From a virus: DNA of 64,000 nucleotides. The position numbers were made by a program, and so were the translations under genes. The stretch is from the IMG/VR virus record IMGVR_UViG_3300025141_011586, positions 1 through 64,000 of that record; one strand, written 5' to 3'. This document shows, piece after piece, positions 1 to 64,000 of this stretch. Below the pieces are notes generated by a model. The model was not told the origin of the DNA and ran no database searches. It worked only from the letters and a program-made list of their open reading frames with translations. Positions within the stretch are counted from its first letter, which is position 1. Each line of letters begins with the position of its first letter.

Positions 1-1
1 C

Positions 2-760
2 TCTCAATCACCAAACGTTGGCGACAACTATATTATTACATATCGCATAGGCGGAGGGTCTAGGGGAAACATAAGAAGTAACGCTATTAATACTTCGATT
101 ACTGGGGCTATAGGGGCTACAGAGTATGTCGGGGAAATAACAAATACTTCTGTTGGAGTTGGGGGAGCAGATGCAGAAACTGTGGATCATGCAAAGAGGT
201 ATGCTCCTCAAACGTTTAGAAGGCAAGACAGAATCGTTACTCTCCCAGACTTCGAAGCATTCGCTAATACTTTTATTTCCAAGTATGGATCGGTTGGAAA
301 AGCTACAGCCTCAGTAAGAAAAGCTTTTAGTTCAGCTAATGTAATTGATATTTATGTGTTGGAGAAAGCTAATGATTTACAATTAAGACGGGCAACCCCG
401 CAATTTAAGAGTGAGCTTCTTACAGCAATGAACAGGAAGAAGATGCTCACAGATGAATTAGTGGTGGTTGATGGTTTGATCAGAGCCTTGGACTTAGTGG
501 TTACTGTTAGAATTGATAAAGAACTTGAAAGAATGGAACCAGAAATACAAACAGTAGTAAGAGATAATATTTTAAAGTATTTCTTCGTTGATAACATAGA
601 ATTTGGGCAGGCTTTATATCTTCAAGATTTAGCTAGATCAATTCATAATGTTGAAGCTGTTCGGTTTGCTACTGTGGATAATATTTCTGATGATATCATG
701 GTTGAACATAATGAAATTATTCAACTAAATAACCTTACAATAAATATGATTTCGATATAA
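2..760 (+). CDS. Baseplate wedge protein, gp6/J family (5' partial)
   Basis: The reading frame is open from the left edge, so the start lies outside the window; about 252 C-terminal residues are visible. The segment GGADAET followed by AKRYAPQTFRRQDRIVTLPD is typical of the baseplate J / T4 gp6 family, where a conserved GGxDxE and an RaVT-D motif precede the C-terminal domain. Family members form the ring of dimers that ties baseplate wedges together around the hub. The stop codon abuts the ATG of the next gene, which carries a P2 gpI-like domain; this J-then-I order is the usual one in contractile tails. No oddities are visible in the part present. Confidence 0.75.
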   Translation, partial: SQSPNVGDNYIITYRIGGGSRGNIRSNAINTSITGAIGATEYVGEITNTSVGVGGADAETVDHAKRYAPQTFRRQDRIVTLPDFEAFANTFISKYGSVGKATASVRKAFSSANVIDIYVLEKANDLQLRRATPQFKSELLTAMNRKKMLTDELVVVDGLIRALDLVVTVRIDKELERMEPEIQTVVRDNILKYFFVDNIEFGQALYLQDLARSIHNVEAVRFATVDNISDDIMVEHNEIIQLNNLTINMISI

Positions 761-3700
761 ATGGTATTTAATCCTAGATATTTTGATCCGAGAAAAAGGA
801 AATATACAAAAAGGAACTATGATGAAGCTATAAAAATCATAGTTCCTGGGATGTATCTGCAAGATGATCTTGACCTAAGTGGGACTGAATTAGATCCTAT
901 TGAGGATATAATTAATAGCCATGTTAGAGCAGCAGATATCATGTCAACTGCTGGAAGTGGTTTATTTGTTAGTGCTATTCCTGGAACTTACCTCTCTTCA
1001 ATTAATAACGCTTCTGGATTATCACATTACTTTATAAAACAAAATAATCTAACTCGAATAACTCCAGAAGATTTTGAGAGATTTATTCTCCACCCGTTAT
1101 CAGTTAGTATAAAAAGCTTTGATACTAGTAATTCCTTTGGTGCATTTGTCTCTGGTACTCTCCTCCCTAGAATTACCATAGATCATTTTGAGGATAATCT
1201 TCGGAAGACTGGAGGGGTGTATGCGGATAGTCCCTCAGGCACACACAAGTATTTAATTGAAAACTTGAGTTGGTTATACTTCCTTAATTCAAGTGGCTCG
1301 CCAGGAGCATCCTCATCCCCAACTCCTATATGGAGAACAGATAGAAGTACTGAGTATTATCGAAAAGGTCGCCGTTATGATGGCTCGTCTATAGTTAGTG
1401 GCCTTATGGTTCATAAGCTATACGCTGGGCAGACCATAGAACTTAATGATGCTATGAAAGCTTTTTCAGAGTATCTATTTAGAAATTATGAGGTTTGTGG
1501 CGGTTGGAGAGATAATAACCTTATACCAGCTAAATATAGGCCTTTTAACCATTTACCCTCAGGAATCGGAGGTGGATTTTCGGGAACCTGGACTAGTGGT
1601 ACTCAGCAATTAGACAAACTTAATACTTTAGTTGATGTCATATATTCCCCAAAACTCATGGATATACATGACGATAAAGTTAAAGATGCCTTCTTTAAAT
1701 ATTTGGTTCATAAGTCTGGATTAGGAGATACTCTTTTTACAAAGCAACTTTCAGGTACGGTTGGGGCAGGCCCTTTCCATAAATTACTTAAAGCATACTC
1801 TTATTCGTTTGCAGATGTAACAGATAAAGTAGAAAATATTAATGCTCTTTATGATATAGAGCAGTGCCCAAAACAATTTCTCCCCTACATAGCAGACTTG
1901 ATCGGGTGGAATTTGCTAGGATCAGACCCAGAAAGGCATAGGCTTCAACTAAAAAATGCAGTTGATATTTATAAAAGGTCTGGAACTAAGGAGTCGATTC
2001 AGATTGCTACCAATGCGTTGTTTGCTGACGCATTAAACGTTTCTGGGGATGTTCATGAGTTATGGGAATCCTATATTCCATTCTTAGCTTATTATGCTAT
2101 AGCTACAGAATCAAAATATTTTAGAACTTTTGATGATTGGACACCAGACTTAGCTCAGAGATTAGGGGTTAAAGGGTATTCAATTAGCAGCATGGATGAT
2201 AATATTCGTCATGCAGTAGATACAATTCTTTTGCATTTGGTGGCACTCCATCCAAAAGCCTTTATCTTTAACTATAAACCGTTCCCTATTACTGTTGCAA
2301 CGGACAGAAAGGCTACTCTTCCTCCTGGGAAGAAAGTTCCTGATCTATTTGTAACTTTACATGATCCTGATTTTATCTTTGATTATAGGGGTAGGGATTA
2401 TCCCATACCTCCTTTCGAGGAAATACCTTATTATCTTCAATGCGAGATAACCGATCAATTTGTAAATGATCTTGCTGAATTGCTTGCTTGTTTTGGGGTG
2501 CGTCGATCTTTTGCTGTAGATGTTAAGGAATACATTAAAGATAATACCTTAAGATCACAGGATAAATTTAGAGATGGGAACGGGTGGCTAATCTTCACTT
2601 CTGGAGTAAATGATCCACCTAATTTTGAAAAGATTGTTTCGAACCCTGCGAAGTATAGAACAGAAGTTCTAAGTATGTGGAATGGGAAGTCTTCTCACTT
2701 CAAAGTATTTTTAGAGGCAGATAGGTTTGATTTCACGGTAGACACTTTAACTAACGCAGGTAAGTATGCCCCCATATATGCAGCAAAACTTGCTAGAGAG
2801 TTTTCCCCAGCACACTCCGTACCAGATATTAGGCTAGAAACTTCAGCTATTGATGAATATCGACCAGGAAATGAGGCTAACAAATCTGAGGGACCTGCTG
2901 ATATTAAAGTTAACCCTAATAAGTCTGAATTCTATACAGGTTATGGACTAATTGAGACCTCCTCAGGAGGGTTCACAACAGGCGGCGGTGTTGGCGCAGC
3001 GTCTGGGGCGAGAACTAGGTATCCGACAGGCCTTGCTAGAGCGGGTGTGTCTGGTACTCACTTTGATGGGTGGCGGAGAACAAGGTATGGTGGAAAGAGG
3101 GAACTCTTTAGGCAACAGAGATCTCAGGATTCTGATGATAATTACGTATTGTTTAAACAAGGCGGGGGTAAGCAGTTCCTAAGGCGGGATGTTAACAGTA
3201 TATATGGGCTTCTTGCTAGCGGGATTACACTTCCAGACGTTGAGGAAACCCCAGTACCAGGAACTCTAGGGGGTGTGGTAGAAGTAGAAAGAAATGCCTT
3301 CCGAAGAAGAAATTTCAAAATGACCCTTCCGACTGAGGGCTACTACGATAGAACAGGATTCAACATGCCTATCTCCTGGGATGCTTCAACAGTGGAAAAA
3401 ACTGTTACTGTGAAGGAAGAAATGCCTTCCGAAGAAGAAATTCCAACTAGAACCATGTCGGTAGGCTTCCTTCCCCTAGGCTATATTCCTTCCACGGGGC
3501 AGTTCTACTCTATATCCAGTTATGACAATCTTCCTGATGTCTATCATATTTGTGAAGATTCCGGTTCATCCAGTATTTTCTCAGGAGTCCCTTCTGCCTC
3601 GTCATTCTTGTGTAGAGGTGCTAGTGGATTAAATAATGATGCATATTATAATATTGGAGCAACTTGGGAAAGACATGATAATTATGTAGATCGTGGACAG

Positions 3701-5386
3701 ACTCCCCCAATAATTAGGGTTATGCATGCTATTAGGGAAAGAGAGAAGTTAGCAAAGGCAGAATATTATGTAAGTTCAAACTTTGATGATTTTGCATATT
3801 TTTATACTTCTTTAAATGCAGAGCAAAGCTTTGCGAATAGCTCCACGGAATTCGATTCGTGGTTCCCTAATAATGTAGATGATTATTATAACTATCAATT
3901 TGGAAGAGGCGTACACCAATTATACAATGCTTATACCAAATACTTTAGAAGACATCTTCTAAGGCCAGATACTCTTTACAATAATGGACCCACTATTTTC
4001 TCCCATGCGTGGGGTCCGCTTCTATTTAATAGTAATTTCGATCTCTCTGGGCCAAATTCAAGTGTTAAGGGTAGTTCTGTTATCTCTACTCATTTAAATT
4101 CTACCTCTAGTTTAACCTTAGACCACCCCTCATTTTCTGGGTCTGTTGTCCCTCAAGCCAACGGAAGACCTTGGTCTGGCTATGCTCACGGTAATCATTA
4201 TTTGTCTGCTGGGGAAGGCATTATGGCTTCTGGTGCTGGGCAGACTTTAGAGATACGAAATAGAAATATAATCAGTGGTGTAGAGTTTATTCATGTGAGT
4301 GGCTCTTCTCCCTTAAATAGTTTCCAGTTGTTTAGGATTGATAGGGCTGGGGCTAAAGGGTTTGGCGAAGATTACTTCGTAGATAATACGCTTATCAAGC
4401 TCAAAGCTATAGATGGATTATCTAGGCTACGTTTCTCTGTTAAAGAAACTAGCGGTCTTACAACAGAGGCTTTATCTTCAACTTATGGCTATCAACGAGA
4501 TGATAATACATTAATACCAGATCATGAATTTAAATTGAGTATTAGAAATATTATCGGAGAAGAAAACGGAAAATATCTTGGTGGAGCTAAATTAGGGGTG
4601 TGGATTCATACTGAGGGGGAGGGGCCATATTTTTGGTCATATACCCCAAAAGGCGTGTGGCAGATGAATGAGGTCTCGGGAATAGGTAGAAAAACAATTC
4701 TTGATGAATTAACTCACTATTATGTTCCCCCCAAAGAGAGTCCCCCAAAACTACCATTTAGATGTATTGATGTAGTTAAGCAAGGGAATAACGTAATTAA
4801 TAATCCATCAGTAATTACGGAGTTTGATAAGGGGGATTACCGTACCGCTGAGTTTACTTTTAATACGTGTAATAATTGTAAATGCGGAATGAAAACAATA
4901 TCACTCACTCCTGATAGAAAATATCATGAGACGTATAGGGATGTTCATAAAGATATTCAAAATTACGTTATTGAAATATTTATGATTCCTGATTCAACGA
5001 ATGATACGAAGTTTGCGCTTATTGATGAGGTTAGTATAGTTGACCTAACCCTCAACGAAAAAACAAGATACGATGCATCAGGAACCCTACACTCAATTCC
5101 ACTATTAGAGAATAGAGGAGAATTTTGTGACAGTGTTAAAGTCCAGATAACTAGGGACGAGCTAAGGGAAATCTTTAGGTTCTTTAATTCTTCTGTGGGA
5201 GTAGGGGCTGCTCTCCCATATGCTAGCAGAGGTGGGCCTATGGCAGGGAAGAGTGGGGCAGATACTTCTGGTATATACGGAGTGAGTGGTGGAGGCAGGC
5301 TAAGTTATAGGCAAGCCCCTGAATGGTATTATTTTGAAAAACAGAGTGGCTATAATAACTTTACAAGGTTGGAAATTGTTAACTGA
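761..5386 (+). CDS. Large baseplate/tail protein with a P2 gpI-like domain
   Basis: 1541 residues, far longer than P2 gpI (about 180). Residues about 358-425 (INALYDIEQCPKQFLPYIAD, then IGWNLLG and YKRSGTKES) match the tail protein I-type domain, which in P2-like and many T4-like phages sits at the baseplate periphery and links to fibres. The rest is unrecognised, rich in Gly, Ser, Tyr and Asn as in virion proteins, and includes a CNNCKCG cluster near residue 1380. The start codon follows the upstream stop directly, and the stop overlaps the next ATG, so the gene is translationally coupled on both sides. Probable role: wedge-to-fibre connector. The domain call is fairly firm; the function of the remainder is unknown. 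Confidence 0.6.
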   Translation: MVFNPRYFDPRKRKYTKRNYDEAIKIIVPGMYLQDDLDLSGTELDPIEDIINSHVRAADIMSTAGSGLFVSAIPGTYLSSINNASGLSHYFIKQNNLTRITPEDFERFILHPLSVSIKSFDTSNSFGAFVSGTLLPRITIDHFEDNLRKTGGVYADSPSGTHKYLIENLSWLYFLNSSGSPGASSSPTPIWRTDRSTEYYRKGRRYDGSSIVSGLMVHKLYAGQTIELNDAMKAFSEYLFRNYEVCGGWRDNNLIPAKYRPFNHLPSGIGGGFSGTWTSGTQQLDKLNTLVDVIYSPKLMDIHDDKVKDAFFKYLVHKSGLGDTLFTKQLSGTVGAGPFHKLLKAYSYSFADVTDKVENINALYDIEQCPKQFLPYIADLIGWNLLGSDPERHRLQLKNAVDIYKRSGTKESIQIATNALFADALNVSGDVHELWESYIPFLAYYAIATESKYFRTFDDWTPDLAQRLGVKGYSISSMDDNIRHAVDTILLHLVALHPKAFIFNYKPFPITVATDRKATLPPGKKVPDLFVTLHDPDFIFDYRGRDYPIPPFEEIPYYLQCEITDQFVNDLAELLACFGVRRSFAVDVKEYIKDNTLRSQDKFRDGNGWLIFTSGVNDPPNFEKIVSNPAKYRTEVLSMWNGKSSHFKVFLEADRFDFTVDTLTNAGKYAPIYAAKLAREFSPAHSVPDIRLETSAIDEYRPGNEANKSEGPADIKVNPNKSEFYTGYGLIETSSGGFTTGGGVGAASGARTRYPTGLARAGVSGTHFDGWRRTRYGGKRELFRQQRSQDSDDNYVLFKQGGGKQFLRRDVNSIYGLLASGITLPDVEETPVPGTLGGVVEVERNAFRRRNFKMTLPTEGYYDRTGFNMPISWDASTVEKTVTVKEEMPSEEEIPTRTMSVGFLPLGYIPSTGQFYSISSYDNLPDVYHICEDSGSSSIFSGVPSASSFLCRGASGLNNDAYYNIGATWERHDNYVDRGQTPPIIRVMHAIREREKLAKAEYYVSSNFDDFAYFYTSLNAEQSFANSSTEFDSWFPNNVDDYYNYQFGRGVHQLYNAYTKYFRRHLLRPDTLYNNGPTIFSHAWGPLLFNSNFDLSGPNSSVKGSSVISTHLNSTSSLTLDHPSFSGSVVPQANGRPWSGYAHGNHYLSAGEGIMASGAGQTLEIRNRNIISGVEFIHVSGSSPLNSFQLFRIDRAGAKGFGEDYFVDNTLIKLKAIDGLSRLRFSVKETSGLTTEALSSTYGYQRDDNTLIPDHEFKLSIRNIIGEENGKYLGGAKLGVWIHTEGEGPYFWSYTPKGVWQMNEVSGIGRKTILDELTHYYVPPKESPPKLPFRCIDVVKQGNNVINNPSVITEFDKGDYRTAEFTFNTCNNCKCGMKTISLTPDRKYHETYRDVHKDIQNYVIEIFMIPDSTNDTKFALIDEVSIVDLTLNEKTRYDASGTLHSIPLLENRGEFCDSVKVQITRDELREIFRFFNSSVGVGAALPYASRGGPMAGKSGADTSGIYGVSGGGRLSYRQAPEWYYFEKQSGYNNFTRLEIVN
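3289..3442 (+). repeat. 26-bp direct repeat pair read in two frames
   Basis: Two identical 26-base copies (3289-3314 and 3417-3442, core ATGCCTTCCGAAGAAGAA) lie 128 bp apart inside the large baseplate gene. The first copy is read as NAFRRRN, the second as EMPSEEE, so the copies are in different reading frames and cannot be explained by a protein-level repeat. Confidence 0.85.
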
Positions 5387-6669
5387 TGAAGCTTAAGGGA
5401 AAAGTTGAGGTTTATAGGGGAAGTGATATAAGGGATGAGAATCTTTTATATGAAGACGATAACCTTATTGTAGATGGTGCTGGGGAGATTGTCGTAAATA
5501 TGCTTACGACTACTCCTAGCTTATCTGCTATCCCTGACTCTCGTTACATATTAGATACTTCTAACTATACTATCCAAGCTATATCTTTTGGCAAAGACAG
5601 AGAAGGGTATAAGCACCATGCTCACTTAGATTGCATGAGTGCAATGGATTACTATAATGTAAATTCTCTTAATATTGCTACTCAGCAAGAACTGTGGGGA
5701 GGGCGGAATAGTGCCTCAGCAGTGGTGTTCGTTTCTGCACATGGGAAGGCTGCTGGAGGGTTCGCTTCTTATTTCCCTAGTGGGGCTGAGGGCGATGTTA
5801 AACACAGCCCAGGGTATAGAATACTACCCAAATTTCCCTCGCCATTAGATACCAAACTGGAGGAGTCTTCTGAGACTCTTTGGGCGACTCCTCAATCGCA
5901 AGATAATACAAATCCTCAATATTTCCCTTCTAATTTTACAGGGACTGAAGTTGATCCAATAACCAACAATGTTAGTGCTGCTTTCGAAGCATTAGGGAGG
6001 ATAGGGCATAATCCTAATGTTGTAGAATTTAGTGGGGGCTTGGGAGAATTCAGAATATTAGGTGGGGCTTATCCTGTGGCAGGGAAGAAAGGTGGGTCTG
6101 CGGGGATCATACTTACTGAACTAGGTCAGCTTCGAGATAAGGGGTATGTTGGTGATAATCCCCTGGGCACCTCTATTTTTACTAGTGCTATATTTTATGG
6201 CAAGTTTAATGAAGCTAGTTCCATGGATTCTAGTGGATACCTTGGGCAAGTATATTCTATGGCTGGGAATGTTGCTCCAAGTAGCGAGTTGTATGGGGGC
6301 ACAAGACTTCCTATAAATAATATCCCCTCAATCCATTTGTCTGGGATGATCGTCTCTGCTCATCCAACCTTTTCGTCTACAGGGGAAGTGATTTATCAAA
6401 CTTATATTCCCTCTGGTGATTTGGGGTTTACCAATTTTTATGGCGGTATATTTAATATGGGCCTGTGGGCACTAGATATAAGAGAAAGCTTAAAGACTGG
6501 AGTGACCCCCCCATATGTGTGGCACCCCACTCAACACTATAGGAAATATAAATTGTTTGCAAAGAAAAGTTTTACTACCAATTTAGCAGAGATTCAAGAT
6601 CATTCCGATGAAGATCCAGGGATGCAGCATTATAAGGATCTTACACTTATTTGGAGAGTATATTTCTGA
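5386..6669 (+). CDS. Putative baseplate/tail-fibre structural protein
   Basis: 427 residues of unknown function. Its start overlaps the previous stop (TGATG arrangement). The N-terminal 70 residues (LYEDDNLIVDGAG, then QAISFGKD) resemble the N-terminus of the next gene (VFDDHNVIVSGMG, then FQVGVSGDD), so the two share a short N-terminal module, probably the part that docks to the baseplate. The body is rich in Gly, Ser, Asn and Tyr with few charged stretches, as expected of a fibre or adaptor. Position within the baseplate block supports a virion role. No enzymatic motif was found. Confidence 0.5.
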   Translation: MKLKGKVEVYRGSDIRDENLLYEDDNLIVDGAGEIVVNMLTTTPSLSAIPDSRYILDTSNYTIQAISFGKDREGYKHHAHLDCMSAMDYYNVNSLNIATQQELWGGRNSASAVVFVSAHGKAAGGFASYFPSGAEGDVKHSPGYRILPKFPSPLDTKLEESSETLWATPQSQDNTNPQYFPSNFTGTEVDPITNNVSAAFEALGRIGHNPNVVEFSGGLGEFRILGGAYPVAGKKGGSAGIILTELGQLRDKGYVGDNPLGTSIFTSAIFYGKFNEASSMDSSGYLGQVYSMAGNVAPSSELYGGTRLPINNIPSIHLSGMIVSAHPTFSSTGEVIYQTYIPSGDLGFTNFYGGIFNMGLWALDIRESLKTGVTPPYVWHPTQHYRKYKLFAKKSFTTNLAEIQDHSDEDPGMQHYKDLTLIWRVYF

Positions 6670-7316
6670 TGAGATTTATTGAAGATTTAGGGATAACAGG
6701 ACACTTACAGATATCAAAGCTCTATAAAGGTAAGCCTGAGGAGATAGTATTTGATGACCATAACGTTATCGTATCGGGTATGGGTGTTGGCTTATCTCAT
6801 ATGTTTTCTGGCTCTGGTTCAGATATAATTACAGATTATCAATTAGACAGGTTTCAAGTCGGTGTGTCAGGGGATGATTCTGCTGGTAGTGCCATATACC
6901 AGTTAAGCGGTCCACTGACAAGTGTCGCTGAGTACGGGGGAGTTGCTTCTAATTTAGGCGTAGTAAGCGCGTTCCAGATAAGGAATGGGGCTCTTACTAC
7001 TGCAAAGACTTCAGTTTATGGCCTGATTCCATTTAAGAATGTAACTCGAATAAATGATACATCAGTAAGGTATACGCTTATTCTAGATGAAGACACAGCT
7101 AATTATACAAATTATGCAGCTAGGCATACTGGATCATGGGCTGTTGGAGACGTGGGTGCAAGGGCTGCTGCGTCTATAAATGAGATAGGGTTATTTATGA
7201 AAAACCCTAGAAATATTATAGGAGGGGCCTCTCTCTTAGTAGCTTACAGAAAGTTTACAGGAATTGTAAAGACTAGTGATTTCTCATTAGTTTTCCGTTG
7301 GACATTGAATTTCTAA
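6669..7316 (+). CDS. Putative baseplate/tail-fibre protein, N-terminal paralogue of the previous gene
   Basis: About 215 residues from the ATG that overlaps the upstream TGA. An in-frame TTG at 6651 would add six residues, but the ATG follows a GGAGAG motif at about 6653 and is preferred. It is a shorter version of the plan seen in the preceding protein: a VIV-G strand motif, a GVSGDD stretch, and a C-terminus ending FRWTLNF, comparable with LIWRVYF at the end of the neighbour. Both ends therefore look related, which suggests an old duplication followed by insertion in the longer copy. Function not recognised; a minor fibre or connector subunit is likely from context. Confidence 0.5.
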   Translation: MRFIEDLGITGHLQISKLYKGKPEEIVFDDHNVIVSGMGVGLSHMFSGSGSDIITDYQLDRFQVGVSGDDSAGSAIYQLSGPLTSVAEYGGVASNLGVVSAFQIRNGALTTAKTSVYGLIPFKNVTRINDTSVRYTLILDEDTANYTNYAARHTGSWAVGDVGARAAASINEIGLFMKNPRNIIGGASLLVAYRKFTGIVKTSDFSLVFRWTLNF

Positions 7317-7320
7317 TATT

Positions 7321-10300
7321 ATGCCTTTTAAACCCACAGATTTCTATACTTTAAGCGGAGCAGCAAAGGTTTATAATTGTTGGACTGGTAAAGTTACTAA
7401 ATTTGATTCCAGTTCGTTCTACAACTGGGAGCAAGATAACGAGCCTGTTTATGATTTAGAAGAAAGAACCTACCTTAACTGGGAGCATGCAGGCTTTCAT
7501 GGGTCTAGTGTTCCAGGCATAATTTACACTGTGTCTGCTCATGCGGTTGAGACTGGTCAGGTTGATTGCAATAGAAATATATTCGCTGATGTAAGTTCTG
7601 CTATCGAGGCTTTGCCTTCTGAAATTAGGTTCCCAGTTCTTATTGAAGTTGCTAACTTTGGTGGCATGGGAGAACTTAATCTTAAGAATATTAAGATTGG
7701 GTATAATGGGTCTTTGGAAATCATAAACCGAAACTTTGCGAAGGTTTATTCTTTGTCAGCAGGGAGTCGCGCAGGGCCTATTACAAGTCGGATTCATACT
7801 TACACCGCTACTCCTAAGCTTGCTCAATATAATTTAATACAATCAGTAAGTGCTGCTGACGTTAGTGCGACATGGAAAGATTCTCATGCAGTCCATATAG
7901 GCTCTAGAGTTCTTAGTGCAACACATCCTAAAGGGGATCCTAGACACACTAATATAAAGAGTGTCTTACAACCAGTTGTCCATAACAGAGCAGGGGATAG
8001 GGCTCCTAGTAGATTGTCTGTAGGAATTAATGGGGCTCTCAGTGGGTCCAATGCGTCAGTTGATGTATTTGTTACCACTCCTTTTGAGGACTCTATTGAG
8101 GCTGTTGGTGCTCCTCACTATTTTGGGGAATACGATGTCAGCACAACTAATCAGATGACGAGTCAGCAAATTAAAATTACTCATGATATTCAAGCAGGAA
8201 CTAATGATCTGGTTACTGGCATGATGTATGGCAATGCGCTATCCTCCATCAATGTTCAAAATTGTGATGGTCCTATCTATATTAGAAATTTCTTTGTAGA
8301 TAGTAATTATGACAGGGAGTCTGGTGTAAATGTTGAGAATTCAAATGTTTGGATAGAGAACTGTGCTTCTATACGAAATGCGGAAGCTGGATTTAATTTT
8401 AAGAACTCTAAGGTTACAATTGCGAGAGGTATTGCTGCCTATAGAAATTATGGAGCAGGTACAGATGGGAGAAGGCTCACTGGTTTGTGGTCGTATGCCA
8501 AACAACAGGACTCAACTTTTGCTGATACAGCAGCAGGATTGAAGGCTTCTAACTCAGAAATAACTTTTAGTGCAACACCACATAAAGAGGATCATGCTTA
8601 TCCTGCTGAATTCCTAATCAACTTTTCTAGAAATGCTAATGGGGTAATTTTAGAGAACTCAAAATTGCAGGGAGGCGTGGCTCAAACAGTTGCTACTGAT
8701 TATTTGAGTGGAACTCAATTTAATATAGAGCTTAATAATGATCATGGGTTAATAGCTAGAAACTCTGTTATAGATCTTGATGGTAAATTAGCAATTTATA
8801 ATAATAACAGGGGAGCCCTCTTAGAGAACTCTACCGCTTATTTGGATACTTTTAGATTTCACGGAAACCAGAGAGAGGCACTCAAGTCTAGGGGTAGTAA
8901 TATAAAATACAATAAGGGCCTGTTACGAATAATGCAAACTCAATCTCCGATCACAACTGGATACAAGGAGTATCCTTTTGATTTTTCGGGCAATGGTCAG
9001 CATATGGTTTTGGAGGGAGGGTCCACCTTTGATCCATTTACTACCTCTTCTATGCCTTTGAAGTATGGGCAAATGAGGTTTACTCACCCCCACGGGATTG
9101 AAACGTCTTCGGCGGCGGCGGCGGGCGATATCGGCATTGACAGTTCGGCAATAGCACCTTTGAGTCCTATAGAAATTAGGGGGGGCTCTACAGCTACTTT
9201 TGTTCATCCTATAATGAGTACGCACTTTCCAGAGGGTAATTTATCAATAGGCCCCGCCGTTTATGGGGCTTGCATTTCTGTTACTGATAATTCAAAGGCG
9301 TTATTTAAAGGGTCTGTTAGTGGGGCAAATGTAATTATAGGCCCCAATGGAACCTCCCACGGACAAGTCTATCCTGAGCAGGCGCGTCTTGCGGGAGTGT
9401 ATGCAGGGCGAAATTCTAATGTCGAATTCAACGGTCCTACTTTTATAGGTAGGTTTGGGGTTGATGTTTTATCTGAAGATAATTCTGTGGCAACGTTTGG
9501 TCCTCACAAAAGATCTCAAGATGGGGCTCTAGACATACAGGGGTGGGCTTTGCGGGATTCTGGCAATCATACTGTTGTTGAGCTTCATGCGGTTAGGTCT
9601 TGCTTAGTTGCTAATAGAAATTCAACTATAAATATGACAGATCTTGGGGACTATAACGCTTGTTGGGATGGGGCAGCTAGAAGTAATCCTGAGTATGACA
9701 CTGGGGCAACTACCAATTATGGGTTGGGAACGTCTTCGTATACAAGGCATGGTAGCATGCAATTTTATCCCAATCCTATTGGAGGTCCTTTATATAAAAA
9801 TAGTGATGAGGGTGGAATGGCTAATTTTGATTCAGATCTAGGCGGGGATAAGGGGCAAAACGGAGATTATACATTCAAGAAGTTTGCTGGATCTCCTACG
9901 ATGCAGGATATCGACGGTGAAAGTTTTGATAGGTGGTACTATTTAACAGATGACCTCTATCAACCAGCCCAAAGGTATGCAGTTAGTGCTGTGACTGCTG
10001 GGGGTATGTGTGTTAGAGCTGTTGGAGGTAGCCATGTTAATGTGAAGAATGTGAACTTCCCTTGTGGGTGGTGGAATCCTTCTGGTCTTATTTACGATAT
10101 AAGTGGTGCGGATCAAGTAGGTAATACTAATCTTTTAAACTTCCATGCGTCTTTCTGTAATAGATTATTCATTTGGAACATTGCAGATAATTCGAGGTTG
10201 CATGCGTCTTTCTGTTCTGTCAGTGGGAGAGACCCCAGAAATATCCCAAGGATAGCTGGGGAAACAGAGATGTATTATGGTCCTAGTGCATTTTATGATA

Positions 10301-11082
10301 AAGATGGATATAATAGTTTGGGGGTTAGGACTGGGACAAATGCTAACCCCATAAACCCAGCATATAAAGCACCTTCAGCCACACCTGACACTAGTAGCTT
10401 GTCTGTTTTGGATTTCTTTGGGTTAGGAGCGATTGGAGTTTGGCCTCTTGCAGGGCTCTCGTCCGTACATACTCAAGACGCTCAAGTTGATCAAAAGACT
10501 CTCCCTCAGCAATTATTAAGCCCAGTAGCTTTTGCATCTTACGGGGCTGTGGACGGTATTCCAAAGAATGTAGGTCCATTCAGACTGTATGTTAGCGTTG
10601 ATTCCATTGCTAATTTCCTTAGTAGCGTCTCTCTTTCTGAGTCTCACCGTGCGGCTAATCCTGATGATGGGTATGCTATGCAGATATTCGCTCAAGGCTA
10701 TAACTTATCAGGATCAGTTTCTGCAACGAACGATTTAAGTTCGACTTGGGGGAGTATAATTAGAGCGAACCCACTCCTGCAAGTTAGTGCGATGAAGGCT
10801 GCTGGGTTCTATGGTAATGAAGCTTTAGTAACATCAGGATTTATATATAATAATGAGGTAGTTGATCCAACTACATACGCTAGAATTCGTTTAGACGAGT
10901 CTGCTGCTAGTATATTTGCTAATGCAAAAAATGGAGCAATGGGAACTTCTAATAGAGCTAAGATATGTACAATATATAAATCAACCACTGGAGTTCGAGG
11001 AGAAGGGGCGAATGAAGAGAGTAAGAGATATGGGAAGGGCTTTGTATCTCCTAACGTGTTTGATTTAGGTAAGGAAATGTAG
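7321..11082 (+). CDS. Tail-spike/fibre protein with right-handed beta-helix
   Basis: 1253 residues. From about residue 335 to 960 it shows many irregular coils marked by an NS or NN turn after a hydrophobic strand (VENSNVWIENC, FKNSKVTIARG, ILENSKLQGG, LLENSTAYLDTF, AGRNSNVEFNG, VANRNSTINMTD). This is the pattern of a right-handed parallel beta-helix, the fold of many phage spikes that bind or cut surface polysaccharide. No pectate-lyase or endosialidase active-site signature is identifiable by eye. The N-terminal FYNWEQDNEPVYDLEERT resembles YYWEVDNIPLKQI at the start of the next gene, probably a common docking segment. No clear Shine-Dalgarno precedes the ATG. Confidence 0.65.
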   Translation: MPFKPTDFYTLSGAAKVYNCWTGKVTKFDSSSFYNWEQDNEPVYDLEERTYLNWEHAGFHGSSVPGIIYTVSAHAVETGQVDCNRNIFADVSSAIEALPSEIRFPVLIEVANFGGMGELNLKNIKIGYNGSLEIINRNFAKVYSLSAGSRAGPITSRIHTYTATPKLAQYNLIQSVSAADVSATWKDSHAVHIGSRVLSATHPKGDPRHTNIKSVLQPVVHNRAGDRAPSRLSVGINGALSGSNASVDVFVTTPFEDSIEAVGAPHYFGEYDVSTTNQMTSQQIKITHDIQAGTNDLVTGMMYGNALSSINVQNCDGPIYIRNFFVDSNYDRESGVNVENSNVWIENCASIRNAEAGFNFKNSKVTIARGIAAYRNYGAGTDGRRLTGLWSYAKQQDSTFADTAAGLKASNSEITFSATPHKEDHAYPAEFLINFSRNANGVILENSKLQGGVAQTVATDYLSGTQFNIELNNDHGLIARNSVIDLDGKLAIYNNNRGALLENSTAYLDTFRFHGNQREALKSRGSNIKYNKGLLRIMQTQSPITTGYKEYPFDFSGNGQHMVLEGGSTFDPFTTSSMPLKYGQMRFTHPHGIETSSAAAAGDIGIDSSAIAPLSPIEIRGGSTATFVHPIMSTHFPEGNLSIGPAVYGACISVTDNSKALFKGSVSGANVIIGPNGTSHGQVYPEQARLAGVYAGRNSNVEFNGPTFIGRFGVDVLSEDNSVATFGPHKRSQDGALDIQGWALRDSGNHTVVELHAVRSCLVANRNSTINMTDLGDYNACWDGAARSNPEYDTGATTNYGLGTSSYTRHGSMQFYPNPIGGPLYKNSDEGGMANFDSDLGGDKGQNGDYTFKKFAGSPTMQDIDGESFDRWYYLTDDLYQPAQRYAVSAVTAGGMCVRAVGGSHVNVKNVNFPCGWWNPSGLIYDISGADQVGNTNLLNFHASFCNRLFIWNIADNSRLHASFCSVSGRDPRNIPRIAGETEMYYGPSAFYDKDGYNSLGVRTGTNANPINPAYKAPSATPDTSSLSVLDFFGLGAIGVWPLAGLSSVHTQDAQVDQKTLPQQLLSPVAFASYGAVDGIPKNVGPFRLYVSVDSIANFLSSVSLSESHRAANPDDGYAMQIFAQGYNLSGSVSATNDLSSTWGSIIRANPLLQVSAMKAAGFYGNEALVTSGFIYNNEVVDPTTYARIRLDESAASIFANAKNGAMGTSNRAKICTIYKSTTGVRGEGANEESKRYGKGFVSPNVFDLGKEM

Positions 11083-11083
11083 A

Positions 11084-13519
11084 ATGGTATCATTTAAATT
11101 TGGACAAACAGATAGAAAATTTACTGACCCCGTAAGGTTCTTTAAGGCTAATGATCCTTACTACTGGGAAGTGGACAATATTCCATTAAAGCAAATTCAT
11201 GAAAATACCAAATATCTAAAAGAGAGATTAGATGGTATAGATATAGACACTGATATTAGAAGGAGAGATATTGCAGAACTCAAGCCTTATGCAAATAATT
11301 CAGATAATATTATCCGTATTAAAGCAGGAAGATACACATCAAGGATTAATAATGCTACTGATATAGATAGGCTTTCTTCTTTTTTCCAAAAAGAAGGCAT
11401 AAATATAGGGGAGGATTTATTGTTATCTCTCTCTGGGGCGAGCGTGTTAACAGATTTAGTTTCTAGAGCGAGATCCACACTTTCTATAAATGCTTTAGGC
11501 CTTAATGGTCTTTCAGAGAGAGCATTTACATATCCGATATTTACGCCTGATTTTCCTATAAATTCTGAGGATATGAAGACTAGCTGGCCTGGGCCAAATG
11601 ATTTTACTACTAGAGGGGGAAGGCTAGCAGGTAGACCATTTCCTATTTCTCAATTAACTCAATGGTATCAATACGCGAGCGATTTTATTGGCGCAGATGA
11701 CACTACTCGTACAGATTTTTCCAAGGAACCTGGGTTCACAGGTAACTTACAAACGTTAGAACAGGAACTTATACGATATTGGAGGGGCACTGCTAGAACT
11801 GCAATTGTAGATGTTCCCCAAGAATTGAATGTTACGATTCCCGCATTTGATGAAAATGATTTTTTCTATCTTGATTCCGCAACAGGGAAGAAAACTCTTA
11901 TTGATGCTAACTCTCGTATAGACTTGATTTTCATTTACTCTAAGCCAGTTGATACTAGTTCTGTTGAGATTGGTAAATTTACTGGTAATCCGAAGACACG
12001 AACAAAGATCACTGCGGCGACCGCTGGCGTTCTGCTTGGCGCAGGGGTTGGGCTAAACGAGCACTCTAAGTCTAAGGATAATTTTACTTACGTTAAGGGA
12101 GTGGACTCCGAAGGCAGATCAGTAATGATGCCTAGTGTGGGAGATGAAAATAATACAGATAGTGGATTTTTATCAGGAATTAATCAGCCAACAGGGATAC
12201 ATGGATCGTTCCCCTCTCCAGAAGACCTACTAAATATATCACCCCTACTTTCAGAGAAGTTAGAAACCGATAGTTGGTTACTCACTGGTCAGACTATACT
12301 TCCTGTTGCTTATGTTAAGATTAACAAAACTGCTACTCTCAATAAAAAGGGAGCTGCGATAATTACAAATGATGATATCGTTGATATAAGGCCTTTCTTT
12401 AGAACAGCAGAATTATCTTATAACGAGAGGGCGGGAGTTGCGGCAGCGATGCCTCCTTTGTCTATAGCAAATGCTGCTGTAGGTAAGTATCAACTAGATT
12501 ATGAGGTCAATAGAGTCTATAGAACTTTAAATTTAAGGCTTAAAAATATAATCCGTAATCCTGATATCAGCCCCGTCCCCCCTGGCGGGGGAGATCCTGA
12601 TCCTGGTGGAGGAGGAGGAAAATCTCCGTCTATGCCTCGTAGGGTAGCTACAGGATATGTTTTTGGGGGATCAATGTATGGGCCAGAGGCAGCTATGGCA
12701 GATTATTTTGGGATAAGGACTAAGACCGATATTCGAAACTCTGCCCCTAATAGAGCTACAAATAAAGCGAGGGTTAGAGATTTCTATGGATTAAAATCTG
12801 ATGTCGTTCTTCCTGATTATCCTGATTGGGATCCGGCCAATGCAATGGGGCTTAATGGTAGGAAGGTAGGGGGTCCAAATAGTTGGACTTGGGTGGTAGA
12901 TCTTTTTGCGAAATCATCCGGCGGCAAAAAGTATGGATACGTAGATTACGAATGTTTTGATGAAAATAACTTTGGAGATCAGCGAAGCTACTTCACCGCT
13001 GGGCATCAGCCCTTCGGGGGGCAGACAATAGGGTCGGGATTTGCCCCTGGAGGGTATGGAGGTGAACGACGATTCTCGTGGATCCAAAAAACAATTAAGC
13101 TTGATAAGACTGATGTCGAGTGGATGGGAGACTATGATGTTGAAGTATCCTTTATAGGAGTTCAAAGCACAGCATATTGGATTGACAAGCAAAGAGATGA
13201 GTTTACAATTTTTGTTGCACAGAGAGGAGGTTCGAGAAACCCTCATGATTGGACGCAGAGGGGGCAATTGATCCCGCCGATCTGGCCTGTTGGGCGGACC
13301 AGGGGTGCCGAGAATTCAAGGAATTTGCTCGACGGGTGGCCTGTTTTAAATAGTGTTCTTTCGACTGCGCCTAAGCGTAGACAGAATTATCTGGGAGAGC
13401 CAGCAATCGGAATTGCTTTGTATCCTACAATTCAATTTACTGTCACTGGATATCCCTCTGACTGGGTTGGAGTTCATACTGATCTCACCCGCCCTGGTCA
13501 CAAAATAAAACTAGTGTGA
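11084..13519 (+). CDS. Putative baseplate-associated structural protein
   Basis: 811 residues. The N-terminus (FKANDPYYWEVDNIPLKQI) is of a kind seen at the start of baseplate or fibre proteins in T4-like marine phages; that comparison is from memory. A flexible linker PVPPGGGDPDPGGGGGK near residues 500-520 separates a helical and mixed N-terminal half from a C-terminal region ending VGVHTDLTRPGHKIKLV. The ATG follows AAGGAA and lies 2 nt after the upstream stop; a further gene begins 2 nt downstream, so this belongs to one tail operon. Function beyond virion structure is not recognised. Confidence 0.5.
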   Translation: MVSFKFGQTDRKFTDPVRFFKANDPYYWEVDNIPLKQIHENTKYLKERLDGIDIDTDIRRRDIAELKPYANNSDNIIRIKAGRYTSRINNATDIDRLSSFFQKEGINIGEDLLLSLSGASVLTDLVSRARSTLSINALGLNGLSERAFTYPIFTPDFPINSEDMKTSWPGPNDFTTRGGRLAGRPFPISQLTQWYQYASDFIGADDTTRTDFSKEPGFTGNLQTLEQELIRYWRGTARTAIVDVPQELNVTIPAFDENDFFYLDSATGKKTLIDANSRIDLIFIYSKPVDTSSVEIGKFTGNPKTRTKITAATAGVLLGAGVGLNEHSKSKDNFTYVKGVDSEGRSVMMPSVGDENNTDSGFLSGINQPTGIHGSFPSPEDLLNISPLLSEKLETDSWLLTGQTILPVAYVKINKTATLNKKGAAIITNDDIVDIRPFFRTAELSYNERAGVAAAMPPLSIANAAVGKYQLDYEVNRVYRTLNLRLKNIIRNPDISPVPPGGGDPDPGGGGGKSPSMPRRVATGYVFGGSMYGPEAAMADYFGIRTKTDIRNSAPNRATNKARVRDFYGLKSDVVLPDYPDWDPANAMGLNGRKVGGPNSWTWVVDLFAKSSGGKKYGYVDYECFDENNFGDQRSYFTAGHQPFGGQTIGSGFAPGGYGGERRFSWIQKTIKLDKTDVEWMGDYDVEVSFIGVQSTAYWIDKQRDEFTIFVAQRGGSRNPHDWTQRGQLIPPIWPVGRTRGAENSRNLLDGWPVLNSVLSTAPKRRQNYLGEPAIGIALYPTIQFTVTGYPSDWVGVHTDLTRPGHKIKLV

Positions 13520-13520
13520 G

Positions 13521-16500
13521 ATGGTTGACGAACCCATCCAATTTGGCTGTGGGGAGATAAGGCCAGGAAAGAGACCTCCAAAACCCCCTCCCCCTATCCC
13601 AGTCCCCCCTATTGGAGTTGGAGGTGGTGGTGGTGGTGGTGGTGGTAGCGTTCCGCCAGTCCCAGTTTGCCCTCCCTTCTGTGGTAAAAAACCAACTAGA
13701 CCACAGCCGAATTATGGGCCTGCGTGGATATGTCTTACATCTTGTAGGATCTACTGTAATAAACATCCGTTATGGCCTATCCCTGGCTTTTGGGAGGAGG
13801 GGAACATGTGTTTCGAGGAGCAGGATTGTTACGAGGGTCAGTGGACTGAGCCTGTGTATGGCCCTAGATACTATGAGATACTACCTCATGAGTGGGAGAG
13901 GTTTCTTCGGGTGCAGTGGGAATGCTCGGATAACAAGGGTGCAACGGGTGATAAACGATGTGAGGTTTTGGAGGGCGCAGATGTGCTTGAGCGAGAGGCT
14001 CTTGCGATGATAGAGGATCCTACTGCGGCACATTGGAAATCTGGCCTGACCGCGCAGGCGGACTGTCGGGAGAACTGTCATGGGGCTTACGGGGAGTGCG
14101 TTGCGCCCGTGGAGGAGGAGGAGTTGGGGTTTAAATGTGATTCGCCTTCGGTGTTGCATGGGGAGCCAGGGACATGTGTACCGTGCAAAATAGACCCAAA
14201 GGATCCAAAATGTAAGAGGTGGACTAAGAACGATTGTGAGAACAGCCCTGAGTGCATGATAGGAGGGACTATAGCACCACCAGGAACCGTAATCACCCCA
14301 GGTCGAATTGGGAGACCAGAAAAATCTGTTTGTTTGCCTGTTGCAGTTCGTTATTGTCCTCCGCCTGGACCAATTACAGGGCCAGGAGGGAAAATGGGAA
14401 AAACAGCAGAGCCTAAAAAAATAAAACAACAAGTAATGGCTTGTTACGAATGCTCCTTCAATCATGAAACTGGTAAACATGGGCTTACTGGCAGGGCTAG
14501 GAATAACTGGAAGGATGCTGTAGATAAGTTCGGTGGCGCAGAAGCGTTTGGGGAGGATTGGTATAAAAGCGCACAAGACAAGTCTCGTGATTGTGACCTG
14601 GATCCTACTGAGTGTAAAACAAAATGCAAGAATAAAAACTTTGATTGCCCTGACGGGGATAAGCGAAGAGGAGATCCTGATCCTATTCCCGATGGTTGGA
14701 AGTGCCTTAAAAATCTAGGACCTCCTCATTGCGTTCAATGTTTTCTTGATGGATCAGATCCCGATTGTCTTTTTGACGAGATAGAAGAGTGTGAATTAAC
14801 GTGTAAGGATGCTCCAATATTTACAGGAAATGATCCTATAATAGATCTTAAAACGTTTAAGACGGTAGAGATAGATCCCCTGGTAACGTTTAAAGAGGTT
14901 GACCCCGTTAAAGTTCAAGATAAAACCTTTGGTGATATAAGTCTAAAAGATATTTTGATAAAAGCTTTGCCCATTGGCCCTACTCTTGGCGATAGAACTA
15001 TTAAAGATCTTTTGATTGGTAATGTTCCTCTTACTCCTACAGGTATTATTTTTACAGGTAATGATATTCAAGATATATTAATTAGTGCGATTATTGATCT
15101 ATCTCCTACTGGAATTAGCATTGGAGATATAATGCTAAAGGATATTTTATTGGGTGCGATACCTCCAGGAATTATTTTAGGAGAAAGGAGGATAAGGGAT
15201 ATCTATATTCCTTATATTCCACCTGGAATCATTATTGGAGGGGAAACAATAAAGGATATCTTAATTAAAGCGCGACCGATAGGGGGGAGGAGCTTAGGAG
15301 ATATAACCCTACGAGATATTCTAGTTGATCCTAAAATTCCGGGGAGACCGTGGATTCAGATCGGAGGTATAACCCTACGAGATATTCTAGTTGATCCTAA
15401 AATTCCGGGGTTTCCAGGAATTCAGATCGGAGATATAACCCTACGAGATATTTTACTGCCCCACATTCCTCCAGATGTATCTTTTCGGAGAGATTCTGTA
15501 CATGACCTTGTTGAGTTAGAGGATCCTACCATTGGAGGCCCAGTTCGACCAACCACATTTGGAGGCCCAGTTCGACCAACCACATTTGGAGGCCCAGTTC
15601 GACCAACCACATTTGGAGGCCCAGTTCGACCAACCACATTTGGAGGCCCTGTAGTTGGCGGTGACCACCCCGAATTTAGAGATGTAAACCAAAGGAATAT
15701 AGCTGAGTTAGATGACCCCACACTCGGCGGTCCCAGGGCTGGTGGGGACTTGCAGGAACCAGTTCCTAGACTCGGTTTTGATCCAGTTCATAGAATGGCT
15801 GGGTTTCCTAAGGAAGTTGGATCACCTCTTCCTGGATTGGGAGACGATGTTCGACGTTCCCCATATTCAAAGGCTGGGGGGCAGGCTACTAGAATTAGAG
15901 ATCAGGTAATTAGTGTTCCTGATCTTGCAGGCAAGTTAAGTTTTGGTGAAAAAGAGATTGATAGTGGTCACATATATCATACCAGATATACGTTCACTGG
16001 TGACGCTCCGAAAGATGTTAATTTAAATACTAAGCCTACGGAGATAAATGGTAAATATTTAGATATTTTTAATGATAACGTTACGCCGGTAGTAAAATAT
16101 TTTATAGATAGGCAAGGAGAATATAAGGGGCCTTGGCATGAGTCTATTATCTTCGCATTGATTACTGAGAATAAACATATCTTAAATAGTATAAATCAAA
16201 ACTTATTGTATGTATTTGATAATTTAGCTTATGCTAACGATTTGAAGATTGCTCCCGAAATTTTTCACAACATAATAGTTAAAAAGTTAATAAGTAAAAG
16301 AATTGAGGAGTTTGATTCTAGTTTTTATCTGTCTATGTACGAGAAACAAAAAGACAATAGGATAATACAAATAATAAAAGCACCAGACCCTATTGATAAT
16401 TATAAAGTGGCTTTGGGGATGATCGCTGAGGAGGCTATTCCCGCAGATCCTGATAAGTATGGCGGTGAAGAGGATATAGATTATATAACAAATATTAAAC

Positions 16501-18020
16501 TTCCTCTGGACGATCTAGGGAGTGGGGCTGCTATTTCTTTCTCTGCCTGCAATGTAGATTCCTCTGCTATTAAATTTCCCTTCACTAAAGGGGCGGGAGG
16601 CACTAGTGGGGTGGTGGTGTCCGCAAACTGTGAGGGAGCCCCAGTGAGCGCACTGCTTTATCCAGGGTCTGGTCCTGGGTATTACTTTAAGTTGTCCGCA
16701 AATCCTACGATACCTCTTATGATGGAGACAGACCTAAGCAAAACTTATATTACCCCCATAACAACGTTAGAGAAAGCAATTACCTTATTTGGGCATGATC
16801 ATGTAATGTCGTTAGAGGTAACTTCTGTGGCAGATAAATCTGAATTAGATTCATCATTCACCACATCTTTTACGGATAATAAAATATTCTGTTCCCTTAT
16901 ACCTGGAACAGTGAAGGATGATCCCGATAGAAAAGACAATGATTTTATTAGTGAGTACCTCGCAGATTATGAAATAATCACTGATGAGACTAAAAGGTTG
17001 GACGCTTCTATAGAGGCAGGCTTATTAGCTATGCAAATCAATATCCACAAAGATGATCCTATAAGATCTTATCTTTCTGATTACGTGGACGAGGCGGAAG
17101 GTACTAAGGCATGTTCCATGAGATTTAAGAACATAGATTTCAGAAATTTCTTAGGGGAAGTGTCTCCTGCTGAGGGGCACATTGTAGCGAGAGGGCTTGT
17201 GCCTAAGGTTTTGGTTTTTGTATTTTCCTCAGGGAGCAAGTTTCTCCCAATACGTGAGGGCTTCTCTGATATTATAAGTATTTCTAATGACACTAATTCA
17301 AAGCGTAGGTTTGTAAGAGGTATGCCTATAATATCTCACCCTAGTCCTGACACGGCTGGATATGCTTTGGATAGAACTTTAGTGTTTGATGAGTTCGGAA
17401 CATATGGTATAGGGCTTGTAGGTCAGCAATATGGAAATTTAAATACTAACAAATTCTTTTTCAAATTTGATCCTGATAGTTCCAAGTATAAAGATACTTT
17501 CTACAAGACTACGGGTGGTGATCATGAAAATGATTATACTGTATGTAGCACGTACACTGGTGACGAGCCAGCACAAGAAACTCCTATACTAAGGAGGGTG
17601 GCAAAAGAGATAATCAATGAAACCTTACGAGCTAAATATTATAGAAAGGGATTTACTTGGTGGGATATACTTAGTCGCCTTACTTTAGGAGAGGTGGGGA
17701 GAATGATTAATGATCTACCCCCTGATATATGGAAGGATTTGGCTACAGGTAGATTCACTGGGGGGAATAAGATATTTCCCTCCCTGAATTCCGATGATGA
17801 GATAACGGGTATAATAACTACGAAACCTTCTGCTGATGATGAAACCATCGCAATGGGGGTGACTGATGATCCAGTAGATATAACAGATACCAAGATCATA
17901 AAGGCTACCGATAGGTTTGATACTATAGCGAGAAGTGAGGAAGAGCACGGATTACGGGGAAGTGCTACCATTTTTGATGCGAATGAAGTAGATGCTGCTT
18001 CAACTGATTTAGAGGAGTAA
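13521..18020 (+). CDS. Giant Cys-rich, repeat-containing tail protein
   Basis: 1499 residues, no family recognised. Four parts can be seen: a Pro-rich start with a run of nine glycines (GVGGGGGGGGGSV, about residues 33-45); a region to about residue 435 with about 32 cysteines, many in CxxC or CxxxC spacing; residues about 463-670 with about ten 19-23-residue repeats of the type IGDITLRDILV, the last few duplicated at DNA level; then four tandem GGPVRPTTF units (about 672-708) and a long mixed C-terminal domain. So many cysteines are unusual in a phage tail protein and suggest bound metal or disulfides formed after release. Its place between fibre genes and the PAAR tip suggests a baseplate or fibre component. 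Confidence 0.45.
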   Translation: MVDEPIQFGCGEIRPGKRPPKPPPPIPVPPIGVGGGGGGGGGSVPPVPVCPPFCGKKPTRPQPNYGPAWICLTSCRIYCNKHPLWPIPGFWEEGNMCFEEQDCYEGQWTEPVYGPRYYEILPHEWERFLRVQWECSDNKGATGDKRCEVLEGADVLEREALAMIEDPTAAHWKSGLTAQADCRENCHGAYGECVAPVEEEELGFKCDSPSVLHGEPGTCVPCKIDPKDPKCKRWTKNDCENSPECMIGGTIAPPGTVITPGRIGRPEKSVCLPVAVRYCPPPGPITGPGGKMGKTAEPKKIKQQVMACYECSFNHETGKHGLTGRARNNWKDAVDKFGGAEAFGEDWYKSAQDKSRDCDLDPTECKTKCKNKNFDCPDGDKRRGDPDPIPDGWKCLKNLGPPHCVQCFLDGSDPDCLFDEIEECELTCKDAPIFTGNDPIIDLKTFKTVEIDPLVTFKEVDPVKVQDKTFGDISLKDILIKALPIGPTLGDRTIKDLLIGNVPLTPTGIIFTGNDIQDILISAIIDLSPTGISIGDIMLKDILLGAIPPGIILGERRIRDIYIPYIPPGIIIGGETIKDILIKARPIGGRSLGDITLRDILVDPKIPGRPWIQIGGITLRDILVDPKIPGFPGIQIGDITLRDILLPHIPPDVSFRRDSVHDLVELEDPTIGGPVRPTTFGGPVRPTTFGGPVRPTTFGGPVRPTTFGGPVVGGDHPEFRDVNQRNIAELDDPTLGGPRAGGDLQEPVPRLGFDPVHRMAGFPKEVGSPLPGLGDDVRRSPYSKAGGQATRIRDQVISVPDLAGKLSFGEKEIDSGHIYHTRYTFTGDAPKDVNLNTKPTEINGKYLDIFNDNVTPVVKYFIDRQGEYKGPWHESIIFALITENKHILNSINQNLLYVFDNLAYANDLKIAPEIFHNIIVKKLISKRIEEFDSSFYLSMYEKQKDNRIIQIIKAPDPIDNYKVALGMIAEEAIPADPDKYGGEEDIDYITNIKLPLDDLGSGAAISFSACNVDSSAIKFPFTKGAGGTSGVVVSANCEGAPVSALLYPGSGPGYYFKLSANPTIPLMMETDLSKTYITPITTLEKAITLFGHDHVMSLEVTSVADKSELDSSFTTSFTDNKIFCSLIPGTVKDDPDRKDNDFISEYLADYEIITDETKRLDASIEAGLLAMQINIHKDDPIRSYLSDYVDEAEGTKACSMRFKNIDFRNFLGEVSPAEGHIVARGLVPKVLVFVFSSGSKFLPIREGFSDIISISNDTNSKRRFVRGMPIISHPSPDTAGYALDRTLVFDEFGTYGIGLVGQQYGNLNTNKFFFKFDPDSSKYKDTFYKTTGGDHENDYTVCSTYTGDEPAQETPILRRVAKEIINETLRAKYYRKGFTWWDILSRLTLGEVGRMINDLPPDIWKDLATGRFTGGNKIFPSLNSDDEITGIITTKPSADDETIAMGVTDDPVDITDTKIIKATDRFDTIARSEEEHGLRGSATIFDANEVDAASTDLEE
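13613..13652 (+). repeat. GGT microsatellite encoding poly-glycine
   Basis: A run of GGN codons, mostly GGT, encodes nine consecutive glycines in the N-terminal linker of the 1499-residue protein. Such trinucleotide runs change length easily without shifting frame. Confidence 0.8.
15297..15452 (+). repeat. 66-bp tandem repeat (two full units and a partial)
   Basis: Units begin at 15297, 15363 and 15429, each opening GGAG-TATAACCCTACGAGA. They encode near-identical 22-residue blocks (IGGITLRDILVDPKIPG plus five residues). They are the youngest copies of a longer, diverged series of about ten repeats upstream in the same gene, so the array is still expanding by duplication. Confidence 0.85.
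15532..15649 (+). repeat. 27-bp tandem repeat, four exact units
   Basis: Four identical units start at 15532, 15559, 15586 and 15613, followed by a 10-base partial copy. Each encodes GGPVRPTTF. There are no spacers, so this is an in-frame coding minisatellite, probably a flexible linker, and not a CRISPR array. Confidence 0.92.
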
Positions 18021-18025
18021 TTATA

Positions 18026-18313
18026 ATGAGACTTGTTGGTGTAGCAGGGAGCCCAGTTACCGCGCCTTGTTCGCGTCTAGTAACTCCTGGCTCACTTACG
18101 GTATTTGCAGATGGCATGGGGGTGGCTAGGGTAGGAGTGGATACTGCTCATTTGGTTCCAATAGTTGGCCCTGGGTCTCCTACGGTATTTGTGGAGGGGG
18201 CAGTAGTGTCTTTAGTTGGGGATGCAATAACAGTGCATGATAGCAAACCTACGCATACTGTCTTTACTACTACACTAGCAGTACGAACCCACTCAGTATG
18301 GTCGGGAGGGTAA
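18026..18313 (+). CDS. PAAR-type spike tip protein (gp5.4-like)
   Basis: 95 residues with the low-complexity, Gly/Val/Thr-rich, strand-only character of PAAR proteins: GSPTVFVEGAVVSLVGDAIT followed by VHDSKPTHTVFTT, with the spaced His residues that bind a metal ion in the family. PAAR proteins cap the central spike and sharpen the membrane-piercing tip in T4, P2-like phages and type VI secretion. A good ribosome site (GGAG) precedes the ATG and the gene closes the baseplate block, which suits the role. Length is close to the 95-100 typical of phage PAAR proteins. Confidence 0.65.
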   Translation: MRLVGVAGSPVTAPCSRLVTPGSLTVFADGMGVARVGVDTAHLVPIVGPGSPTVFVEGAVVSLVGDAITVHDSKPTHTVFTTTLAVRTHSVWSGG

Positions 18314-18352
18314 CAAAAAATAAATTTTATTTTCATTTGTTCTATTACAAAG

Positions 18353-18388
18353 CTAAATAAATATGAGAATTACCGAGGTAGTCTCATA
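18353..18388 (+). promoter_or_regulatory. Possible late promoter and leader hairpin of the head module
   Basis: CTAAATAAATA (18353-18363) resembles the T4 late -10 TATAAATA and sits in the only sizeable gap (104 bp) between tail and head modules. Just downstream, TATGAGA (18362-18368) can pair with TCTCATA (18382-18388) to form a 7-bp hairpin in the presumed 5' leader, before the ACAGGAG ribosome site. A similar CTAAATAATA occurs near the right end of the window. Confidence 0.35.
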
Positions 18389-18417
18389 CATATTTCTAGA
18401 AATACAGGAGTTTAATT

Positions 18418-18756
18418 ATGTACAAGGATATTGATCCAAATATTGCTAAGGCCTTAATGGAAGGTTCAAGCTGGGAGAAAGCTGGTTTTAAGGTTGTCGA
18501 TGAGACAGGTAACGAAGTTATTCATGAGGCTAATGAACCTCAGGCACCCGCACAAGAGGTAGAGCCTCATTCTTGCCCTCTGTGCCTAAGCGAGCTTACT
18601 GAGCCTATCTCTGACGAACAGATCGTTGAGCATCTTGATAGTGTCCTGACGATTATGGACGTTATTGAAGAGAGTTTAGTAAATGAAGATCCTAACGCTG
18701 AGGTAGTTGAAGAGGATTCCGATGACGAAGAGTGGGAATGGGTTGAGGAAGAGTGA
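18418..18756 (+). CDS. Small acidic head-module protein, CxxC motif
   Basis: 112 residues, very acidic: the last 35 residues are mostly Asp, Glu and Val, ending DDEEWEWVEEE. One CPLC motif lies near residue 60. The ATG follows ACAGGAG. It is the first gene of the head block and stands where T4 carries gene 67, a small acidic prohead-core protein, just upstream of gene 68 and protease gene 21. The match is by position and charge only; no sequence similarity can be claimed. Confidence 0.5.
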   Translation: MYKDIDPNIAKALMEGSSWEKAGFKVVDETGNEVIHEANEPQAPAQEVEPHSCPLCLSELTEPISDEQIVEHLDSVLTIMDVIEESLVNEDPNAEVVEEDSDDEEWEWVEEE

Positions 18757-18759
18757 TTG

Positions 18760-19299
18760 ATGTCCAGCAATCTCCCTAATGTTTCAATAGGGGACTTTGC
18801 GGAATCAATACTGAACGAGGGGCAAACGCAAAGTGCGCCCCCTCAAGGTTCTCAGTCGTTCGATAATTCTCCTTCTTTTGATTCTATGCCTACCCCCTCT
18901 CCTGGGCAACTTGATATATCAAATGTCCAGGTTCCTGATGATTTTGTAACTTCGCTTGTCGAGGGTAAGGAATCTGAGGTTGAGCAGGAACAGGTTAGGG
19001 CAGCAGCTCCTTTAGGGGAGGACTCTGGGGATAGATTAGAGATACTTCTTTCTCGTCTATGCTCCTTATTGGAAGAAACTAAGGGCTTGATCAGTGAGAT
19101 GGGTATGACCGCTGGGGCTGGGTTATCTCCTGGGGCTACCGAGGTGGGGCATCTTGGAGTTACTCAGGCTTGCCCTGTTCAGAGAAAGGCGCGTAAGAAG
19201 GTGCGTAAGAAGGTGCGTAAGAAGGTGCGGAGAGAGAGGAAGCCTGTCGCAGAAACGATTGAGGCAGTTCTGAGGGATCTGGATAATGGAACTATTTGA
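18760..19299 (+). CDS. Putative prohead/head protein with basic tail
   Basis: About 179 residues from the ATG at 18760; a TTG one codon earlier is possible, but the ATG follows GAGGAAGAG at suitable distance. The N-terminal half is Pro/Ser/Gln-rich and disordered-looking, the middle is helical (LEILLSRLCSLLEETKGLIS), and the C-terminus carries tandem RKKV units that could bind DNA. The segment ATEVGHLGVTQ resembles STTVGHLGTFQ near the start of the major capsid protein. Place in the head block suggests a core or internal protein, possibly the gp68 position. Function unknown. Confidence 0.5.
   Translation: MSSNLPNVSIGDFAESILNEGQTQSAPPQGSQSFDNSPSFDSMPTPSPGQLDISNVQVPDDFVTSLVEGKESEVEQEQVRAAAPLGEDSGDRLEILLSRLCSLLEETKGLISEMGMTAGAGLSPGATEVGHLGVTQACPVQRKARKKVRKKVRKKVRRERKPVAETIEAVLRDLDNGTI
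19191..19226 (+). repeat. 12-bp tandem repeat, three units (RKKV)
   Basis: Three exact GCGTAAGAAGGT units encode repeated RKKV, giving a strongly basic C-terminal tail in the protein containing it. Confidence 0.9.
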
Positions 19300-19663
19300 T
19301 CTAATAACTGAAGCCAAGAAGGATAAGAAGACCAAGGCTCAAAAATCGAGAGTTAAGGTTTATGACACCATAAAAGATGCTCTCAATAAAAGTTATATGG
19401 GTCAGGTATTTTCAACCAAGAAAGCGGGAAGGCTTTATGTTACTACCCATAAGAAGTGGGGAAAAGATAAGGCATCACAAGTAGGGTCAAAGATTGCTAA
19501 GGGATTCACCCCTGGATCGGCCACGCCTGGGGCTTCTTGGCCTGAGGTAAAGGGATATGCTGTGCGTACTATGGCTAGGCATGGTGGGCAAAAGACTAAG
19601 AAATTTACTGGTGGTAAATACTGGAAGAGTAGAAAAAAGGGTAAGAAACATGCTGCTAAATGA
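19286..19663 (+). CDS. Small basic head-module protein
   Basis: 125 residues, rich in Lys, Gly and Thr, with a very basic C-terminus (KYWKSRKKGKKHAAK). It starts inside the previous gene (14-bp overlap) and ends inside the protease gene, so all three are coupled. The N-terminus MELFDLITEAKKDKK looks like the short capsid-targeting peptides of T4 internal proteins, with an ITE tripeptide that fits the (L/I)xE cleavage rule of gp21-type proteases. That makes a packaged DNA-binding protein plausible, but this is inference; no family is recognised. Confidence 0.5.
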   Translation: MELFDLITEAKKDKKTKAQKSRVKVYDTIKDALNKSYMGQVFSTKKAGRLYVTTHKKWGKDKASQVGSKIAKGFTPGSATPGASWPEVKGYAVRTMARHGGQKTKKFTGGKYWKSRKKGKKHAAK

Positions 19664-20810
19664 TATTCGTATTTTAGAGAACATAGAAATTCTTTCTGAG
19701 TCTACATCTCCTCAAGGGATGAAGATTAGAGGCGTATTCCAAAGAGCGGATGAAGCCAATAACAACAAGAGAATTTATCCTAAGGCTATCCTTGAGACGC
19801 AAGTTAAAGCTCTTCAGCCTATGATTAAGGAGAACCGCCTCTGTGGTGAGTTGGATCATCCTAGTCATGACATAGTTAAGCTTTCTAATGCTTCCCATCT
19901 TGTAACAGGATTGTACATGAAGGGTGGTGATGTAATTGGTGAGGCTAGAATCTTGGGCACTCCAGCAGGTAAGGTAGCTCAAGCCCTTATTGAAGGTGGC
20001 GTTAAGATTGGAATTTCAAGCAGAGGCGTTGGAACTCTGTCAGAAGATACCATGCAAAAGGTAAAGTTTGTTAACGATGACTACAAGATGGTTACCTTTG
20101 ATCTTGTAGCAGATCCTTCTACTCGTGGCGCATACCCTGATCTTTACGAGTCCAAGCAAAGTGCCCTGGAGACTCGCAAGTTTGTTGACGATGCCTATAA
20201 GAAGGCGTTAGGGGAGCAAGTCTTTGTTACTATGTTGAAGGACAAGCTTGGTTCTCTTAACGAGGTTTATTCGGCCAAGGATTATAGATCTCCTACTCCT
20301 CCTGCTAGACAGAAGAGTAACACGGTTAACCCAGACTATGATTCTGTTATGAAGGCCAGAGGCTATCCTAGCGTTGATGATATTATGAAGAGGGGTTCTA
20401 ATGATGATCCATCTCACAAGTGGTTTAAGGCTATGATGACAGCAGTAAAGGGGCAACCCACTGTGCAAGAAGGTAAAAAGAAGAAAAAGGTTAAGAAGGC
20501 AAAGGTTTATTACGAGGGTGTTAGCTCCGAGGATATCAAAGCTGAGGTTGCCAGGAGATTAGGCGGAGATCTGACCCTTGAGGATATTAAGGCTGAGGTT
20601 GCTAGAAGGCTAAGAGAAGCTAAAAAGGTTGTCCCTTTTGGCATGACCGCTCTCTTCAACGGCGGTAACGGGGGTGGCGAGGAGGCTGCGCCTAAGCCCG
20701 AGTCTAAGCCTAAGCCCGAGTCTAAGCCTAAGCCCGAGAAGCAGTTGCCGAAGAAGCGAAGGCCGACATCGAAGCCGCCAATAATTGTCGCTAAACAACC
20801 GAAAGGCTAA
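19650..20810 (+). CDS. Prohead core protease, T4 gp21 family
   Basis: 386 residues from the ATG at 19650; upstream in-frame codons lie inside the preceding gene and were not used. The region GVFQRADEANNNKRIYP, GELDHP (His70) and IGISSRG (Ser123/124) is the hallmark of the phage prohead endopeptidase family, where His and Ser are catalytic. The enzyme digests scaffold and trims capsid proteins during prohead maturation. The C-terminal third is an add-on: two EDIKAEVARRL repeats and a Lys/Pro-rich tail with KPESKP units, perhaps a self-cleaved scaffold-binding part. Gene order protease, scaffold, capsid is the same as T4 21-22-23. Confidence 0.85.
   Translation: MLLNDIRILENIEILSESTSPQGMKIRGVFQRADEANNNKRIYPKAILETQVKALQPMIKENRLCGELDHPSHDIVKLSNASHLVTGLYMKGGDVIGEARILGTPAGKVAQALIEGGVKIGISSRGVGTLSEDTMQKVKFVNDDYKMVTFDLVADPSTRGAYPDLYESKQSALETRKFVDDAYKKALGEQVFVTMLKDKLGSLNEVYSAKDYRSPTPPARQKSNTVNPDYDSVMKARGYPSVDDIMKRGSNDDPSHKWFKAMMTAVKGQPTVQEGKKKKKVKKAKVYYEGVSSEDIKAEVARRLGGDLTLEDIKAEVARRLREAKKVVPFGMTALFNGGNGGGEEAAPKPESKPKPESKPKPEKQLPKKRRPTSKPPIIVAKQPKG
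20691..20738 (+). repeat. 18-bp tandem repeat, two and two-thirds units (KPESKP)
   Basis: Units CCTAAGCCCGAGTCTAAG at 20691 and 20709, then a 12-base partial copy, encode the Lys/Pro/Glu-rich tail of the prohead protease. Confidence 0.85.
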
Positions 20811-20853
20811 ACTTACATAAAATTAAAAAAAATTGGTATATTTTTCATAAAAG

Positions 20854-20861
20854 TATAAATA
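20854..20861 (+). promoter_or_regulatory. T4-type late promoter (TATAAATA)
   Basis: An exact TATAAATA octamer lies 26 nt before the scaffold gene, in a 76-bp AT-rich gap and upstream of an AAGGAG ribosome site. It equals the T4 late consensus recognised by the gp55 sigma. It would drive scaffold and major capsid transcription. Confidence 0.7.
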
Positions 20862-20886
20862 TTAATAAGATACAAGGAGAATCTTT

Positions 20887-21513
20887 ATGCGTAAAAAGAA
20901 GAAGAAAACACTAGATCAAATCCTCCCTGAGGGTTTATCGGAGTCAGCAGTCAAAGAGATTACTGGACTCATGCAAGATGTTATAAACGAACAGGTAGAG
21001 GAAAAGGTTAAGCTTCTTGAGGCTAGAGTTACCTCCTTCGTTCGTGCGAATATCGATACTCTTAAGGAGCAAGCTGTCAAAGAGCTGGAGCTAGAAAATG
21101 ATACTTTCCATAACGCCCAACTCTTTGAGACCGTTAAGTCGATCATGGCAGTGGAACTCGACAAGGATGACGAGGATTCCGCCATTAAGATCCTGGCAAA
21201 CGAGTCCAAGGAATTGGAAGGCGAGATGGGACTTCTTAGCAACGAGCTTGATAGAGTCCTTAAAGAGAACAGTAAGATGCAAGCAGTTATTTCTGCCTTA
21301 TCAGATAAGACAGACATGCTTGACGAAGAGAGGAATTCTTTGGTTGAGGCTAATAGCCAGCTAGAGAAAGTCGTGGAAACTTTGGAAGAGTCCAATAAGA
21401 AGCCATTCAAGTCTTCTGAGAAGGCCCTGGTTGTTTCCGAAAATAATGTAAATGTACAAAGAACTGGAGATAACGAGTTCTTAACCGAAGATGTTATGAA
21501 GTTTATGCCTTAA
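20887..21513 (+). CDS. Prohead core scaffolding protein, gp22-like
   Basis: 208 residues, almost entirely predicted helix and coiled coil with heptad-like Leu/Val spacing (LSNELDRVLKENSKMQAVIS, LVEANSQLEKVVETLEES), acidic overall, with a basic start MRKKKKK. This is the composition of T4-type scaffold proteins that fill the prohead and are degraded by the protease encoded just upstream. Several LSE tripeptides match the (L/I)xE cleavage rule. It is preceded by a late promoter and followed 12 nt later by the capsid gene. The call rests on structure and synteny more than on sequence identity. Confidence 0.75.
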   Translation: MRKKKKKTLDQILPEGLSESAVKEITGLMQDVINEQVEEKVKLLEARVTSFVRANIDTLKEQAVKELELENDTFHNAQLFETVKSIMAVELDKDDEDSAIKILANESKELEGEMGLLSNELDRVLKENSKMQAVISALSDKTDMLDEERNSLVEANSQLEKVVETLEESNKKPFKSSEKALVVSENNVNVQRTGDNEFLTEDVMKFMP

Positions 21514-21525
21514 GGAGGCAGTAAT

Positions 21526-23193
21526 ATGGATAGTTTAGGTGGTTCAAATAGTTTAGTCCAAAAGTGGGAACCAATTCTAGAAGGCATCGACAACGATTAT
21601 ACTCGTCGTGTAACGGCGCAGCTTCTTGAGAATCAGGCCAAGCAAATTGTGTCTGAAAAACTCCAGGAGAGTGGCGGTGTTACAACGGGTTCAACAACTG
21701 TCGGTCATTTGGGAACCTTCCAGAAGTTCGCTTTCCCGCTTGTTCGTAGGGTTTACCCTGAGTTGGTTGCCAACAATATTGTTGGTGTTCAGCCCATGCA
21801 AGGCCCAGTTAGCCAGATCTTTTATCTTGGTAATAGTAGGTTCCATAACACAACCCAACAGGTTGTGTACAGCAAGTATAAGCTGACCTACCGTGGTCTC
21901 AACAACGAAGCTATTGGTTCTAGGTCAGACATTGCCGAACAAACTGTTGCTGGTGGGTTTGATCCTGATCAAGGTTGGGGTACTGGCCAGTTCGCGGGTG
22001 CCGCTGGCGCGGGTTCTGGTATGGATCTTGATGGTACGCTTTCAAGGCTTAGTACTTCTGGTGTCGTGTCCGCTAACGCTGGTGGACCTAGCTCGACGTT
22101 TGGTGGCAAGATCGCTTCTTGGCCTCATACCAATACGACGATGGGTTGGACGGTTTCTGGTGGTGAGCAACTGAACCTTACTGGTATTCCAGAAATTCAG
22201 TTCCACATCCAGCAACAGGCAGTTGTGGCTAACACTCGCAAGATGAGAGCCCTGTGGACGATTGAAGCTTCTCAGGACCTCAAGGCTTATCATAACCTTG
22301 ATCTTGAGCGTGAGCTGACCGATCTTCTTAGTAAGGAACTTTCCTTGGAGATTGACCGCGAGATCCTTGAAGATCTTCGCATGATTGCTTACGGTTTCAA
22401 TGGTGCTAATACCTTGGGTAACTGGAAAGCTGAGTCTCTGGATAACGGGAATCCTAACGCTTTCGGAAACACAAAGGGTGTTTTCCAGGGAGTTAATGAG
22501 ACTGGGACGGGCGGTACGCCTGATTTCACTCCGAGTGCCTTCACCTACGAACAAGCAGATGAGCTTAAAGAGCTTCAAACTGCTATTGATTCGAATGTGT
22601 TCCTCGTGGACTTTACTGCAACAACGGGTGCGAATGCTGGCTTGGCTGATTTCAATCCTCGTCACATCGGTGAGTTGTATGGTAACCTGCTGGCAACAAT
22701 GAACATTGCCTCACAGGATATCTACAGAACAACTCATAGAGGTCCTGGTACTGTGATGATCACCTCACCTCTGATGGCTAGCTTCCTAGAAAGCTCTGCC
22801 AAGCTAGAGGGAGGAATTGCTCCAGCGGATGCCCCAACTAACATGGGCACCAAGGTGCAGTACAAGGGCAAGTTCGCTGGCAAGTATGACCTGTATGTTG
22901 ACCCCCTGTGGCCTGAGGACGAAATCCTTTTGGGTTACAAGGGCTCGAATGCTATGGACGCAGGCTTTGTCTACGCTCCGTACATTCCGCTACAGCAACT
23001 GCCTACTATCACGGATCCTGATAACTTCCAACCCAGGAAGGGTATCCTGACTCGTTATGGCAAGGCTGCTATCACTCCTGCTCATAGATTCTATAGAATC
23101 ATTAGAGTGGTTGGTCCTAATGCTAACTGGCTGCTCTCGCCATTCGCTAGAGTCCAGAAGATCGGTACAACCACGGTAACTGGTTATAAGTAA
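21526..23193 (+). CDS. Major capsid protein, T4 gp23 family
   Basis: 555 residues. The C-terminal half is clearly gp23-like: GPGTVMITSPLMASFLES, YDLYVDPLWPEDEILLGYKG, FVYAPYIPLQQLPTI and the final GKAAITPAHRFYRIIRV. An N-terminal stretch of about 50 residues with LQE near residue 47 may be removed by the prohead protease, as in T4. A near-perfect TAAGGAGG ribosome site and a visible preference for C-ending codons fit very high expression. A strong terminator follows. Confidence 0.93.
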   Translation: MDSLGGSNSLVQKWEPILEGIDNDYTRRVTAQLLENQAKQIVSEKLQESGGVTTGSTTVGHLGTFQKFAFPLVRRVYPELVANNIVGVQPMQGPVSQIFYLGNSRFHNTTQQVVYSKYKLTYRGLNNEAIGSRSDIAEQTVAGGFDPDQGWGTGQFAGAAGAGSGMDLDGTLSRLSTSGVVSANAGGPSSTFGGKIASWPHTNTTMGWTVSGGEQLNLTGIPEIQFHIQQQAVVANTRKMRALWTIEASQDLKAYHNLDLERELTDLLSKELSLEIDREILEDLRMIAYGFNGANTLGNWKAESLDNGNPNAFGNTKGVFQGVNETGTGGTPDFTPSAFTYEQADELKELQTAIDSNVFLVDFTATTGANAGLADFNPRHIGELYGNLLATMNIASQDIYRTTHRGPGTVMITSPLMASFLESSAKLEGGIAPADAPTNMGTKVQYKGKFAGKYDLYVDPLWPEDEILLGYKGSNAMDAGFVYAPYIPLQQLPTITDPDNFQPRKGILTRYGKAAITPAHRFYRIIRVVGPNANWLLSPFARVQKIGTTTVTGYK

Positions 23194-23215
23194 TAATCAG
23201 CTAGACTGATAAAAG

Positions 23216-23251
23216 AAAAGACTGAGAGACATAAAAAGCTCTCAGTCTTTT
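23216..23251 (+). terminator. Rho-independent terminator after the capsid gene
   Basis: A perfect 13-bp stem, AAAAGACTGAGAG (23216-23228) paired with CTCTCAGTCTTTT (23239-23251), encloses a 10-nt loop. The A-rich and T-rich flanks would let it work in both directions. Confidence 0.92.
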
Positions 23252-23264
23252 CTGCATTCTAGGG

Positions 23265-23272
23265 TATATAAG
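23265..23272 (+). promoter_or_regulatory. Putative late promoter for the neck/tail-sheath block
   Basis: TATATAAG lies 14 bp past the capsid terminator and 17 nt before the neck gene, with a GAGGG ribosome site between. It is one of several TATA-like elements found directly after terminators in this window and is close to the T4 late -10 sequence. Confidence 0.55.
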
Positions 23273-23289
23273 ATAGAGGGCTTTTTATT

Positions 23290-24177
23290 ATGGCGTTTAC
23301 AGATACCTTCGGACCTGTTAGACCAAGAGTTACATCTTACGGAACTTCTTTTGGTACCTATGGTGGTAATCGGATTACGGATACAAGCTCCGCTCCAGGG
23401 GATATAGATCCTAGTAAGCTAAATAAAAATACGCTTGTAGATGGAGTAGAGTTTACTAGTTTTGATGACACCGTTAAGGACTATGTTCTGGCCAAGCTTG
23501 GGCATCCTGTGGTGAGGGTAGAGCTATCTCCTTTACAGTTAAAAATTGCGACTGATGAGGCTGTAACTAAATTGTCTTATCACGCTCCCTTATGGTCACG
23601 AAACTACGCCACCTTTGAGGCCTCTGCACCATATAATGTCTATGAGATTCCTACTTATATGTTAGATAATCTGGAGTATGTGGTCTACAAAAAGAGCCTG
23701 CTCTCACTCCAGTCTCAGGCAGGAACTTTGGAATTTGATTTCTTCATCAAATACTTCCAGGATAATCATTTGTTTGGAGATTTTAACGTTGGAGAATTTT
23801 ACCTACTTCAGTCTCATCTAGAGCAGATGAGAAAGATTCTGTCTCAGGAGGGGTCCTGGGACGTGCTTAATGGTAAATACTTGCAGATAAATCCTAGGCC
23901 TGCTAAGACTGTGGAGTATGTCCTTTTAGAGTATAGGGCTTTAAACTCAGACACTATACATCCCGCTTACAGAAACTGGATTCAAAGATATGCTTTGGCT
24001 AGTGCTAAGGGTATCCTTGGGGAGATAAGGAGTAAGTATTCTATGTTGCCTTCTCCTGGTGGAGGGGCTCAGTTGAATGGGCAAGCTCTAAAAGAAGAGA
24101 GTGCAAGAGAAATGAAAGAGTTAGAAGAACAGCTTCTCGCAGAGATCGAGGAGCCACCAGTCTTCACAGCATTCTAA
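23290..24177 (+). CDS. Neck / head-completion protein, gp13-like
   Basis: 295 residues. The pattern VLAKLGHPVVRVELSPLQL near residue 70, followed by helical segments and a C-terminal SPGGGAQLNG with a Glu-rich helix, is that of T4 gp13-type neck proteins in marine T4-like phages. gp13 forms, with gp14, the ring that closes the filled head and accepts the tail. Order in this block (gp13, gp14, gp15, sheath, tube) is consistent. The start has a GAGGG site. Identification is by general pattern and synteny. Confidence 0.6.
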   Translation: MAFTDTFGPVRPRVTSYGTSFGTYGGNRITDTSSAPGDIDPSKLNKNTLVDGVEFTSFDDTVKDYVLAKLGHPVVRVELSPLQLKIATDEAVTKLSYHAPLWSRNYATFEASAPYNVYEIPTYMLDNLEYVVYKKSLLSLQSQAGTLEFDFFIKYFQDNHLFGDFNVGEFYLLQSHLEQMRKILSQEGSWDVLNGKYLQINPRPAKTVEYVLLEYRALNSDTIHPAYRNWIQRYALASAKGILGEIRSKYSMLPSPGGGAQLNGQALKEESAREMKELEEQLLAEIEEPPVFTAF

Positions 24178-24762
24178 ATGGCATACAAAAAGAATTATAA
24201 AGTAACCACGCCGATGCCTCTTATCCCTGATATCGATATTGAGGATAGCGAGCTAAGTTTATTTGATCCTACGAATCCAGATATTAATCTATTTAATTTG
24301 GTTGACGATGAGATCATTAGACTAAGTGGGTCCAAGTTATATTTCTATAAGTTTTATCTGGCTGAGGATGATTATGACGATGTCTACATGGAGTCCAAGA
24401 ATAAGGCCATTGTATCGGAGCCTATGTTAGTTCATGGTCACTATGACCCCAAGATTCTAGAGGAGAATCTATCAGAGTTTGGCATTGAGCTTACCAATGA
24501 TCAAGTTTTTGTATTTAACAAGAGCTACATAGAGCAGAAGTTAGGTAGGATTGTTACCCCAGGAGATGTGATTAAGCCAGCTTTTCAGAATCAGAAGTAT
24601 GAAATCTTTGAGGTTCAGGAAGATGCCTTTGAGGCTTACGGGGTTTATCATCTTAACTGTCATGCTAGATTGCTTAGGGATTCTGTGGAGATTCAGGATG
24701 CTCCTTTGCTAGATACAACTGATCCTTTAGGGGGGTATGAAGGGAAAGTGGGTACTGTATAG
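24178..24762 (+). CDS. Neck protein, gp14-like
   Basis: 194 residues; the ATG directly follows the stop of the previous gene. Visible features (FYKFYLAEDDYDDVYMESKN, FGIELTNDQVFVFNKSYIE, TPGDVIKPAFQNQKYEIFEV) recall T4 gp14-type neck proteins, which carry a GD(x)I strand followed by YEI. It would pair with the gp13-like protein to complete the head neck. Similarity is weak, so synteny carries much of the call. Confidence 0.55.
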   Translation: MAYKKNYKVTTPMPLIPDIDIEDSELSLFDPTNPDINLFNLVDDEIIRLSGSKLYFYKFYLAEDDYDDVYMESKNKAIVSEPMLVHGHYDPKILEENLSEFGIELTNDQVFVFNKSYIEQKLGRIVTPGDVIKPAFQNQKYEIFEVQEDAFEAYGVYHLNCHARLLRDSVEIQDAPLLDTTDPLGGYEGKVGTV

Positions 24763-25595
24763 TGGCAAAATTAGATCCAAGATATATGGTTACTGACAAT
24801 AGCCTAAGCTCAGTTGATGGTAAAACTACTTATCAGGTTAAATTTGATACAGAGACAGTACTCACTAAGACTCAGCGGGAGTCCGATGCAGACTTTGGCT
24901 TAGACCCTAGAAGAAAGACAAATAGGGAGATAGCTATCAAGAAGGAGTTGCTTGAGCTACATCGAAAAGAGAGTGATATTTCAAGAGTCTACAAAGAAAC
25001 TTTAAGAGCTGTCATACATCTTTTTAGTGATCTATTTGTTATCGACTCGGACGATAACTTAGTAAAAATTTCTTGTACCCACGGTCACCCAGAGAGGGTG
25101 ATAGCAAAGCTGAAACAAGAAAGTAATATTATACTTCCTGTTATTACCGTTACCCAGTCTACTAGCGACAACGACGATAACAGAAGAAAATTTACGCCTA
25201 TTCTAGTTAATGAACGTTACTGGGATACTGATAAGCATAGGGCGTATAGGATAGTGAGTTTTGCTCCCAGGCCTGTTAATATTAACTACAGTATTAATTT
25301 TTGGACTAAGTATATGGTAGATATGGATCAGATGTTAGAACAATCTAGGTTAAAGTTCAACCCTGATGCTGCTATTAATACGCCCTTCAGTACGAAGACA
25401 AAGGCTTTTATAACTGAAGAGGTAGATAATTCTGAGCTTACCCCAGGGGATACTGCTGAGAGGATTCTAAGGAAGACCTTGAACATTTCTGTTGAGGGTT
25501 ACATACCAAGCCCGAAGTTCTTGTACTCTTCTACTGGTAAGATAGAGAAGCTAAAAGCAGAGGCTGTACTTCATCACATAGATAAGAGAGAATAA
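24762..25595 (+). CDS. Tail sheath terminator/stabiliser, gp15-like
   Basis: 277 residues with a GTG start overlapping the upstream TAG by one base. Features resembling T4 gp15 include the pattern ending in SINFWTKYMVDMDQMLEQ and LKFNPDAAINTPF, where gp15 proteins have a LYIYxKxxEDxxQIxEQILP type segment, and a late VEGYIPSPKFLY. gp15 caps the last sheath ring and joins tail to head. Placement right before sheath and tube genes agrees. Confidence 0.6.
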   Translation: MAKLDPRYMVTDNSLSSVDGKTTYQVKFDTETVLTKTQRESDADFGLDPRRKTNREIAIKKELLELHRKESDISRVYKETLRAVIHLFSDLFVIDSDDNLVKISCTHGHPERVIAKLKQESNIILPVITVTQSTSDNDDNRRKFTPILVNERYWDTDKHRAYRIVSFAPRPVNINYSINFWTKYMVDMDQMLEQSRLKFNPDAAINTPFSTKTKAFITEEVDNSELTPGDTAERILRKTLNISVEGYIPSPKFLYSSTGKIEKLKAEAVLHHIDKRE

Positions 25596-25656
25596 AAATT
25601 AAAAATTTTCGCATCACTTTCGGGTAGTGTCAGTAAATAATATAGAGGAGTTTATA

Positions 25657-25953
25657 ATGGTTAATGAGGATAGGATAATAAAGAAGGGTAAGCCTGCGTT
25701 TAGTACCCCAAAGTCTCTTAAGCCTCGCAAGGTGATTGAAGCTCCTAAAGAAGTAAAAAGGCAAGTAGTTCCTACGAAAGCAGTAAAGAATGAATGCCTT
25801 CAATCATTAGAAGTTTATTTTAAGAACAGTGAAGGGCAAGATGATACCTGTTGGTTACAGCCGAGAGGGGTTTTAAAGTTGCCTGCTTCCTGTTTAACGT
25901 CTCAAATCGATCTTTTGCAAAAGAGGAGACTAGTTCGAGTTTTTAATATCTAG
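25657..25953 (+). CDS. Small protein of the tail block, unknown
   Basis: About 98 residues from the ATG at 25657, preceded by GAGGAG with 6-nt spacing; a GTG 30 bp upstream is in frame but has no ribosome site. The first half is Lys/Pro-rich and the second half (LEVYFKNSEGQDDTCWLQPRGVLKLPAS) looks like a small beta domain. A TAAATAATATAG sequence just upstream could be a late -10. Not recognised; lies between gp15-like and sheath genes. Confidence 0.6.
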   Translation: MVNEDRIIKKGKPAFSTPKSLKPRKVIEAPKEVKRQVVPTKAVKNECLQSLEVYFKNSEGQDDTCWLQPRGVLKLPASCLTSQIDLLQKRRLVRVFNI

Positions 25954-25963
25954 GAGATAGCCC

Positions 25964-28156
25964 ATGCCAACTTACGTAAGTCCAGGTGTATATGTTATTG
26001 AAAAGGACATATCACAATATCCCCCAACTATTAACTCTTCTGTTGTAGGGTTGGTGGGTTTCGCCTCTAAGGGTCCTGTGAATAAAGCGACCTTAATTAC
26101 TAGTCCAAATAGATTAATAGATACGTTTGGTGAGCCATCTGAGACCATAAGAGGGCAGGGTCTTGAAGGTGCATTGGAGATATTGGAGACCACAAATAGC
26201 CTTTACTATGTAAGAGCAGCTAGTACTGATGCTGCTGATGCTTCTGCTAGTATACAATTCGGTAGTTGTCCTGCGGTTTTGGTGTCTGGGCCAAACTCCG
26301 ATGACAACGGTCTCGGTGTCACTGGGGGAGCAGCCGCGACTATTTACGCTCAGGTGTATAATAATAATGGCGTTAAGCAATACGACTATCCTAAAAAGTT
26401 TAACATTAAAAATAATTTTACTGCCAATGCTGATGCCTCAAGTCAGGGTAAGGCATTGGCGAAAGTATTCGGTGGGTCTTTACAAACAGGAAATCTAGGT
26501 GTTCATTGGGATAAGGAGAGTGCTGCGTCTGGATATATAGTTAGTAGATTCGCTGGGTCTGGTGCGTATATGGAGCTATCTGCGTTTGTCCATGAAGATA
26601 ATAACTCTAATAAGGGTATGGAAATATTCCAAGCAGTTAACGCCCCATCTGGAACTGTATCAGGCGAAGGCATTGGGGGCACTGCATCGCACAATAATTT
26701 TGCGAGTGCAATTAAAGTGTATGGAGGCTCAATATACACAGGAGAAACCACTTCCGGTTTCGGATACCTTGTTGAGTCTCTGAATCCTGGAGCTGGCTAC
26801 AACGCTGGGAAGAAGCCTAACGGGGAGACTAGTGGAACTAGTATTACTGTTACTAACCAGAACGGTCCTTATTTTTCTCTCAATGTCAATGACAGGGGTC
26901 AGCCAGTTGAAACTTTCAAATGCTCTCTGACAAAAAATAAGGATTTTGTTGAGGATGTAATCAATGTTGGTCAGGATAATCCTAAGTCTGATTACATTAA
27001 GGGAAACCTCTTTGCTTCAGGTCTTCTGACAATAACCCCTAACGCACTACACTCTTTCGGTCAACCCCTCACTGAGATAGCTCATGGGTGGGATGGAGTT
27101 AGTATGCGGTGGCAGACATCTGGTGGGACTGCGCTCACCAATGTCGGGGACGATGCTGCTATCGGCAAGAAGCACCCCGCTAGGCCTAAGTTTGTGAAGG
27201 CAATTGAAGGGACTTATAATTTATCTGGTGGCAATAACGGCCAGTCTGCAAGCGATAATACTAATGACACTAACTTGATCGGTACTACATCAGGGGGTGC
27301 AAAGACTGGTATGCAGGCCCTGGATGATGAGGTTCTTAATATCTCAATAGCTGCTGTCCCTGGGTATACTAGGCAGGCTGTTCAGAATGCCTTGATCAGC
27401 CTAGCAGAAACCACACAGGATTTCCTCGCTGTGGTAGCTCCTCCCTACGCTGTTGGCGGTGCTCAAGACGCAATCGATTGGTCTAATGGGCAGGGTGGAG
27501 GCAGAACCGCTGCTATAACAAGTAACTATGCTGCGATCTATTGGCCATGGTTGAAGGTATTCAGCGTCCATGATGGCAAGGATCGTTGGTATGATCCAGC
27601 AATATTCGCTATAAGGCAAATGGTTTACACCGATAATGTTGGTGAGCCATGGTTCGCTGCTGCTGGCTACAATCGTGGTAGATTAACCAAGCCTGTTGAT
27701 GTGGAAGTTATAGTAAATCAAGGTGACAGAGACTCCATGTACAGTGGTGGAAATGTTATTAACCCAATTGCTAACTTCCCGCAACAAGGAATTACAATAT
27801 TCGGGCAGAGAACTGCACAAAGAACTGCAACCGCTCTTGATAGAGTAAACATTCGCAGGCTGATGATCTTCATCAGGAAAGTTCTTCTGCAAGCAGGCAG
27901 GCCTTTTGTCTTCGAGCCAAATGATGAGTTCACTTGGCAACAAGTTGAAGAAACCTTGAATCCGTTCTTGGATGATATCAAGAGGAGAAGAGGTCTTGTT
28001 GAATTCCGTGTCGTATGTGACGATACAGTAAATACTCCAGTTAGAGTTGATAGGAACGAGCTTTGGTGCAAGGTTCTCCTCAAGCCAACGAAGACTGCTG
28101 AGATCATAATCTTTGAGCTTAACCTGACGAATCAGTCCGCGCAATTAGGAGGATAA
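25964..28156 (+). CDS. Contractile tail sheath protein, gp18 family
   Basis: 730 residues. The N-terminus MPTYVSPGVYVIEKDIS, then VGLVGFASKGPVNKA and LIDTFGEP, is diagnostic of phage tail sheaths; the C-terminal domain ending FEPNDEFTWQQVEETLNPFL and VRVDRNELWCKVLLKPTKTA is equally typical. Length is near the 660 of T4 gp18, with variable surface insertions in the middle. The ATG follows TAGGAG. The tube gene starts 6 nt after its stop. Confidence 0.95.
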   Translation: MPTYVSPGVYVIEKDISQYPPTINSSVVGLVGFASKGPVNKATLITSPNRLIDTFGEPSETIRGQGLEGALEILETTNSLYYVRAASTDAADASASIQFGSCPAVLVSGPNSDDNGLGVTGGAAATIYAQVYNNNGVKQYDYPKKFNIKNNFTANADASSQGKALAKVFGGSLQTGNLGVHWDKESAASGYIVSRFAGSGAYMELSAFVHEDNNSNKGMEIFQAVNAPSGTVSGEGIGGTASHNNFASAIKVYGGSIYTGETTSGFGYLVESLNPGAGYNAGKKPNGETSGTSITVTNQNGPYFSLNVNDRGQPVETFKCSLTKNKDFVEDVINVGQDNPKSDYIKGNLFASGLLTITPNALHSFGQPLTEIAHGWDGVSMRWQTSGGTALTNVGDDAAIGKKHPARPKFVKAIEGTYNLSGGNNGQSASDNTNDTNLIGTTSGGAKTGMQALDDEVLNISIAAVPGYTRQAVQNALISLAETTQDFLAVVAPPYAVGGAQDAIDWSNGQGGGRTAAITSNYAAIYWPWLKVFSVHDGKDRWYDPAIFAIRQMVYTDNVGEPWFAAAGYNRGRLTKPVDVEVIVNQGDRDSMYSGGNVINPIANFPQQGITIFGQRTAQRTATALDRVNIRRLMIFIRKVLLQAGRPFVFEPNDEFTWQQVEETLNPFLDDIKRRRGLVEFRVVCDDTVNTPVRVDRNELWCKVLLKPTKTAEIIIFELNLTNQSAQLGG

Positions 28157-28162
28157 TAAATA

Positions 28163-28738
28163 ATGGCGACTTCACTATATCAAACTCAATTCGGTAGAAA
28201 GTTTACTGGCGGTAAAAATCTACCTCAAGTCTCTACGGATCTCGATTCGGTAAGAGCATACCAATTCGAACTTCAGTTCCAAGGTGTGCCTGCTGGTGGA
28301 ACCGTTGCCAGAGACTTTACTCTTGCAGCGAAGCAAGTAAGCCCCGCTGGATTTACGGTGGAAGACATTACCGTTGATCGTGTTAACGATAGGGTATTCT
28401 ATCCAGGTAAGGCTTCTCCCGAAGAGATTACAATTACTTTCGATAATCTCATGCTCAAAACAGTAGCCTCAGACTTGTGGGGATGGTTTAAAACAAGCTA
28501 CGATCCCATGACTGGTGAACTAACCAAGCAGGGTGGTCCACGAGGAGACAAGTCATTTAAAGCTATGAAGCTCTCTATCCTTCAGTTAGACAATGTTCTA
28601 AATCCTCACGCTACCACAGAGCTTTATGGTGTTTGGGTGAAATCATGGAAGACTGCTGAATTCAATTATGCCACTAATGAATTCCATACTATAGAAGTTA
28701 CATTCCGCTATGATTTCATGGATAACTTTAACTACTGA
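28163..28738 (+). CDS. Tail tube protein, gp19 family
   Basis: 191 residues. T4-type tube features are plain: DLDSVRAYQFELQF, then VDRVNDRVFYPGKASPEEIT, NLMLKTVASDLWGWFKTSYD and the final HTIEVTFRYDFM. The protein forms the inner tube that carries DNA through the contracted sheath. A GGAGG site precedes the ATG and a terminator follows, ending the neck/tail operon. Confidence 0.93.
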   Translation: MATSLYQTQFGRKFTGGKNLPQVSTDLDSVRAYQFELQFQGVPAGGTVARDFTLAAKQVSPAGFTVEDITVDRVNDRVFYPGKASPEEITITFDNLMLKTVASDLWGWFKTSYDPMTGELTKQGGPRGDKSFKAMKLSILQLDNVLNPHATTELYGVWVKSWKTAEFNYATNEFHTIEVTFRYDFMDNFNY

Positions 28739-28759
28739 GATGCACTAACATCTGAATCC

Positions 28760-28787
28760 AAAAGGTCCGACTTCGGTTGGGCCTTTT
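28760..28787 (+). terminator. Rho-independent terminator with UUCG loop
   Basis: AAAAGGTCCGAC (28760-28771), loop TTCG, then GTTGGGCCTTTT (28776-28787): a 12-bp stem with G-U pairs, capped by the very stable UUCG tetraloop and ending in T residues. It closes the sheath-tube transcript. Confidence 0.9.
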
Positions 28788-28796
28788 CTTATATCA

Positions 28797-28804
28797 CTAT
28801 AATA
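28797..28804 (+). promoter_or_regulatory. CTATAATA promoter 4 nt before a start codon
   Basis: CTATAATA is the only promoter-like sequence between the terminator and the next ATG, which begins 4 nt later. No Shine-Dalgarno sequence can fit, so the mRNA is probably leaderless or nearly so. The element matches those at 31928, 32871, 34577 and 45892. Confidence 0.6.
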
Positions 28805-28808
28805 CACT

Positions 28809-31397
28809 ATGCAATATTATCAGGAACTCCTTGAAAGCTTTGATAAGTTAAAGAAGAGGAAGTTCAAGCTTACGATAATGGAGCAAGGGGGCAATGCAGA
28901 AGCTCAGGCTCAAGCTGCGCTGGAGGCGGCGAAGGGTGGCACCCATGATACCCCTGTTGAAATAGGAGCAACCAAGAATGGCAGTCCCATCAGAGGGTAT
29001 GTATCATCGGAGGGAGCTGTGTTGGTTGTGGCTCCCTGGCCAAGAGGCGGAGTAAGGCAGAAGAGGGTAATTGATGCGCCTCCGCCAAATGGGACTGGCC
29101 AAGTAATACCTGACGTGTGGAAAGAGTTTTTAACATTTTTTTCAGGTGATGAAGAGGCTGCTCCTGTTGAGGGTGAGGAGCAGGAGGTCTTTGGTGGAGG
29201 GGCTGCTCCAGGGGATACGATTAGGACTATGTTAGAGTCTGGGAGCCAGAAAATAAGGGATAGGCTTGGTGACTGGTTCCTAGGTATGAATAGATTATCT
29301 GGAAATCTGTTCGATAAGTTAGGGCCTCATAAAGATATTCTAGGGACTATCCCTGGAGGTAGTGCAGAGGGATTTGCAGGGTCCTTTACTGGGGCTGCGG
29401 GGAGATCAGTAGAAAGGCAGCTTGTCAATAGTAAGAGAGTTGTTCGAGATGAGGAGGGCAGGTTATCAAGGCTAGGTGCAATGGACCCAGTAGATCTAGC
29501 GGTTGGAGCTAGTAGGCTTCATAACTTATTATCCAAAGCTAGCTTAGATAAGATATCCGAGTCGGAGGCTCTGGAGTTGAGATCCAATATGGCTTTTAAC
29601 GAAGATGGGTCTGTCTTCCTGAGAACGGGAGGTCCTAATGAGGGCTTGCTGTTCAAAGACAATGGGAGAGCTATAACAGCCGCTATGAGGGTGGCAGAAG
29701 ACAGGGGTAATTTTAAATTTGACGTGCTCCCCTTGAAGGCGGCGACCGCAGGCATATCTTCCTGGAGAGGCAAGAATTTAGAAAGGGTTTCAACTATTCG
29801 AATGCTTGCCAAGAAATGTATTGGTGCTAGAGAGATGGGGATGGAGGTTGAGCACCCCCCTCAACCCGTAGCGTGTGCAGCTCTTCAGAGAGAGGTGGGA
29901 GAGTTTGTAGGGGAAGCTCACAAGTGGAGAGAAGCTCATCAATGGGCCAGAGGTTTTGAGTTAGGTGATTCTGCAATTAGAGCAGAGGACCAAGAGATTC
30001 TTAGATCCATACAGAGCACTGGCATCCAAGGAGAGGGCATAGCTGATATGGTCAGAGGTATCTTCCAGTTGTCCAAGGAGAGTGATGATTTGTTGGATGC
30101 GGATATGATAGTTCCAGTCGGAGCAATCACTGGAGGGGGGAGAAGGGCAGATGTTAATGCTATCTGGGTAGACGATGAAAAGTGTGGCAAGGCGAGAGAT
30201 GGTTTGTTGCGGAAGGGGTTCTCTGAGGAGGACATCGATAATAATCAAATGATACGGAGAATGAGTGCTAAAGAGGCCTTTGAGAATAGCACCGCTCTCA
30301 GGGATGATTTCCTAGCGGTCGAAGGACTGCGTGATGCAAACTCAAAGGTGTGCGTTCACGGAACAGGACTGAAGCACTACGAGCATGGGCTTGGGAATCC
30401 AAAAATTGGAGAACTTGAATTTAATAAGGTAGATGAAGTTCTTGGGGGGGCTATAGATGCGAGTGAACCTCATTGGGCAGAGATGCGAGAACACACCTAT
30501 AGTGAATTGGGTATGGACGAGGTAGCGCAACAGGCAATGTTAGGTGTGCATAAATCGATAAAGGATATTGATGATAGAGTTAGAGATTTGCCTGCGAATG
30601 CGACAGTTTCCGATGAGGAGGGAGGCATCTTAACTACTAATCATAACGCCTTACAGAATTTTGCGAAACGTACGTTAGATGATATTTTAGATAACACCAC
30701 TGTCGGTGAGTTGTTCCCTAAAGGTACCAACGAAGATGATAGTAGGTCTGAGTTATATAGCCAATTAAATACCCTGATGGGAAAGCAAGGCGGGGAAACT
30801 ACATTAGATACTCCCGAAGGTGAAGAGAGAGCACGAGAGCTTATCTCTAGATTCCTAAGACAGCGATATACTATGAAACGAGTAGCGCAGGAGAACGATG
30901 GAGAGAGAAGCGGGGGAGCTGCGACTGATTATCTGGCGGTTAACACTTTCCTAACAGGTGGATCAATTAATAATGGGGACAGTGGGGATTTTAGATCCAT
31001 CGCTGATGGTGAATTGAAATACTTTAGGCATAATGAGGTTCTGGAGGTGGTTAAGGCATTCAGGAACGGGAGGAGCTATAGGGGCATGACAGTCTCTATA
31101 CCTAACACAAACTCATTTACAACGAAGCTTGTTCTTGATGGGAATAAAGATACTTATGTTAGCTTTGGTGCTGAGGGTCAGTCTAGTGAAACGGTAGACG
31201 GAGGCTTCTCTAGGAATACTAGATTCGTTACTCATGCATCTGGAGGTCTATTGAATGAGATTGCAACGCCTAAATCAAGGTCAGCAAGTGTTCCTGAAGA
31301 GGTTAATGCTGATGCTCATGATCCAATAAACAATGTTATTGAAGAGTATCTAGAGAATCAAAGAGATATTCTATATAAGATTCTCGAAGCTAGGTAA
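28809..31397 (+). CDS. Large unknown protein, possibly head-internal
   Basis: 862 residues, no family recognised. The first 20 residues (MQYYQELLESFDKLKKRKF) resemble T4 capsid-targeting peptides, with LLE as a possible prohead-protease site. A Gly/Glu/Pro-rich low-complexity stretch follows (about 95-140), then a long, mainly helical soluble region with GAITGGGRRADVNAIWVDDE near 440 and VCVHGTGLKHYEHG near 510. It is transcribed alone, between a terminator and a convergent gene. T4 packages the ADP-ribosyltransferase Alt in a similar way, but no ADP-ribosylation motif is visible. A portal protein is unlikely from size and composition. Confidence 0.5.
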   Translation: MQYYQELLESFDKLKKRKFKLTIMEQGGNAEAQAQAALEAAKGGTHDTPVEIGATKNGSPIRGYVSSEGAVLVVAPWPRGGVRQKRVIDAPPPNGTGQVIPDVWKEFLTFFSGDEEAAPVEGEEQEVFGGGAAPGDTIRTMLESGSQKIRDRLGDWFLGMNRLSGNLFDKLGPHKDILGTIPGGSAEGFAGSFTGAAGRSVERQLVNSKRVVRDEEGRLSRLGAMDPVDLAVGASRLHNLLSKASLDKISESEALELRSNMAFNEDGSVFLRTGGPNEGLLFKDNGRAITAAMRVAEDRGNFKFDVLPLKAATAGISSWRGKNLERVSTIRMLAKKCIGAREMGMEVEHPPQPVACAALQREVGEFVGEAHKWREAHQWARGFELGDSAIRAEDQEILRSIQSTGIQGEGIADMVRGIFQLSKESDDLLDADMIVPVGAITGGGRRADVNAIWVDDEKCGKARDGLLRKGFSEEDIDNNQMIRRMSAKEAFENSTALRDDFLAVEGLRDANSKVCVHGTGLKHYEHGLGNPKIGELEFNKVDEVLGGAIDASEPHWAEMREHTYSELGMDEVAQQAMLGVHKSIKDIDDRVRDLPANATVSDEEGGILTTNHNALQNFAKRTLDDILDNTTVGELFPKGTNEDDSRSELYSQLNTLMGKQGGETTLDTPEGEERARELISRFLRQRYTMKRVAQENDGERSGGAATDYLAVNTFLTGGSINNGDSGDFRSIADGELKYFRHNEVLEVVKAFRNGRSYRGMTVSIPNTNSFTTKLVLDGNKDTYVSFGAEGQSSETVDGGFSRNTRFVTHASGGLLNEIATPKSRSASVPEEVNADAHDPINNVIEEYLENQRDILYKILEAR

Positions 31398-31923
31398 ACC
31401 AGAAATCATTATCTAAGTCTAGCAAGTCTTTAAATTTATATATTATATATTTATTAAAGATTAGATGTTTATATTCTTTATTTGAATATAGAGTTATATC
31501 ATCAACAAGTTGATTATTTAATATTGCTAATATCTCATTTCTATCTTGTTGCCATATAATAATAGATGGGACTCCTGCTCTCTGTGAATCTTTTTCACAT
31601 TGTTTTATAAAAGTGTAGAATGCAGACCGATCATTGAACAGGCTGCTCAGGTTCTCTTTGTTGTAACCCTTTTTACACTCGACGATAAACCTAAAGTTTT
31701 TGGGAGTTACTAGATCACCATGAATCTTTAAATATTCAGGGAGAGCATGTGTTGTAGCAAAGGCTCCACTCCCAGGAGTACGGCAGAATTCCTTGGTTTC
31801 AAACCTACTGTTGAGAAATTTACAAATTTTTCTTTCGAAGGATTGCCCTTTAGCCCTGCTGTTGACCCTCTTCTTAGGCTTTAAAGCCTCTAGATCACAA
31901 TTGTCTTTTATTTTTTTCGACAT
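31390..31923 (-). CDS. PD-(D/E)XK nuclease, Holliday-junction-resolvase-like
   Basis: 177 residues from the ATG at 31923; longer readings would run into the divergent gene. After a Lys-rich start, it shows RAKGQSFERKICKFLN, CRTPGSGAF, GDLVTPKNFRFIVECKKG: an E...GD...ExK arrangement typical of Hjc/RecU-type resolvases and related PD-(D/E)XK nucleases. It would act on branched DNA before packaging, the task of endonuclease VII in T4. Its 3' end overlaps the 3' end of the convergent upstream gene by 8 bp. Its start shares a promoter element with the divergent gene. Confidence 0.65.
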   Translation of the reverse strand: MSKKIKDNCDLEALKPKKRVNSRAKGQSFERKICKFLNSRFETKEFCRTPGSGAFATTHALPEYLKIHGDLVTPKNFRFIVECKKGYNKENLSSLFNDRSAFYTFIKQCEKDSQRAGVPSIIIWQQDRNEILAILNNQLVDDITLYSNKEYKHLIFNKYIIYKFKDLLDLDNDFWFT

Positions 31924-31927
31924 CAAT

Positions 31928-31936
31928 CTATTATAG
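31928..31936. promoter_or_regulatory. Shared near-symmetric divergent promoter CTATTATAG
   Basis: CTATTATAG reads CTATAATAG on the other strand, so each strand carries a CTATWATA box. The rightward ATG begins 4 nt after the box and the leftward ATG 5 nt after its box; only 16 bp separate the two start codons. Neither gene has room for a ribosome site. Confidence 0.6.
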
Positions 31937-31939
31937 CCT

Positions 31940-32227
31940 ATGCCAGAGACTGTTAAATTAAATATTGACGGATGGAAAATTCGTCTTGACGAAAGAAGTA
32001 GAGGTCGCATGAAATTTCAAATAAAGTTAAATAAGGAAGAGACAGAAGCTTTCAAAGCTTTTACTGACACTGTAAAGCCTGAGGAGGTTCCTCTTGACGA
32101 TTTTGTGAAGAGTATATTTTTAACAGGCATTGAATCCATGAACAAGAAGTTAGTGGAGATGGTCCAGAAATATGCCGAAGAGCATAAGGACGAGTTTAAT
32201 CCCTCTGGAATAGAAATTGTAGAGTAA
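31940..32227 (+). CDS. Small unknown protein
   Basis: 95 residues, charged. It begins with a strand-like region (VKLNIDGWKIRLDERSRGRM), followed by helices rich in Glu and Lys (NKEETEAFKAF, MNKKLVEMVQKYAEEHKDEF). It starts 4 nt after a CTATTATA box with no Shine-Dalgarno, and its stop overlaps the next start (TAATGG). Function unknown. Confidence 0.6.
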   Translation: MPETVKLNIDGWKIRLDERSRGRMKFQIKLNKEETEAFKAFTDTVKPEEVPLDDFVKSIFLTGIESMNKKLVEMVQKYAEEHKDEFNPSGIEIVE

Positions 32228-32535
32228 TGGACGAAAATATTATTTTCTTGGACAAGGAGAACCAGATCAATAAGGTCACCCGCGATCAAAAAAAGTCTGG
32301 GGAGAAAGTTAGGATCTTGTTCACATCTATGTGGGACGAGTGGTCATCTAATCTTGTGGAGAAGCTAAAGGGCTATAGAAAACAGGCAAAGTTATATGTG
32401 ATTAATAGCTTTACAATGCCCCATTCTTTTGTTATATTCAAAACAAAGAGAGTGCCCTATCTCATCACATTAAACGGAGATAGAGTGTATAAGGAAGGAT
32501 ATCTACCAAACATTTATAAAGAACTTGGGTGCTGA
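32227..32535 (+). CDS. Thioredoxin-fold-like protein without active-site cysteines
   Basis: 102 residues. The order of segments VRILFTSMWDEWSSNLVEKL, KLYVINSF, VPYLITLNGDRVYKEGYLP follows the thioredoxin fold: strand, the WCxxC position, helix, strand, the cis-Pro strand (VPY), strand, helix. The active site that should read WCGPC is WDEWS, and the single Cys is at the C-terminal end, so it cannot be a classical oxidoreductase; a binding or chaperone role is more likely. The gene overlaps the upstream stop. The call is structural and tentative. Confidence 0.45.
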   Translation: MDENIIFLDKENQINKVTRDQKKSGEKVRILFTSMWDEWSSNLVEKLKGYRKQAKLYVINSFTMPHSFVIFKTKRVPYLITLNGDRVYKEGYLPNIYKELGC

Positions 32536-32867
32536 CCAGTAACCTTCTCGATATAGTTTGATATCTTTTCATTGTATTTTTTGTTTTTTGTGTAGAGAAG
32601 TTTCAGGTTGTTTAGTATAATGGTCGTGAAGAAGTTGAAAGCCTTGCCCTTCTGAGGGTTGAAGTTCTTCAGCGTCTTAAGTATCAAAACAAAACACTCC
32701 TGTTTAGCATCATCCTTATCGACATTGAAGCCGAAAGAGTCTATAATATTGGAAATGAGTTTATCGAACATGCTCATCAGCTCCTCCTCATTGGTTTTCT
32801 TATCCTTGAGGTAAGCTTTGATCAGTTTTTCAAATCTTTTATTATCTACATAATGCTTCTTAACCAT
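32514..32867 (-). CDS. Late-transcription sigma factor, gp55-like
   Basis: 117 residues from the ATG at 32867. The core DDAKQECFVLILKTLKNFNP, GKAFNFFTTIILNNLK and a basic helix resembles sigma region 2 as found in T4 gp55, whose -10-binding domain has an FxPxK...FxYFT type segment. There is no region 4, so the product should recognise a -10 element only and depend on other factors, as gp55 does. T4 gp55 has 185 residues, so this copy is minimal. Its 3' end overlaps the convergent thioredoxin-like gene by 22 bp. It starts 4 nt after a CTATTATA box, so it may be expressed by its own product. Confidence 0.65.
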   Translation of the reverse strand: MVKKHYVDNKRFEKLIKAYLKDKKTNEEELMSMFDKLISNIIDSFGFNVDKDDAKQECFVLILKTLKNFNPQKGKAFNFFTTIILNNLKLLYTKNKKYNEKISNYIEKVTGQHPSSL

Positions 32868-32870
32868 ACC

Positions 32871-32879
32871 ATATAATAG
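32871..32879. promoter_or_regulatory. Shared divergent promoter ATATAATAG / CTATTATAT
   Basis: The rightward TATAATA box ends 3 nt before the polymerase fragment ATG; the leftward CTATTATA box ends 4 nt before the sigma-factor ATG. The two start codons are separated by only 14 bp, so both transcripts should be leaderless. This is the second such two-way element in 1 kb. Confidence 0.6.
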
Positions 32880-32881
32880 TA

Positions 32882-33889
32882 ATGTTTGAACTAGAAAGAC
32901 TTTACAGTGGATCCAGCACAACAACCTCCTGTGAAGGTTGCTCTATTCTTAAGAATTCTAGCAAGCCTTTTCACGCTCATATGGATCATGAAGACCTACC
33001 TGCTTCAGATGTTCTCTTCCTCTCCGACTCCTATAAGTGGAACGGATATGAAAAGACAGCGTTCAAAAAGGAAGAGATAGCTCTGTTCCAGGGTGGGCTG
33101 TCAGGATACTCAGGGTTTACATGGACCACATCTCCATCAGTAAAGTGCCCCGCAGTTAAGGAGGCAGATATGTCCCCCTCTAACATGAAGATTTGCAGGG
33201 AGTATCTAACAGATACAATACGCCACGTAAACCCTAGGCTAATCTTTGTTTGTGGCAACCTTGCAATGAAGATGCTAATCAAGAAGAGTGGCATCAGCTC
33301 CAAGCGAGGTAGGTGCTTCATGTATGAGGGCATACCAGTGGTCCCCTTGTTCCACCCACAAACTGTTATCAATGAACCTCGTCATAAGTTCTTATTTGAT
33401 ACGGACATAAAGAATTCAATCGATAAGTATATCCTTAACAAGGAGGTATCACACAGCTTTGATTACAAGGTTATCATGTCTTATGAGGACTTGAATGAGT
33501 TTTGTTCCGAGTTAATAGACACCTCTGAGACAATTGCCTGTGACATTGAGACCACAGGGCTGGACTTCCTGAGGGATAAGATGATGACTATAGCCTTCAG
33601 TCTTAAGGATAAGGGGTGGGTTCTGCCTATTGATCACAAGGAAGTGGAGTGGGAAGATAGTATGAAGGAGAGTATTCTTAGGGCTGTCTCTGAGATCCTA
33701 TCCAACAAGAGGAACAAGAAGGTATTTCACAATGCTAAGTTTGATCTTAAGTTCTTGAAGCAGTATGGTATAAAGGTGGAGAATGTATGGGATACAAAAT
33801 TGATGCATCATCTCATCGATGAGAACACTCCAAAGAGTTTGATGGAGCTAGTGAAGATCTACTTTCCTAAGGAGTTGGAGAGCTTTTAA
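32882..33889 (+). CDS. DNA polymerase family A, part 1: UDG-like domain and exonuclease motifs I-II
   Basis: 335 residues. Residues 1-170 resemble a family 4 uracil-DNA glycosylase: Cys17, Cys20, Cys89 and Cys105 have the spacing of its iron-sulfur cluster, and FHPQTV stands where family members have HPS. The usual GEAPG motif is replaced (FLSDSYKW), so glycosylase activity is doubtful. Residues 195-335 are the first part of a 3'-5' exonuclease: DIETTG (Asp221, Glu223, Exo I) and NAKFDLKFL (Exo II). The protein stops at PKELESF, just where DWSS would continue in Pol I relatives; that continuation is found 700 bp downstream after two inverted genes. Confidence 0.75.
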   Translation: MFELERLYSGSSTTTSCEGCSILKNSSKPFHAHMDHEDLPASDVLFLSDSYKWNGYEKTAFKKEEIALFQGGLSGYSGFTWTTSPSVKCPAVKEADMSPSNMKICREYLTDTIRHVNPRLIFVCGNLAMKMLIKKSGISSKRGRCFMYEGIPVVPLFHPQTVINEPRHKFLFDTDIKNSIDKYILNKEVSHSFDYKVIMSYEDLNEFCSELIDTSETIACDIETTGLDFLRDKMMTIAFSLKDKGWVLPIDHKEVEWEDSMKESILRAVSEILSNKRNKKVFHNAKFDLKFLKQYGIKVENVWDTKLMHHLIDENTPKSLMELVKIYFPKELESF

Positions 33890-34178
33890 TCCTCAAGACT
33901 CTCACACCCTCACCTGGAGCAGCCTCGCCCGTTTTTGGATCGACTTTGGAAAAACCTGACCAGGGTTGAGCCCCAACCCAAGGCTTTTCAGGATCCATGG
34001 CACGTTCTGTGTGGCGTAATCGCGCAGCCTTAGCTCTGGCCTTCTTCCCAGGCCTCCCTTTGGATGCGGTTGATGCCTTCCCAATATAGCCACTAGAAGA
34101 TGTACGATGTCCTGGGCCACCTCCAGCGGTGATCTCTTTTAGCAGCAGTTCAGTTATTCTCCCGTAAACTTTATTCAT
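33867..34178 (-). CDS. Small basic protein inserted within the polymerase gene
   Basis: 103 residues, basic, rich in Gly, Lys and Pro (SKGRPGKKARAKAARLRHTE). The N-terminus MNKVYGRITELLLKEIT matches the internal segment MNKNYERMAEVLYELTI of the neighbouring gene, so the two are related there. ITE and LKE fit the cleavage rule of the phage protease, which suggests capsid-targeting peptides. The start overlaps the stop of the upstream minus-strand gene (ATGA), and the 3' end overlaps the end of polymerase part 1 by 23 bp. Function unknown; a packaged DNA-binding protein is a guess. Confidence 0.5.
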   Translation of the reverse strand: MNKVYGRITELLLKEITAGGGPGHRTSSSGYIGKASTASKGRPGKKARAKAARLRHTERAMDPEKPWVGAQPWSGFSKVDPKTGEAAPGEGVRVLRIKSSPTP

Positions 34179-34561
34179 TTTTGTCTCGGATGCTCACCAG
34201 CGTCCCACTGTTGTTTAGTTTTCGCCGCTCTCGCTGCTTTCTCGGCCTTCTTCGCTGCTGCCGCCTTCTCTGCTGCCGTCTTCTCTGCTGCCGCCTTCTC
34301 TGCCGCCGCCGCTGCTGCCCTAGCTTTCCCCCCAGGAATTATTCGGGACAATATCCTTTTCCCACGCTCTATTGCTGGATCGAGATTAATGGTAAGCTCA
34401 TATAACACTTCTGCCATTCTTTCATAATTTTTATTCATTTTTACTTCCTTTATCCCGTGCTTTGCTTTAACCTGCATCACACAACGTTCATGCTTCGAGT
34501 CCTTTTTGGGACCTGTGGCTTTATGGCACACAGCCCAGGGATTTACTTTTCTTTTAGCCAT
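34175..34561 (-). CDS. Ala/Lys-rich protein with NPWAVC domain, inserted within the polymerase gene
   Basis: 128 residues. The first 40 residues (RKVNPWAVCHKATG, then HERCVMQVKAKHG) are of a small phage protein type with a conserved NPWAVC and a second Cys. The remainder begins at an internal Met (codon at 34438) with its own AAGGAAG ribosome site 5 nt upstream and reads MNKNYERMAEVLYELTI, then a long AEKAAAEKTAAEK helix. A second, shorter protein from that start is therefore likely. The full-length start has GGGAAAGAG upstream and a TATAATAG box at 34577-34584 on this strand. Confidence 0.55.
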   Translation of the reverse strand: MAKRKVNPWAVCHKATGPKKDSKHERCVMQVKAKHGIKEVKMNKNYERMAEVLYELTINLDPAIERGKRILSRIIPGGKARAAAAAAEKAAAEKTAAEKAAAAKKAEKAARAAKTKQQWDAGEHPRQK

Positions 34562-34576
34562 ACAACTTCTCTTTCC

Positions 34577-34584
34577 CTATTATA
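34577..34584. promoter_or_regulatory. CTATTATA promoter for polymerase part 2 and for the inverted genes
   Basis: On the plus strand, CTATTATA ends 5 nt before the ATG of polymerase part 2, which has no Shine-Dalgarno. On the minus strand, TATATAATAG precedes the Ala/Lys-rich gene by about 15 nt, long enough for a short leader with a ribosome site. Confidence 0.55.
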
Positions 34585-34589
34585 TACTC

Positions 34590-35069
34590 ATGCTCACTGT
34601 CAACAATCCTAAAAATTTCGACTGGAGTAGTATGTCCTTACATGATTGTGCTAAGGGCAACGCTCTGGATGCTTATTTCACTCTGAAGCTCTTCCATATA
34701 TGCGAGGAGAAGCTACAGGAGTATGGGATGCTAGGATTATACGAAAATCTTATGGCTCCTGCGACAGAGGCATTTAAGGATATGGAGTATGCAGGGTTAG
34801 ATGTGTCTCAAGAAAAGTTGAAGACGGTAGGGAAGGAGTTGTTTGAAAAGAATGTAGATCAAGCTGATTCTCTTTATGCTTTCAAGCAGGTAAATAAGGA
34901 GGACAACCTGTCCTCTAATAACCATTTGATTGAGGTGCTGTATACCAGAGAGGGGGGGTTTAATCTTTATCCCCCTGACAAGACTGCAAAGGGATCTCCC
35001 TCCGTGTCTGCCCCCACGTTGAAGCTATTATTAGAACAAATTGAGAACGAGTTGAGGACCAGGGAATGA
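34590..35069 (+). CDS. DNA polymerase family A, part 2: exonuclease motif III and thumb region
   Basis: 159 residues from the ATG at 34590; an in-frame ATG at 34506 lies inside the opposite-strand gene and adds a hydrophobic stretch unlike polymerase. The first residues, FDWSSMSLHDCAKGNALDAY, continue the exonuclease domain from part 1, with Exo III Asp27. The Tyr four residues before that Asp in most relatives is Gly23 here. The rest (LAPATEAFKDMEYAGLDVS in altered order of family A: LMAPATEAF, MEYAGLDVS, then HLIEVLYT and PDKTAKGSPSVSAPTL) is the linker and thumb before the polymerase core. Its stop overlaps the start of part 3 (ATGA). Confidence 0.75.
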   Translation: MLTVNNPKNFDWSSMSLHDCAKGNALDAYFTLKLFHICEEKLQEYGMLGLYENLMAPATEAFKDMEYAGLDVSQEKLKTVGKELFEKNVDQADSLYAFKQVNKEDNLSSNNHLIEVLYTREGGFNLYPPDKTAKGSPSVSAPTLKLLLEQIENELRTRE

Positions 35070-36151
35070 CCAAGTGGAGACACAGAGATGAGAGTAAGAA
35101 GATAAGTAAGTGGAGAGTTTCCGAACTTACTACACCCGCCCTCAAGAGTGCTAGAAATTTTGTGAAACAATTACTCGACCTTCGCAAATCTGAGAAGCTA
35201 TACAAGACGTACATACAGGGGGTCAGGAAGGCCGCTAAATTTAACGGGTGCGACAAGATCTATGTGGACTACAAGCTCGATGGCACCATCACAGGGAGGC
35301 TCTCATGCACAGCCTACACTGCTCAGGAGAGTAAGGGAGTTTCCTTTCACACTTTACCTAGAGAGACAGAGAATAATATCCGTAGCATCTTTGTAGCACC
35401 TGATGGATACAAGTTTATAACCGTGGATTACAGTGCGATGGAACTGCGTGTCCTAGCTCATGTTGCAAAAGAATATAACATGCAGAAAGCTTTCATCGAG
35501 GGGCGAGATCTCCATAGTTATACTGGGAGCCTACTCTTTAACAAGAAAGAGGGGGATGTCACAAAAGAGGAGAGACAGATAGCTAAGACAGTTTCTTTCC
35601 TTATCGTCTATGGGGGAGGAGCTTTTAACCTCGCTGAGACTATGGGCATTCGACTGAAGAGGGCTGAGAAGATCATCGAGGCATACAAGAATGTCTACCC
35701 AGGGATCTTTAAGTATATGGAGTTCATTGAGGCCTTTATCAAGAAGAACGGTTACGCTTATTCAATATTCGGTCGGAGAAGGAATCTCCCTGACGTTGCC
35801 TCTAGGAATCGTACCGTAGCCAACAAGGCTATAAGACAGGGGATTAATTTCACAATCCAAAGCACTGCTTCGGACGTTCTGGTCTGTTCGCTTCTAGGTA
35901 TTGTTGAGAAGTTTAAGCAGAAGGGTATGAAGGCTAGGATTGTTAGTACGGTTCACGATAGTATTGAAGCTATTGCCCCTGCCGATGAGGTAGACGAAGC
36001 TTGTCGTATCATCTATGATGAGATGGTGAACTATCCGTATATTAAAAAGACTTTTGGTATTGATTTTTCTGTCCCGCTAGACATAGAGATTCTAGTGGGA
36101 GAATCTTTCGGAGATGGGGAGGAGATAAAAGTATGCAACGTAGAGCCTTAG
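35066..36151 (+). CDS. DNA polymerase family A, part 3: polymerase catalytic domain
   Basis: 361 residues with all family A motifs: TGRLSC (about 77-81), motif A DYSAMELRVLAH (Asp121), motif B RQIAKTVSFLIVYGG (Arg170, Lys174, Phe178, Tyr182) and motif C STVHDSIEA (Asp298). Tyr182 is the dideoxy-discriminating position of Pol I. The segment FVKQLLDLRKSEKLYKTYI at 32-50 belongs to the thumb, so the break with part 2 falls inside the thumb. The ATGA overlap would couple translation of the two parts. The three proteins presumably reassemble into a replicative enzyme. Confidence 0.88.
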   Translation: MTKWRHRDESKKISKWRVSELTTPALKSARNFVKQLLDLRKSEKLYKTYIQGVRKAAKFNGCDKIYVDYKLDGTITGRLSCTAYTAQESKGVSFHTLPRETENNIRSIFVAPDGYKFITVDYSAMELRVLAHVAKEYNMQKAFIEGRDLHSYTGSLLFNKKEGDVTKEERQIAKTVSFLIVYGGGAFNLAETMGIRLKRAEKIIEAYKNVYPGIFKYMEFIEAFIKKNGYAYSIFGRRRNLPDVASRNRTVANKAIRQGINFTIQSTASDVLVCSLLGIVEKFKQKGMKARIVSTVHDSIEAIAPADEVDEACRIIYDEMVNYPYIKKTFGIDFSVPLDIEILVGESFGDGEEIKVCNVEP

Positions 36152-37086
36152 TAACAGGGGGATGTGGATTCATAGGAGCCCACTTAACCGAGAGACTGCT
36201 TAAAGAGGGGTGGAAAGTAGAAGTAGTAGATAATTTCCGCGAGGGCGATCCCGACAAGCCTCTTCCTGAAGGCGTTAAAGGCGCTATTCTCTGGCCTATG
36301 GATTTTACTGATTCAGTCATACTAGATTCTATAAGGGATAAAAAGTATGATATGGTTTTTCACTTAGCTGCAATCCCTAGAGTGGCCTACTCAGTAGAGA
36401 ATCCAGTGGAGACTACAGATAATAATATTCTAAAGACGGTGAAGTTATTTCACGCTTGTATAGGAAATGTTAAGAAAGTAATATTCTCATCATCATCATC
36501 TGTATATGGCGGTATTTTTGATGGGACAACAGTAATTAAACCTGTCCAGGAGTATATGGCTAGACATCCCAAATCTCCTTACGCTTGGCAGAAAGCAGCA
36601 ATAGAAGATGCTGCTGGCATATTCTCTGACCTGTATGAATTAGATATTATTTGCCTTAGATACTTCAACGTCTTCGGCCCAGGACAAGTTGCCGAGTCAG
36701 CATACTCTACAGTGGTATGTTCCTGGTGTGACGCAATTAAGAATGGTAAGCCTCTCAGGCTGGACGGCAATGGTTATCAGTCCAGAGACTTTTGCTACAT
36801 AGATAACGTGGTAGACGCTAATATTCTAGCGGCTGAAGGTACCGCTCGCGGAGGATGCTTTAATGTCGCTGGAGGTGAACGAATCCCCCTTATAAGGATA
36901 CTAGATTATTGTCAGCAGAAGTTCTCTGGACTAGAAGTAAAGGAAGCCCCAGACAGGAAGGGTGATGTTAGACATACTCTAGCTAGCCTGGAGAAATCTA
37001 AAATGTTTTTGAACTACGAACCGAAGGTACTTTTTTGGGAGGGTCTGGCTAAGACGTTTGATTGGTGGGGTTTAGAGCCTAAATGA
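36133..37086 (+). CDS. NAD-dependent sugar epimerase/dehydratase (SDR family)
   Basis: 317 residues. VTGGCGFIGAHL near the N-terminus is the NAD-binding TGxxGxxG motif; SSSSVYGG and YAWQK give the Ser/Tyr-xxx-Lys catalytic set; RYFNVFGPGQ and RDFCYIDNVVDA are typical of UDP-glucose 4-epimerase-type enzymes. It acts on nucleotide sugars. It stands among replication genes, 10 kb from the glycan cluster, and overlaps both neighbours (18 and 4 bp), with a GAGGAGATAAAAG ribosome site inside the polymerase gene. The substrate cannot be read from sequence. Confidence 0.85.
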   Translation: MQRRALVTGGCGFIGAHLTERLLKEGWKVEVVDNFREGDPDKPLPEGVKGAILWPMDFTDSVILDSIRDKKYDMVFHLAAIPRVAYSVENPVETTDNNILKTVKLFHACIGNVKKVIFSSSSSVYGGIFDGTTVIKPVQEYMARHPKSPYAWQKAAIEDAAGIFSDLYELDIICLRYFNVFGPGQVAESAYSTVVCSWCDAIKNGKPLRLDGNGYQSRDFCYIDNVVDANILAAEGTARGGCFNVAGGERIPLIRILDYCQQKFSGLEVKEAPDRKGDVRHTLASLEKSKMFLNYEPKVLFWEGLAKTFDWWGLEPK

Positions 37087-38090
37087 AGGCCTTAATTATA
37101 ACCGATAATCATCTAGGTAATGTTATGCCTGGATACCTGGACGCTCAGATAGAGTGCTTGAAAAATATCTACGAGGGTGGAGGCTACACTCATGTCATAA
37201 TGATGGGAGATGTTTTTATTCGCAGATCACCCAAGCCCACCACACTTCTAAAGTTAATGGATCTCCTGAACTATTATTCGATGTTCAGCGAAGTTCATAT
37301 CCTAAGAGGGAATCACGATTCGGAAACCAAGGCAGACGATGGTATCACTGCCCTTACATTATTCGCAAAATCTAACGTTAACATTTATGAGCACGTAGGT
37401 ATGGATACCTCTATGGGGTGGTTCTTTATACCTCATTATGAAAATGAAAATATTATTAAAAAAACTTTGGAATCTGTCCCTGAAAAGTCTCTGGTATTTG
37501 GTCACTTTGGTTATTCAGATTGCCCTAATATCCTTGGGAGGTATAGTAGCCTTATTACTCTTGATGAGTTTAGGAATCGCACTTTTCTGGGGCATCTTCA
37601 CTCAAATTTTAGAAGAAAAAATGTTACTGTCCTAGGGACTCAGTATACTACTAGCTATGTAGAGGCTGGTAAGACCAATTACTACGGTGTGTTAGAGGGA
37701 GAGCCTTACAACTGGCAGTATAGCCAGAAGAAGGTGCCAGCTTGTGGGGGACCGAGACATTTGGTCTATGCAATAGAGGATCTTTACAATAATTTGGACG
37801 AGATAAATGATCCAGATTACTTCACCTTGCTCAGGGTCTGGGTAGACTCTCTTTCGAAAGAGAATCAGGTTGGCTTACAGGAAGATCTCTATGAGCACTG
37901 CAAGGTTAAGAGTATAGACATTCAGTTTAATCCTGTATTTAGTGAGGAGGAGCTTAGTGATTACGTCCCCTCTTCAGATGTATTTTCTATAACAGATGAG
38001 ATGATAGAGGATTATGTTAACAAGAATACCACCACTCTATCGAAGGGAGACTTAATGCAAGGCTTGGAGTTGTTAAGGCATGAAGATTAA
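37083..38090 (+). CDS. Recombination nuclease subunit, gp47/SbcD/Mre11-like
   Basis: 335 residues. Metallophosphoesterase motifs appear in order: TDNHLG (with Asn in place of the first Ser/Thr-type residue of other families), GDVFIR, RGNHDSE, FGHFGYSD and FLGHLHS. With the next gene it should form the gp46/gp47 nuclease that resects DNA ends for recombination-dependent replication. The start overlaps the epimerase stop and its own stop overlaps the start of the ATPase gene by 11 bp, so the two subunits are coupled. Confidence 0.88.
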   Translation: MKALIITDNHLGNVMPGYLDAQIECLKNIYEGGGYTHVIMMGDVFIRRSPKPTTLLKLMDLLNYYSMFSEVHILRGNHDSETKADDGITALTLFAKSNVNIYEHVGMDTSMGWFFIPHYENENIIKKTLESVPEKSLVFGHFGYSDCPNILGRYSSLITLDEFRNRTFLGHLHSNFRRKNVTVLGTQYTTSYVEAGKTNYYGVLEGEPYNWQYSQKKVPACGGPRHLVYAIEDLYNNLDEINDPDYFTLLRVWVDSLSKENQVGLQEDLYEHCKVKSIDIQFNPVFSEEELSDYVPSSDVFSITDEMIEDYVNKNTTTLSKGDLMQGLELLRHED

Positions 38091-39678
38091 GAGAATCGAA
38101 ATAAGAAATTTTTATTCTATAAAGGATGTAAAGCTAAACTTCGAGAAGTATAAAGGAATAACCTTGGTTGAAGGGGTTAACAAGGATACGGGAGGTTCTA
38201 ACGGGGCAGGCAAGAGCGCATTATTTGAGGCTGTTGTCTGGGGGTTGTTTGGAAAGACCATTAGAAAATCTACTGAGGCTGCTTTGATTAACAACATTGC
38301 GAACAAAGGGTGCAGTGTTAAATTATTTTTAGATGACGAGGTGGTAATCATAAGGTCGAAGAAGCCTACATCTTTGGAGTTCCGCAAGGGAGAGAAAAGC
38401 TTAACCAGAGCTAGCGCATTGGAGACCCAGAAGATTGTTGAGTCTTACCTGAAGATAGACTACAAGACGTTCATGTCTTCCATGATCCTGGGGCAGCATA
38501 ATAACGTAGACTTCTTGAGCGCAACCCCAGAGGACAAGAGAACAATAATAAAGAACTTTCTAAACCTGGACGAGTTGTTTGGAGTGAGAGAGAAGATAAG
38601 GAGTTACAAGTCTTCTTATAATTCTGAGGCTAAGTCTAAAGTTTCTGTGATTAAAGAACATCTAGGCGAATTAAAAAGGCTGGAGACCAAGGTAAGCGAC
38701 ATAGAGAAGAGTAAACAGGGGTGTGATTTCCCTGAGAACATAAAATCATTCGACCCTAGCGAGGTTGTGAGGCTAGAAAAAGAATATGATGCGGCATGTA
38801 GAGAGATATTTGAGGCGAAGACTGCGATAACAAAGCTAGATGAAGTTAGCCATGAACTTATTTTAAAAATTAACAAGGGGGTGTACGAGGATACTGAGGA
38901 GTGTCCCTCCTGTAATCAAGATGTTAAGGTGTCTCAAACTGAGGAGGACATAGAGAAGTACGACTACCAAGTACATCAGTTTTCTAGGTTAAGAGAAGCT
39001 AAGTCTGACGAGATAGACACGCTGATCAAAAAAAGAGACAGTATTGATGTCCCAATCTCACATAAAAAGTTGTCCGAGTATGGAAAGTTTAATGACCTGT
39101 GCGTTCGTCAAGATACCTTTAGAGAAATCATTGAAACGTTAAAGGTTAAGATTCAGAAGAGGGAAAAAGAGAAAGTTAACAGCCAGACAGATTATGAGGT
39201 GATGAAGTTCTGGGAGAAAGCTTTTTCTGAACAGGGCTTAGTTAGGTTTGTTGTTAGAAATATTTTGGATCATCTAAACAACACTTGCAATAGATTTCTA
39301 TCTCTGGTATCTGGAGCGAAGCTGTCGATAGAATTTGATGAGAAATTAAATGAAAAAATTACTTCCTGCGGTATGGAGGTTCAGCACGTTTCCTTATCAG
39401 GCGGAGAACGTAGGAAGGTTAATGTTTCCATACTGTTAGCTTTACAGAGCTTGTTAAGTTTAACAAAAGAGAACAAGCCAAATCTACTTTTTTTTGATGA
39501 AGTAGCTGAGAATTTAGATGAGGATGGTGTGCAAGGGTTGTATATATTGATGCAAGAATTGAAAAAAACCAAGGATTTGTTTATAATTACCCACAACAAT
39601 CATTTCAAATCTGTATTGGATTTTGATAACAAGATTACTATGATAAAGTCTCGCGGAATATCTAAATTAAAGGAGTAG
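38080..39678 (+). CDS. Recombination ATPase subunit, gp46/SbcC/Rad50-like
   Basis: 532 residues. Walker A GGSNGAGKSALF at about 38-48, a coiled-coil middle with the zinc-hook CPSC at about 275-278, ABC signature LSGGERRKV near 438 and Walker B LLFFDEVAENLD near 469. Length matches T4 gp46 (560). It partners the nuclease encoded directly upstream. The next gene starts 2 nt after the stop, behind an AAGGAG site. Confidence 0.92.
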   Translation: MKIKRIEIRNFYSIKDVKLNFEKYKGITLVEGVNKDTGGSNGAGKSALFEAVVWGLFGKTIRKSTEAALINNIANKGCSVKLFLDDEVVIIRSKKPTSLEFRKGEKSLTRASALETQKIVESYLKIDYKTFMSSMILGQHNNVDFLSATPEDKRTIIKNFLNLDELFGVREKIRSYKSSYNSEAKSKVSVIKEHLGELKRLETKVSDIEKSKQGCDFPENIKSFDPSEVVRLEKEYDAACREIFEAKTAITKLDEVSHELILKINKGVYEDTEECPSCNQDVKVSQTEEDIEKYDYQVHQFSRLREAKSDEIDTLIKKRDSIDVPISHKKLSEYGKFNDLCVRQDTFREIIETLKVKIQKREKEKVNSQTDYEVMKFWEKAFSEQGLVRFVVRNILDHLNNTCNRFLSLVSGAKLSIEFDEKLNEKITSCGMEVQHVSLSGGERRKVNVSILLALQSLLSLTKENKPNLLFFDEVAENLDEDGVQGLYILMQELKKTKDLFIITHNNHFKSVLDFDNKITMIKSRGISKLKE

Positions 39679-39680
39679 AG

Positions 39681-41573
39681 ATGAGCATTGCGAAACTGAA
39701 TGAGCTAGGGCAGAGAATATTCGAACAGAGGTATGCCTACCCTGGAGAGAAGGGGTGGGGGGACAGGTCTAAAGCAGTAGCTAATCATGTAGCGTCTGCT
39801 GAGAGTGACCAAAACAAGGAGAAGATATCAAAGAAATTCTTTGAGGTAATTTCCTCTGGTGATTTTATTCCTGGGGGTAGGATTCTATTCGGCGCAGGAA
39901 GAAAACAATATAACCTTCTTAATTGCTACGTGATTATTCCTGAGGATAGCGTGGAGTCTATAGGAAAGACTATTCAGGATGTGTACAAGATTTCCTGTGC
40001 GGGTGGAGGTATCGGGTTTAATTTTAGTAAGATCCGCCCAAGAGGCGATGACATTCAGAACATTCCCAACTCAGCTCCAGGGTCAGTCTCCGTTATGAAG
40101 ATGATAAACGAGATAGGAGATCATGTAAGAGCAGGAAAGAATAGAAGGACTGCTTTGATGGGTATTCTTGATGTTACTCATCCTGATTTACTAGAGTTTC
40201 TTCATGTGAAACTAGACAAGAAGCAACTTTCTAATTTTAATATTTCGGTTGCCGTGACTGACAGATTTTTTGAGGCTTGCGAGAATAATGAGGAGTGGTA
40301 CTTCACATTTAACAGTAGGAAATACTACGTGTATCGCATTGACAGGGAGTCGAACGGCGAGTCTGAGACCATTAGTGTGGTAGGTCTGAACGAGGAGGAT
40401 GCTTTAGCGCGAGCCAGCAATCATTATAGTTTGGGTGCTGAGGATAAATTTACGCTAGTCGATAAGTATCCCCTGATGGCAAAAGAACTTTGGGAAGAGC
40501 TGTGGAGCAATGCTGTGGAGTCTGGAGACCCAGGCATCTTCAATCTGTCCTTAGCTAATAAGTATACTAACGTCTCTTATTTTGAGGAGATGCAGTCTAC
40601 TAACCCTTGTGGCGAAATCAGTTTACCAAGTTATGGAAACTGTTGCTTAGGGCATGTCAATCTTTCTAACATGGTAGTTGATGGGGAGTTTGATTGGAAG
40701 AAGTTTGCTAATGCAGTTCGCACAGGAGTTAGATTCCTTGATGATGTGTTGACCGTAAATTCTTTCCCTACACCAGAATGTCGGGAGGTAGGGCATCGCT
40801 CAAGGAGAGTTGGTCTTGGTATTTTGGGGTACCATTACATGCTTATCAAGCTTGGTATAAAATATGGTAGTGACAAGTGTTTAGAGTTTACTGACCGTCT
40901 CATGGTTACCTTTAGAGACGAGGCATATAAGACATCGGTCTACTTGTCGAGAGACAAAGGGCCATTTGCTGCGTTTGACGCTAAGAAGTATTTAAATGAA
41001 GAATTTGCTAGAACTTTACCTGCGAGAATTAGGATGCTTATTAAAGAGCACGGCATACGAAACGCTGTTATGCTCACCATTGCTCCTACTGGCACTATTA
41101 GCATGGTACATGGAGTATCGTCTGGTATCGAGCCTATCTTTGCTGCTATGTATCATCGTCGTTATAGGGAGAGGAATACTTGGACGGAGACTGTGGTAGT
41201 TGATCCTTTGTTTAAGCATTTCCACGAAGAAGGTCTCCCCTTAGATAATTTTGTGGGGGCCTATGACATTGATCCTAAGCAGCACCTAGCTGTCCAGGCT
41301 GTATTTCAGAGGTACATAGATTCCTGCATTAGTAAAACGATTAACTTGCCTTCTGATGCAGAATCAGACGAACTTAATAAAACTGCGCTGTCCTTTGCGC
41401 CCTACCTTAAGGGGCTAACTATTTACAAGGCAGGGTCTAAGGGACAGGAGCCACTAGAAATTATTCCTTTAACTTCAGAAAATATTAAGAAGTATCTAGG
41501 GGATTCTTCTTTAATAGAGGAGACAGTTTCTGATGGATCAGTCTGTTCTTTAACGGGAGGTGAATGTGGTTAA
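39681..41573 (+). CDS. nrdJ: Ribonucleotide reductase, class II (adenosylcobalamin-dependent)
   Basis: 630 residues. Class II features include PGGRILFGAGRKQYNLLNCYV (Cys82), CAGGGIGFNFS, the FNLS and NPCGE loop (Cys310), a second Cys in NCCLGHVNLS, and LTIAPTGTISMVHGVSSGIE. The C-terminal CSLTGGEC pair is the swinging disulfide. It makes deoxynucleotides without oxygen dependence but needs B12. A segment of about 50 residues after EWYFTF (RKYYVYRIDRES through NHYSLGAEDKFTL) looks inserted relative to the usual core. T4 instead carries class I and class III enzymes. The stop overlaps the GroES gene. Confidence 0.9.
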   Translation: MSIAKLNELGQRIFEQRYAYPGEKGWGDRSKAVANHVASAESDQNKEKISKKFFEVISSGDFIPGGRILFGAGRKQYNLLNCYVIIPEDSVESIGKTIQDVYKISCAGGGIGFNFSKIRPRGDDIQNIPNSAPGSVSVMKMINEIGDHVRAGKNRRTALMGILDVTHPDLLEFLHVKLDKKQLSNFNISVAVTDRFFEACENNEEWYFTFNSRKYYVYRIDRESNGESETISVVGLNEEDALARASNHYSLGAEDKFTLVDKYPLMAKELWEELWSNAVESGDPGIFNLSLANKYTNVSYFEEMQSTNPCGEISLPSYGNCCLGHVNLSNMVVDGEFDWKKFANAVRTGVRFLDDVLTVNSFPTPECREVGHRSRRVGLGILGYHYMLIKLGIKYGSDKCLEFTDRLMVTFRDEAYKTSVYLSRDKGPFAAFDAKKYLNEEFARTLPARIRMLIKEHGIRNAVMLTIAPTGTISMVHGVSSGIEPIFAAMYHRRYRERNTWTETVVVDPLFKHFHEEGLPLDNFVGAYDIDPKQHLAVQAVFQRYIDSCISKTINLPSDAESDELNKTALSFAPYLKGLTIYKAGSKGQEPLEIIPLTSENIKKYLGDSSLIEETVSDGSVCSLTGGECG

Positions 41574-41856
41574 GAAAAAAGAGAATAAGAAGTTGCAAGT
41601 TGAGGCTCTAGGTGATAGAGTATTGGTTCAAAGGAAAGATGCAGAAACAGTGACACAAGGTGGAATTATTTTAGCAGAAGGCTCTCAGGAGGAGCCTATT
41701 GAAGGAACTGTTTTTGGTATTGGCCCTGATTGTGTGAGCATAAAGGTAGGAGACATTGTGTTGATGCCTGCTTTTGCAGGGAACCAAGTTACCCTGCGAG
41801 GAAATCAATTTTCTGTTCTAGCGGAAGAGGAAATAATGCTTAGGATTCACGAATAA
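41566..41856 (+). CDS. groES: Co-chaperonin GroES-like protein
   Basis: About 96 residues. EALGDRVLVQRKDAETVTQG, GGIILAEG and GDIVLMPAFAGNQVTL follow GroES strand by strand, including the mobile-loop position (ETVTQGGIIL) that docks to GroEL. T4 uses gp31 for this; here the protein is closer to bacterial GroES. A GTG at 41566 is 5 nt from the GGGAGG site and is preferred over an in-frame GTG at 41560. It probably helps fold the capsid protein with host GroEL. Confidence 0.85.
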   Translation: MVKKKENKKLQVEALGDRVLVQRKDAETVTQGGIILAEGSQEEPIEGTVFGIGPDCVSIKVGDIVLMPAFAGNQVTLRGNQFSVLAEEEIMLRIHE

Positions 41857-41861
41857 TAACG

Positions 41862-42323
41862 ATGCCCTTTTATAGGTTTGAATGTGAGGAGTGTGAAGTT
41901 TCCTGGGAGAAGAAGGCTTCTATGAAAAAAGCTCCACAGAGAAGTCGTTGCGAGACATGCAAAAAGATGAGACCGAGGGTGTATGGTGCTCCCGCAGTGC
42001 ATTTTAAAGGCATGGACTTCGAAACGAATCGTTCACGAGCAGAAAGATTTGCAAAGGAAGGGATGGACAAGGATACTGCCAACGAGTTCCTGAATAACGA
42101 GGTACAATTTTCTAAAGATCGAAGACAAGATAGCGCGAAAGTATACAAGAGAGTGGTCCCAGACTACAAAAAAATGGCAAAGGAAGGCTTGGTTAAGAAG
42201 TGCTCTGATAAAAGAGTAAGAGAGAGGACAGATATTGCTAGAAAATTAACTAGAGATATGCATAATAATGCAGGACTAGATCCACACAAAGACATCAACC
42301 CCAACTTAAATTCTATTTACTAA
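41862..42323 (+). CDS. Zinc-ribbon protein, FmdB-like N-terminus
   Basis: 153 residues. The N-terminal 50 residues (FYRFECEECEVSWEKK ... CETCKKMRPRVY) form a CxxC...CxxC zinc ribbon like that of FmdB-type small proteins. The rest is basic and helical (RSRAERFAKEGMDKDTANEF, YKRVVPDYKKMAKEG), as in DNA- or RNA-binding phage proteins. Located between GroES and the helicase. A regulator or replication accessory is possible; function unknown. Confidence 0.6.
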   Translation: MPFYRFECEECEVSWEKKASMKKAPQRSRCETCKKMRPRVYGAPAVHFKGMDFETNRSRAERFAKEGMDKDTANEFLNNEVQFSKDRRQDSAKVYKRVVPDYKKMAKEGLVKKCSDKRVRERTDIARKLTRDMHNNAGLDPHKDINPNLNSIY

Positions 42324-42334
42324 CAGGTAACAAC

Positions 42335-43666
42335 ATGAAGTACAACTTTTCTGACAACATTCAAAGGGCAATTCTGTATTTGCTTAAGGCAGATAAGGAT
42401 TTCCATCTCCAAATCTCAAACCTTGTTAAGCCTGATCATTTCGAGTTCACTGTTCACAGCAATCTCTTCCTTGCCGTTAGGGGTTACTTTGAACAGTATC
42501 ACAAGCTGCCGTCAGACGATATCCTTATGGAGCTTGTAAAGAAAGAGAAAGGTTCTAAGGAGGATCTCTCAGACTACGAAGACGAGATTCATTATATTAA
42601 CAATCTAGATACCAGCTCCCTCGATAGCAGGGATTATTATCTGGATTTGATTGAGGACTTCGCTAGAAAGCAAGAGGTGAAGGAGGCAATTAGGAAGTGT
42701 GTCGAGCTTGTTAAGGAAGACCGCCTTGATGAAACAGAAGAGACCATCAGAAACGCGCTGATGGTTGCTAGGACTGTCGATTATGGGCAGGATTATTTCT
42801 TGTCTGTGAAAGAGAGATGGGAGAGAGCTAACGCTAGGAAGGGTGATGATAAATTTAAAACTGTGTTGCCTACCTTTAATCATTACTTGGAAGGAGGGCA
42901 CAACGCAAAAGAGCTTTGCATGGTCATTGCTCCCCCTGGAGTAGGCAAGAGTTTGTTCCTAGTTAATCAAGCTGCAACGACATTAATGGAGGGAAAGAAG
43001 GTATTGTATGTATCCCTTGAAATGTCTGAGGATAAGATTGCAAATAGGTTCGACTCGGTTACAACCCTGCTGCCTAACAGAAAACTTAAAGAGACATCGA
43101 CCCAGCTCACTCTGCATGAGAGGCTTGAGATGTTTAAGGAGCATTTCCCTGGCTCCGAGTTGATAATCAAGGAGTATCCTACAGGGCAAGCAACGGTTAA
43201 TACCATCAGGGCTTTACTGGTTCAGCTAAAGAGTTATAAAAACTTTATTCCTGATCTTGTAATTGTAGATTACCTGGAACTTCTTCGCCCCGTGAGGTCA
43301 GTTGATGCTGAGTATATGGCACAGCAGAGAATTTCTGAGGAGCTTCGAGGGCTTGCAGTCGAATACAACTGTTTGGTGTGGACTGCAACTCAAACGAACA
43401 GGGAAGGGAAGAAGGTAAAGCTTATTACAGATGCTCAGTTAGGGGATTCTTACGGAAAGATTAGAACTGCTGACTGGGCTGTGTCACTTAATCAAACCGA
43501 GGAGGAATACGATAACGGGAGGATAAGAGCGTATGTGGTAAAGGCTAGGGATAGCAAGCAAAGATATATTGTTCCTATGGACGTAGACTATACCACTTTA
43601 AGAATGATGGAGGGATCTATTACGGAGGATATGGAAAATGACATCTCGGGTATCTCCGAAATCTAA
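42335..43666 (+). CDS. Replicative DNA helicase, DnaB/gp41 family
   Basis: 443 residues. A small N-terminal helical domain is followed by the RecA-like motor: Walker A APPGVGKS (199-206), VLYVSLEMSEDKIANR, Walker B LVIVDYLELLRP, and TATQTNREGK with a later arginine-finger region DSYGKIRTADWAVSL. This is the DnaB-family order, and length fits T4 gp41 (475). It should drive the fork with the three-part polymerase. No primase is recognisable in the window. The stop lies inside the next gene. Confidence 0.9.
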   Translation: MKYNFSDNIQRAILYLLKADKDFHLQISNLVKPDHFEFTVHSNLFLAVRGYFEQYHKLPSDDILMELVKKEKGSKEDLSDYEDEIHYINNLDTSSLDSRDYYLDLIEDFARKQEVKEAIRKCVELVKEDRLDETEETIRNALMVARTVDYGQDYFLSVKERWERANARKGDDKFKTVLPTFNHYLEGGHNAKELCMVIAPPGVGKSLFLVNQAATTLMEGKKVLYVSLEMSEDKIANRFDSVTTLLPNRKLKETSTQLTLHERLEMFKEHFPGSELIIKEYPTGQATVNTIRALLVQLKSYKNFIPDLVIVDYLELLRPVRSVDAEYMAQQRISEELRGLAVEYNCLVWTATQTNREGKKVKLITDAQLGDSYGKIRTADWAVSLNQTEEEYDNGRIRAYVVKARDSKQRYIVPMDVDYTTLRMMEGSITEDMENDISGISEI

Positions 43667-44042
43667 AAAGCATTTATTTTCTAAGCTTAAGGCAAAGAAG
43701 ATTGATACTGTGGATGCAGGATGGAGAGTGTTCAATATCATATATAAGACGGGACTTAAGACCGCTAACGATCCATGTTTTGGGAAGACAGATTTTGATG
43801 CGTGTGAAATTTATCTTGATAGAGGGATGGAGCACGGTTTGGCGAGAGAAACCCTCATACATGAAGTGTTTCACATTATGTTAGAGAGTTGTGGGCTAGG
43901 TGGAGACGAGGATGATGTTGAGCCTCTGTTTGTGAAGAATAATGAATCTTTAACGATGCTCACCAGCAGAGCTTTCTTGTTGTTGGCAAATTTGAACTCG
44001 GAATTATTTAAGATATTATTTTGTGAGGATAAAAATGAATAG
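43638..44042 (+). CDS. HExxH putative metallopeptidase
   Basis: 134 residues. LIHEVFHIML carries the HExxH zinc-binding motif in a helix, with a possible third ligand among the acidic residues downstream (GGDEDDVEPLF). The arrangement is reminiscent of ImmA/IrrE or SprT-like proteins found in phages. Its first 29 bases overlap the helicase gene and its end overlaps the next start region. Substrate unknown; the motif is clear but activity is not proven. Confidence 0.55.
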   Translation: MTSRVSPKSKKHLFSKLKAKKIDTVDAGWRVFNIIYKTGLKTANDPCFGKTDFDACEIYLDRGMEHGLARETLIHEVFHIMLESCGLGGDEDDVEPLFVKNNESLTMLTSRAFLLLANLNSELFKILFCEDKNE

Positions 44043-44475
44043 ACTAGAAGAAACGCTGGATGATTTTCAGTGGGAAGTTTACGATGAGATAGCAGCGAAC
44101 ATTGCTAAGATTGACCCTACGAATATTGATGAGGAGCTACAACGACAGGCTCTCACTTACTCAAAGTATTATGGCCTGATGGCTCTATGTAAGGACAAGC
44201 TTAGGGAGGCGGAGCTAGATCTAGAGGTGTTCGTTGCGCGGACGAGGCACGATGAATACACCAGGAAGACAGAATCAGGTGAGAAGATAACTGAGAAGAT
44301 TATGGAAGCATTTGTTTTCTCGCGGCCTGATTATAAGAATTTTGTGAAACAGGTAAGTAACAGGAAATCCCAACACGAGATGTTGAAAGGGCTGGTCGGT
44401 TCTCTATCACAAAGAAAGGATGCTCTGATTCAGATATCATCTAATGCTAGAGCAGAAAAAAATATGTATAGTTGA
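44035..44475 (+). CDS. Unknown helical protein
   Basis: About 146 residues from the ATG at 44035, which follows GTGAGGA; a GTG four codons earlier is in frame. It is mainly helical and charged (RLEETLDDFQWEVYDEIAAN, ELDLEVFVARTRHDEYTRK, KQVSNRKSQHEMLKGLVGSL). Position between the metallopeptidase and the SSB suggests a recombination or replication mediator, but nothing identifies it. Confidence 0.6.
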   Translation: MNRLEETLDDFQWEVYDEIAANIAKIDPTNIDEELQRQALTYSKYYGLMALCKDKLREAELDLEVFVARTRHDEYTRKTESGEKITEKIMEAFVFSRPDYKNFVKQVSNRKSQHEMLKGLVGSLSQRKDALIQISSNARAEKNMYS

Positions 44476-44504
44476 TTTACTTTTTTGAAACATTCTGCTA
44501 TGAT
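44476..44504 (+). promoter_or_regulatory. Sigma70-type promoter for the SSB gene
   Basis: TTTACT (44476-44481), a 17-bp spacer, and TATGAT (44499-44504) preceded by TGC give a -35 element and an extended -10. The transcript would have a leader of about 35 nt with a GGAG site before the ATG. This differs from the -10-only late elements and suits early or middle expression by host RNA polymerase. A TATGATA box read by the phage sigma is an alternative. Confidence 0.55.
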
Positions 44505-44546
44505 ATACTAACGTAATAACAAACTAACTAACTGGAGAAAAAATTA

Positions 44547-45287
44547 ATGGCAATCGATTTAGAAGCACTGCGGAAGAAGCACGAAGAACTTAGCGGGAAC
44601 AAGTCTGATCAGACCTTTCTGAATAATTTCTTGCGCTTGGAGGACGGAACTAATTTGGTTCGAATTCTTCCTTGGAAGGATGACGAGAAGGAGTTCTATG
44701 CAGAGACCAAGATCCATAGAGTGGAGATGTCGGACGGCAACGTCAGAAATTTTCATTGTAGGAAGGTTCACAACGAGGCTTGCCCACTTTGCGATGCTTA
44801 CTTTAAGCTGTGGAAAATGTCGAGCGACAAGGATGATGAGTTCGCAAATAAGGCTAGGCAGATCAAGCCCAGAGAACGTTACTACATGAACGTAGTCGTT
44901 CGGGATTCTGAAGAGGACCAGAAAGTTAAGATTCTTTCCGTGGGGCAGATAATTTTTAAGAAAGTTATCAGCACCATGCTGGATGAGGATTTTGGGGATA
45001 TTACTGATCTTCAGACAGGCCATGACTACAAGATCATCAAGGTTATGGATGGTCCTTGGCCTAAGTATGATCAAAGCCAACCAAGGCCGAAGGCAGAACC
45101 CGCAGGAAGTAATCAAGACATCTCTGCGTGGATGGAGTCACTTCATGACATCCATGAGCTTGTTAAGCTTGAGGAGTATGATGCTGTTAAGGAGGTTGCC
45201 GAGGGTATGGTTCCTTCGGAAGATCGACCAATGGAATCCTCTGGCGAAGAAGAGGATAATGAATACTTGAAGAACTTGAAGGGGTAG
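44547..45287 (+). CDS. Single-stranded DNA-binding protein, gp32-like
   Basis: 246 residues. FLRLEDGTNLVRILPW begins the OB fold; HCRKVHNEACPLC provides the His/Cys zinc-binding site of T4 gp32; YYMNVVVRD and GHDYKIIKVMDGPWPKYDQS follow gp32 order. The C-terminus is acidic (SSGEEEDNEYLKNLKG), as expected for the tail that contacts other replication proteins. T4 gp32 has 301 residues. It has its own promoter and is followed one base later by a lipoprotein gene. Confidence 0.88.
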   Translation: MAIDLEALRKKHEELSGNKSDQTFLNNFLRLEDGTNLVRILPWKDDEKEFYAETKIHRVEMSDGNVRNFHCRKVHNEACPLCDAYFKLWKMSSDKDDEFANKARQIKPRERYYMNVVVRDSEEDQKVKILSVGQIIFKKVISTMLDEDFGDITDLQTGHDYKIIKVMDGPWPKYDQSQPRPKAEPAGSNQDISAWMESLHDIHELVKLEEYDAVKEVAEGMVPSEDRPMESSGEEEDNEYLKNLKG

Positions 45288-45288
45288 T

Positions 45289-45837
45289 ATGAAGAAAATC
45301 TTTTTGTTAGGAGTCCTGTTGGTTTTTTCAGCAGGGCTGGCAAGTTGCAGTGTATTTGATTGGGTTAACGATAAGGACCTCGTTATCACCACAATCGATC
45401 AGGTTAAGGAAGGAAGCAGAGGAGACTTGGTTGTTCTTCCCACCGAGAAGATTCCAGAAAAGTATAGAGAATCTTGGAAGGACGATGTGGTTGTAGTAGC
45501 ACCAGAGGACTCCTTAAAGCCAGACGCAGCGTTCGTTCCACTGTCCACTGAAGGAGATAGCTGGGACATGGGGGCAGTTGGTACCCTGTTGTCCGCTGCG
45601 GCAAAGGCTGGAGCTACCTTCTTCCCCCCTCTAGCGGGGCTGGAAGCTCTATTGCTCTTGCTGTTTAGGAGAAAGCGAGAGCATTACAAGAATGCTATGA
45701 AATCTATCCTGCCTGTTAACGGTAGTGTGGATTTGACAGAAGGTGTAAAGAGTGTTGGAAGAGCGTTGGGCATGGTTCACTCTTCGGAGTCTAGCAAGGA
45801 GGCTTTCGAGGATGATAAGTTAGCGGAAAAGAGCTGA
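45289..45837 (+). CDS. Putative lipoprotein with internal membrane segment
   Basis: 182 residues. A signal peptide (MKKIFLLGVLLVFSAG) ends in LASC, a lipobox, so the mature protein would be lipidated at Cys20. A hydrophobic stretch (about 95-125, LLSAAAKAGATFFPP then LEALLLLLF) is followed by RRKREH, which suggests a membrane segment with a basic anchor. A lysis or superinfection role is possible, but spanin features are not clear. Co-transcription with the SSB gene is odd for a lysis gene. A terminator follows. Confidence 0.6.
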   Translation: MKKIFLLGVLLVFSAGLASCSVFDWVNDKDLVITTIDQVKEGSRGDLVVLPTEKIPEKYRESWKDDVVVVAPEDSLKPDAAFVPLSTEGDSWDMGAVGTLLSAAAKAGATFFPPLAGLEALLLLLFRRKREHYKNAMKSILPVNGSVDLTEGVKSVGRALGMVHSSESSKEAFEDDKLAEKS

Positions 45838-45855
45838 CAATATAGTTGGACCGTA

Positions 45856-45889
45856 AGAGGGCGGGGGTGATTCCTCGCTCTCTTTTTTT
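45856..45889 (+). terminator. Rho-independent terminator before the glycan cluster
   Basis: An 11-bp stem (45856-45866 with 45873-45883, two G-U pairs) with a 6-nt loop is followed by a run of seven T. It separates the replication block from the glycan block. Confidence 0.88.
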
Positions 45890-45891
45890 AT

Positions 45892-45899
45892 CTATTATA
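45892..45899 (+). promoter_or_regulatory. CTATTATA promoter of the glycan cluster
   Basis: The box lies 2 bp after the terminator's T-run and 4 nt before the first ATG of the cluster. No ribosome site can fit, so the long glycan operon appears to start with a leaderless mRNA. Confidence 0.6.
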
Positions 45900-45903
45900 T
45901 TTC

Positions 45904-47088
45904 ATGAGTGAAAAATTAAAAATCTTAGTTATCCCCGCTAACGAAGGGGGTTGTGCTTACTACAGAGCTATTATGCCCTTTATGAAACTACAGGAAGTCT
46001 GTCCTGATAGAGTTGAAGTAAGGCTGGACAAGAATCCCTTAGGCCTTGATGAAAAGACGGGCCAGTGGAAGGACAATTGGGCGTTTGAGAATATGAAATG
46101 GGCTCATATTATTGTCGTAAGTAACATCAGCAATTTCGGGGGGAATTACACAGCCAGAGTAATAGGTAAGGGGAAGGAGTTTAAGAAGTTTGTTCACTTT
46201 GATACTGATGATTTACTCACAGAGCTTTACGATGAACACCGCTTGAAGAAACTTTACGAAGAGAAGGGGTTGTCACAATTAACAAAGCATTTATACTACT
46301 CCTCAGATCTTGTAACGGTAACACAATCAAAGTTTGCTGAACGGGTTGAACCTTTTGTTGCCAAGTGTCTTGCTGTGGTCAAGAACTGCATTGATTATGA
46401 TTTACCCTGCTGGAATTTGCCAAAAAAGGTAGGGCATAGGCCAATAAGAATTGGCTGGGCGGGAGGCATTCATCACGATCCTGATGTAAAAGAGTTTGCT
46501 TCGGTCCCACACTTGGTCAACCAGAAAGTGGGACAGGAGAATGTATGGTGGGATTTCTATGGTCATCCCCCTAAAGGAGATAAAGACGATCCTGATGATT
46601 GGCAGGTAGATGTTTGGAAAGGGTATAAGAAAACTCTTTTAGGTGGTTTCAAGGGACATAAAAATTGGACAATCCATCACGCCATGGCTCCAGACTCTTA
46701 CGGTGGGATGTATGCTAACATGGACATAGCAATAGCTCCTCTCCAGATGAATAATTTTAACGATTCGAAGTCGGATATAAAAGTGGCAGAATGTGGTAGG
46801 TATAAGGTGCCTCTAGTGGCCTCTAATGTTGGCTGCTATAATGAGACGATTGAGAACTGGAAAACAGGATACCTTATCCCGCCTGGAGCGTCGAAAATAA
46901 AGTGGGTCAAGGTCTTGACAAGATTGATCAAAGAGCATGGGTTGAGAAAGCAGATGGGTGAAAACCTCCATGCTATCACGGAGCAGGATTTTAGTGCTAG
47001 AAATGTTGTAGCAAGCAGAATAAATTTGTATGAGGAATGTTTTAAGTTAACGTTTGATCCTAGGGAGAGAGAAGATGTCGCAGATTAA
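45904..47088 (+). CDS. Glycosyltransferase, GT4-like
   Basis: 394 residues with a two-domain GT-B look: ANEGGCAYYRAIMPFMKLQE at the start, VHFDTDDLLTELYDEH, then RIGWAGGIHHDPDVKEFASV and the donor-site region DSYGGMYANMDIAIAPLQMN ... SDIKVAECGRYKVPLVASNVG. These are signs of retaining GT4-type transferases that use nucleotide sugars. First gene of the cluster; its end overlaps the next gene's start. Confidence 0.75.
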   Translation: MSEKLKILVIPANEGGCAYYRAIMPFMKLQEVCPDRVEVRLDKNPLGLDEKTGQWKDNWAFENMKWAHIIVVSNISNFGGNYTARVIGKGKEFKKFVHFDTDDLLTELYDEHRLKKLYEEKGLSQLTKHLYYSSDLVTVTQSKFAERVEPFVAKCLAVVKNCIDYDLPCWNLPKKVGHRPIRIGWAGGIHHDPDVKEFASVPHLVNQKVGQENVWWDFYGHPPKGDKDDPDDWQVDVWKGYKKTLLGGFKGHKNWTIHHAMAPDSYGGMYANMDIAIAPLQMNNFNDSKSDIKVAECGRYKVPLVASNVGCYNETIENWKTGYLIPPGASKIKWVKVLTRLIKEHGLRKQMGENLHAITEQDFSARNVVASRINLYEECFKLTFDPREREDVAD

Positions 47089-47863
47089 GATAGTTAGTGG
47101 GTTTACCCACGGAGGAGGATCAACTCATGCGTATATGAATCTTTGCGACTTGTTCAACGAGAATGGATACGACTGTACGTTCTACGGGCGACACCCTTGG
47201 CATCTAGATAAATGTTCTAAAGGGGCACTGATTCAGAATCTCGAACCTGAGATGGATGATACATTTTTGGTTCATTACTTCAGGATTGATGATATCATCC
47301 CGATGTGTAAGAAGATGGTTCTCAGTGTTCATGAGAAGAACATGTTTCCGATAAAGGATGTGGAGTATTCCCACTATAATTTTATTCATTACATAAATGA
47401 TGACCAACGGAAGTGGCAAGCAATCGATCACCCATACCATATTATACCTAACGTCTATGACGATCTGAAAGAGGAAGAGAAGACAGGTAGTGCTGCTGGT
47501 ATTATCGGAACCATAGATCGCAACAAGAACACACATGTCTCCATCAGAAGAGCTTTGGATAAGGGATACGATTCTGTCCTATTATATGGAGAGGTTACTG
47601 ACAAAGATTACTACGAGGATAAGGTGAAGCCCTTACTAAATGATAAGGTAGTCCAGATGGGGCACTGTGGCGATAAGCAAGAGATGTACAACAGTGTGGA
47701 GTCCGTGTTTCTCTCCTCCGATAGCGAGGTTGCTCCGCTAGTAAAGGGGGAGTGTAACTTGACTGGGACAAATTTTTACGGCAACAAGAATACCGAGGGG
47801 TCCGCCTTCCCAGTAGACAGAAAAGAGATCTTGGACATGTGGGTTAAAGCTTTGGAATTATGA
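47075..47863 (+). CDS. Putative glycosyltransferase
   Basis: About 262 residues from the ATG at 47075, which follows GGAGAGAG; an in-frame TTG 21 bp upstream is less likely. The N-terminus SGFTHGGGSTHAYMNLCDLF is the glycine-rich acceptor loop of GT-B transferases, and GTIDRNKNTHVSIRRALDKG with VLLYGEVTD follows the linker and donor domain. The C-terminus CNLTGTNFYGNK is unusual. Overlaps the previous gene by 14 bp and the next by 4 bp. Confidence 0.6.
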   Translation: MSQIKIVSGFTHGGGSTHAYMNLCDLFNENGYDCTFYGRHPWHLDKCSKGALIQNLEPEMDDTFLVHYFRIDDIIPMCKKMVLSVHEKNMFPIKDVEYSHYNFIHYINDDQRKWQAIDHPYHIIPNVYDDLKEEEKTGSAAGIIGTIDRNKNTHVSIRRALDKGYDSVLLYGEVTDKDYYEDKVKPLLNDKVVQMGHCGDKQEMYNSVESVFLSSDSEVAPLVKGECNLTGTNFYGNKNTEGSAFPVDRKEILDMWVKALEL

Positions 47864-48585
47864 TTAGGATCCTCACCACCCTTTTCAATGCCGAGGAGTA
47901 TATCGCTAACTGCCTCGATAGTATCATTAGCCAGGAAGAGAAGGATTGGGTGTGCTACGTTACTGATGATATGTCTACAGATTCCTCCGCTGAGACTGTG
48001 AAAGAATTTTGTGAAAAGGACTCTAGGATTAAGCTAATCAGGAATAGAGAAAAGAAGTATCAGCTAGGAAACTACGCTCAGGTGATGGAGCTAGACGAAA
48101 TAGATGACGAAGACATTGTTATAACTGTGGATGGGGATGACTGCCTCCCTGACCCGAAGGTCTTCACTAGGGTTAAGGAAGCCTACTCTGATGGGAACAC
48201 TTGGGTAACCTACGGGCAGTTCGTTCAGTGGCATGGTGAAAAGAATTTGTCTATGGGATTCTCCTCGCCTCCTGAGGACTTCTCTAAGCTCCGTGAAGCG
48301 AGGCAAACGATCTCACACCTTAGGACGTTTCGCGCTTTTTTGTGGCGCAGGATCAAACCTGAGGACTTCCTGGACGATAATGGAGAGACTATACAATGCG
48401 CTGGAGACATAGCGTTCATGTTCCCAATGCTTGAGATGGCAGGAGAGAAAAGATCAAAATTTCTTTCCGACATAAACTATGTCTATAATCTAGATACCGA
48501 TCTTAACGTTCACAAAAAAGAGTTAGGTAAGCAGTTGGATATGGCAGTGTTAATAAGGAGTAAGGAGCCTTACCGAGAATTATGA
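47860..48585 (+). CDS. Glycosyltransferase family 2
   Basis: 241 residues. TLFNAEEYIANCLDSIISQE, VTDDMSTDSSAETV and ITVDGDDCLPDPKVF are the classic GT2 motifs, with DGDD as the metal-binding DxD. Inverting GT-A enzyme that adds a sugar from a nucleotide donor. Start overlaps the previous stop by 4 bp. Confidence 0.85.
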   Translation: MIRILTTLFNAEEYIANCLDSIISQEEKDWVCYVTDDMSTDSSAETVKEFCEKDSRIKLIRNREKKYQLGNYAQVMELDEIDDEDIVITVDGDDCLPDPKVFTRVKEAYSDGNTWVTYGQFVQWHGEKNLSMGFSSPPEDFSKLREARQTISHLRTFRAFLWRRIKPEDFLDDNGETIQCAGDIAFMFPMLEMAGEKRSKFLSDINYVYNLDTDLNVHKKELGKQLDMAVLIRSKEPYREL

Positions 48586-49565
48586 CGCAATTTCACATTA
48601 ATTACTTGTACCCCCCACTCATAGGACCAGAGATATTTGCTCATAGATTGAGGGGAGCCTTAGAGGGTAGAGGGTGGAAATTCAGAGATTACTTCCCAGG
48701 AGGGAATGGTTTTGATGAGGAGTTTATTAATCTTGCTATTATTGAGGGGCCTTATGTCCGTGGAGCGAAAAACATCCTTAGGTTGGATGGGTTGTATTTT
48801 GATTCTGAAAATCAACTAACGGATAAACTGAACTCTCCTATTTTTAGTTGCTACGACAACTTTGATGCGGTGATCTTCCAGTCCGAATTCTCCAAGAAAA
48901 TGTATGAAGCTTTCCGAGGTGAGCGGACCCCTAATTTTATAATACCTAATGGGGTGCCAGAGTATTTTTCCCCACACACAAGAGAAAATCCTTACATGCA
49001 TTATCTTAAATCTAAGTACTCTAAGGTATGCATAGCTTCTGCAACTTGGAGGAGGCATAAGAGGTTGGAGGAGGTGATTGAAGCTTTTAGGGACAAATCC
49101 CTAGAGAACGTAGCCTTGGTAGTTCTCGGCGGCGAAGACTATAAACTTTCTGTGAAATCTCTCCCCCCTAATGTCATTATGCATGAGAATGTTAAGCCTC
49201 AGTCCCTGCCCCCCATGTACGTTGCAGCGGACGCTATGATTCATCTAGCGTGGTTAGACTGGTGCCCTAATACTGTGGTTGAAGCACTAGCCTGCGGAGT
49301 CCCAGTCCTATGCTCTCATAATGGTGGCACGAAAGAATTAGTCAAGGATAATGGGGTAGTAATTCAATTAGAGGAAACTTATAAGATAGGTGAGAGAGTA
49401 CCTCTGTATAACCCCCCGAAAGTTGACACTAAACAAATCGTTGCTGGCATTCTAGAAGTCTTGGAGCATAAAACAGGGTTTGAGAGGCCAGACCTAAGTA
49501 TAGAGTCTGTAGCAGACAATTATATTTCTGCCACGCAGTCTATCGACAAAAGTGAAGGGGTGTAA
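48582..49565 (+). CDS. Glycosyltransferase family 4
   Basis: 327 residues. FQSEFSKKMYEAFRG, FIIPNGVPEYFSP, ATWRRHKRLEEVIEAF, VLGGEDYKL and MIHLAWLDWCPNTVVEALAC then GVPVLCSHNGGTKELV give the full GT4 pattern, with the E-x7-E type donor site. Coupled to the preceding gene by ATGA. Confidence 0.85.
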   Translation: MTQFHINYLYPPLIGPEIFAHRLRGALEGRGWKFRDYFPGGNGFDEEFINLAIIEGPYVRGAKNILRLDGLYFDSENQLTDKLNSPIFSCYDNFDAVIFQSEFSKKMYEAFRGERTPNFIIPNGVPEYFSPHTRENPYMHYLKSKYSKVCIASATWRRHKRLEEVIEAFRDKSLENVALVVLGGEDYKLSVKSLPPNVIMHENVKPQSLPPMYVAADAMIHLAWLDWCPNTVVEALACGVPVLCSHNGGTKELVKDNGVVIQLEETYKIGERVPLYNPPKVDTKQIVAGILEVLEHKTGFERPDLSIESVADNYISATQSIDKSEGV

Positions 49566-49566
49566 G

Positions 49567-50379
49567 ATGGGGTTAGGAGGTCATTTAACCTGGACGGCAG
49601 CAGCGAGGGAGATAAAGAAAAAAACAGGCTTGGTATCTGTGCCAGTGAACGGTAACAATATTGTTACTGATGATATATTCAAGAATAATCCTAACTTCTC
49701 TTTTGACACCTCTGACGGGAAAGAAAAAATAATTCTGGATCTAGGAAAACCAGAAACAAATTATTGTATTGCTGATCTCCCTGACAGAGCTATTCAAAAA
49801 ACAGATAAGCACATAATAGAGACTATATGTGAGCATTACGACATACTCGACCCAGAGCTGAAATGCGATTTATTTTTTACGGAGGAGGAGCTTGAAAAAG
49901 CGAGAGGCTTAATAAAAGATTTGCCTCTTAGATTTTTGGTCATAGAGCCTCATTCAAAAACCAGTTATTCAATTAATAGACAATACCCTTTGGATAAATG
50001 GCAGAAGGTGGTAAACGAGTTGTCTGAGAAATTTCCTATTGTTCAAGTAGGGGTTTCTGGAAAACGTGTCCTGGATTCGGTTGTGGACCTGACAGGCCAG
50101 ACAACTTTTAGGGAAGCTGCTGCTATAATAAGATTGAGTTCGCTTTTATTAAGTAATGAGGGAGGATTGGGACATGCTGCTACCGCTACAGAAACCAAAG
50201 CCCTTATCGTTCTTGGAGGCTACACAGGAGCTAAGATGGTTTGTTACCCTCAGAATATTAATATAGATGTTGCGACACACGGACCTTGTGGAATGAAGTC
50301 GCATTGTTCGCTGTGTCAAGAAGATTATGAAAATCACAATTATGGTGAGATAGTAGAAAGGGCACTTGAAGTTTTATGA
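49567..50379 (+). CDS. Heptosyltransferase-like glycosyltransferase, GT9
   Basis: About 270 residues from the ATG at 49567; the GTG at 49552 is in frame but less likely. GLGGHLTWTAAAREIKKKTG, FLVIEPHSKTSYSINRQYPL and LLLSNEGGLGHAATATETKA match the GT9 ADP-heptose transferase family (the late motif is SNEGGLGHLAAAxxxPxV). GT9 enzymes build LPS core. It ends CGMKSHCSLC, near the Cys pair seen in many GT9 proteins. Overlaps the next gene. Confidence 0.75.
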   Translation: MGLGGHLTWTAAAREIKKKTGLVSVPVNGNNIVTDDIFKNNPNFSFDTSDGKEKIILDLGKPETNYCIADLPDRAIQKTDKHIIETICEHYDILDPELKCDLFFTEEELEKARGLIKDLPLRFLVIEPHSKTSYSINRQYPLDKWQKVVNELSEKFPIVQVGVSGKRVLDSVVDLTGQTTFREAAAIIRLSSLLLSNEGGLGHAATATETKALIVLGGYTGAKMVCYPQNINIDVATHGPCGMKSHCSLCQEDYENHNYGEIVERALEVL

Positions 50380-51071
50380 AAGAGATTCATATAAAGAATA
50401 AGCTAAAGAAAATCGGTATGCCTGTGGATAGCTTATCCTTAGGAGACTTTGATTCTATAGGGCATTTTACAGCGTATAAGGATAGAGCTGAGGGAAGTGA
50501 ATTATATAAAAAGGTAGGTCGATTTTTCAGGCCCAATTATGAACGAGGCCTTTTGATTTACTCCCTCATAAAAAAGCATAATTTAAAATCTTATCTGGAG
50601 GTAGGGTTCGGGAGAGGATACTCTGCTTTGTGTGCCGCAAAGGCGTTAGAGGAGAACGGCGGAGGCAAAATAACTACTATAGACCCAGCGATCCACCCAC
50701 AACAGTGGGAGATGATTCAGCAAGTTTTCCCTAAGCCTTGGGTGGATATGATTACTATAGCCCAGGTGAAATCTCAAGACTATCTTGCTATGCACAAGGA
50801 TAAGTATGATTTTATTTACATTGATGGGGACCATACCTATGACGCTGTGAAGGAAGATTGGGAAAACTGTAAAGATAGATACAATAACTTTCTTTTGTTC
50901 GATGATTATCATAAAACTCAGGAGAAGGAAGAAATTCAATGCTCGAAGCTGATTGATGAAATTGAAGATGATTCTAAGGAACTTATAATTATGGATCGTC
51001 GCATATTTTTTGATGACCGTAGGGTCCCTGATAAGCAAATTGATTATGGACAGGTATTGTTAACAAAATGA
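50376..51071 (+). CDS. Class I SAM-dependent methyltransferase
   Basis: 231 residues. YLEVGFGRGYSALCAAKALE is the SAM-binding motif I; FIYIDGDHTYDAVKEDW and FLLFDDYHKT resemble the Methyltransferase_24 / cephalosporin-hydroxylase-like group often found in capsule and O-antigen clusters. Likely O-methylates a sugar. Linked to both neighbours by ATGA overlaps. Confidence 0.8.
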   Translation: MKEIHIKNKLKKIGMPVDSLSLGDFDSIGHFTAYKDRAEGSELYKKVGRFFRPNYERGLLIYSLIKKHNLKSYLEVGFGRGYSALCAAKALEENGGGKITTIDPAIHPQQWEMIQQVFPKPWVDMITIAQVKSQDYLAMHKDKYDFIYIDGDHTYDAVKEDWENCKDRYNNFLLFDDYHKTQEKEEIQCSKLIDEIEDDSKELIIMDRRIFFDDRRVPDKQIDYGQVLLTK

Positions 51072-51994
51072 AAATCCTATTTAGCAGAATGCCAATAGAA
51101 CGTGAAACCCCTTGGGGAGGAGGGAACGTTCATCTCTACCATTTGAATGATTATTTAAAAGAGAAAGGACATGAGGTAGTTCATTATCAGCATGTATTTG
51201 ATTCCGAGTCAGGGAAGTTGGAAACGGATTTATGTTACATAACTGATCCGAGGCAGGCTGATCACATTTATGATATAGCAGAAAAATATGGTACTCCTAT
51301 CATTCAGAGAGTAGGGGACTTAGGTACTCACGGGAAACCTGAGATATTAGATATCTTGAAGAGGCGAGAAAATCAGATAGATCTCTTCATCTTCCCCAGT
51401 GCCTGGGCTAGAGATTACGCTTTGCAGGCAGGACTTGTCCCATCCGATTCCAGAATTATTCCAAACGCAGTAGACCCTATTTTTGGAGATAAGCCATTGA
51501 AAGTGGTAACTCATCACTGGTCTGATAATCCTATGAAGGGGGCGGAAATATACTCTCAATTGATTAATGATTGTGATGATCTCAATGTGGAATTTACTTA
51601 CATAGGGAGGCCATGTTTCGAACTTCCTGGAATAAAATCGAAAAATTTTAAATTCATCCCTCCCCAAACGAAAGGGGCTTTGAATACGGAACTGAGAAGG
51701 CATGATTTTTATCTCACAGCTTCCCTGCAAGAGGCTGGGGCTAATCACGTTCTTGAAGCTGTGGCCTGTGGACTCCCCGTTTACTACCATTCCGATGGTG
51801 GGTCTATACCAGAGTACTGTTCTGGGAGAGGCATTCCTTACTATTCTTATAATGAGCTTAAGAATTTTTTAAAGCCTAGATCCACAGTAGACGATATGTG
51901 CAGAGCCTACTATGACGTATTTAATAAGGTAGCACTGTTTAAAGATTTTAGCGATGATCTAGACTCGACTGGGATCAAAAGCTCCATGCTCTAG
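51068..51994 (+). CDS. Glycosyltransferase family 4
   Basis: 308 residues. RETPWGGGNVHLYHLNDYLK at the N-terminus, FPSAWARDYALQAG, RIIPNAVDPIFG, VTHHWSDNPMKGAEIYSQL and TASLQEAGANHVLEAVACGL then PVYYHSDGGSIPEYC follow GT4 order, the Glu pair in EAGANHVLEA being the donor site. Starts inside the previous gene. Confidence 0.82.
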   Translation: MKILFSRMPIERETPWGGGNVHLYHLNDYLKEKGHEVVHYQHVFDSESGKLETDLCYITDPRQADHIYDIAEKYGTPIIQRVGDLGTHGKPEILDILKRRENQIDLFIFPSAWARDYALQAGLVPSDSRIIPNAVDPIFGDKPLKVVTHHWSDNPMKGAEIYSQLINDCDDLNVEFTYIGRPCFELPGIKSKNFKFIPPQTKGALNTELRRHDFYLTASLQEAGANHVLEAVACGLPVYYHSDGGSIPEYCSGRGIPYYSYNELKNFLKPRSTVDDMCRAYYDVFNKVALFKDFSDDLDSTGIKSSML

Positions 51995-51998
51995 ATAA

Positions 51999-52676
51999 AT
52001 GCGTATTCAAATAGGTATTGATGATCTTAGTCCTCGCCCCACTCAGAGCTTAGAGCTATGGGAGAATGTACAGACGTTGTTGGACCGAGGATTGAAGGTA
52101 GATCTCTTTGTTACCTTTGCTATGAAAAGGGACTGGGATGGACCTTATCTGCTAACTGATTATCCCGAATTCGTAGAGTCCCTGAGATCTATATCTGAAT
52201 TATCTGGGGTCGCACTCAATGTGCACGGATATAAGCACAGTTGGGGCTCAAATAATAATGACGAGTTTTTATATGCTCCTAAAGATGTTTTGGCAGAGAG
52301 GCTGGATAACATTGATAGGATAATAAAAGAGACTGACCTACCATTTACGAAAGTATTCCGTCCACCAGCCTGGAAAATATCTAGGGATGGAGTTGATCTT
52401 TTAATACAACATGGCTACACTCATTTATCTTTGATTAGAGGGCGTACAGGAAATTCTTATTATTCTAAAATATATGATGTTTTAGACTTATCCAAACTTA
52501 AAGTTCATCACTGCGATAGTGCTCCTCCACATTACCCTTTAGGAGAAGGAGACATAGCCGCGACTTACCACTTCTCAACTTTCCTAGATAACGCAATATC
52601 CAAAGAGAATTGTGATCAACTATTATCTCATATAGGAGATAAAGAAATATCTCCTTACTGGATAAAGGAGACTTAG
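51999..52676 (+). CDS. Polysaccharide deacetylase-fold enzyme
   Basis: 225 residues. IGIDDLSPRP (Asp8, Asp9), NVHGYKHSWGS and VFRPPAWKIS correspond to the three NodB-type motifs: the Asp pair, the metal-binding His pair, and the RPP strand. It may remove an N- or O-acyl group from a glycan. Shorter at the C-terminus than bacterial chitin deacetylases. Confidence 0.72.
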   Translation: MRIQIGIDDLSPRPTQSLELWENVQTLLDRGLKVDLFVTFAMKRDWDGPYLLTDYPEFVESLRSISELSGVALNVHGYKHSWGSNNNDEFLYAPKDVLAERLDNIDRIIKETDLPFTKVFRPPAWKISRDGVDLLIQHGYTHLSLIRGRTGNSYYSKIYDVLDLSKLKVHHCDSAPPHYPLGEGDIAATYHFSTFLDNAISKENCDQLLSHIGDKEISPYWIKET

Positions 52677-52677
52677 C

Positions 52678-53331
52678 ATGGGAAAAAGCGATGGGTTAAT
52701 TGTTCCAACCTATAAAGCGTTACTGAAGCCAGTACCAGTAGTAACATGGGACATAAAGAATGAGGGATTTAGACAAGAGAGAGTGCCTGGGACTACAGCC
52801 TTGTTAGGTTTTTCTGAGTGTTCCTGGGTCGGGGGAGATTGCTACGATTTGTCACTCAAGAATTGGAATATAAACAGCGAGTGGGAACTGGATAAGAAAT
52901 ATGATCGAATAATTTCTACAAGGTGTCCGTATTTCTGTAAAGACCCAGAAGACTTTGTTGACAGGGTTTATGCTAATCTCAAGCCAGGGGGAACCTTTTT
53001 ACTGGATTGGGGGTTAGGAGATCACTGGAGGTTTGACGATTATAAGGTAGGCTGGGTGAAGAATGGTGAGCATGAATTTGCGTATGAGAACGACAATCAC
53101 TTGTGGTCTACGGTCTGGGACGATTCCTTTCTGGAGGATTCCAATTTTATAACTTTTCAGAACAATGTTAAGAAGTTTGGGTATACTGATGTTAAAAAGG
53201 CAATTCAGGAGGAGGTCCCCAAAATACTGCCGTTAAAGTATTTTGAGAGGTACTTTACTTTTCAGACACAACTTAGGGCTCTGTGGGATGGTCGCCCTCA
53301 ACTCTATATTATGGTTTTCGGGGTAAAGTGA
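52678..53331 (+). CDS. Putative SAM-dependent methyltransferase
   Basis: 217 residues. ALLGFSECSWVGGDCYDLSL, KYDRIISTRCPYFCKDPEDF, then RVYANLKPGGTFLLDWGLGD gives the class I methyltransferase layout (motif I region degenerate, then the NLKPGG motif). A modified or inactive binding site is possible because the GxGxG motif is not clean. Sits between a deacetylase and a GT-B enzyme in the cluster. Confidence 0.65.
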   Translation: MGKSDGLIVPTYKALLKPVPVVTWDIKNEGFRQERVPGTTALLGFSECSWVGGDCYDLSLKNWNINSEWELDKKYDRIISTRCPYFCKDPEDFVDRVYANLKPGGTFLLDWGLGDHWRFDDYKVGWVKNGEHEFAYENDNHLWSTVWDDSFLEDSNFITFQNNVKKFGYTDVKKAIQEEVPKILPLKYFERYFTFQTQLRALWDGRPQLYIMVFGVK

Positions 53332-54195
53332 ATGAAGATTGTATTCCCAGTGCCTGAGTGTACATTCTTGAGATATTTTGTACCTTTAGCTGCTGAGGCT
53401 AAGAAGAGAGGGCATGAGGTTGTGTTCAGATTTTCCTCATCGGGCAAGTATAACTGCCCTCGCCTATCCCATAATTATAAGCAGTGTAAAGAGATCATAG
53501 AGAAGTATGGTTTTGTGGAGGACGATAATGTAATAGGAGATATCTGTTTTGTCATAGAAGGCATCGGGAGGAATCTTGCTTGCGTCAGATACTCTCTTAC
53601 CTATATGACTGATTTCATGTTCTTAATGGATGACTACGAACTTGACGTAGATCATATAGTCATGCCGTCCGAATATTTCGCAAAGAAGTTTAACAAGGTG
53701 AGTCCCAAAAATTTGTATCTAGGGAGCCCAAAGTATGATGTTGAGCTTAATTCACAGGACATCTTTGAAAAGTATTCGTTGGATAAAGACAAAAGATATG
53801 CGCTGATTATCTACCCTAGATCCCGAGATTTGGGGAAATTTGATATAGAGAAAATATGTAAAGAGTTACAGGAAGATAACTTCGTTCCTATTATAAAGAC
53901 GAGAGGTAAGGATCCGATAAGGGCTATACCTGACGTAAGAGGGTTTTCTGATGAGTCCTGGTTCCCCCATACTACGATGGAATTAATTCATATATCTGAC
54001 AGAATAATTAACACTGGTTCTACCATGATAAAAGAAGCAGTCATGCTGGACAAGGGCGATGCTGTAGTAAACTATAATATAAAGCCTTTTACCTTGCTGG
54101 AAGAGCTTTACGAAAACGGCGCAAAGCAAAAGTATATGCCACATACCAATGCAAGTAAAAACATCATAGATCATATGGAAGAAAATTACACATGA
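53332..54195 (+). CDS. GT-B enzyme, CDP-glycerol transferase / 2-epimerase-like
   Basis: 287 residues. VPECTFLRYFVPLAAEAKKR begins a GT-B acceptor domain; IYPRSRDLGKFDIEKICKEL, PIIKTRGKDPIRAIPDV and INTGSTMIKEAVMLDKGDAV form a donor domain resembling CDP-glycerol glycerophosphotransferases and hydrolysing UDP-GlcNAc 2-epimerases. As it directly precedes NeuA- and NeuB-like genes, a 2-epimerase role (the step before NeuB) is an attractive but unproven idea. ATG follows the previous stop and overlaps the next gene. Confidence 0.5.
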   Translation: MKIVFPVPECTFLRYFVPLAAEAKKRGHEVVFRFSSSGKYNCPRLSHNYKQCKEIIEKYGFVEDDNVIGDICFVIEGIGRNLACVRYSLTYMTDFMFLMDDYELDVDHIVMPSEYFAKKFNKVSPKNLYLGSPKYDVELNSQDIFEKYSLDKDKRYALIIYPRSRDLGKFDIEKICKELQEDNFVPIIKTRGKDPIRAIPDVRGFSDESWFPHTTMELIHISDRIINTGSTMIKEAVMLDKGDAVVNYNIKPFTLLEELYENGAKQKYMPHTNASKNIIDHMEENYT

Positions 54196-54761
54196 AAGTT
54201 GTAGCAATAATACCAGCAAGAGGCGGCAGTAAAAGACTGCTTCGAAAAAATATAGCACCGATATTTAATAGGCCTATGATGTTTTGGGCCTTGCAAGCCT
54301 GTTGGGGCTCTGCTTATAAAATTGAGCCCTGGGTCAGCACTGAGGATGAGGAAATTGTAAAAGTAGCAGCAGGCTATAGAGCTAAGGTTCACCATAGATC
54401 CCCTGATTTGGCTACGGACGATGTTTACAAGCAGGCTGTAATAAGGTCCGCAGCAAGGGACATCTTGGAGTCCGAAGAGGGTGAGCCTGATATTTGGGTC
54501 TCCCTCCAGCCTAACTCCCCAGAAATAAAAAGCCACCATCTAGATGAGGCAATAGACACTTTACTAGAGGCTAAGAGGGATGAGATATTTAGCGTGGATT
54601 TTAATTTGATGCAGAATGCTGCTTTCAGGGTTTTCAGGGGAGATTATGTTTTTCAAAAAGACCTGAGCACTAACTGTGGCGCATACATTTGTGACATAAA
54701 AGATGTACATACTCAGGAAGATATAGATTCTATAGAACAGAGCAGATATAGTAAGTTGTGA
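54192..54761 (+). CDS. CMP-nonulosonate (sialic acid) cytidylyltransferase, NeuA-like
   Basis: 189 residues. IIPARGGSKRLLRKNI is the CTP-binding signature of the NeuA/KdsB group; WVSTEDEEIVKVA, VHHRSPDLATDD and VSLQPNSPEIKSHHLDEAID follow NeuA closely. The enzyme activates a nonulosonic acid as its CMP derivative. It is somewhat short (NeuA catalytic domains about 220). Overlaps both neighbours by 4 bp. Confidence 0.8.
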   Translation: MKVVAIIPARGGSKRLLRKNIAPIFNRPMMFWALQACWGSAYKIEPWVSTEDEEIVKVAAGYRAKVHHRSPDLATDDVYKQAVIRSAARDILESEEGEPDIWVSLQPNSPEIKSHHLDEAIDTLLEAKRDEIFSVDFNLMQNAAFRVFRGDYVFQKDLSTNCGAYICDIKDVHTQEDIDSIEQSRYSKL

Positions 54762-55513
54762 AGAAGGTATACTTTATAGACTGCGGTGCGAATATAGGCC
54801 AAAGTAACATGAAAAATATTTATATTATAAGTGAGTTGTGCGGTCAGTGGGGCGGTTCAATGGAGAAAGCCAAAACCATGATTGACCAGTCTAAAGAGGG
54901 AGGTGCTGACGCTGTGAAGGTTCAGCTCTGGGATACCTGGAAGCTCCCTGGGGATGATCGTGGGAAATGGGAGTATCTCTCCATGAGCAAGGACCAGCTT
55001 ATAGAGTTGATGAGCTACGCTTACAAAAAAGGAATTGTTCTCTTTGCCTCACCCTTCGACGAAGAGAGGTTTGGCTGGACAATAGATGTCGATCTAGAGG
55101 TGAATAAGATTGCAAGCTCAATGTTAGAGTGGGATAAACCTTTATGTGATAAGATGGTAGAGAGTAGGGTTAAGACCTATTGCTCTTTGGGAAAGTGGAG
55201 TCGCCAAGACCCATTGCCCTACACCCAGGACAACGTTATTTACATGCACTGTCTGCCTTTCTACCCACACTCTCACAAAGTAGCCATGGAAAATATGCCG
55301 TGGAAGTTTTCTGATCCTATCACAGGGTATAGTGATCATTCTATAGGCATTGAATCAGCTAAGGAGGCGATCAAGAGAGGAGCTACGACTATCGAGAAGC
55401 ATTTCACTCTTGACCATAAGTTACAAAGCCCCACAGAGAGTGCTCATGCATGTTCTATGAATCTCGAACAGTTAAAAGAGCTTAGAGAGTTTTGTGATGA
55501 TAGAGACACCTAG
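54758..55513 (+). CDS. Nonulosonic acid synthase, NeuB-like, without SAF domain
   Basis: 251 residues from a GTG, or 234 from the ATG at 54809 (MKNIYIISELCGQWGG), which is where NeuB proteins normally begin. GGADAVKVQLWDTWKLPG, GIVLFASPFDEERFG, NKIASSMLEWDKPLC, GYSDHSIGIESAKEAIKRGA and TTIEKHFTLDH are NeuB barrel motifs; it would condense phosphoenolpyruvate with an N-acyl hexosamine. The C-terminal SAF domain of typical 340-350-residue NeuB is missing. The extra 17 residues (KKVYFIDCGANIGQS) look like the start of a FkbM-type methyltransferase, so the 5' end may be a recombination scar. Confidence 0.78.
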   Translation: MKKVYFIDCGANIGQSNMKNIYIISELCGQWGGSMEKAKTMIDQSKEGGADAVKVQLWDTWKLPGDDRGKWEYLSMSKDQLIELMSYAYKKGIVLFASPFDEERFGWTIDVDLEVNKIASSMLEWDKPLCDKMVESRVKTYCSLGKWSRQDPLPYTQDNVIYMHCLPFYPHSHKVAMENMPWKFSDPITGYSDHSIGIESAKEAIKRGATTIEKHFTLDHKLQSPTESAHACSMNLEQLKELREFCDDRDT

Positions 55514-56207
55514 AAAAGTTTTAGTTTTTGCGGCTCACCAAGATGATGAGACCATTGGTTGTGGGGCTACATTAAAGAAGTGGTCTTTACAGGGGTCAAA
55601 GGTAAAAGTAGTCTTTATGACTAATGGATCTCCGAATCCTATAAAAAACCAGCCTCCGAGGGAGATAACTAAGGGGGCTCATAACCCATTCCTTCGCATG
55701 AAAGAGGCTCATCTTGCAACCAAACTTTTAGGGGTTAATGACGTAGAAACTTTTTTAGATAGTTCGACCCAGTGCCTGCGAAACGATCAGTTAATGTTAC
55801 ATAGAGTGATTAAGATCATTAGAGGGTTTCAACCAGACCTAGTTCTTACTCATTGTGATATTGATAAGCATAGAGATCATAAGAGTGCATTTAATATTGT
55901 TAAAGAAGCTTGCTGGAAAGCTCAAGAAGATCTTCATCCAGAGCTAGGCTCTCAGTGGAGAGTGAGTGATATTTGGGCTTTTGAAGTCTCTGACCTTTTA
56001 CCTGAAGTAGATTTTGTTGTGGACGTAACAGAAACTTTTAAGTTCAAGAAAGAAGCGTATCGAAAGTATATTTCTCAGCATAAATTGTTATCTAGTATGC
56101 ATGATCACATAGATGGCCTTTCCAAGGTGAGGGGATCGATGATAGGGAAGGGAAAAAGAGGGGAAGCTTTTACCAGACTATCTTGTAGTCCTATTATTAT
56201 ATCGTGA
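55494..56207 (+). CDS. PIG-L/LmbE family N-deacetylase
   Basis: 237 residues; start either GTG at 55494 or ATG at 55497. FAAHQDDETIGCGATLKKW is the zinc-binding AHPDDE motif (with Gln for Pro), and HCDIDKHRDHKSAFN supplies the later His ligands. Family members remove acetyl groups from N-acetyl sugars. In combination with the following formyltransferase it could exchange an N-acetyl for an N-formyl group. The start overlaps the NeuB-like gene by 20 bp. Confidence 0.82.
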   Translation: MMIETPRKVLVFAAHQDDETIGCGATLKKWSLQGSKVKVVFMTNGSPNPIKNQPPREITKGAHNPFLRMKEAHLATKLLGVNDVETFLDSSTQCLRNDQLMLHRVIKIIRGFQPDLVLTHCDIDKHRDHKSAFNIVKEACWKAQEDLHPELGSQWRVSDIWAFEVSDLLPEVDFVVDVTETFKFKKEAYRKYISQHKLLSSMHDHIDGLSKVRGSMIGKGKRGEAFTRLSCSPIIIS

Positions 56208-56851
56208 AAGATAAATCTGTTGTTCTGATAACGTCCTCTGCCCCAAGACATCAATTTTTTGTGGAAACTATGTCTGAGAGGCTTGACGTAAGACTGGTTA
56301 TTTCCGAGGAAGGGGCTGTGAATACTGAGGACGTGGTTAATCTTATTAAGGATGTGGACCCAGACATTATTTTTACATTTGGATGTAATCTCTTGAAAGG
56401 GAACATCTATAAAATTCCTAAATTAGGCTGCGTGAATATACACACAGGGTTGGTTCAGAATTACAGAGGGGTTGATAGTAGCTTTTGGGCGATGCATGAC
56501 CGTAAGCCTGAAGCGGTTGGATTTACTCTACATTTTGTTGATGACTCTATCGATGCTGGTGACGTTATTTTTCAGGAAAGGCCAAAGCTATCTAGAGCAG
56601 ACAGTTTGGATGATGTATTCTTAAAGACCTGTAAGGAAGCGATTGAATCTTTGGCGCGGAAAGCCCCTGAAATAATGGAGGGAGTGGCCCCTGCCAAGCT
56701 CGCTAGGAGAGGGAAGTTATATCAATCGAAAGACATGAGCCTTGAAATAAAAACGAAGGTTGAAAAGATGCTACCAGATGTGTTATCGGGATACCTCGAT
56801 AACAAACAAGAACGAGATAAGGAGATTGAGTTAATATCATGCTTGACGTAA
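56204..56851 (+). CDS. Sugar formyltransferase (Met-tRNA formyltransferase fold)
   Basis: 215 residues, GTG start overlapping the previous stop. IFTFGCNLLKGNIYKIPKLG, NIHTGLVQNYRG and FVDDSIDAGDVIFQE contain the Asn, His and Asp (N-x-H ... D) catalytic set of 10-formyl-tetrahydrofolate-dependent formyltransferases. No tRNA-binding C-terminal domain is present, and the sugar cluster setting favours N-formylation of an amino sugar. The C-terminus is Lys-rich and helical. Confidence 0.78.
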   Translation: MKDKSVVLITSSAPRHQFFVETMSERLDVRLVISEEGAVNTEDVVNLIKDVDPDIIFTFGCNLLKGNIYKIPKLGCVNIHTGLVQNYRGVDSSFWAMHDRKPEAVGFTLHFVDDSIDAGDVIFQERPKLSRADSLDDVFLKTCKEAIESLARKAPEIMEGVAPAKLARRGKLYQSKDMSLEIKTKVEKMLPDVLSGYLDNKQERDKEIELISCLT

Positions 56852-57696
56852 TTTTATGCACTTACAACTCAGAAGATACGATAAAAGATTGTGTTGATTC
56901 TATTTTGGGTCAAACGTTTAGTGATTTTAATTTGTACGTTTTTGACGATAACAGCAAGGATGGGACGGTGGAGTTGTTGCGAGAGTTTAACGACGATAGG
57001 ATAACCCTCATCTCCTCCGAGGATAACGTTGGAACATACGCTGCGAAAAATTTTGTATTTAAGAATTTTTGCAAGTCTCAGTATATTGCCTTACATGATG
57101 CAGATGACACTAGCGAAAAAGACAGATTTGAGTCGCAGATTAATTTTATGAAGAGTTGGGGTATTCAGTGCTTGGGGACCTGTGTCACCGAATTTTGGGA
57201 AAATGGGTCCATGCCGCATACCATATCGTTAGTTGAGGAGTTAGGGTTGGGGGAAAATGAAAGGAAGAATATATACCCAAATATGATTACGAAGGAGTCC
57301 TTGGGAGAGCTAAAGGGGGCTCTGTCTCCCAGCGGGACATATGAAAACTACGTCAATTTTAAATTTTGTATGAACGGTTCTGTTATGTTTAATAGGTTTT
57401 TGTTAGAAGACTTAGGTGGGTGGGACGGGCATGCTAGAGTAGGCGGAGATACTGATATTTTTATACGGTCTTTAGCGATTGCGAATGTCTACAACCTACA
57501 ACAGTTCCTGTATAATCGTCGCTTTCATAAAAGCTCTCTAACTGCGTCAAAAGATTGGGGAATAGGGTCCAAACGTAGGAGAAAATACAACCTGAACAGG
57601 GCCGAGGTTATAGAATCAGTTTTAGAGGGAAAGACTGTTGTTAGGGATTTCTATTACCCTGAGTTTAAACACAAAGTTATAAAATGTGTGGATTGA
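56839..57696 (+). CDS. Glycosyltransferase family 2
   Basis: 285 residues. VILCTYNSEDTIKDCVDSIL, VFDDNSKDGTVELLREF and IALHDADDTSEKDRFESQIN are GT2 motifs (DADD as DxD), and GGWDGHARVGGDTDIFIRSL is the later acceptor-side motif. Overlaps the formyltransferase and the amidotransferase genes by 13 bp each. Confidence 0.85.
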   Translation: MLDVILCTYNSEDTIKDCVDSILGQTFSDFNLYVFDDNSKDGTVELLREFNDDRITLISSEDNVGTYAAKNFVFKNFCKSQYIALHDADDTSEKDRFESQINFMKSWGIQCLGTCVTEFWENGSMPHTISLVEELGLGENERKNIYPNMITKESLGELKGALSPSGTYENYVNFKFCMNGSVMFNRFLLEDLGGWDGHARVGGDTDIFIRSLAIANVYNLQQFLYNRRFHKSSLTASKDWGIGSKRRRKYNLNRAEVIESVLEGKTVVRDFYYPEFKHKVIKCVD

Positions 57697-59300
57697 TAGG
57701 ATCTACAGGTCCAAAGGTCAGTAGGACCACATTAAATGATATCCACCACAGAGGGCCAGATTCCCGAGGCTTGTTCTGCGACGAAAATATCTCCATGGGA
57801 CACACTAGGTTGGAGGTCATAGATCCAGAAAATGGCTCACAGCCCAGGGTATCTGAGGAAGTCGTTTTAGTATTCAATGGGGAAATTTATAATTACTTAG
57901 AGCTAAGATGTAACCAAGAGAAGTCTGATACCGAGGTGCTATTACAGTACTATCGAAAGCACGGGATAGAGAAAACTTTAAAAGATATAAATGGGATGTT
58001 CTCTTTTGCCTTATATGATAAGAGGAAGGGCAAACTATTTCTCGTCCGAGACCGCATTGGTATAAAGCCTATGCACTATTTCCACAGAGATGGTGAGTTA
58101 GTGTTTTGTTCTGAGATAGAGCCTATTAAAAATTTGGTGGGTTTAGAAAAATTGTCGATTGACAAGTTGGCTGTTTCTATATTTTTCAGTTTGTATTACA
58201 TCCCGTCTCCTCTGACCATATGGAAAGAAATACGGAGCCTGAGACCAGGGCACTATGTGGAGTATGATATAAGCTCTGATAGTTTTTGTGATAAAGAGTA
58301 TTGGAGCTTGCCTCGCCCTACAAAAAATAAACAAAGCCTCGATGACTTGGAAAACCTATTAAGCCATTCTGTAAGATTGCGAACTCGCAGTGATGTGCCG
58401 TATGGGGCGTACCTTTCAGGAGGGGTAGATTCATCGTTGATCGTGAAGTGTATGTCAGACTTGGATGAAGGTGTTTCAACTTTTACAGCACAGATAAATG
58501 ATGAGGAGTTGGATGAGAGTTCATACGCCGCTTACGTAGCGTCCGCGTGTGAAACGGATCATACTAACCTGGAAGTAAACTATGGAGATATAACTTTAAA
58601 TTTCCTAAGAAAGATCAGTGCTAACTTTGGGCAACCGTTCGCAGATTCCTCAATCATACCTACCTATCTCATCTCTAAAAAGATTTCTGAAAATGTCACA
58701 GTTGCGTTGGGGGGAGATGGTGCAGACGAGTTATTTTGTGGGTATGATAAGTATAGCCGTATAGAAGATAAAAATGAGTTCAAGTTTTTTAGGAATGATG
58801 ATTTAAGTTTTTTAAACAAGGGTTATGTCTGCAATAATATTTTATATCTCAACTCCTTGCTTCCTTATTCTGTGGATTCCGACATCGAGTTTATGAGGCT
58901 TTTAGATATACATGTTTTTCTGGAGGGAGACATTCTTCAGAAGGTTGATAGGACCAGTATGGCAAACTCTCTAGAGGTAAGAGTTCCATTTTTAGATCAT
59001 AGAATCGTTGAGCTTTCCAACAATTTAAACTATGATATTTTATACGGGAAGCCAAGAAAGGCTGCGCTGAAGAATATCCTATCTAAGTATTTCCCAGGAG
59101 ATTTCGTAAAGCGACCTAAAATTGGTTTCATGCTCAATATGGGAGGTTGGGTTGATAAGCTCTTCTCCCGAATAAAGTCCTTTAAGGTATTTGAGGACAA
59201 CATATTTGTTAAGGATTTCAACTTTTCTGGCGTGAAAGATAATTATCTTAAATTTGCAATAATCATGTTCTCTTTATGGTATGAGGATGTCTATGCGTAG
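57684..59300 (+). CDS. Asparagine synthase-like glutamine amidotransferase
   Basis: 538 residues. It starts MCGLIGS, so Cys2 is the glutaminase nucleophile after Met removal; HHRGPDSRG and VFNGEIYNY follow. The synthase half has the PP-loop SGGVDSS (245-251) and the GGDGADELFCGY motif. Length matches AsnB (about 550). In surface-sugar clusters such enzymes amidate uronic or nonulosonic acids rather than make asparagine, which is the likely role here. Overlaps both neighbours. Confidence 0.88.
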   Translation: MCGLIGSTGPKVSRTTLNDIHHRGPDSRGLFCDENISMGHTRLEVIDPENGSQPRVSEEVVLVFNGEIYNYLELRCNQEKSDTEVLLQYYRKHGIEKTLKDINGMFSFALYDKRKGKLFLVRDRIGIKPMHYFHRDGELVFCSEIEPIKNLVGLEKLSIDKLAVSIFFSLYYIPSPLTIWKEIRSLRPGHYVEYDISSDSFCDKEYWSLPRPTKNKQSLDDLENLLSHSVRLRTRSDVPYGAYLSGGVDSSLIVKCMSDLDEGVSTFTAQINDEELDESSYAAYVASACETDHTNLEVNYGDITLNFLRKISANFGQPFADSSIIPTYLISKKISENVTVALGGDGADELFCGYDKYSRIEDKNEFKFFRNDDLSFLNKGYVCNNILYLNSLLPYSVDSDIEFMRLLDIHVFLEGDILQKVDRTSMANSLEVRVPFLDHRIVELSNNLNYDILYGKPRKAALKNILSKYFPGDFVKRPKIGFMLNMGGWVDKLFSRIKSFKVFEDNIFVKDFNFSGVKDNYLKFAIIMFSLWYEDVYA

Positions 59301-59913
59301 CCCTGAAGTATCGATCATAGTAACGAATTATAACTACGGAAAGTTTGTGGCGAGGTGTATAAGAAGCTGCTTGGCACAAAAAAACGTTTGCGTGGAAGTC
59401 ATCGTCGTGGATGATAACAGTTCCGATGAGTCTGCGGAGATTTTAGACCCGTTTAAGCAGGATGTTAAATTTATTCGCAACGGGAGAAATCTAGGGGTAG
59501 CAATGTCTGCTAATAGAGGAATAAGAGCAGCCAAATCCCAGTTTGTGATCAGAGTCGATGCGGATGATTTCATATCCAGCGATATGTGCTATTTCATGAA
59601 GACATACCTGGAAGCAAATCACGATGCTTTTTGTGTCTCGTGTGATTATTTTATGGTGGACGAATATGAGAATGTCATCGAGAGGAAATACGCAGAAAAG
59701 GATGATATCTCCTGTGGCATAATGTATCGTAGAGACCTACTTTTAGAGTCAGGAGGATACAACCCTAAGATGAGGCATAAAGAGGAAAAAGAATTGCGAA
59801 AAAGACTAGGGGAATACTATAATATACATCATCTGAGGATTCCTTTTTACAGGTATAGGATGCATAACTTCAATAAAACCAAGAGTAAGGAATACGAGGA
59901 GACCAAGATCTGA
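59281..59913 (+). CDS. Glycosyltransferase family 2, short
   Basis: 210 residues, or 206 from the in-frame ATG at 59293. VSIIVTNYNYGKFVARCIRS, VVDDNSSDESAEIL, RNGRNLGVAMSANRGI and VIRVDADDFISSD are textbook GT2 motifs. It lacks the longer C-terminal part seen in the other GT2 proteins of the cluster. Last enzyme gene of the block; overlaps the amidotransferase by 20 bp. Confidence 0.85.
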   Translation: MRMSMRSPEVSIIVTNYNYGKFVARCIRSCLAQKNVCVEVIVVDDNSSDESAEILDPFKQDVKFIRNGRNLGVAMSANRGIRAAKSQFVIRVDADDFISSDMCYFMKTYLEANHDAFCVSCDYFMVDEYENVIERKYAEKDDISCGIMYRRDLLLESGGYNPKMRHKEEKELRKRLGEYYNIHHLRIPFYRYRMHNFNKTKSKEYEETKI

Positions 59914-59915
59914 CG

Positions 59916-60137
59916 ATGTTCACAATATTTTTAATTTACATTTTATACTGCTATAAGAATTTTTTGCCGGTGCTATGGTATGATTGGGTTCTCCTTTGTG
60001 CCGTTTTCATCGGGTCCCTTTTTTGGGACCTCTGTAAAATATCTTACGCAACAGCTATAACGAGAAGAGATTTAAATGAGTCACTCAAGGCCAGAAATCA
60101 AAATCAAGAAACTTCATTCTTTAGCAAGATTACCTGA
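59916..60137 (+). CDS. Possible small membrane protein
   Basis: 73 residues, strongly hydrophobic for the first 45 (FTIFLIYILYCYKNFLPVLW, then VLLCAVFIGSLFW), so two membrane segments are possible, then a polar end. It begins 2 nt after the previous stop and overlaps the dUTPase gene by 62 bp, which weakens the case. There is no obvious ribosome site. It may be a real small membrane protein tied to glycan export or only an open frame. Confidence 0.35.
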   Translation: MFTIFLIYILYCYKNFLPVLWYDWVLLCAVFIGSLFWDLCKISYATAITRRDLNESLKARNQNQETSFFSKIT

Positions 60138-60519
60138 AAGGCAGACTTCGGGAGCGGTAGGGTATGATATATGCACGGTGGAAGAGACTTTCTTTCCTCC
60201 AGGGGAGGTAACTCTGGTAAGGACGGGAATTTCCATAGAGCTTCCAGAAGGGTATCATGCTGAGTTATACACAAGAAGTTCCTGGGGAAAGCGTGGTCTC
60301 CATTTGGCTAACGGAGTGGGTATTATAGATTGTGACTACCGTGGCGAGTTAATTTTTTCGTATGCTAATATAAGTGCTGGGAGACATTCTATTCACCCAG
60401 GTGTCAGAGTAGGGCAGTTGTTAATTAGAAAAACGCATGTTTTAGATGTAGTGGAAGTAGATAATTTGAGCAGCACAGAGCGGGATGACGGTGGATTCGG
60501 TTCCACTGGAGAAATCTAA
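60076..60519 (+). CDS. dut: dUTPase
   Basis: 147 residues with all five trimeric dUTPase motifs: SGAVGYDIC (motif 1), RSSWGKRGL (motif 2), GIIDCDYRGEL (motif 3), GVRVGQLLI (motif 4) and RDDGGFGSTG (motif 5, the flexible C-terminal arm). It hydrolyses dUTP and keeps uracil out of phage DNA, in line with the UDG-like domain on the polymerase. Confidence 0.94.
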   Translation: MSHSRPEIKIKKLHSLARLPERQTSGAVGYDICTVEETFFPPGEVTLVRTGISIELPEGYHAELYTRSSWGKRGLHLANGVGIIDCDYRGELIFSYANISAGRHSIHPGVRVGQLLIRKTHVLDVVEVDNLSSTERDDGGFGSTGEI

Positions 60520-60531
60520 GGAATATATGCG

Positions 60532-61737
60532 ATGCCATGGACGGAGGATGGTAAATACATTAAAAGGAGCGAACTCATGAATTTAAACATACCTGATTTG
60601 GATATTGAAGATTTTGAACCTGATCTTGACGCAGTGAAAGATGAGGTTATTGACGCTGCCAGTGGCGCGATGGTCTATGGGATTATAGGGACGGGTCAAG
60701 GCGGAGGAAGGATAGCTAAAGCGTTCTACGACCTTGGCTACCACAAGACTGTCGCAGTTAATACAGCGAAGGCTGATCTAGCCCTGCTAGAGCTTCCTGA
60801 CAACCACAAACTCCATATAGATACCTTCACGGATCAAGGTGCAGGCAAGGATCAAGAGCGGGGGAAGCAAGCTGTTGAAGAGAAGAGCCAAGAAGTATTC
60901 AATAAGCTCAGAGAGATTTTTGGAGAACGGATAGACAGAATCCTGGTATGCGCGGGGACTGCTGGAGGCACTGGTGGTGGAAGCGTAACGACCCTGGTAG
61001 GAATTGCTAAGAGATATTTCACCTACGTAGGCAAAGAGGACGCGAACAACAGAGTTGGGGTGGTTGCCTCTCTACCAACAGATGGTGAATGTGCGTCCCC
61101 TACGGTTGCTAAGAATGCATATACCAGGGTCACTGATCTGTGTGATAAAGCGAAAAAGGGCGAGTTTGCCCCGCTTATTCTAGTGGACAACCAGAAGATT
61201 AAGAAGCTTTACCCGAGTCTGACAGTCAAGCAATTTTGGCCTACCTTAAATAATACTATCGCGGGATTGTTTCATGTGTTCAACGCCTTGGCTACGCAGA
61301 ATTCTAACTATACAACTTTTGATCCTGCCGATTATGATTCCATTATGAGGGCTAAGGGCTGCATGATCATGGGCGTTACGAATGTTAAGAATTTTGAGGA
61401 GGAGACAGCCCTGTCTATGGCTCTAAAGCAAAATCTGGAGAAGACTCTGTTGGCGGAGGGATTCAATTTGAGGACTGCCAAGGCTGCTGCTTCTATAGTG
61501 GTTGGAGGATCTACCCTCTTCGAGGAAGTGGCTGGACTGATGGATTCTATTGAGTATGGTTTCGATACACTTGGAACTATGACTGGTGGAGCAACCGTGC
61601 ATCGCGGTATTTATGAGGATGAGAAGAAGCAAAGTCTTGTTGCCTATACGATAGTTGGTGGGCTTGATTCTCCGACGAAGAGAATAGAGGGGCTTAAAAA
61701 GTTTTTGAGATCGTCGGATGACGTATACGGAGAATAA
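60532..61737 (+). CDS. FtsZ/tubulin-superfamily GTPase
   Basis: 401 residues from the first ATG; the ATG at 60577 (386 residues) has a better AAGGAG site and may be the true start. GIIGTGQGGGRIAKAF (50-65) is the first nucleotide loop; VNTAKADLALL and QGAGKDQERGKQAVEE follow FtsZ order; CAGTAGGTGGGSVTTL (140-155) is the tubulin signature; FDPADYDSIMRAKGCMIMG matches the T7 loop, with Asp264 and Asp267 in the catalytic positions that act across the polymer interface. It should bind GTP and form filaments. Phage tubulins such as PhuZ position DNA in infected cells, but this protein reads closer to FtsZ. Its stop overlaps the uvsX start. Confidence 0.85.
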   Translation: MPWTEDGKYIKRSELMNLNIPDLDIEDFEPDLDAVKDEVIDAASGAMVYGIIGTGQGGGRIAKAFYDLGYHKTVAVNTAKADLALLELPDNHKLHIDTFTDQGAGKDQERGKQAVEEKSQEVFNKLREIFGERIDRILVCAGTAGGTGGGSVTTLVGIAKRYFTYVGKEDANNRVGVVASLPTDGECASPTVAKNAYTRVTDLCDKAKKGEFAPLILVDNQKIKKLYPSLTVKQFWPTLNNTIAGLFHVFNALATQNSNYTTFDPADYDSIMRAKGCMIMGVTNVKNFEEETALSMALKQNLEKTLLAEGFNLRTAKAAASIVVGGSTLFEEVAGLMDSIEYGFDTLGTMTGGATVHRGIYEDEKKQSLVAYTIVGGLDSPTKRIEGLKKFLRSSDDVYGE

Positions 61738-62747
61738 TGAACGAAGAAGTTTTTAAGAGGTTGAAGGGGGCTGGATTACTTTCTGACCAGCCGATGGATT
61801 TAGGTTTAGTTCCAACAGGTTCTATGGCTCTAAATATGGTTGTATCAGGTAAATATGATGGGGGAATTCCCGTAGGAGGGATTACCCAGATAAAAGGGGA
61901 GTCTTCAACCGCTAAAACTGTTTTCGTTACAGGTATTTTAAGGGCAGCGCAAAAGAAGGGATATTATGCAGTCCTAGCTGACAGTGAGAATGCTTATAAT
62001 GTTGATTTCGCAAAGATGCTGGGGATAGATCCCACTAGGCTGTTCTATCACGCCCCAGAAAGTATAGAGGAGTCTTTTGAATATATTGAAAACACTATTA
62101 ACCAGATTAGGGATATGGATCCTGATACTCCTATTGTGGTCGGTTATGATAGTATCGCTGTTAGCCCTACTCGCAAGGAGCTAAAGGGTGAGGACTACGA
62201 GCAGTCTCAGATTGATGGAGCCTACAGGGCTAAGATAACTGGCGGGTGCCTTCGTAAGATAAACCCTATACTACGCAAAAAGAGGGTAGCGTTGGTGATC
62301 GTTAACCAGCTTAGAAGTAAGGTGGGAGTCATGTATGGAAGCCCTGATACTAACGCTGCGGGAGGTAGAGCCTTGGAATACTATCTAGCTGTGGATCTTA
62401 AAACTATATCAAACAAGACCTCTGACCTTCTCAGGAATGAGAACAAGAAGATTATAGGTATCAGAGGCACTGTGAGGAACACCAAGAATAAAGTTTCTAT
62501 GCCTTACAGGGAGTGTGAGTTCGAGCTTATGTATGATAAAGGGTTGACTGAGGACTTCGGTTTGCTGAAGAGTTTAGTTGAAGAGGGGCATATCTCTAAG
62601 AACGGAGCTTGGTATAATTGTGGAGATAAAAAGTTTCAAAACATAGATTCTTTCCGTAAACTTTTGGAGGACAAGAGTTTAGAGGAATTTGATGAAGTGA
62701 GAAAAATTTTGAAAGTTGATTTGACAAAGAAGATAGAATCACTATAA
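61737..62747 (+). CDS. uvsX: Recombinase, UvsX/RecA family
   Basis: 336 residues. GGIPVGGITQIKGESSTAKT places the Walker A at 54-61 with an unusual GESSTAKT sequence (RecA has GPESSGKT). ADSENAYNVDFAKMLGID, VVGYDSIAVSPTRKEL (Walker B) and VALVIVNQLRSKVGVMYGSP (L2-side region) match RecA/UvsX. It pairs homologous strands for recombination-driven replication with the gp46/47- and gp32-like proteins found here. Start overlaps the FtsZ-like gene by one base. Confidence 0.9.
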   Translation: MNEEVFKRLKGAGLLSDQPMDLGLVPTGSMALNMVVSGKYDGGIPVGGITQIKGESSTAKTVFVTGILRAAQKKGYYAVLADSENAYNVDFAKMLGIDPTRLFYHAPESIEESFEYIENTINQIRDMDPDTPIVVGYDSIAVSPTRKELKGEDYEQSQIDGAYRAKITGGCLRKINPILRKKRVALVIVNQLRSKVGVMYGSPDTNAAGGRALEYYLAVDLKTISNKTSDLLRNENKKIIGIRGTVRNTKNKVSMPYRECEFELMYDKGLTEDFGLLKSLVEEGHISKNGAWYNCGDKKFQNIDSFRKLLEDKSLEEFDEVRKILKVDLTKKIESL

Positions 62748-62749
62748 TA
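62742..62749 (+). promoter_or_regulatory. CTATAATA element before a small gene
   Basis: The same box as the other late-type elements, here overlapping the end of uvsX and 10 nt before the next ATG, leaving space for a weak GGATAAG ribosome site. Confidence 0.4.
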
Positions 62750-62759
62750 GGATAAGTAA

Positions 62760-63026
62760 ATGAGCGAAGTATCAAACAAATTGGTTAGGTTCCTTGAGGA
62801 CGCTTTCGAGCGAGTCTTTCAAAAGAAAGATTTGTCCGAGATGTCGGATTCTTTGGAAATTTCTAAATGTTCATTTGAATATAAGACTCTGGAAGAGTAT
62901 ACTGAGGCGGGAAACAGGTTCAGGAGAACCAAGTCTCAGATGGAACGCAACCTCCCTAGGGAGGAAGCCTTCGAAGAGTACAAACAACAAAAACTAAAAG
63001 GAAAAGAGAATGTCAGTCCAAACTAA
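62760..63026 (+). CDS. Small charged protein, unknown
   Basis: 88 residues, rich in Glu, Lys and Ser, mainly helical (NKLVRFLEDAFERVFQKKDL, YTEAGNRFRRTKSQMERN). It overlaps the following gene by 17 bp. Not recognised; a UvsX- or replication-linked accessory protein is possible from position. Confidence 0.6.
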   Translation: MSEVSNKLVRFLEDAFERVFQKKDLSEMSDSLEISKCSFEYKTLEEYTEAGNRFRRTKSQMERNLPREEAFEEYKQQKLKGKENVSPN

Positions 63027-63804
63027 ACTGAAGAACTACTCAGAGCTTAATGTCCAAGCCCCTGCGATTTTTGCAGAAGCACCAGCGGCTCATGTCTCCA
63101 AGAACTACAAGTTTGTCCCTACCTACAAGGTGCTGGAAATGTTTGCCGATCAAGGCTGGGAGCCTTACAGCGCAAACCAAGTTAAGGGTAGGACTGTTGA
63201 TGCGGATATGACTGCGAAGCACGTTGTTCGTATGAGGCATAGGGACCTCACGCTGAAGGAAGTTGGAGACACGATCCCTGAGCTGGTGTGCGTTAATGCT
63301 CACAATTGGCAATCTGGGTATAAGCTTCTCTCTGGCCTGTTCAGGCTAGTGTGCTCAAATGGCATGATTGTCCAGGATCAGAGCTTCGGAGAACCTGTCC
63401 ACCTCCGCCACGAGGGAGTCACTGGAGAGGTGGTGTATAACCTTTCCCAGAAGTTCTGTAAGGAGTCCATGAAAAATGTCGAGGAGGTCTTTCGGTGGAA
63501 GAATATTGATCTGTCCACAGACCAAAAGCGAGAGTTCGCCCAAAAGGCAACCGCCCTCCGCTGGGAAGCGGTTCCTGAGGAGTTCACAAACGAACTTCTC
63601 CGAGTTCGCCGCCCTCAGGATAAGGGAGACGATCTCTGGTCCACGTTTAATGTTGTTCAGGAGAACCTGATCAGAGGTGGTTGGTACAACTCTGATACAC
63701 GCAGGATGGTGCGCCCTATTGTAAATATCACCAAGGATATTGATATCAATTCAAATCTTTGGGAGCTAGCATCTGGATATGTTCCTGATTTTTGGAACAA
63801 CTGA
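63010..63804 (+). CDS. DUF932-type phage/plasmid protein
   Basis: 264 residues. HVVRMRHRDL, PELVCVNAHNWQSGYKLLSG and LFRLVCSNGMIV are characteristic of the DUF932 family carried by many phages and plasmids, whose function is not settled. Codons end in C more often than in neighbouring genes, as in the capsid gene, which may reflect high expression or recent arrival. Starts within the previous gene, behind AAAAGGAAAAGAG. Confidence 0.72.
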   Translation: MSVQTKLKNYSELNVQAPAIFAEAPAAHVSKNYKFVPTYKVLEMFADQGWEPYSANQVKGRTVDADMTAKHVVRMRHRDLTLKEVGDTIPELVCVNAHNWQSGYKLLSGLFRLVCSNGMIVQDQSFGEPVHLRHEGVTGEVVYNLSQKFCKESMKNVEEVFRWKNIDLSTDQKREFAQKATALRWEAVPEEFTNELLRVRRPQDKGDDLWSTFNVVQENLIRGGWYNSDTRRMVRPIVNITKDIDINSNLWELASGYVPDFWNN

Positions 63805-63805
63805 C

Positions 63806-63845
63806 CTAAATAATACTGGTGGGGGGGCAAAATCTCCTCCACTGG
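63806..63845 (+). promoter_or_regulatory. Possible promoter and strong leader hairpin
   Basis: CTAAATAATA (63806-63815) resembles the element at 18353. Right after it, 63816-63827 can pair with 63834-63845 over 12 bp (four G-U pairs) around a CAAAAT loop. No T-run follows, so it is more likely a leader or processing hairpin than a terminator. Confidence 0.4.
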
Positions 63846-63853
63846 TAAGACCT

Positions 63854-64000
63854 ATGAAGAGTAAATTCAGATCACCTCTGTACCTAGACGATGATCATCT
63901 GTATATAACGGAGGCACAGCTACAGTTTTACATCAATGGGCTGGAAAATCCAACCAAGATTTCTGACATAATGTCAGGAGGCACGGTTTCTGTGAAGTTC
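63854..64000 (+). CDS. Unknown protein, 3' partial
   Basis: An ATG followed by 48 open codons to the window edge (MKSKFRSPLYLDDDHLYITE, then LQFYINGLENPTKISD). Upstream lie a weak GGTAAGA site and a strong hairpin. The visible part is not recognised. Confidence 0.55.
   Translation, partial: MKSKFRSPLYLDDDHLYITEAQLQFYINGLENPTKISDIMSGGTVSVKF

Follow-up and report, generated by a model that had tools for sequence, protein, structure and literature searches.

The locus lies in a window of 64,000 nucleotides, which is the whole stretch of viral DNA analyzed here, and it encodes a family A DNA polymerase in three separate open reading frames. ORF calls reproduce the layout described in the initial annotation, with three polymerase ORFs, a 700-bp gap holding two inverted ORFs after the first of them, and an ATGA overlap joining the second to the third. 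The features of the locus are collected in Table 1.

Table 1. Features of the three-part polymerase locus, in window coordinates.
Feature	Coordinates	Strand	Description
gp55-like late sigma factor	32514..32867	-	Adjacent to part 1 and divergent from it; matches phrog_234 (late sigma), E=3.2e-5
Divergent intergenic region	32868..32881		14 bp; contains a palindromic TATNATAG box that may serve part 1 and the sigma gene as a bidirectional promoter
Part 1	32882..33889	+	335 aa; family-4 UDG-like domain (residues ~42-185) and start of the 3'-5' exonuclease (Exo I D221/E223; Exo II D288)
Inserted gene 2	33867..34178	-	Small basic protein with YGRITELLLKE as N-terminal tag; possibly an internal head protein
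Insert in window	33890..34589		700 bp separating parts 1 and 2, in the ancestral junction
Inserted gene 1	34175..34561	-	Lys/Ala-rich basic protein with YERMAEVLYE as internal tag; possibly an internal head protein
CTATTATATA	34577..34586		Promoter-like box, quasi-palindromic; inserted genes on one side, part 2 on the other
Part 2	34590..35069	+	159 aa; Exo III and much of the thumb
ATGA overlap	35066..35069	+	Break separating parts 2 and 3, within the thumb at Klenow 617-625
Part 3	35066..36151	+	361 aa; palm and fingers, motifs A, B and C; conserved N-terminal extension

Domain matches place the three parts end to end along a single polymerase. Part 1 matches PF01612 (E=1.6e-20) and PF03167 (E=1.4e-8) and part 3 matches PF00476 (E=1.9e-80); the Pfam scan of the window proteins gave no match for part 2. 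On the phrog_17 DNA polymerase profile (1445 long) the parts fall consecutively at 482-785, 809-927 and 931-1236, and they align consecutively to Klenow at ~329-455, 484-617 and 625-907 (Klenow residue numbers are the chain index + 323). A profile built from 69 part 2 sequences likewise matched Klenow residues 484-617 (E=5.7e-8), pairing Klenow D501 with D27 of part 2 and Klenow Y497 with G23. From these placements, Exo II and Exo III fall on either side of the first cut, and the second cut is in the thumb. The earlier proposal that no polymerase residue was lost agrees with an alignment to the unsplit protein MW202455.1 (804 aa), against which neither break lacks residues and the second has ~38 residues extra. 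Relatives, nearly all of which open with MLTI/V.NP, place the part 2 start codon at 34590 (ATG; MLTVNNPKNFDWSS...). The sequence FDWSS, with which part 2 had been said to resume, is indeed there, but with this start it forms residues 10-14 rather than the beginning of the protein. In almost all loci part 1 ends in ELE(N/S)L/F and part 2 starts with MLTI.

Using the part 2 and part 3 alignments to scan viral contigs, we found all three parts together at 155 loci representing 86 haplotypes, with no fusion of any two parts at any of them. The part 3 alignment finds loci whatever the state of the first cut, and the part 2 alignment whatever that of the second, so neither split is built into this result. 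Every locus thus encodes three ORFs rather than a single polypeptide, and part 2 identity to the window version falls to ~42% among the loci. The three-part arrangement is therefore ancestral to the lineage and not specific to the window. Values of dN/dS are 0.02-0.13 across parts 1, 2 and 3 in pairs both with and without inserts, indicating that all three parts are under strong purifying selection. As the window record is a metagenomic contig, the split could be suspected to be an assembly error or a decaying pseudogene; we give this a negligible chance. A second contig record of the locus (L001) is identical to the window over 30801-42148 (11.3 kb) save for 7 Ns, which makes a one-off assembly error unlikely, and the same breaks in dozens of other, independent contigs settle the matter against it, with purifying selection likewise opposed to decay.

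The junction between parts 1 and 2 is a recurrent insertion site. We omitted one haplotype, L093, whose part 1 end is apparently frameshifted, leaving 85 for the counts. In 42 of these, parts 1 and 2 directly abut (39 through TAATG, 2 through TGATG and 1 through TAGATG), and the other 43 carry 151-2403 bp of unrelated genes placed exactly between the stop and the start. The inserts form some twenty mutually unrelated clusters, made up of co-oriented small ORFs, glycosyltransferase and 2OG oxygenase genes, or minus-strand sets encoding either small basic proteins or a lipoprotein-like protein. Mapping insert presence and absence onto the part 3 tree requires 15 changes, and at least 5 for the uninserted label are still needed when only its well-supported branches are counted. 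Filled and empty versions with near-identical flanks are also seen, as in L015 (91-aa insert) and L019 (no insert). Inserts thus appear to have been gained or lost many separate times. The initial annotation had the two inverted genes splitting the exonuclease; this is not supported, since the break is lineage-wide and free of any insert in 42 of the 85 usable haplotypes, with unrelated inserts arriving later and repeatedly. These comparisons indicate that the two inverted genes of the window entered an old break and did not split the polymerase.

The break itself might have arisen when a homing endonuclease or an intron cut the gene and was then lost, leaving fixed fragments and a reusable site, as known interrupted T4-type polymerase genes are tied to introns and free-standing homing endonucleases (PMC2993671). 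We consider this origin possible but rather doubtful. As had been noted for the window, Pfam scans show no homing endonuclease in any insert examined, the recognizable insert products being a 2OG oxygenase and glycosyltransferases. Intermediates, whether with a single break or with an endonuclease, were not found either; a search from L085, which has the most divergent part 2, returned L085 alone.

Differences at the junction extend to the expression signals of part 2. Among the 42 direct junctions, 35 have a ribosome-site-like motif upstream of part 2, within the last codons of part 1, as opposed to none of the 31 minus-strand-insert haplotypes. Conversely, a TATA-like box ending ~3 nt before the part 2 ATG is present in 29 of those 31 and in 0 of the 42 uninserted haplotypes. 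The box in the window is CTATTATA at 34577, so the promoter-like element that had been assigned to part 2 is upheld by its equivalents in relatives. This suggests that upon acquiring a backward insert, part 2 exchanges its ribosome site for its own TATA-like, promoter-like box. A palindromic box of similar kind stands ahead of part 1. The gp55-like sigma gene is the neighbour of part 1 in most loci, and a TATNATAG box occurs in the gap between them, usually 12-16 bp long, in 72 of 77 haplotypes. In bacterial bidirectional promoters the -10 elements are symmetric and an 18-bp spacing of the two start sites is typical (PMC10268837), which makes it plausible that part 1 and the sigma gene share a bidirectional, near-leaderless promoter. 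Within the window, TATNATA lies near 7 of ~58 gene starts versus 13 of ~2014 other ATGs.

The proteins encoded by the minus-strand inserts offer a lead as to what has been inserted. Inserted gene 2 has no Pfam or PHROG match, and inserted gene 1 has nothing beyond a weak PHROG match to a family of unknown function. In T4, internal proteins carry a 10-residue tag that targets them into the head and is removed by the prohead protease (PMC9026906). We compared these with 27 minus-strand insert proteins, excluding the lipoprotein type, all of which are basic. A first tag pattern was too narrow, matching only 6 of the 27, and a second was widened with the sequences in view. The resulting Tyr-hydrophobic-Leu-Leu-x-Glu-like tag occurs in 23 of the 27 (shuffles give a mean of 2.6 and a maximum of 8), a count that is a suggestive lead only because the pattern was broadened, and so tuned, on these same proteins. 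Like the T4 internal head proteins (PMC9026906), the minus-strand inserts are small and basic with a short Tyr/hydrophobic/Glu tag, but they have no detectable sequence homology to them. The window phage also encodes a gp21-like protease. As a lead, then, the minus-strand insert proteins are candidate internal head proteins.

The lineage is one of marine T4-related viruses, and other genes of the window phage include homologues of gp21, gp23, tail sheath, gp32, gp41, UvsX and the late sigma factor, as in a T4-like phage. A sliding clamp search gave no match for the phage and none for the control either. Each of five possibly incomplete contigs of 73-131 kb has one family A polymerase, and neither PolB nor PolC was found when looked for in them. 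A 130,604-bp contig of a relative sits in a Prochlorococcus single-cell genome; this is a hint only of a Prochlorococcus host, since a co-sorted virus would give the same picture.

Catalytic residues are conserved across the separate parts. The four DEDD acids, three from part 1 (D221, E223, D288) and one from part 2 (D27), are invariant in 69 sequences, and the part 3 motif residues D121, E126, R170, K174, F178, Y182, H297 and D298 are invariant in 75. The UDG-like domain of part 1 keeps C17, C20, C89 and C105, the four Fe-S cluster cysteines of family 4 UDG, together with H158 and P159 of the HP motif, all invariant in 69 sequences, and the cysteine spacing fits family 4. Two motifs have changed. 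The Exo III tyrosine (Klenow Y497) is absent, with the invariant glycine G23 in its place, so proofreading chemistry may be altered, and the catalytic GE(A/G)PG motif of family 4 UDG is lost, with LSDS.KY found instead. These changes could mean that the part 1 exonuclease is degenerate or otherwise employed and that the working polymerase consists of no more than parts 2 and 3, or of part 3 alone, the lost GEAPG showing that one catalytic motif of part 1 has already gone. We find this unlikely, as a dead domain would hardly keep its DEDD acids, one of them encoded in part 2, invariant across 69 diverse sequences, nor does degeneration fit the part 1 dN/dS of 0.04-0.13.

A further conceivable reading is that a joined polymerase is restored at the RNA or protein level, through a group I intron, a split intein or programmed frameshifting. 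Introns and inteins do occur in phage polymerase genes (PMC10580990 on introns; the split-intein PolB of MIJ3, PMC6892783), and the TAATG overlaps might in principle frameshift. However, no Rfam intron is present in the window stretch or in seven loci, almost every locus is free of extra intein sequence at the part 1 end and part 2 start, and whole genes on the opposite strand lie inside inserts, all of which argue against splicing. The codons preceding TAATG vary, with no fixed slippery site. Rejoining is therefore very improbable, and the initial suggestion of separate polypeptides stands.

Structure predictions are compatible with parts that work together. The AlphaFold model of part 1 (pLDDT 83) has family-4 UDG, with 1ui0 as the fold match of the UDG-like domain, and the Klenow exonuclease as its top PDB fold matches. 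The last 35 residues of part 1 and all of part 2 are poorly modelled when alone, with low confidence; the part 2 model has a pTM of 0.33, so its fold by itself carries little information. These poor single-chain models are weak evidence for pieces that would need partners.

Altogether, we propose, with a probability of roughly 0.85, that one family A replicative polymerase is produced as three proteins, each translated on its own, which come together non-covalently. With three proteins and one cut passing through the proofreading active site, the enzyme would have to be reassembled from its parts. Parts 1 and 2 would fold jointly as the exonuclease, with D221, E223 and D288 contributed by part 1 and D27 by part 2, and the remainder of part 2 would dock onto part 3 to complete the thumb. 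The three chains would thus form one Klenow-like enzyme in which the exonuclease site is common to parts 1 and 2 and the thumb to parts 2 and 3. In the ancestral form, the parts would be translated serially through TAATG and then overlapping starts, with the part 2 ribosome site inside the last codons of part 1. Since no continuity is required at the first junction, it would tolerate insertions; after a backward insert, part 2 would be expressed from its own box, probably on a leaderless or near-leaderless mRNA. Part 2 has the fourth exonuclease acid and a portion of the thumb, and in genomes with inserts it has its own candidate promoter beside virion-type genes. Proofreading could on these grounds be imagined as detachable and separately regulated, with control of part 2 shifting the balance between proofreading and non-proofreading enzyme, or the polymerase grip, during infection, but we hold little belief in this idea.

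The arrangement, if it operates as proposed, would provide natural split sites for a Klenow-type enzyme and would probe how much fragmentation a high-fidelity enzyme can withstand. It would also be a clear case of a gene break that came to accept other genes without harm, existing in both empty and filled versions and with a switched expression signal. In the open-access literature we found no earlier three-polypeptide, lineage-fixed replicative polymerase with a divided proofreading site, though one may exist elsewhere; a survey of virioplankton PolA does not mention splits (PMC6302109), and the literature on phage 0305phi8-36 describes no split polymerase. The precedents in T4-related phages cited in the initial annotation do exist, but the closest case is a family A one, so they are not confined to T4-like family B polymerases. 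T4-type gene 43 is similarly interrupted in large phages (PMC2993671, PMC6892783), as by an intron in Aeromonas phage 25 (PMC2993671) and by a split intein in the PolB of MIJ3 (PMC6892783); these are family B genes whose interruptions are tied to an intron, an intein or a homing endonuclease, and the window lineage shows none of the three. Rhodothermus phage RM378 (NC_004735), also T4-related, has its exonuclease and polymerase in separate genes, but these lie ~57 kb apart, give no match to the profiles used here and read as family B by motifs in the sequence, and we rejected it as a split family A precedent. Closest are the OM43 phages MEP401 and MEP402, with a family A polymerase in separate ORFs around a small unknown ORF, a split present in most group members and for which the authors thought an intron possible (PMC10580990). 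Unlike the lineage described here, theirs is in two pieces, cut within the polymerase domain with the exonuclease undivided. An unsplit counterpart is found in Myoviridae sp. ctfzr933 (MW202455.1), which has the same UDG-exonuclease-polymerase order and aligns end to end at 31-35% identity, but as a single 804-aa protein with the UDG motif GEAPG and the Exo III tyrosine intact.

The exonuclease of the three-piece family A polymerase has an invariant glycine at the position of the Exo III tyrosine (residue 23 of part 2, window 34656-34658; 69 sequences). Judged from this substitution, the exonuclease chemistry of the split polymerase may differ from that of Klenow. In the UDG-like domain of part 1, four cysteines remain invariant and the HP motif is retained, but GEAPG is gone; the domain may bind instead of cutting, or have a structural role.

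In three divergent gene pairs of the window, the 14-28 bp separating the two start codons contain a common quasi-palindromic box resembling CTATNATA(G). These boxes are candidate bidirectional promoters whose transcripts would be leaderless or nearly so. For the resolvase-like gene, the start is probably at 31923 and not at 32010.

Features discussed, with coordinates
Feature	Coordinates	Source	Remark
UDG-like domain of part 1	32882-33436	window	
Sugar epimerase-like gene	36133-37086	window	immediately after part 3
CTATNATA(G)-like box regions	31924-31939, 32868-32881, 34562-34589	window	between divergent start codons
862-aa protein	28809-31397	window	N-terminus MQYYQELLESF; CTATAATA box upstream
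RM378 exonuclease-like and polymerase genes	21996-22937 and 29587-31155	L174 and L175	

Small basic proteins encoded at 33867-34561, and by the minus-strand inserts between parts 1 and 2 in the comparison loci L020-L156, carry a tag resembling the T4 capsid targeting sequence. Possibly, they are injected internal head proteins, with the polymerase locus harbouring a hotspot for their exchange. The 862-aa protein, for which no PHROG match was found, could be a large internal head protein.

In several relatives (L004, L005), a thymidylate synthase-like gene occupies the place after part 3. Further along the window, an extended series of genes (45904-59913) resembles glycosyltransferase and sugar-metabolism genes, judged from their translations. 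The 130-kb contig of one relative, L177 (QCKN01000003.1), is filed under Prochlorococcus single-cell genome AG-409-P03, a hint of the host. Rhodothermus phage RM378 (NC_004735), a T4-related phage compared as a possible split-polymerase precedent, differs in that its exonuclease-like and polymerase genes lie ~57 kb apart and both read as family B.
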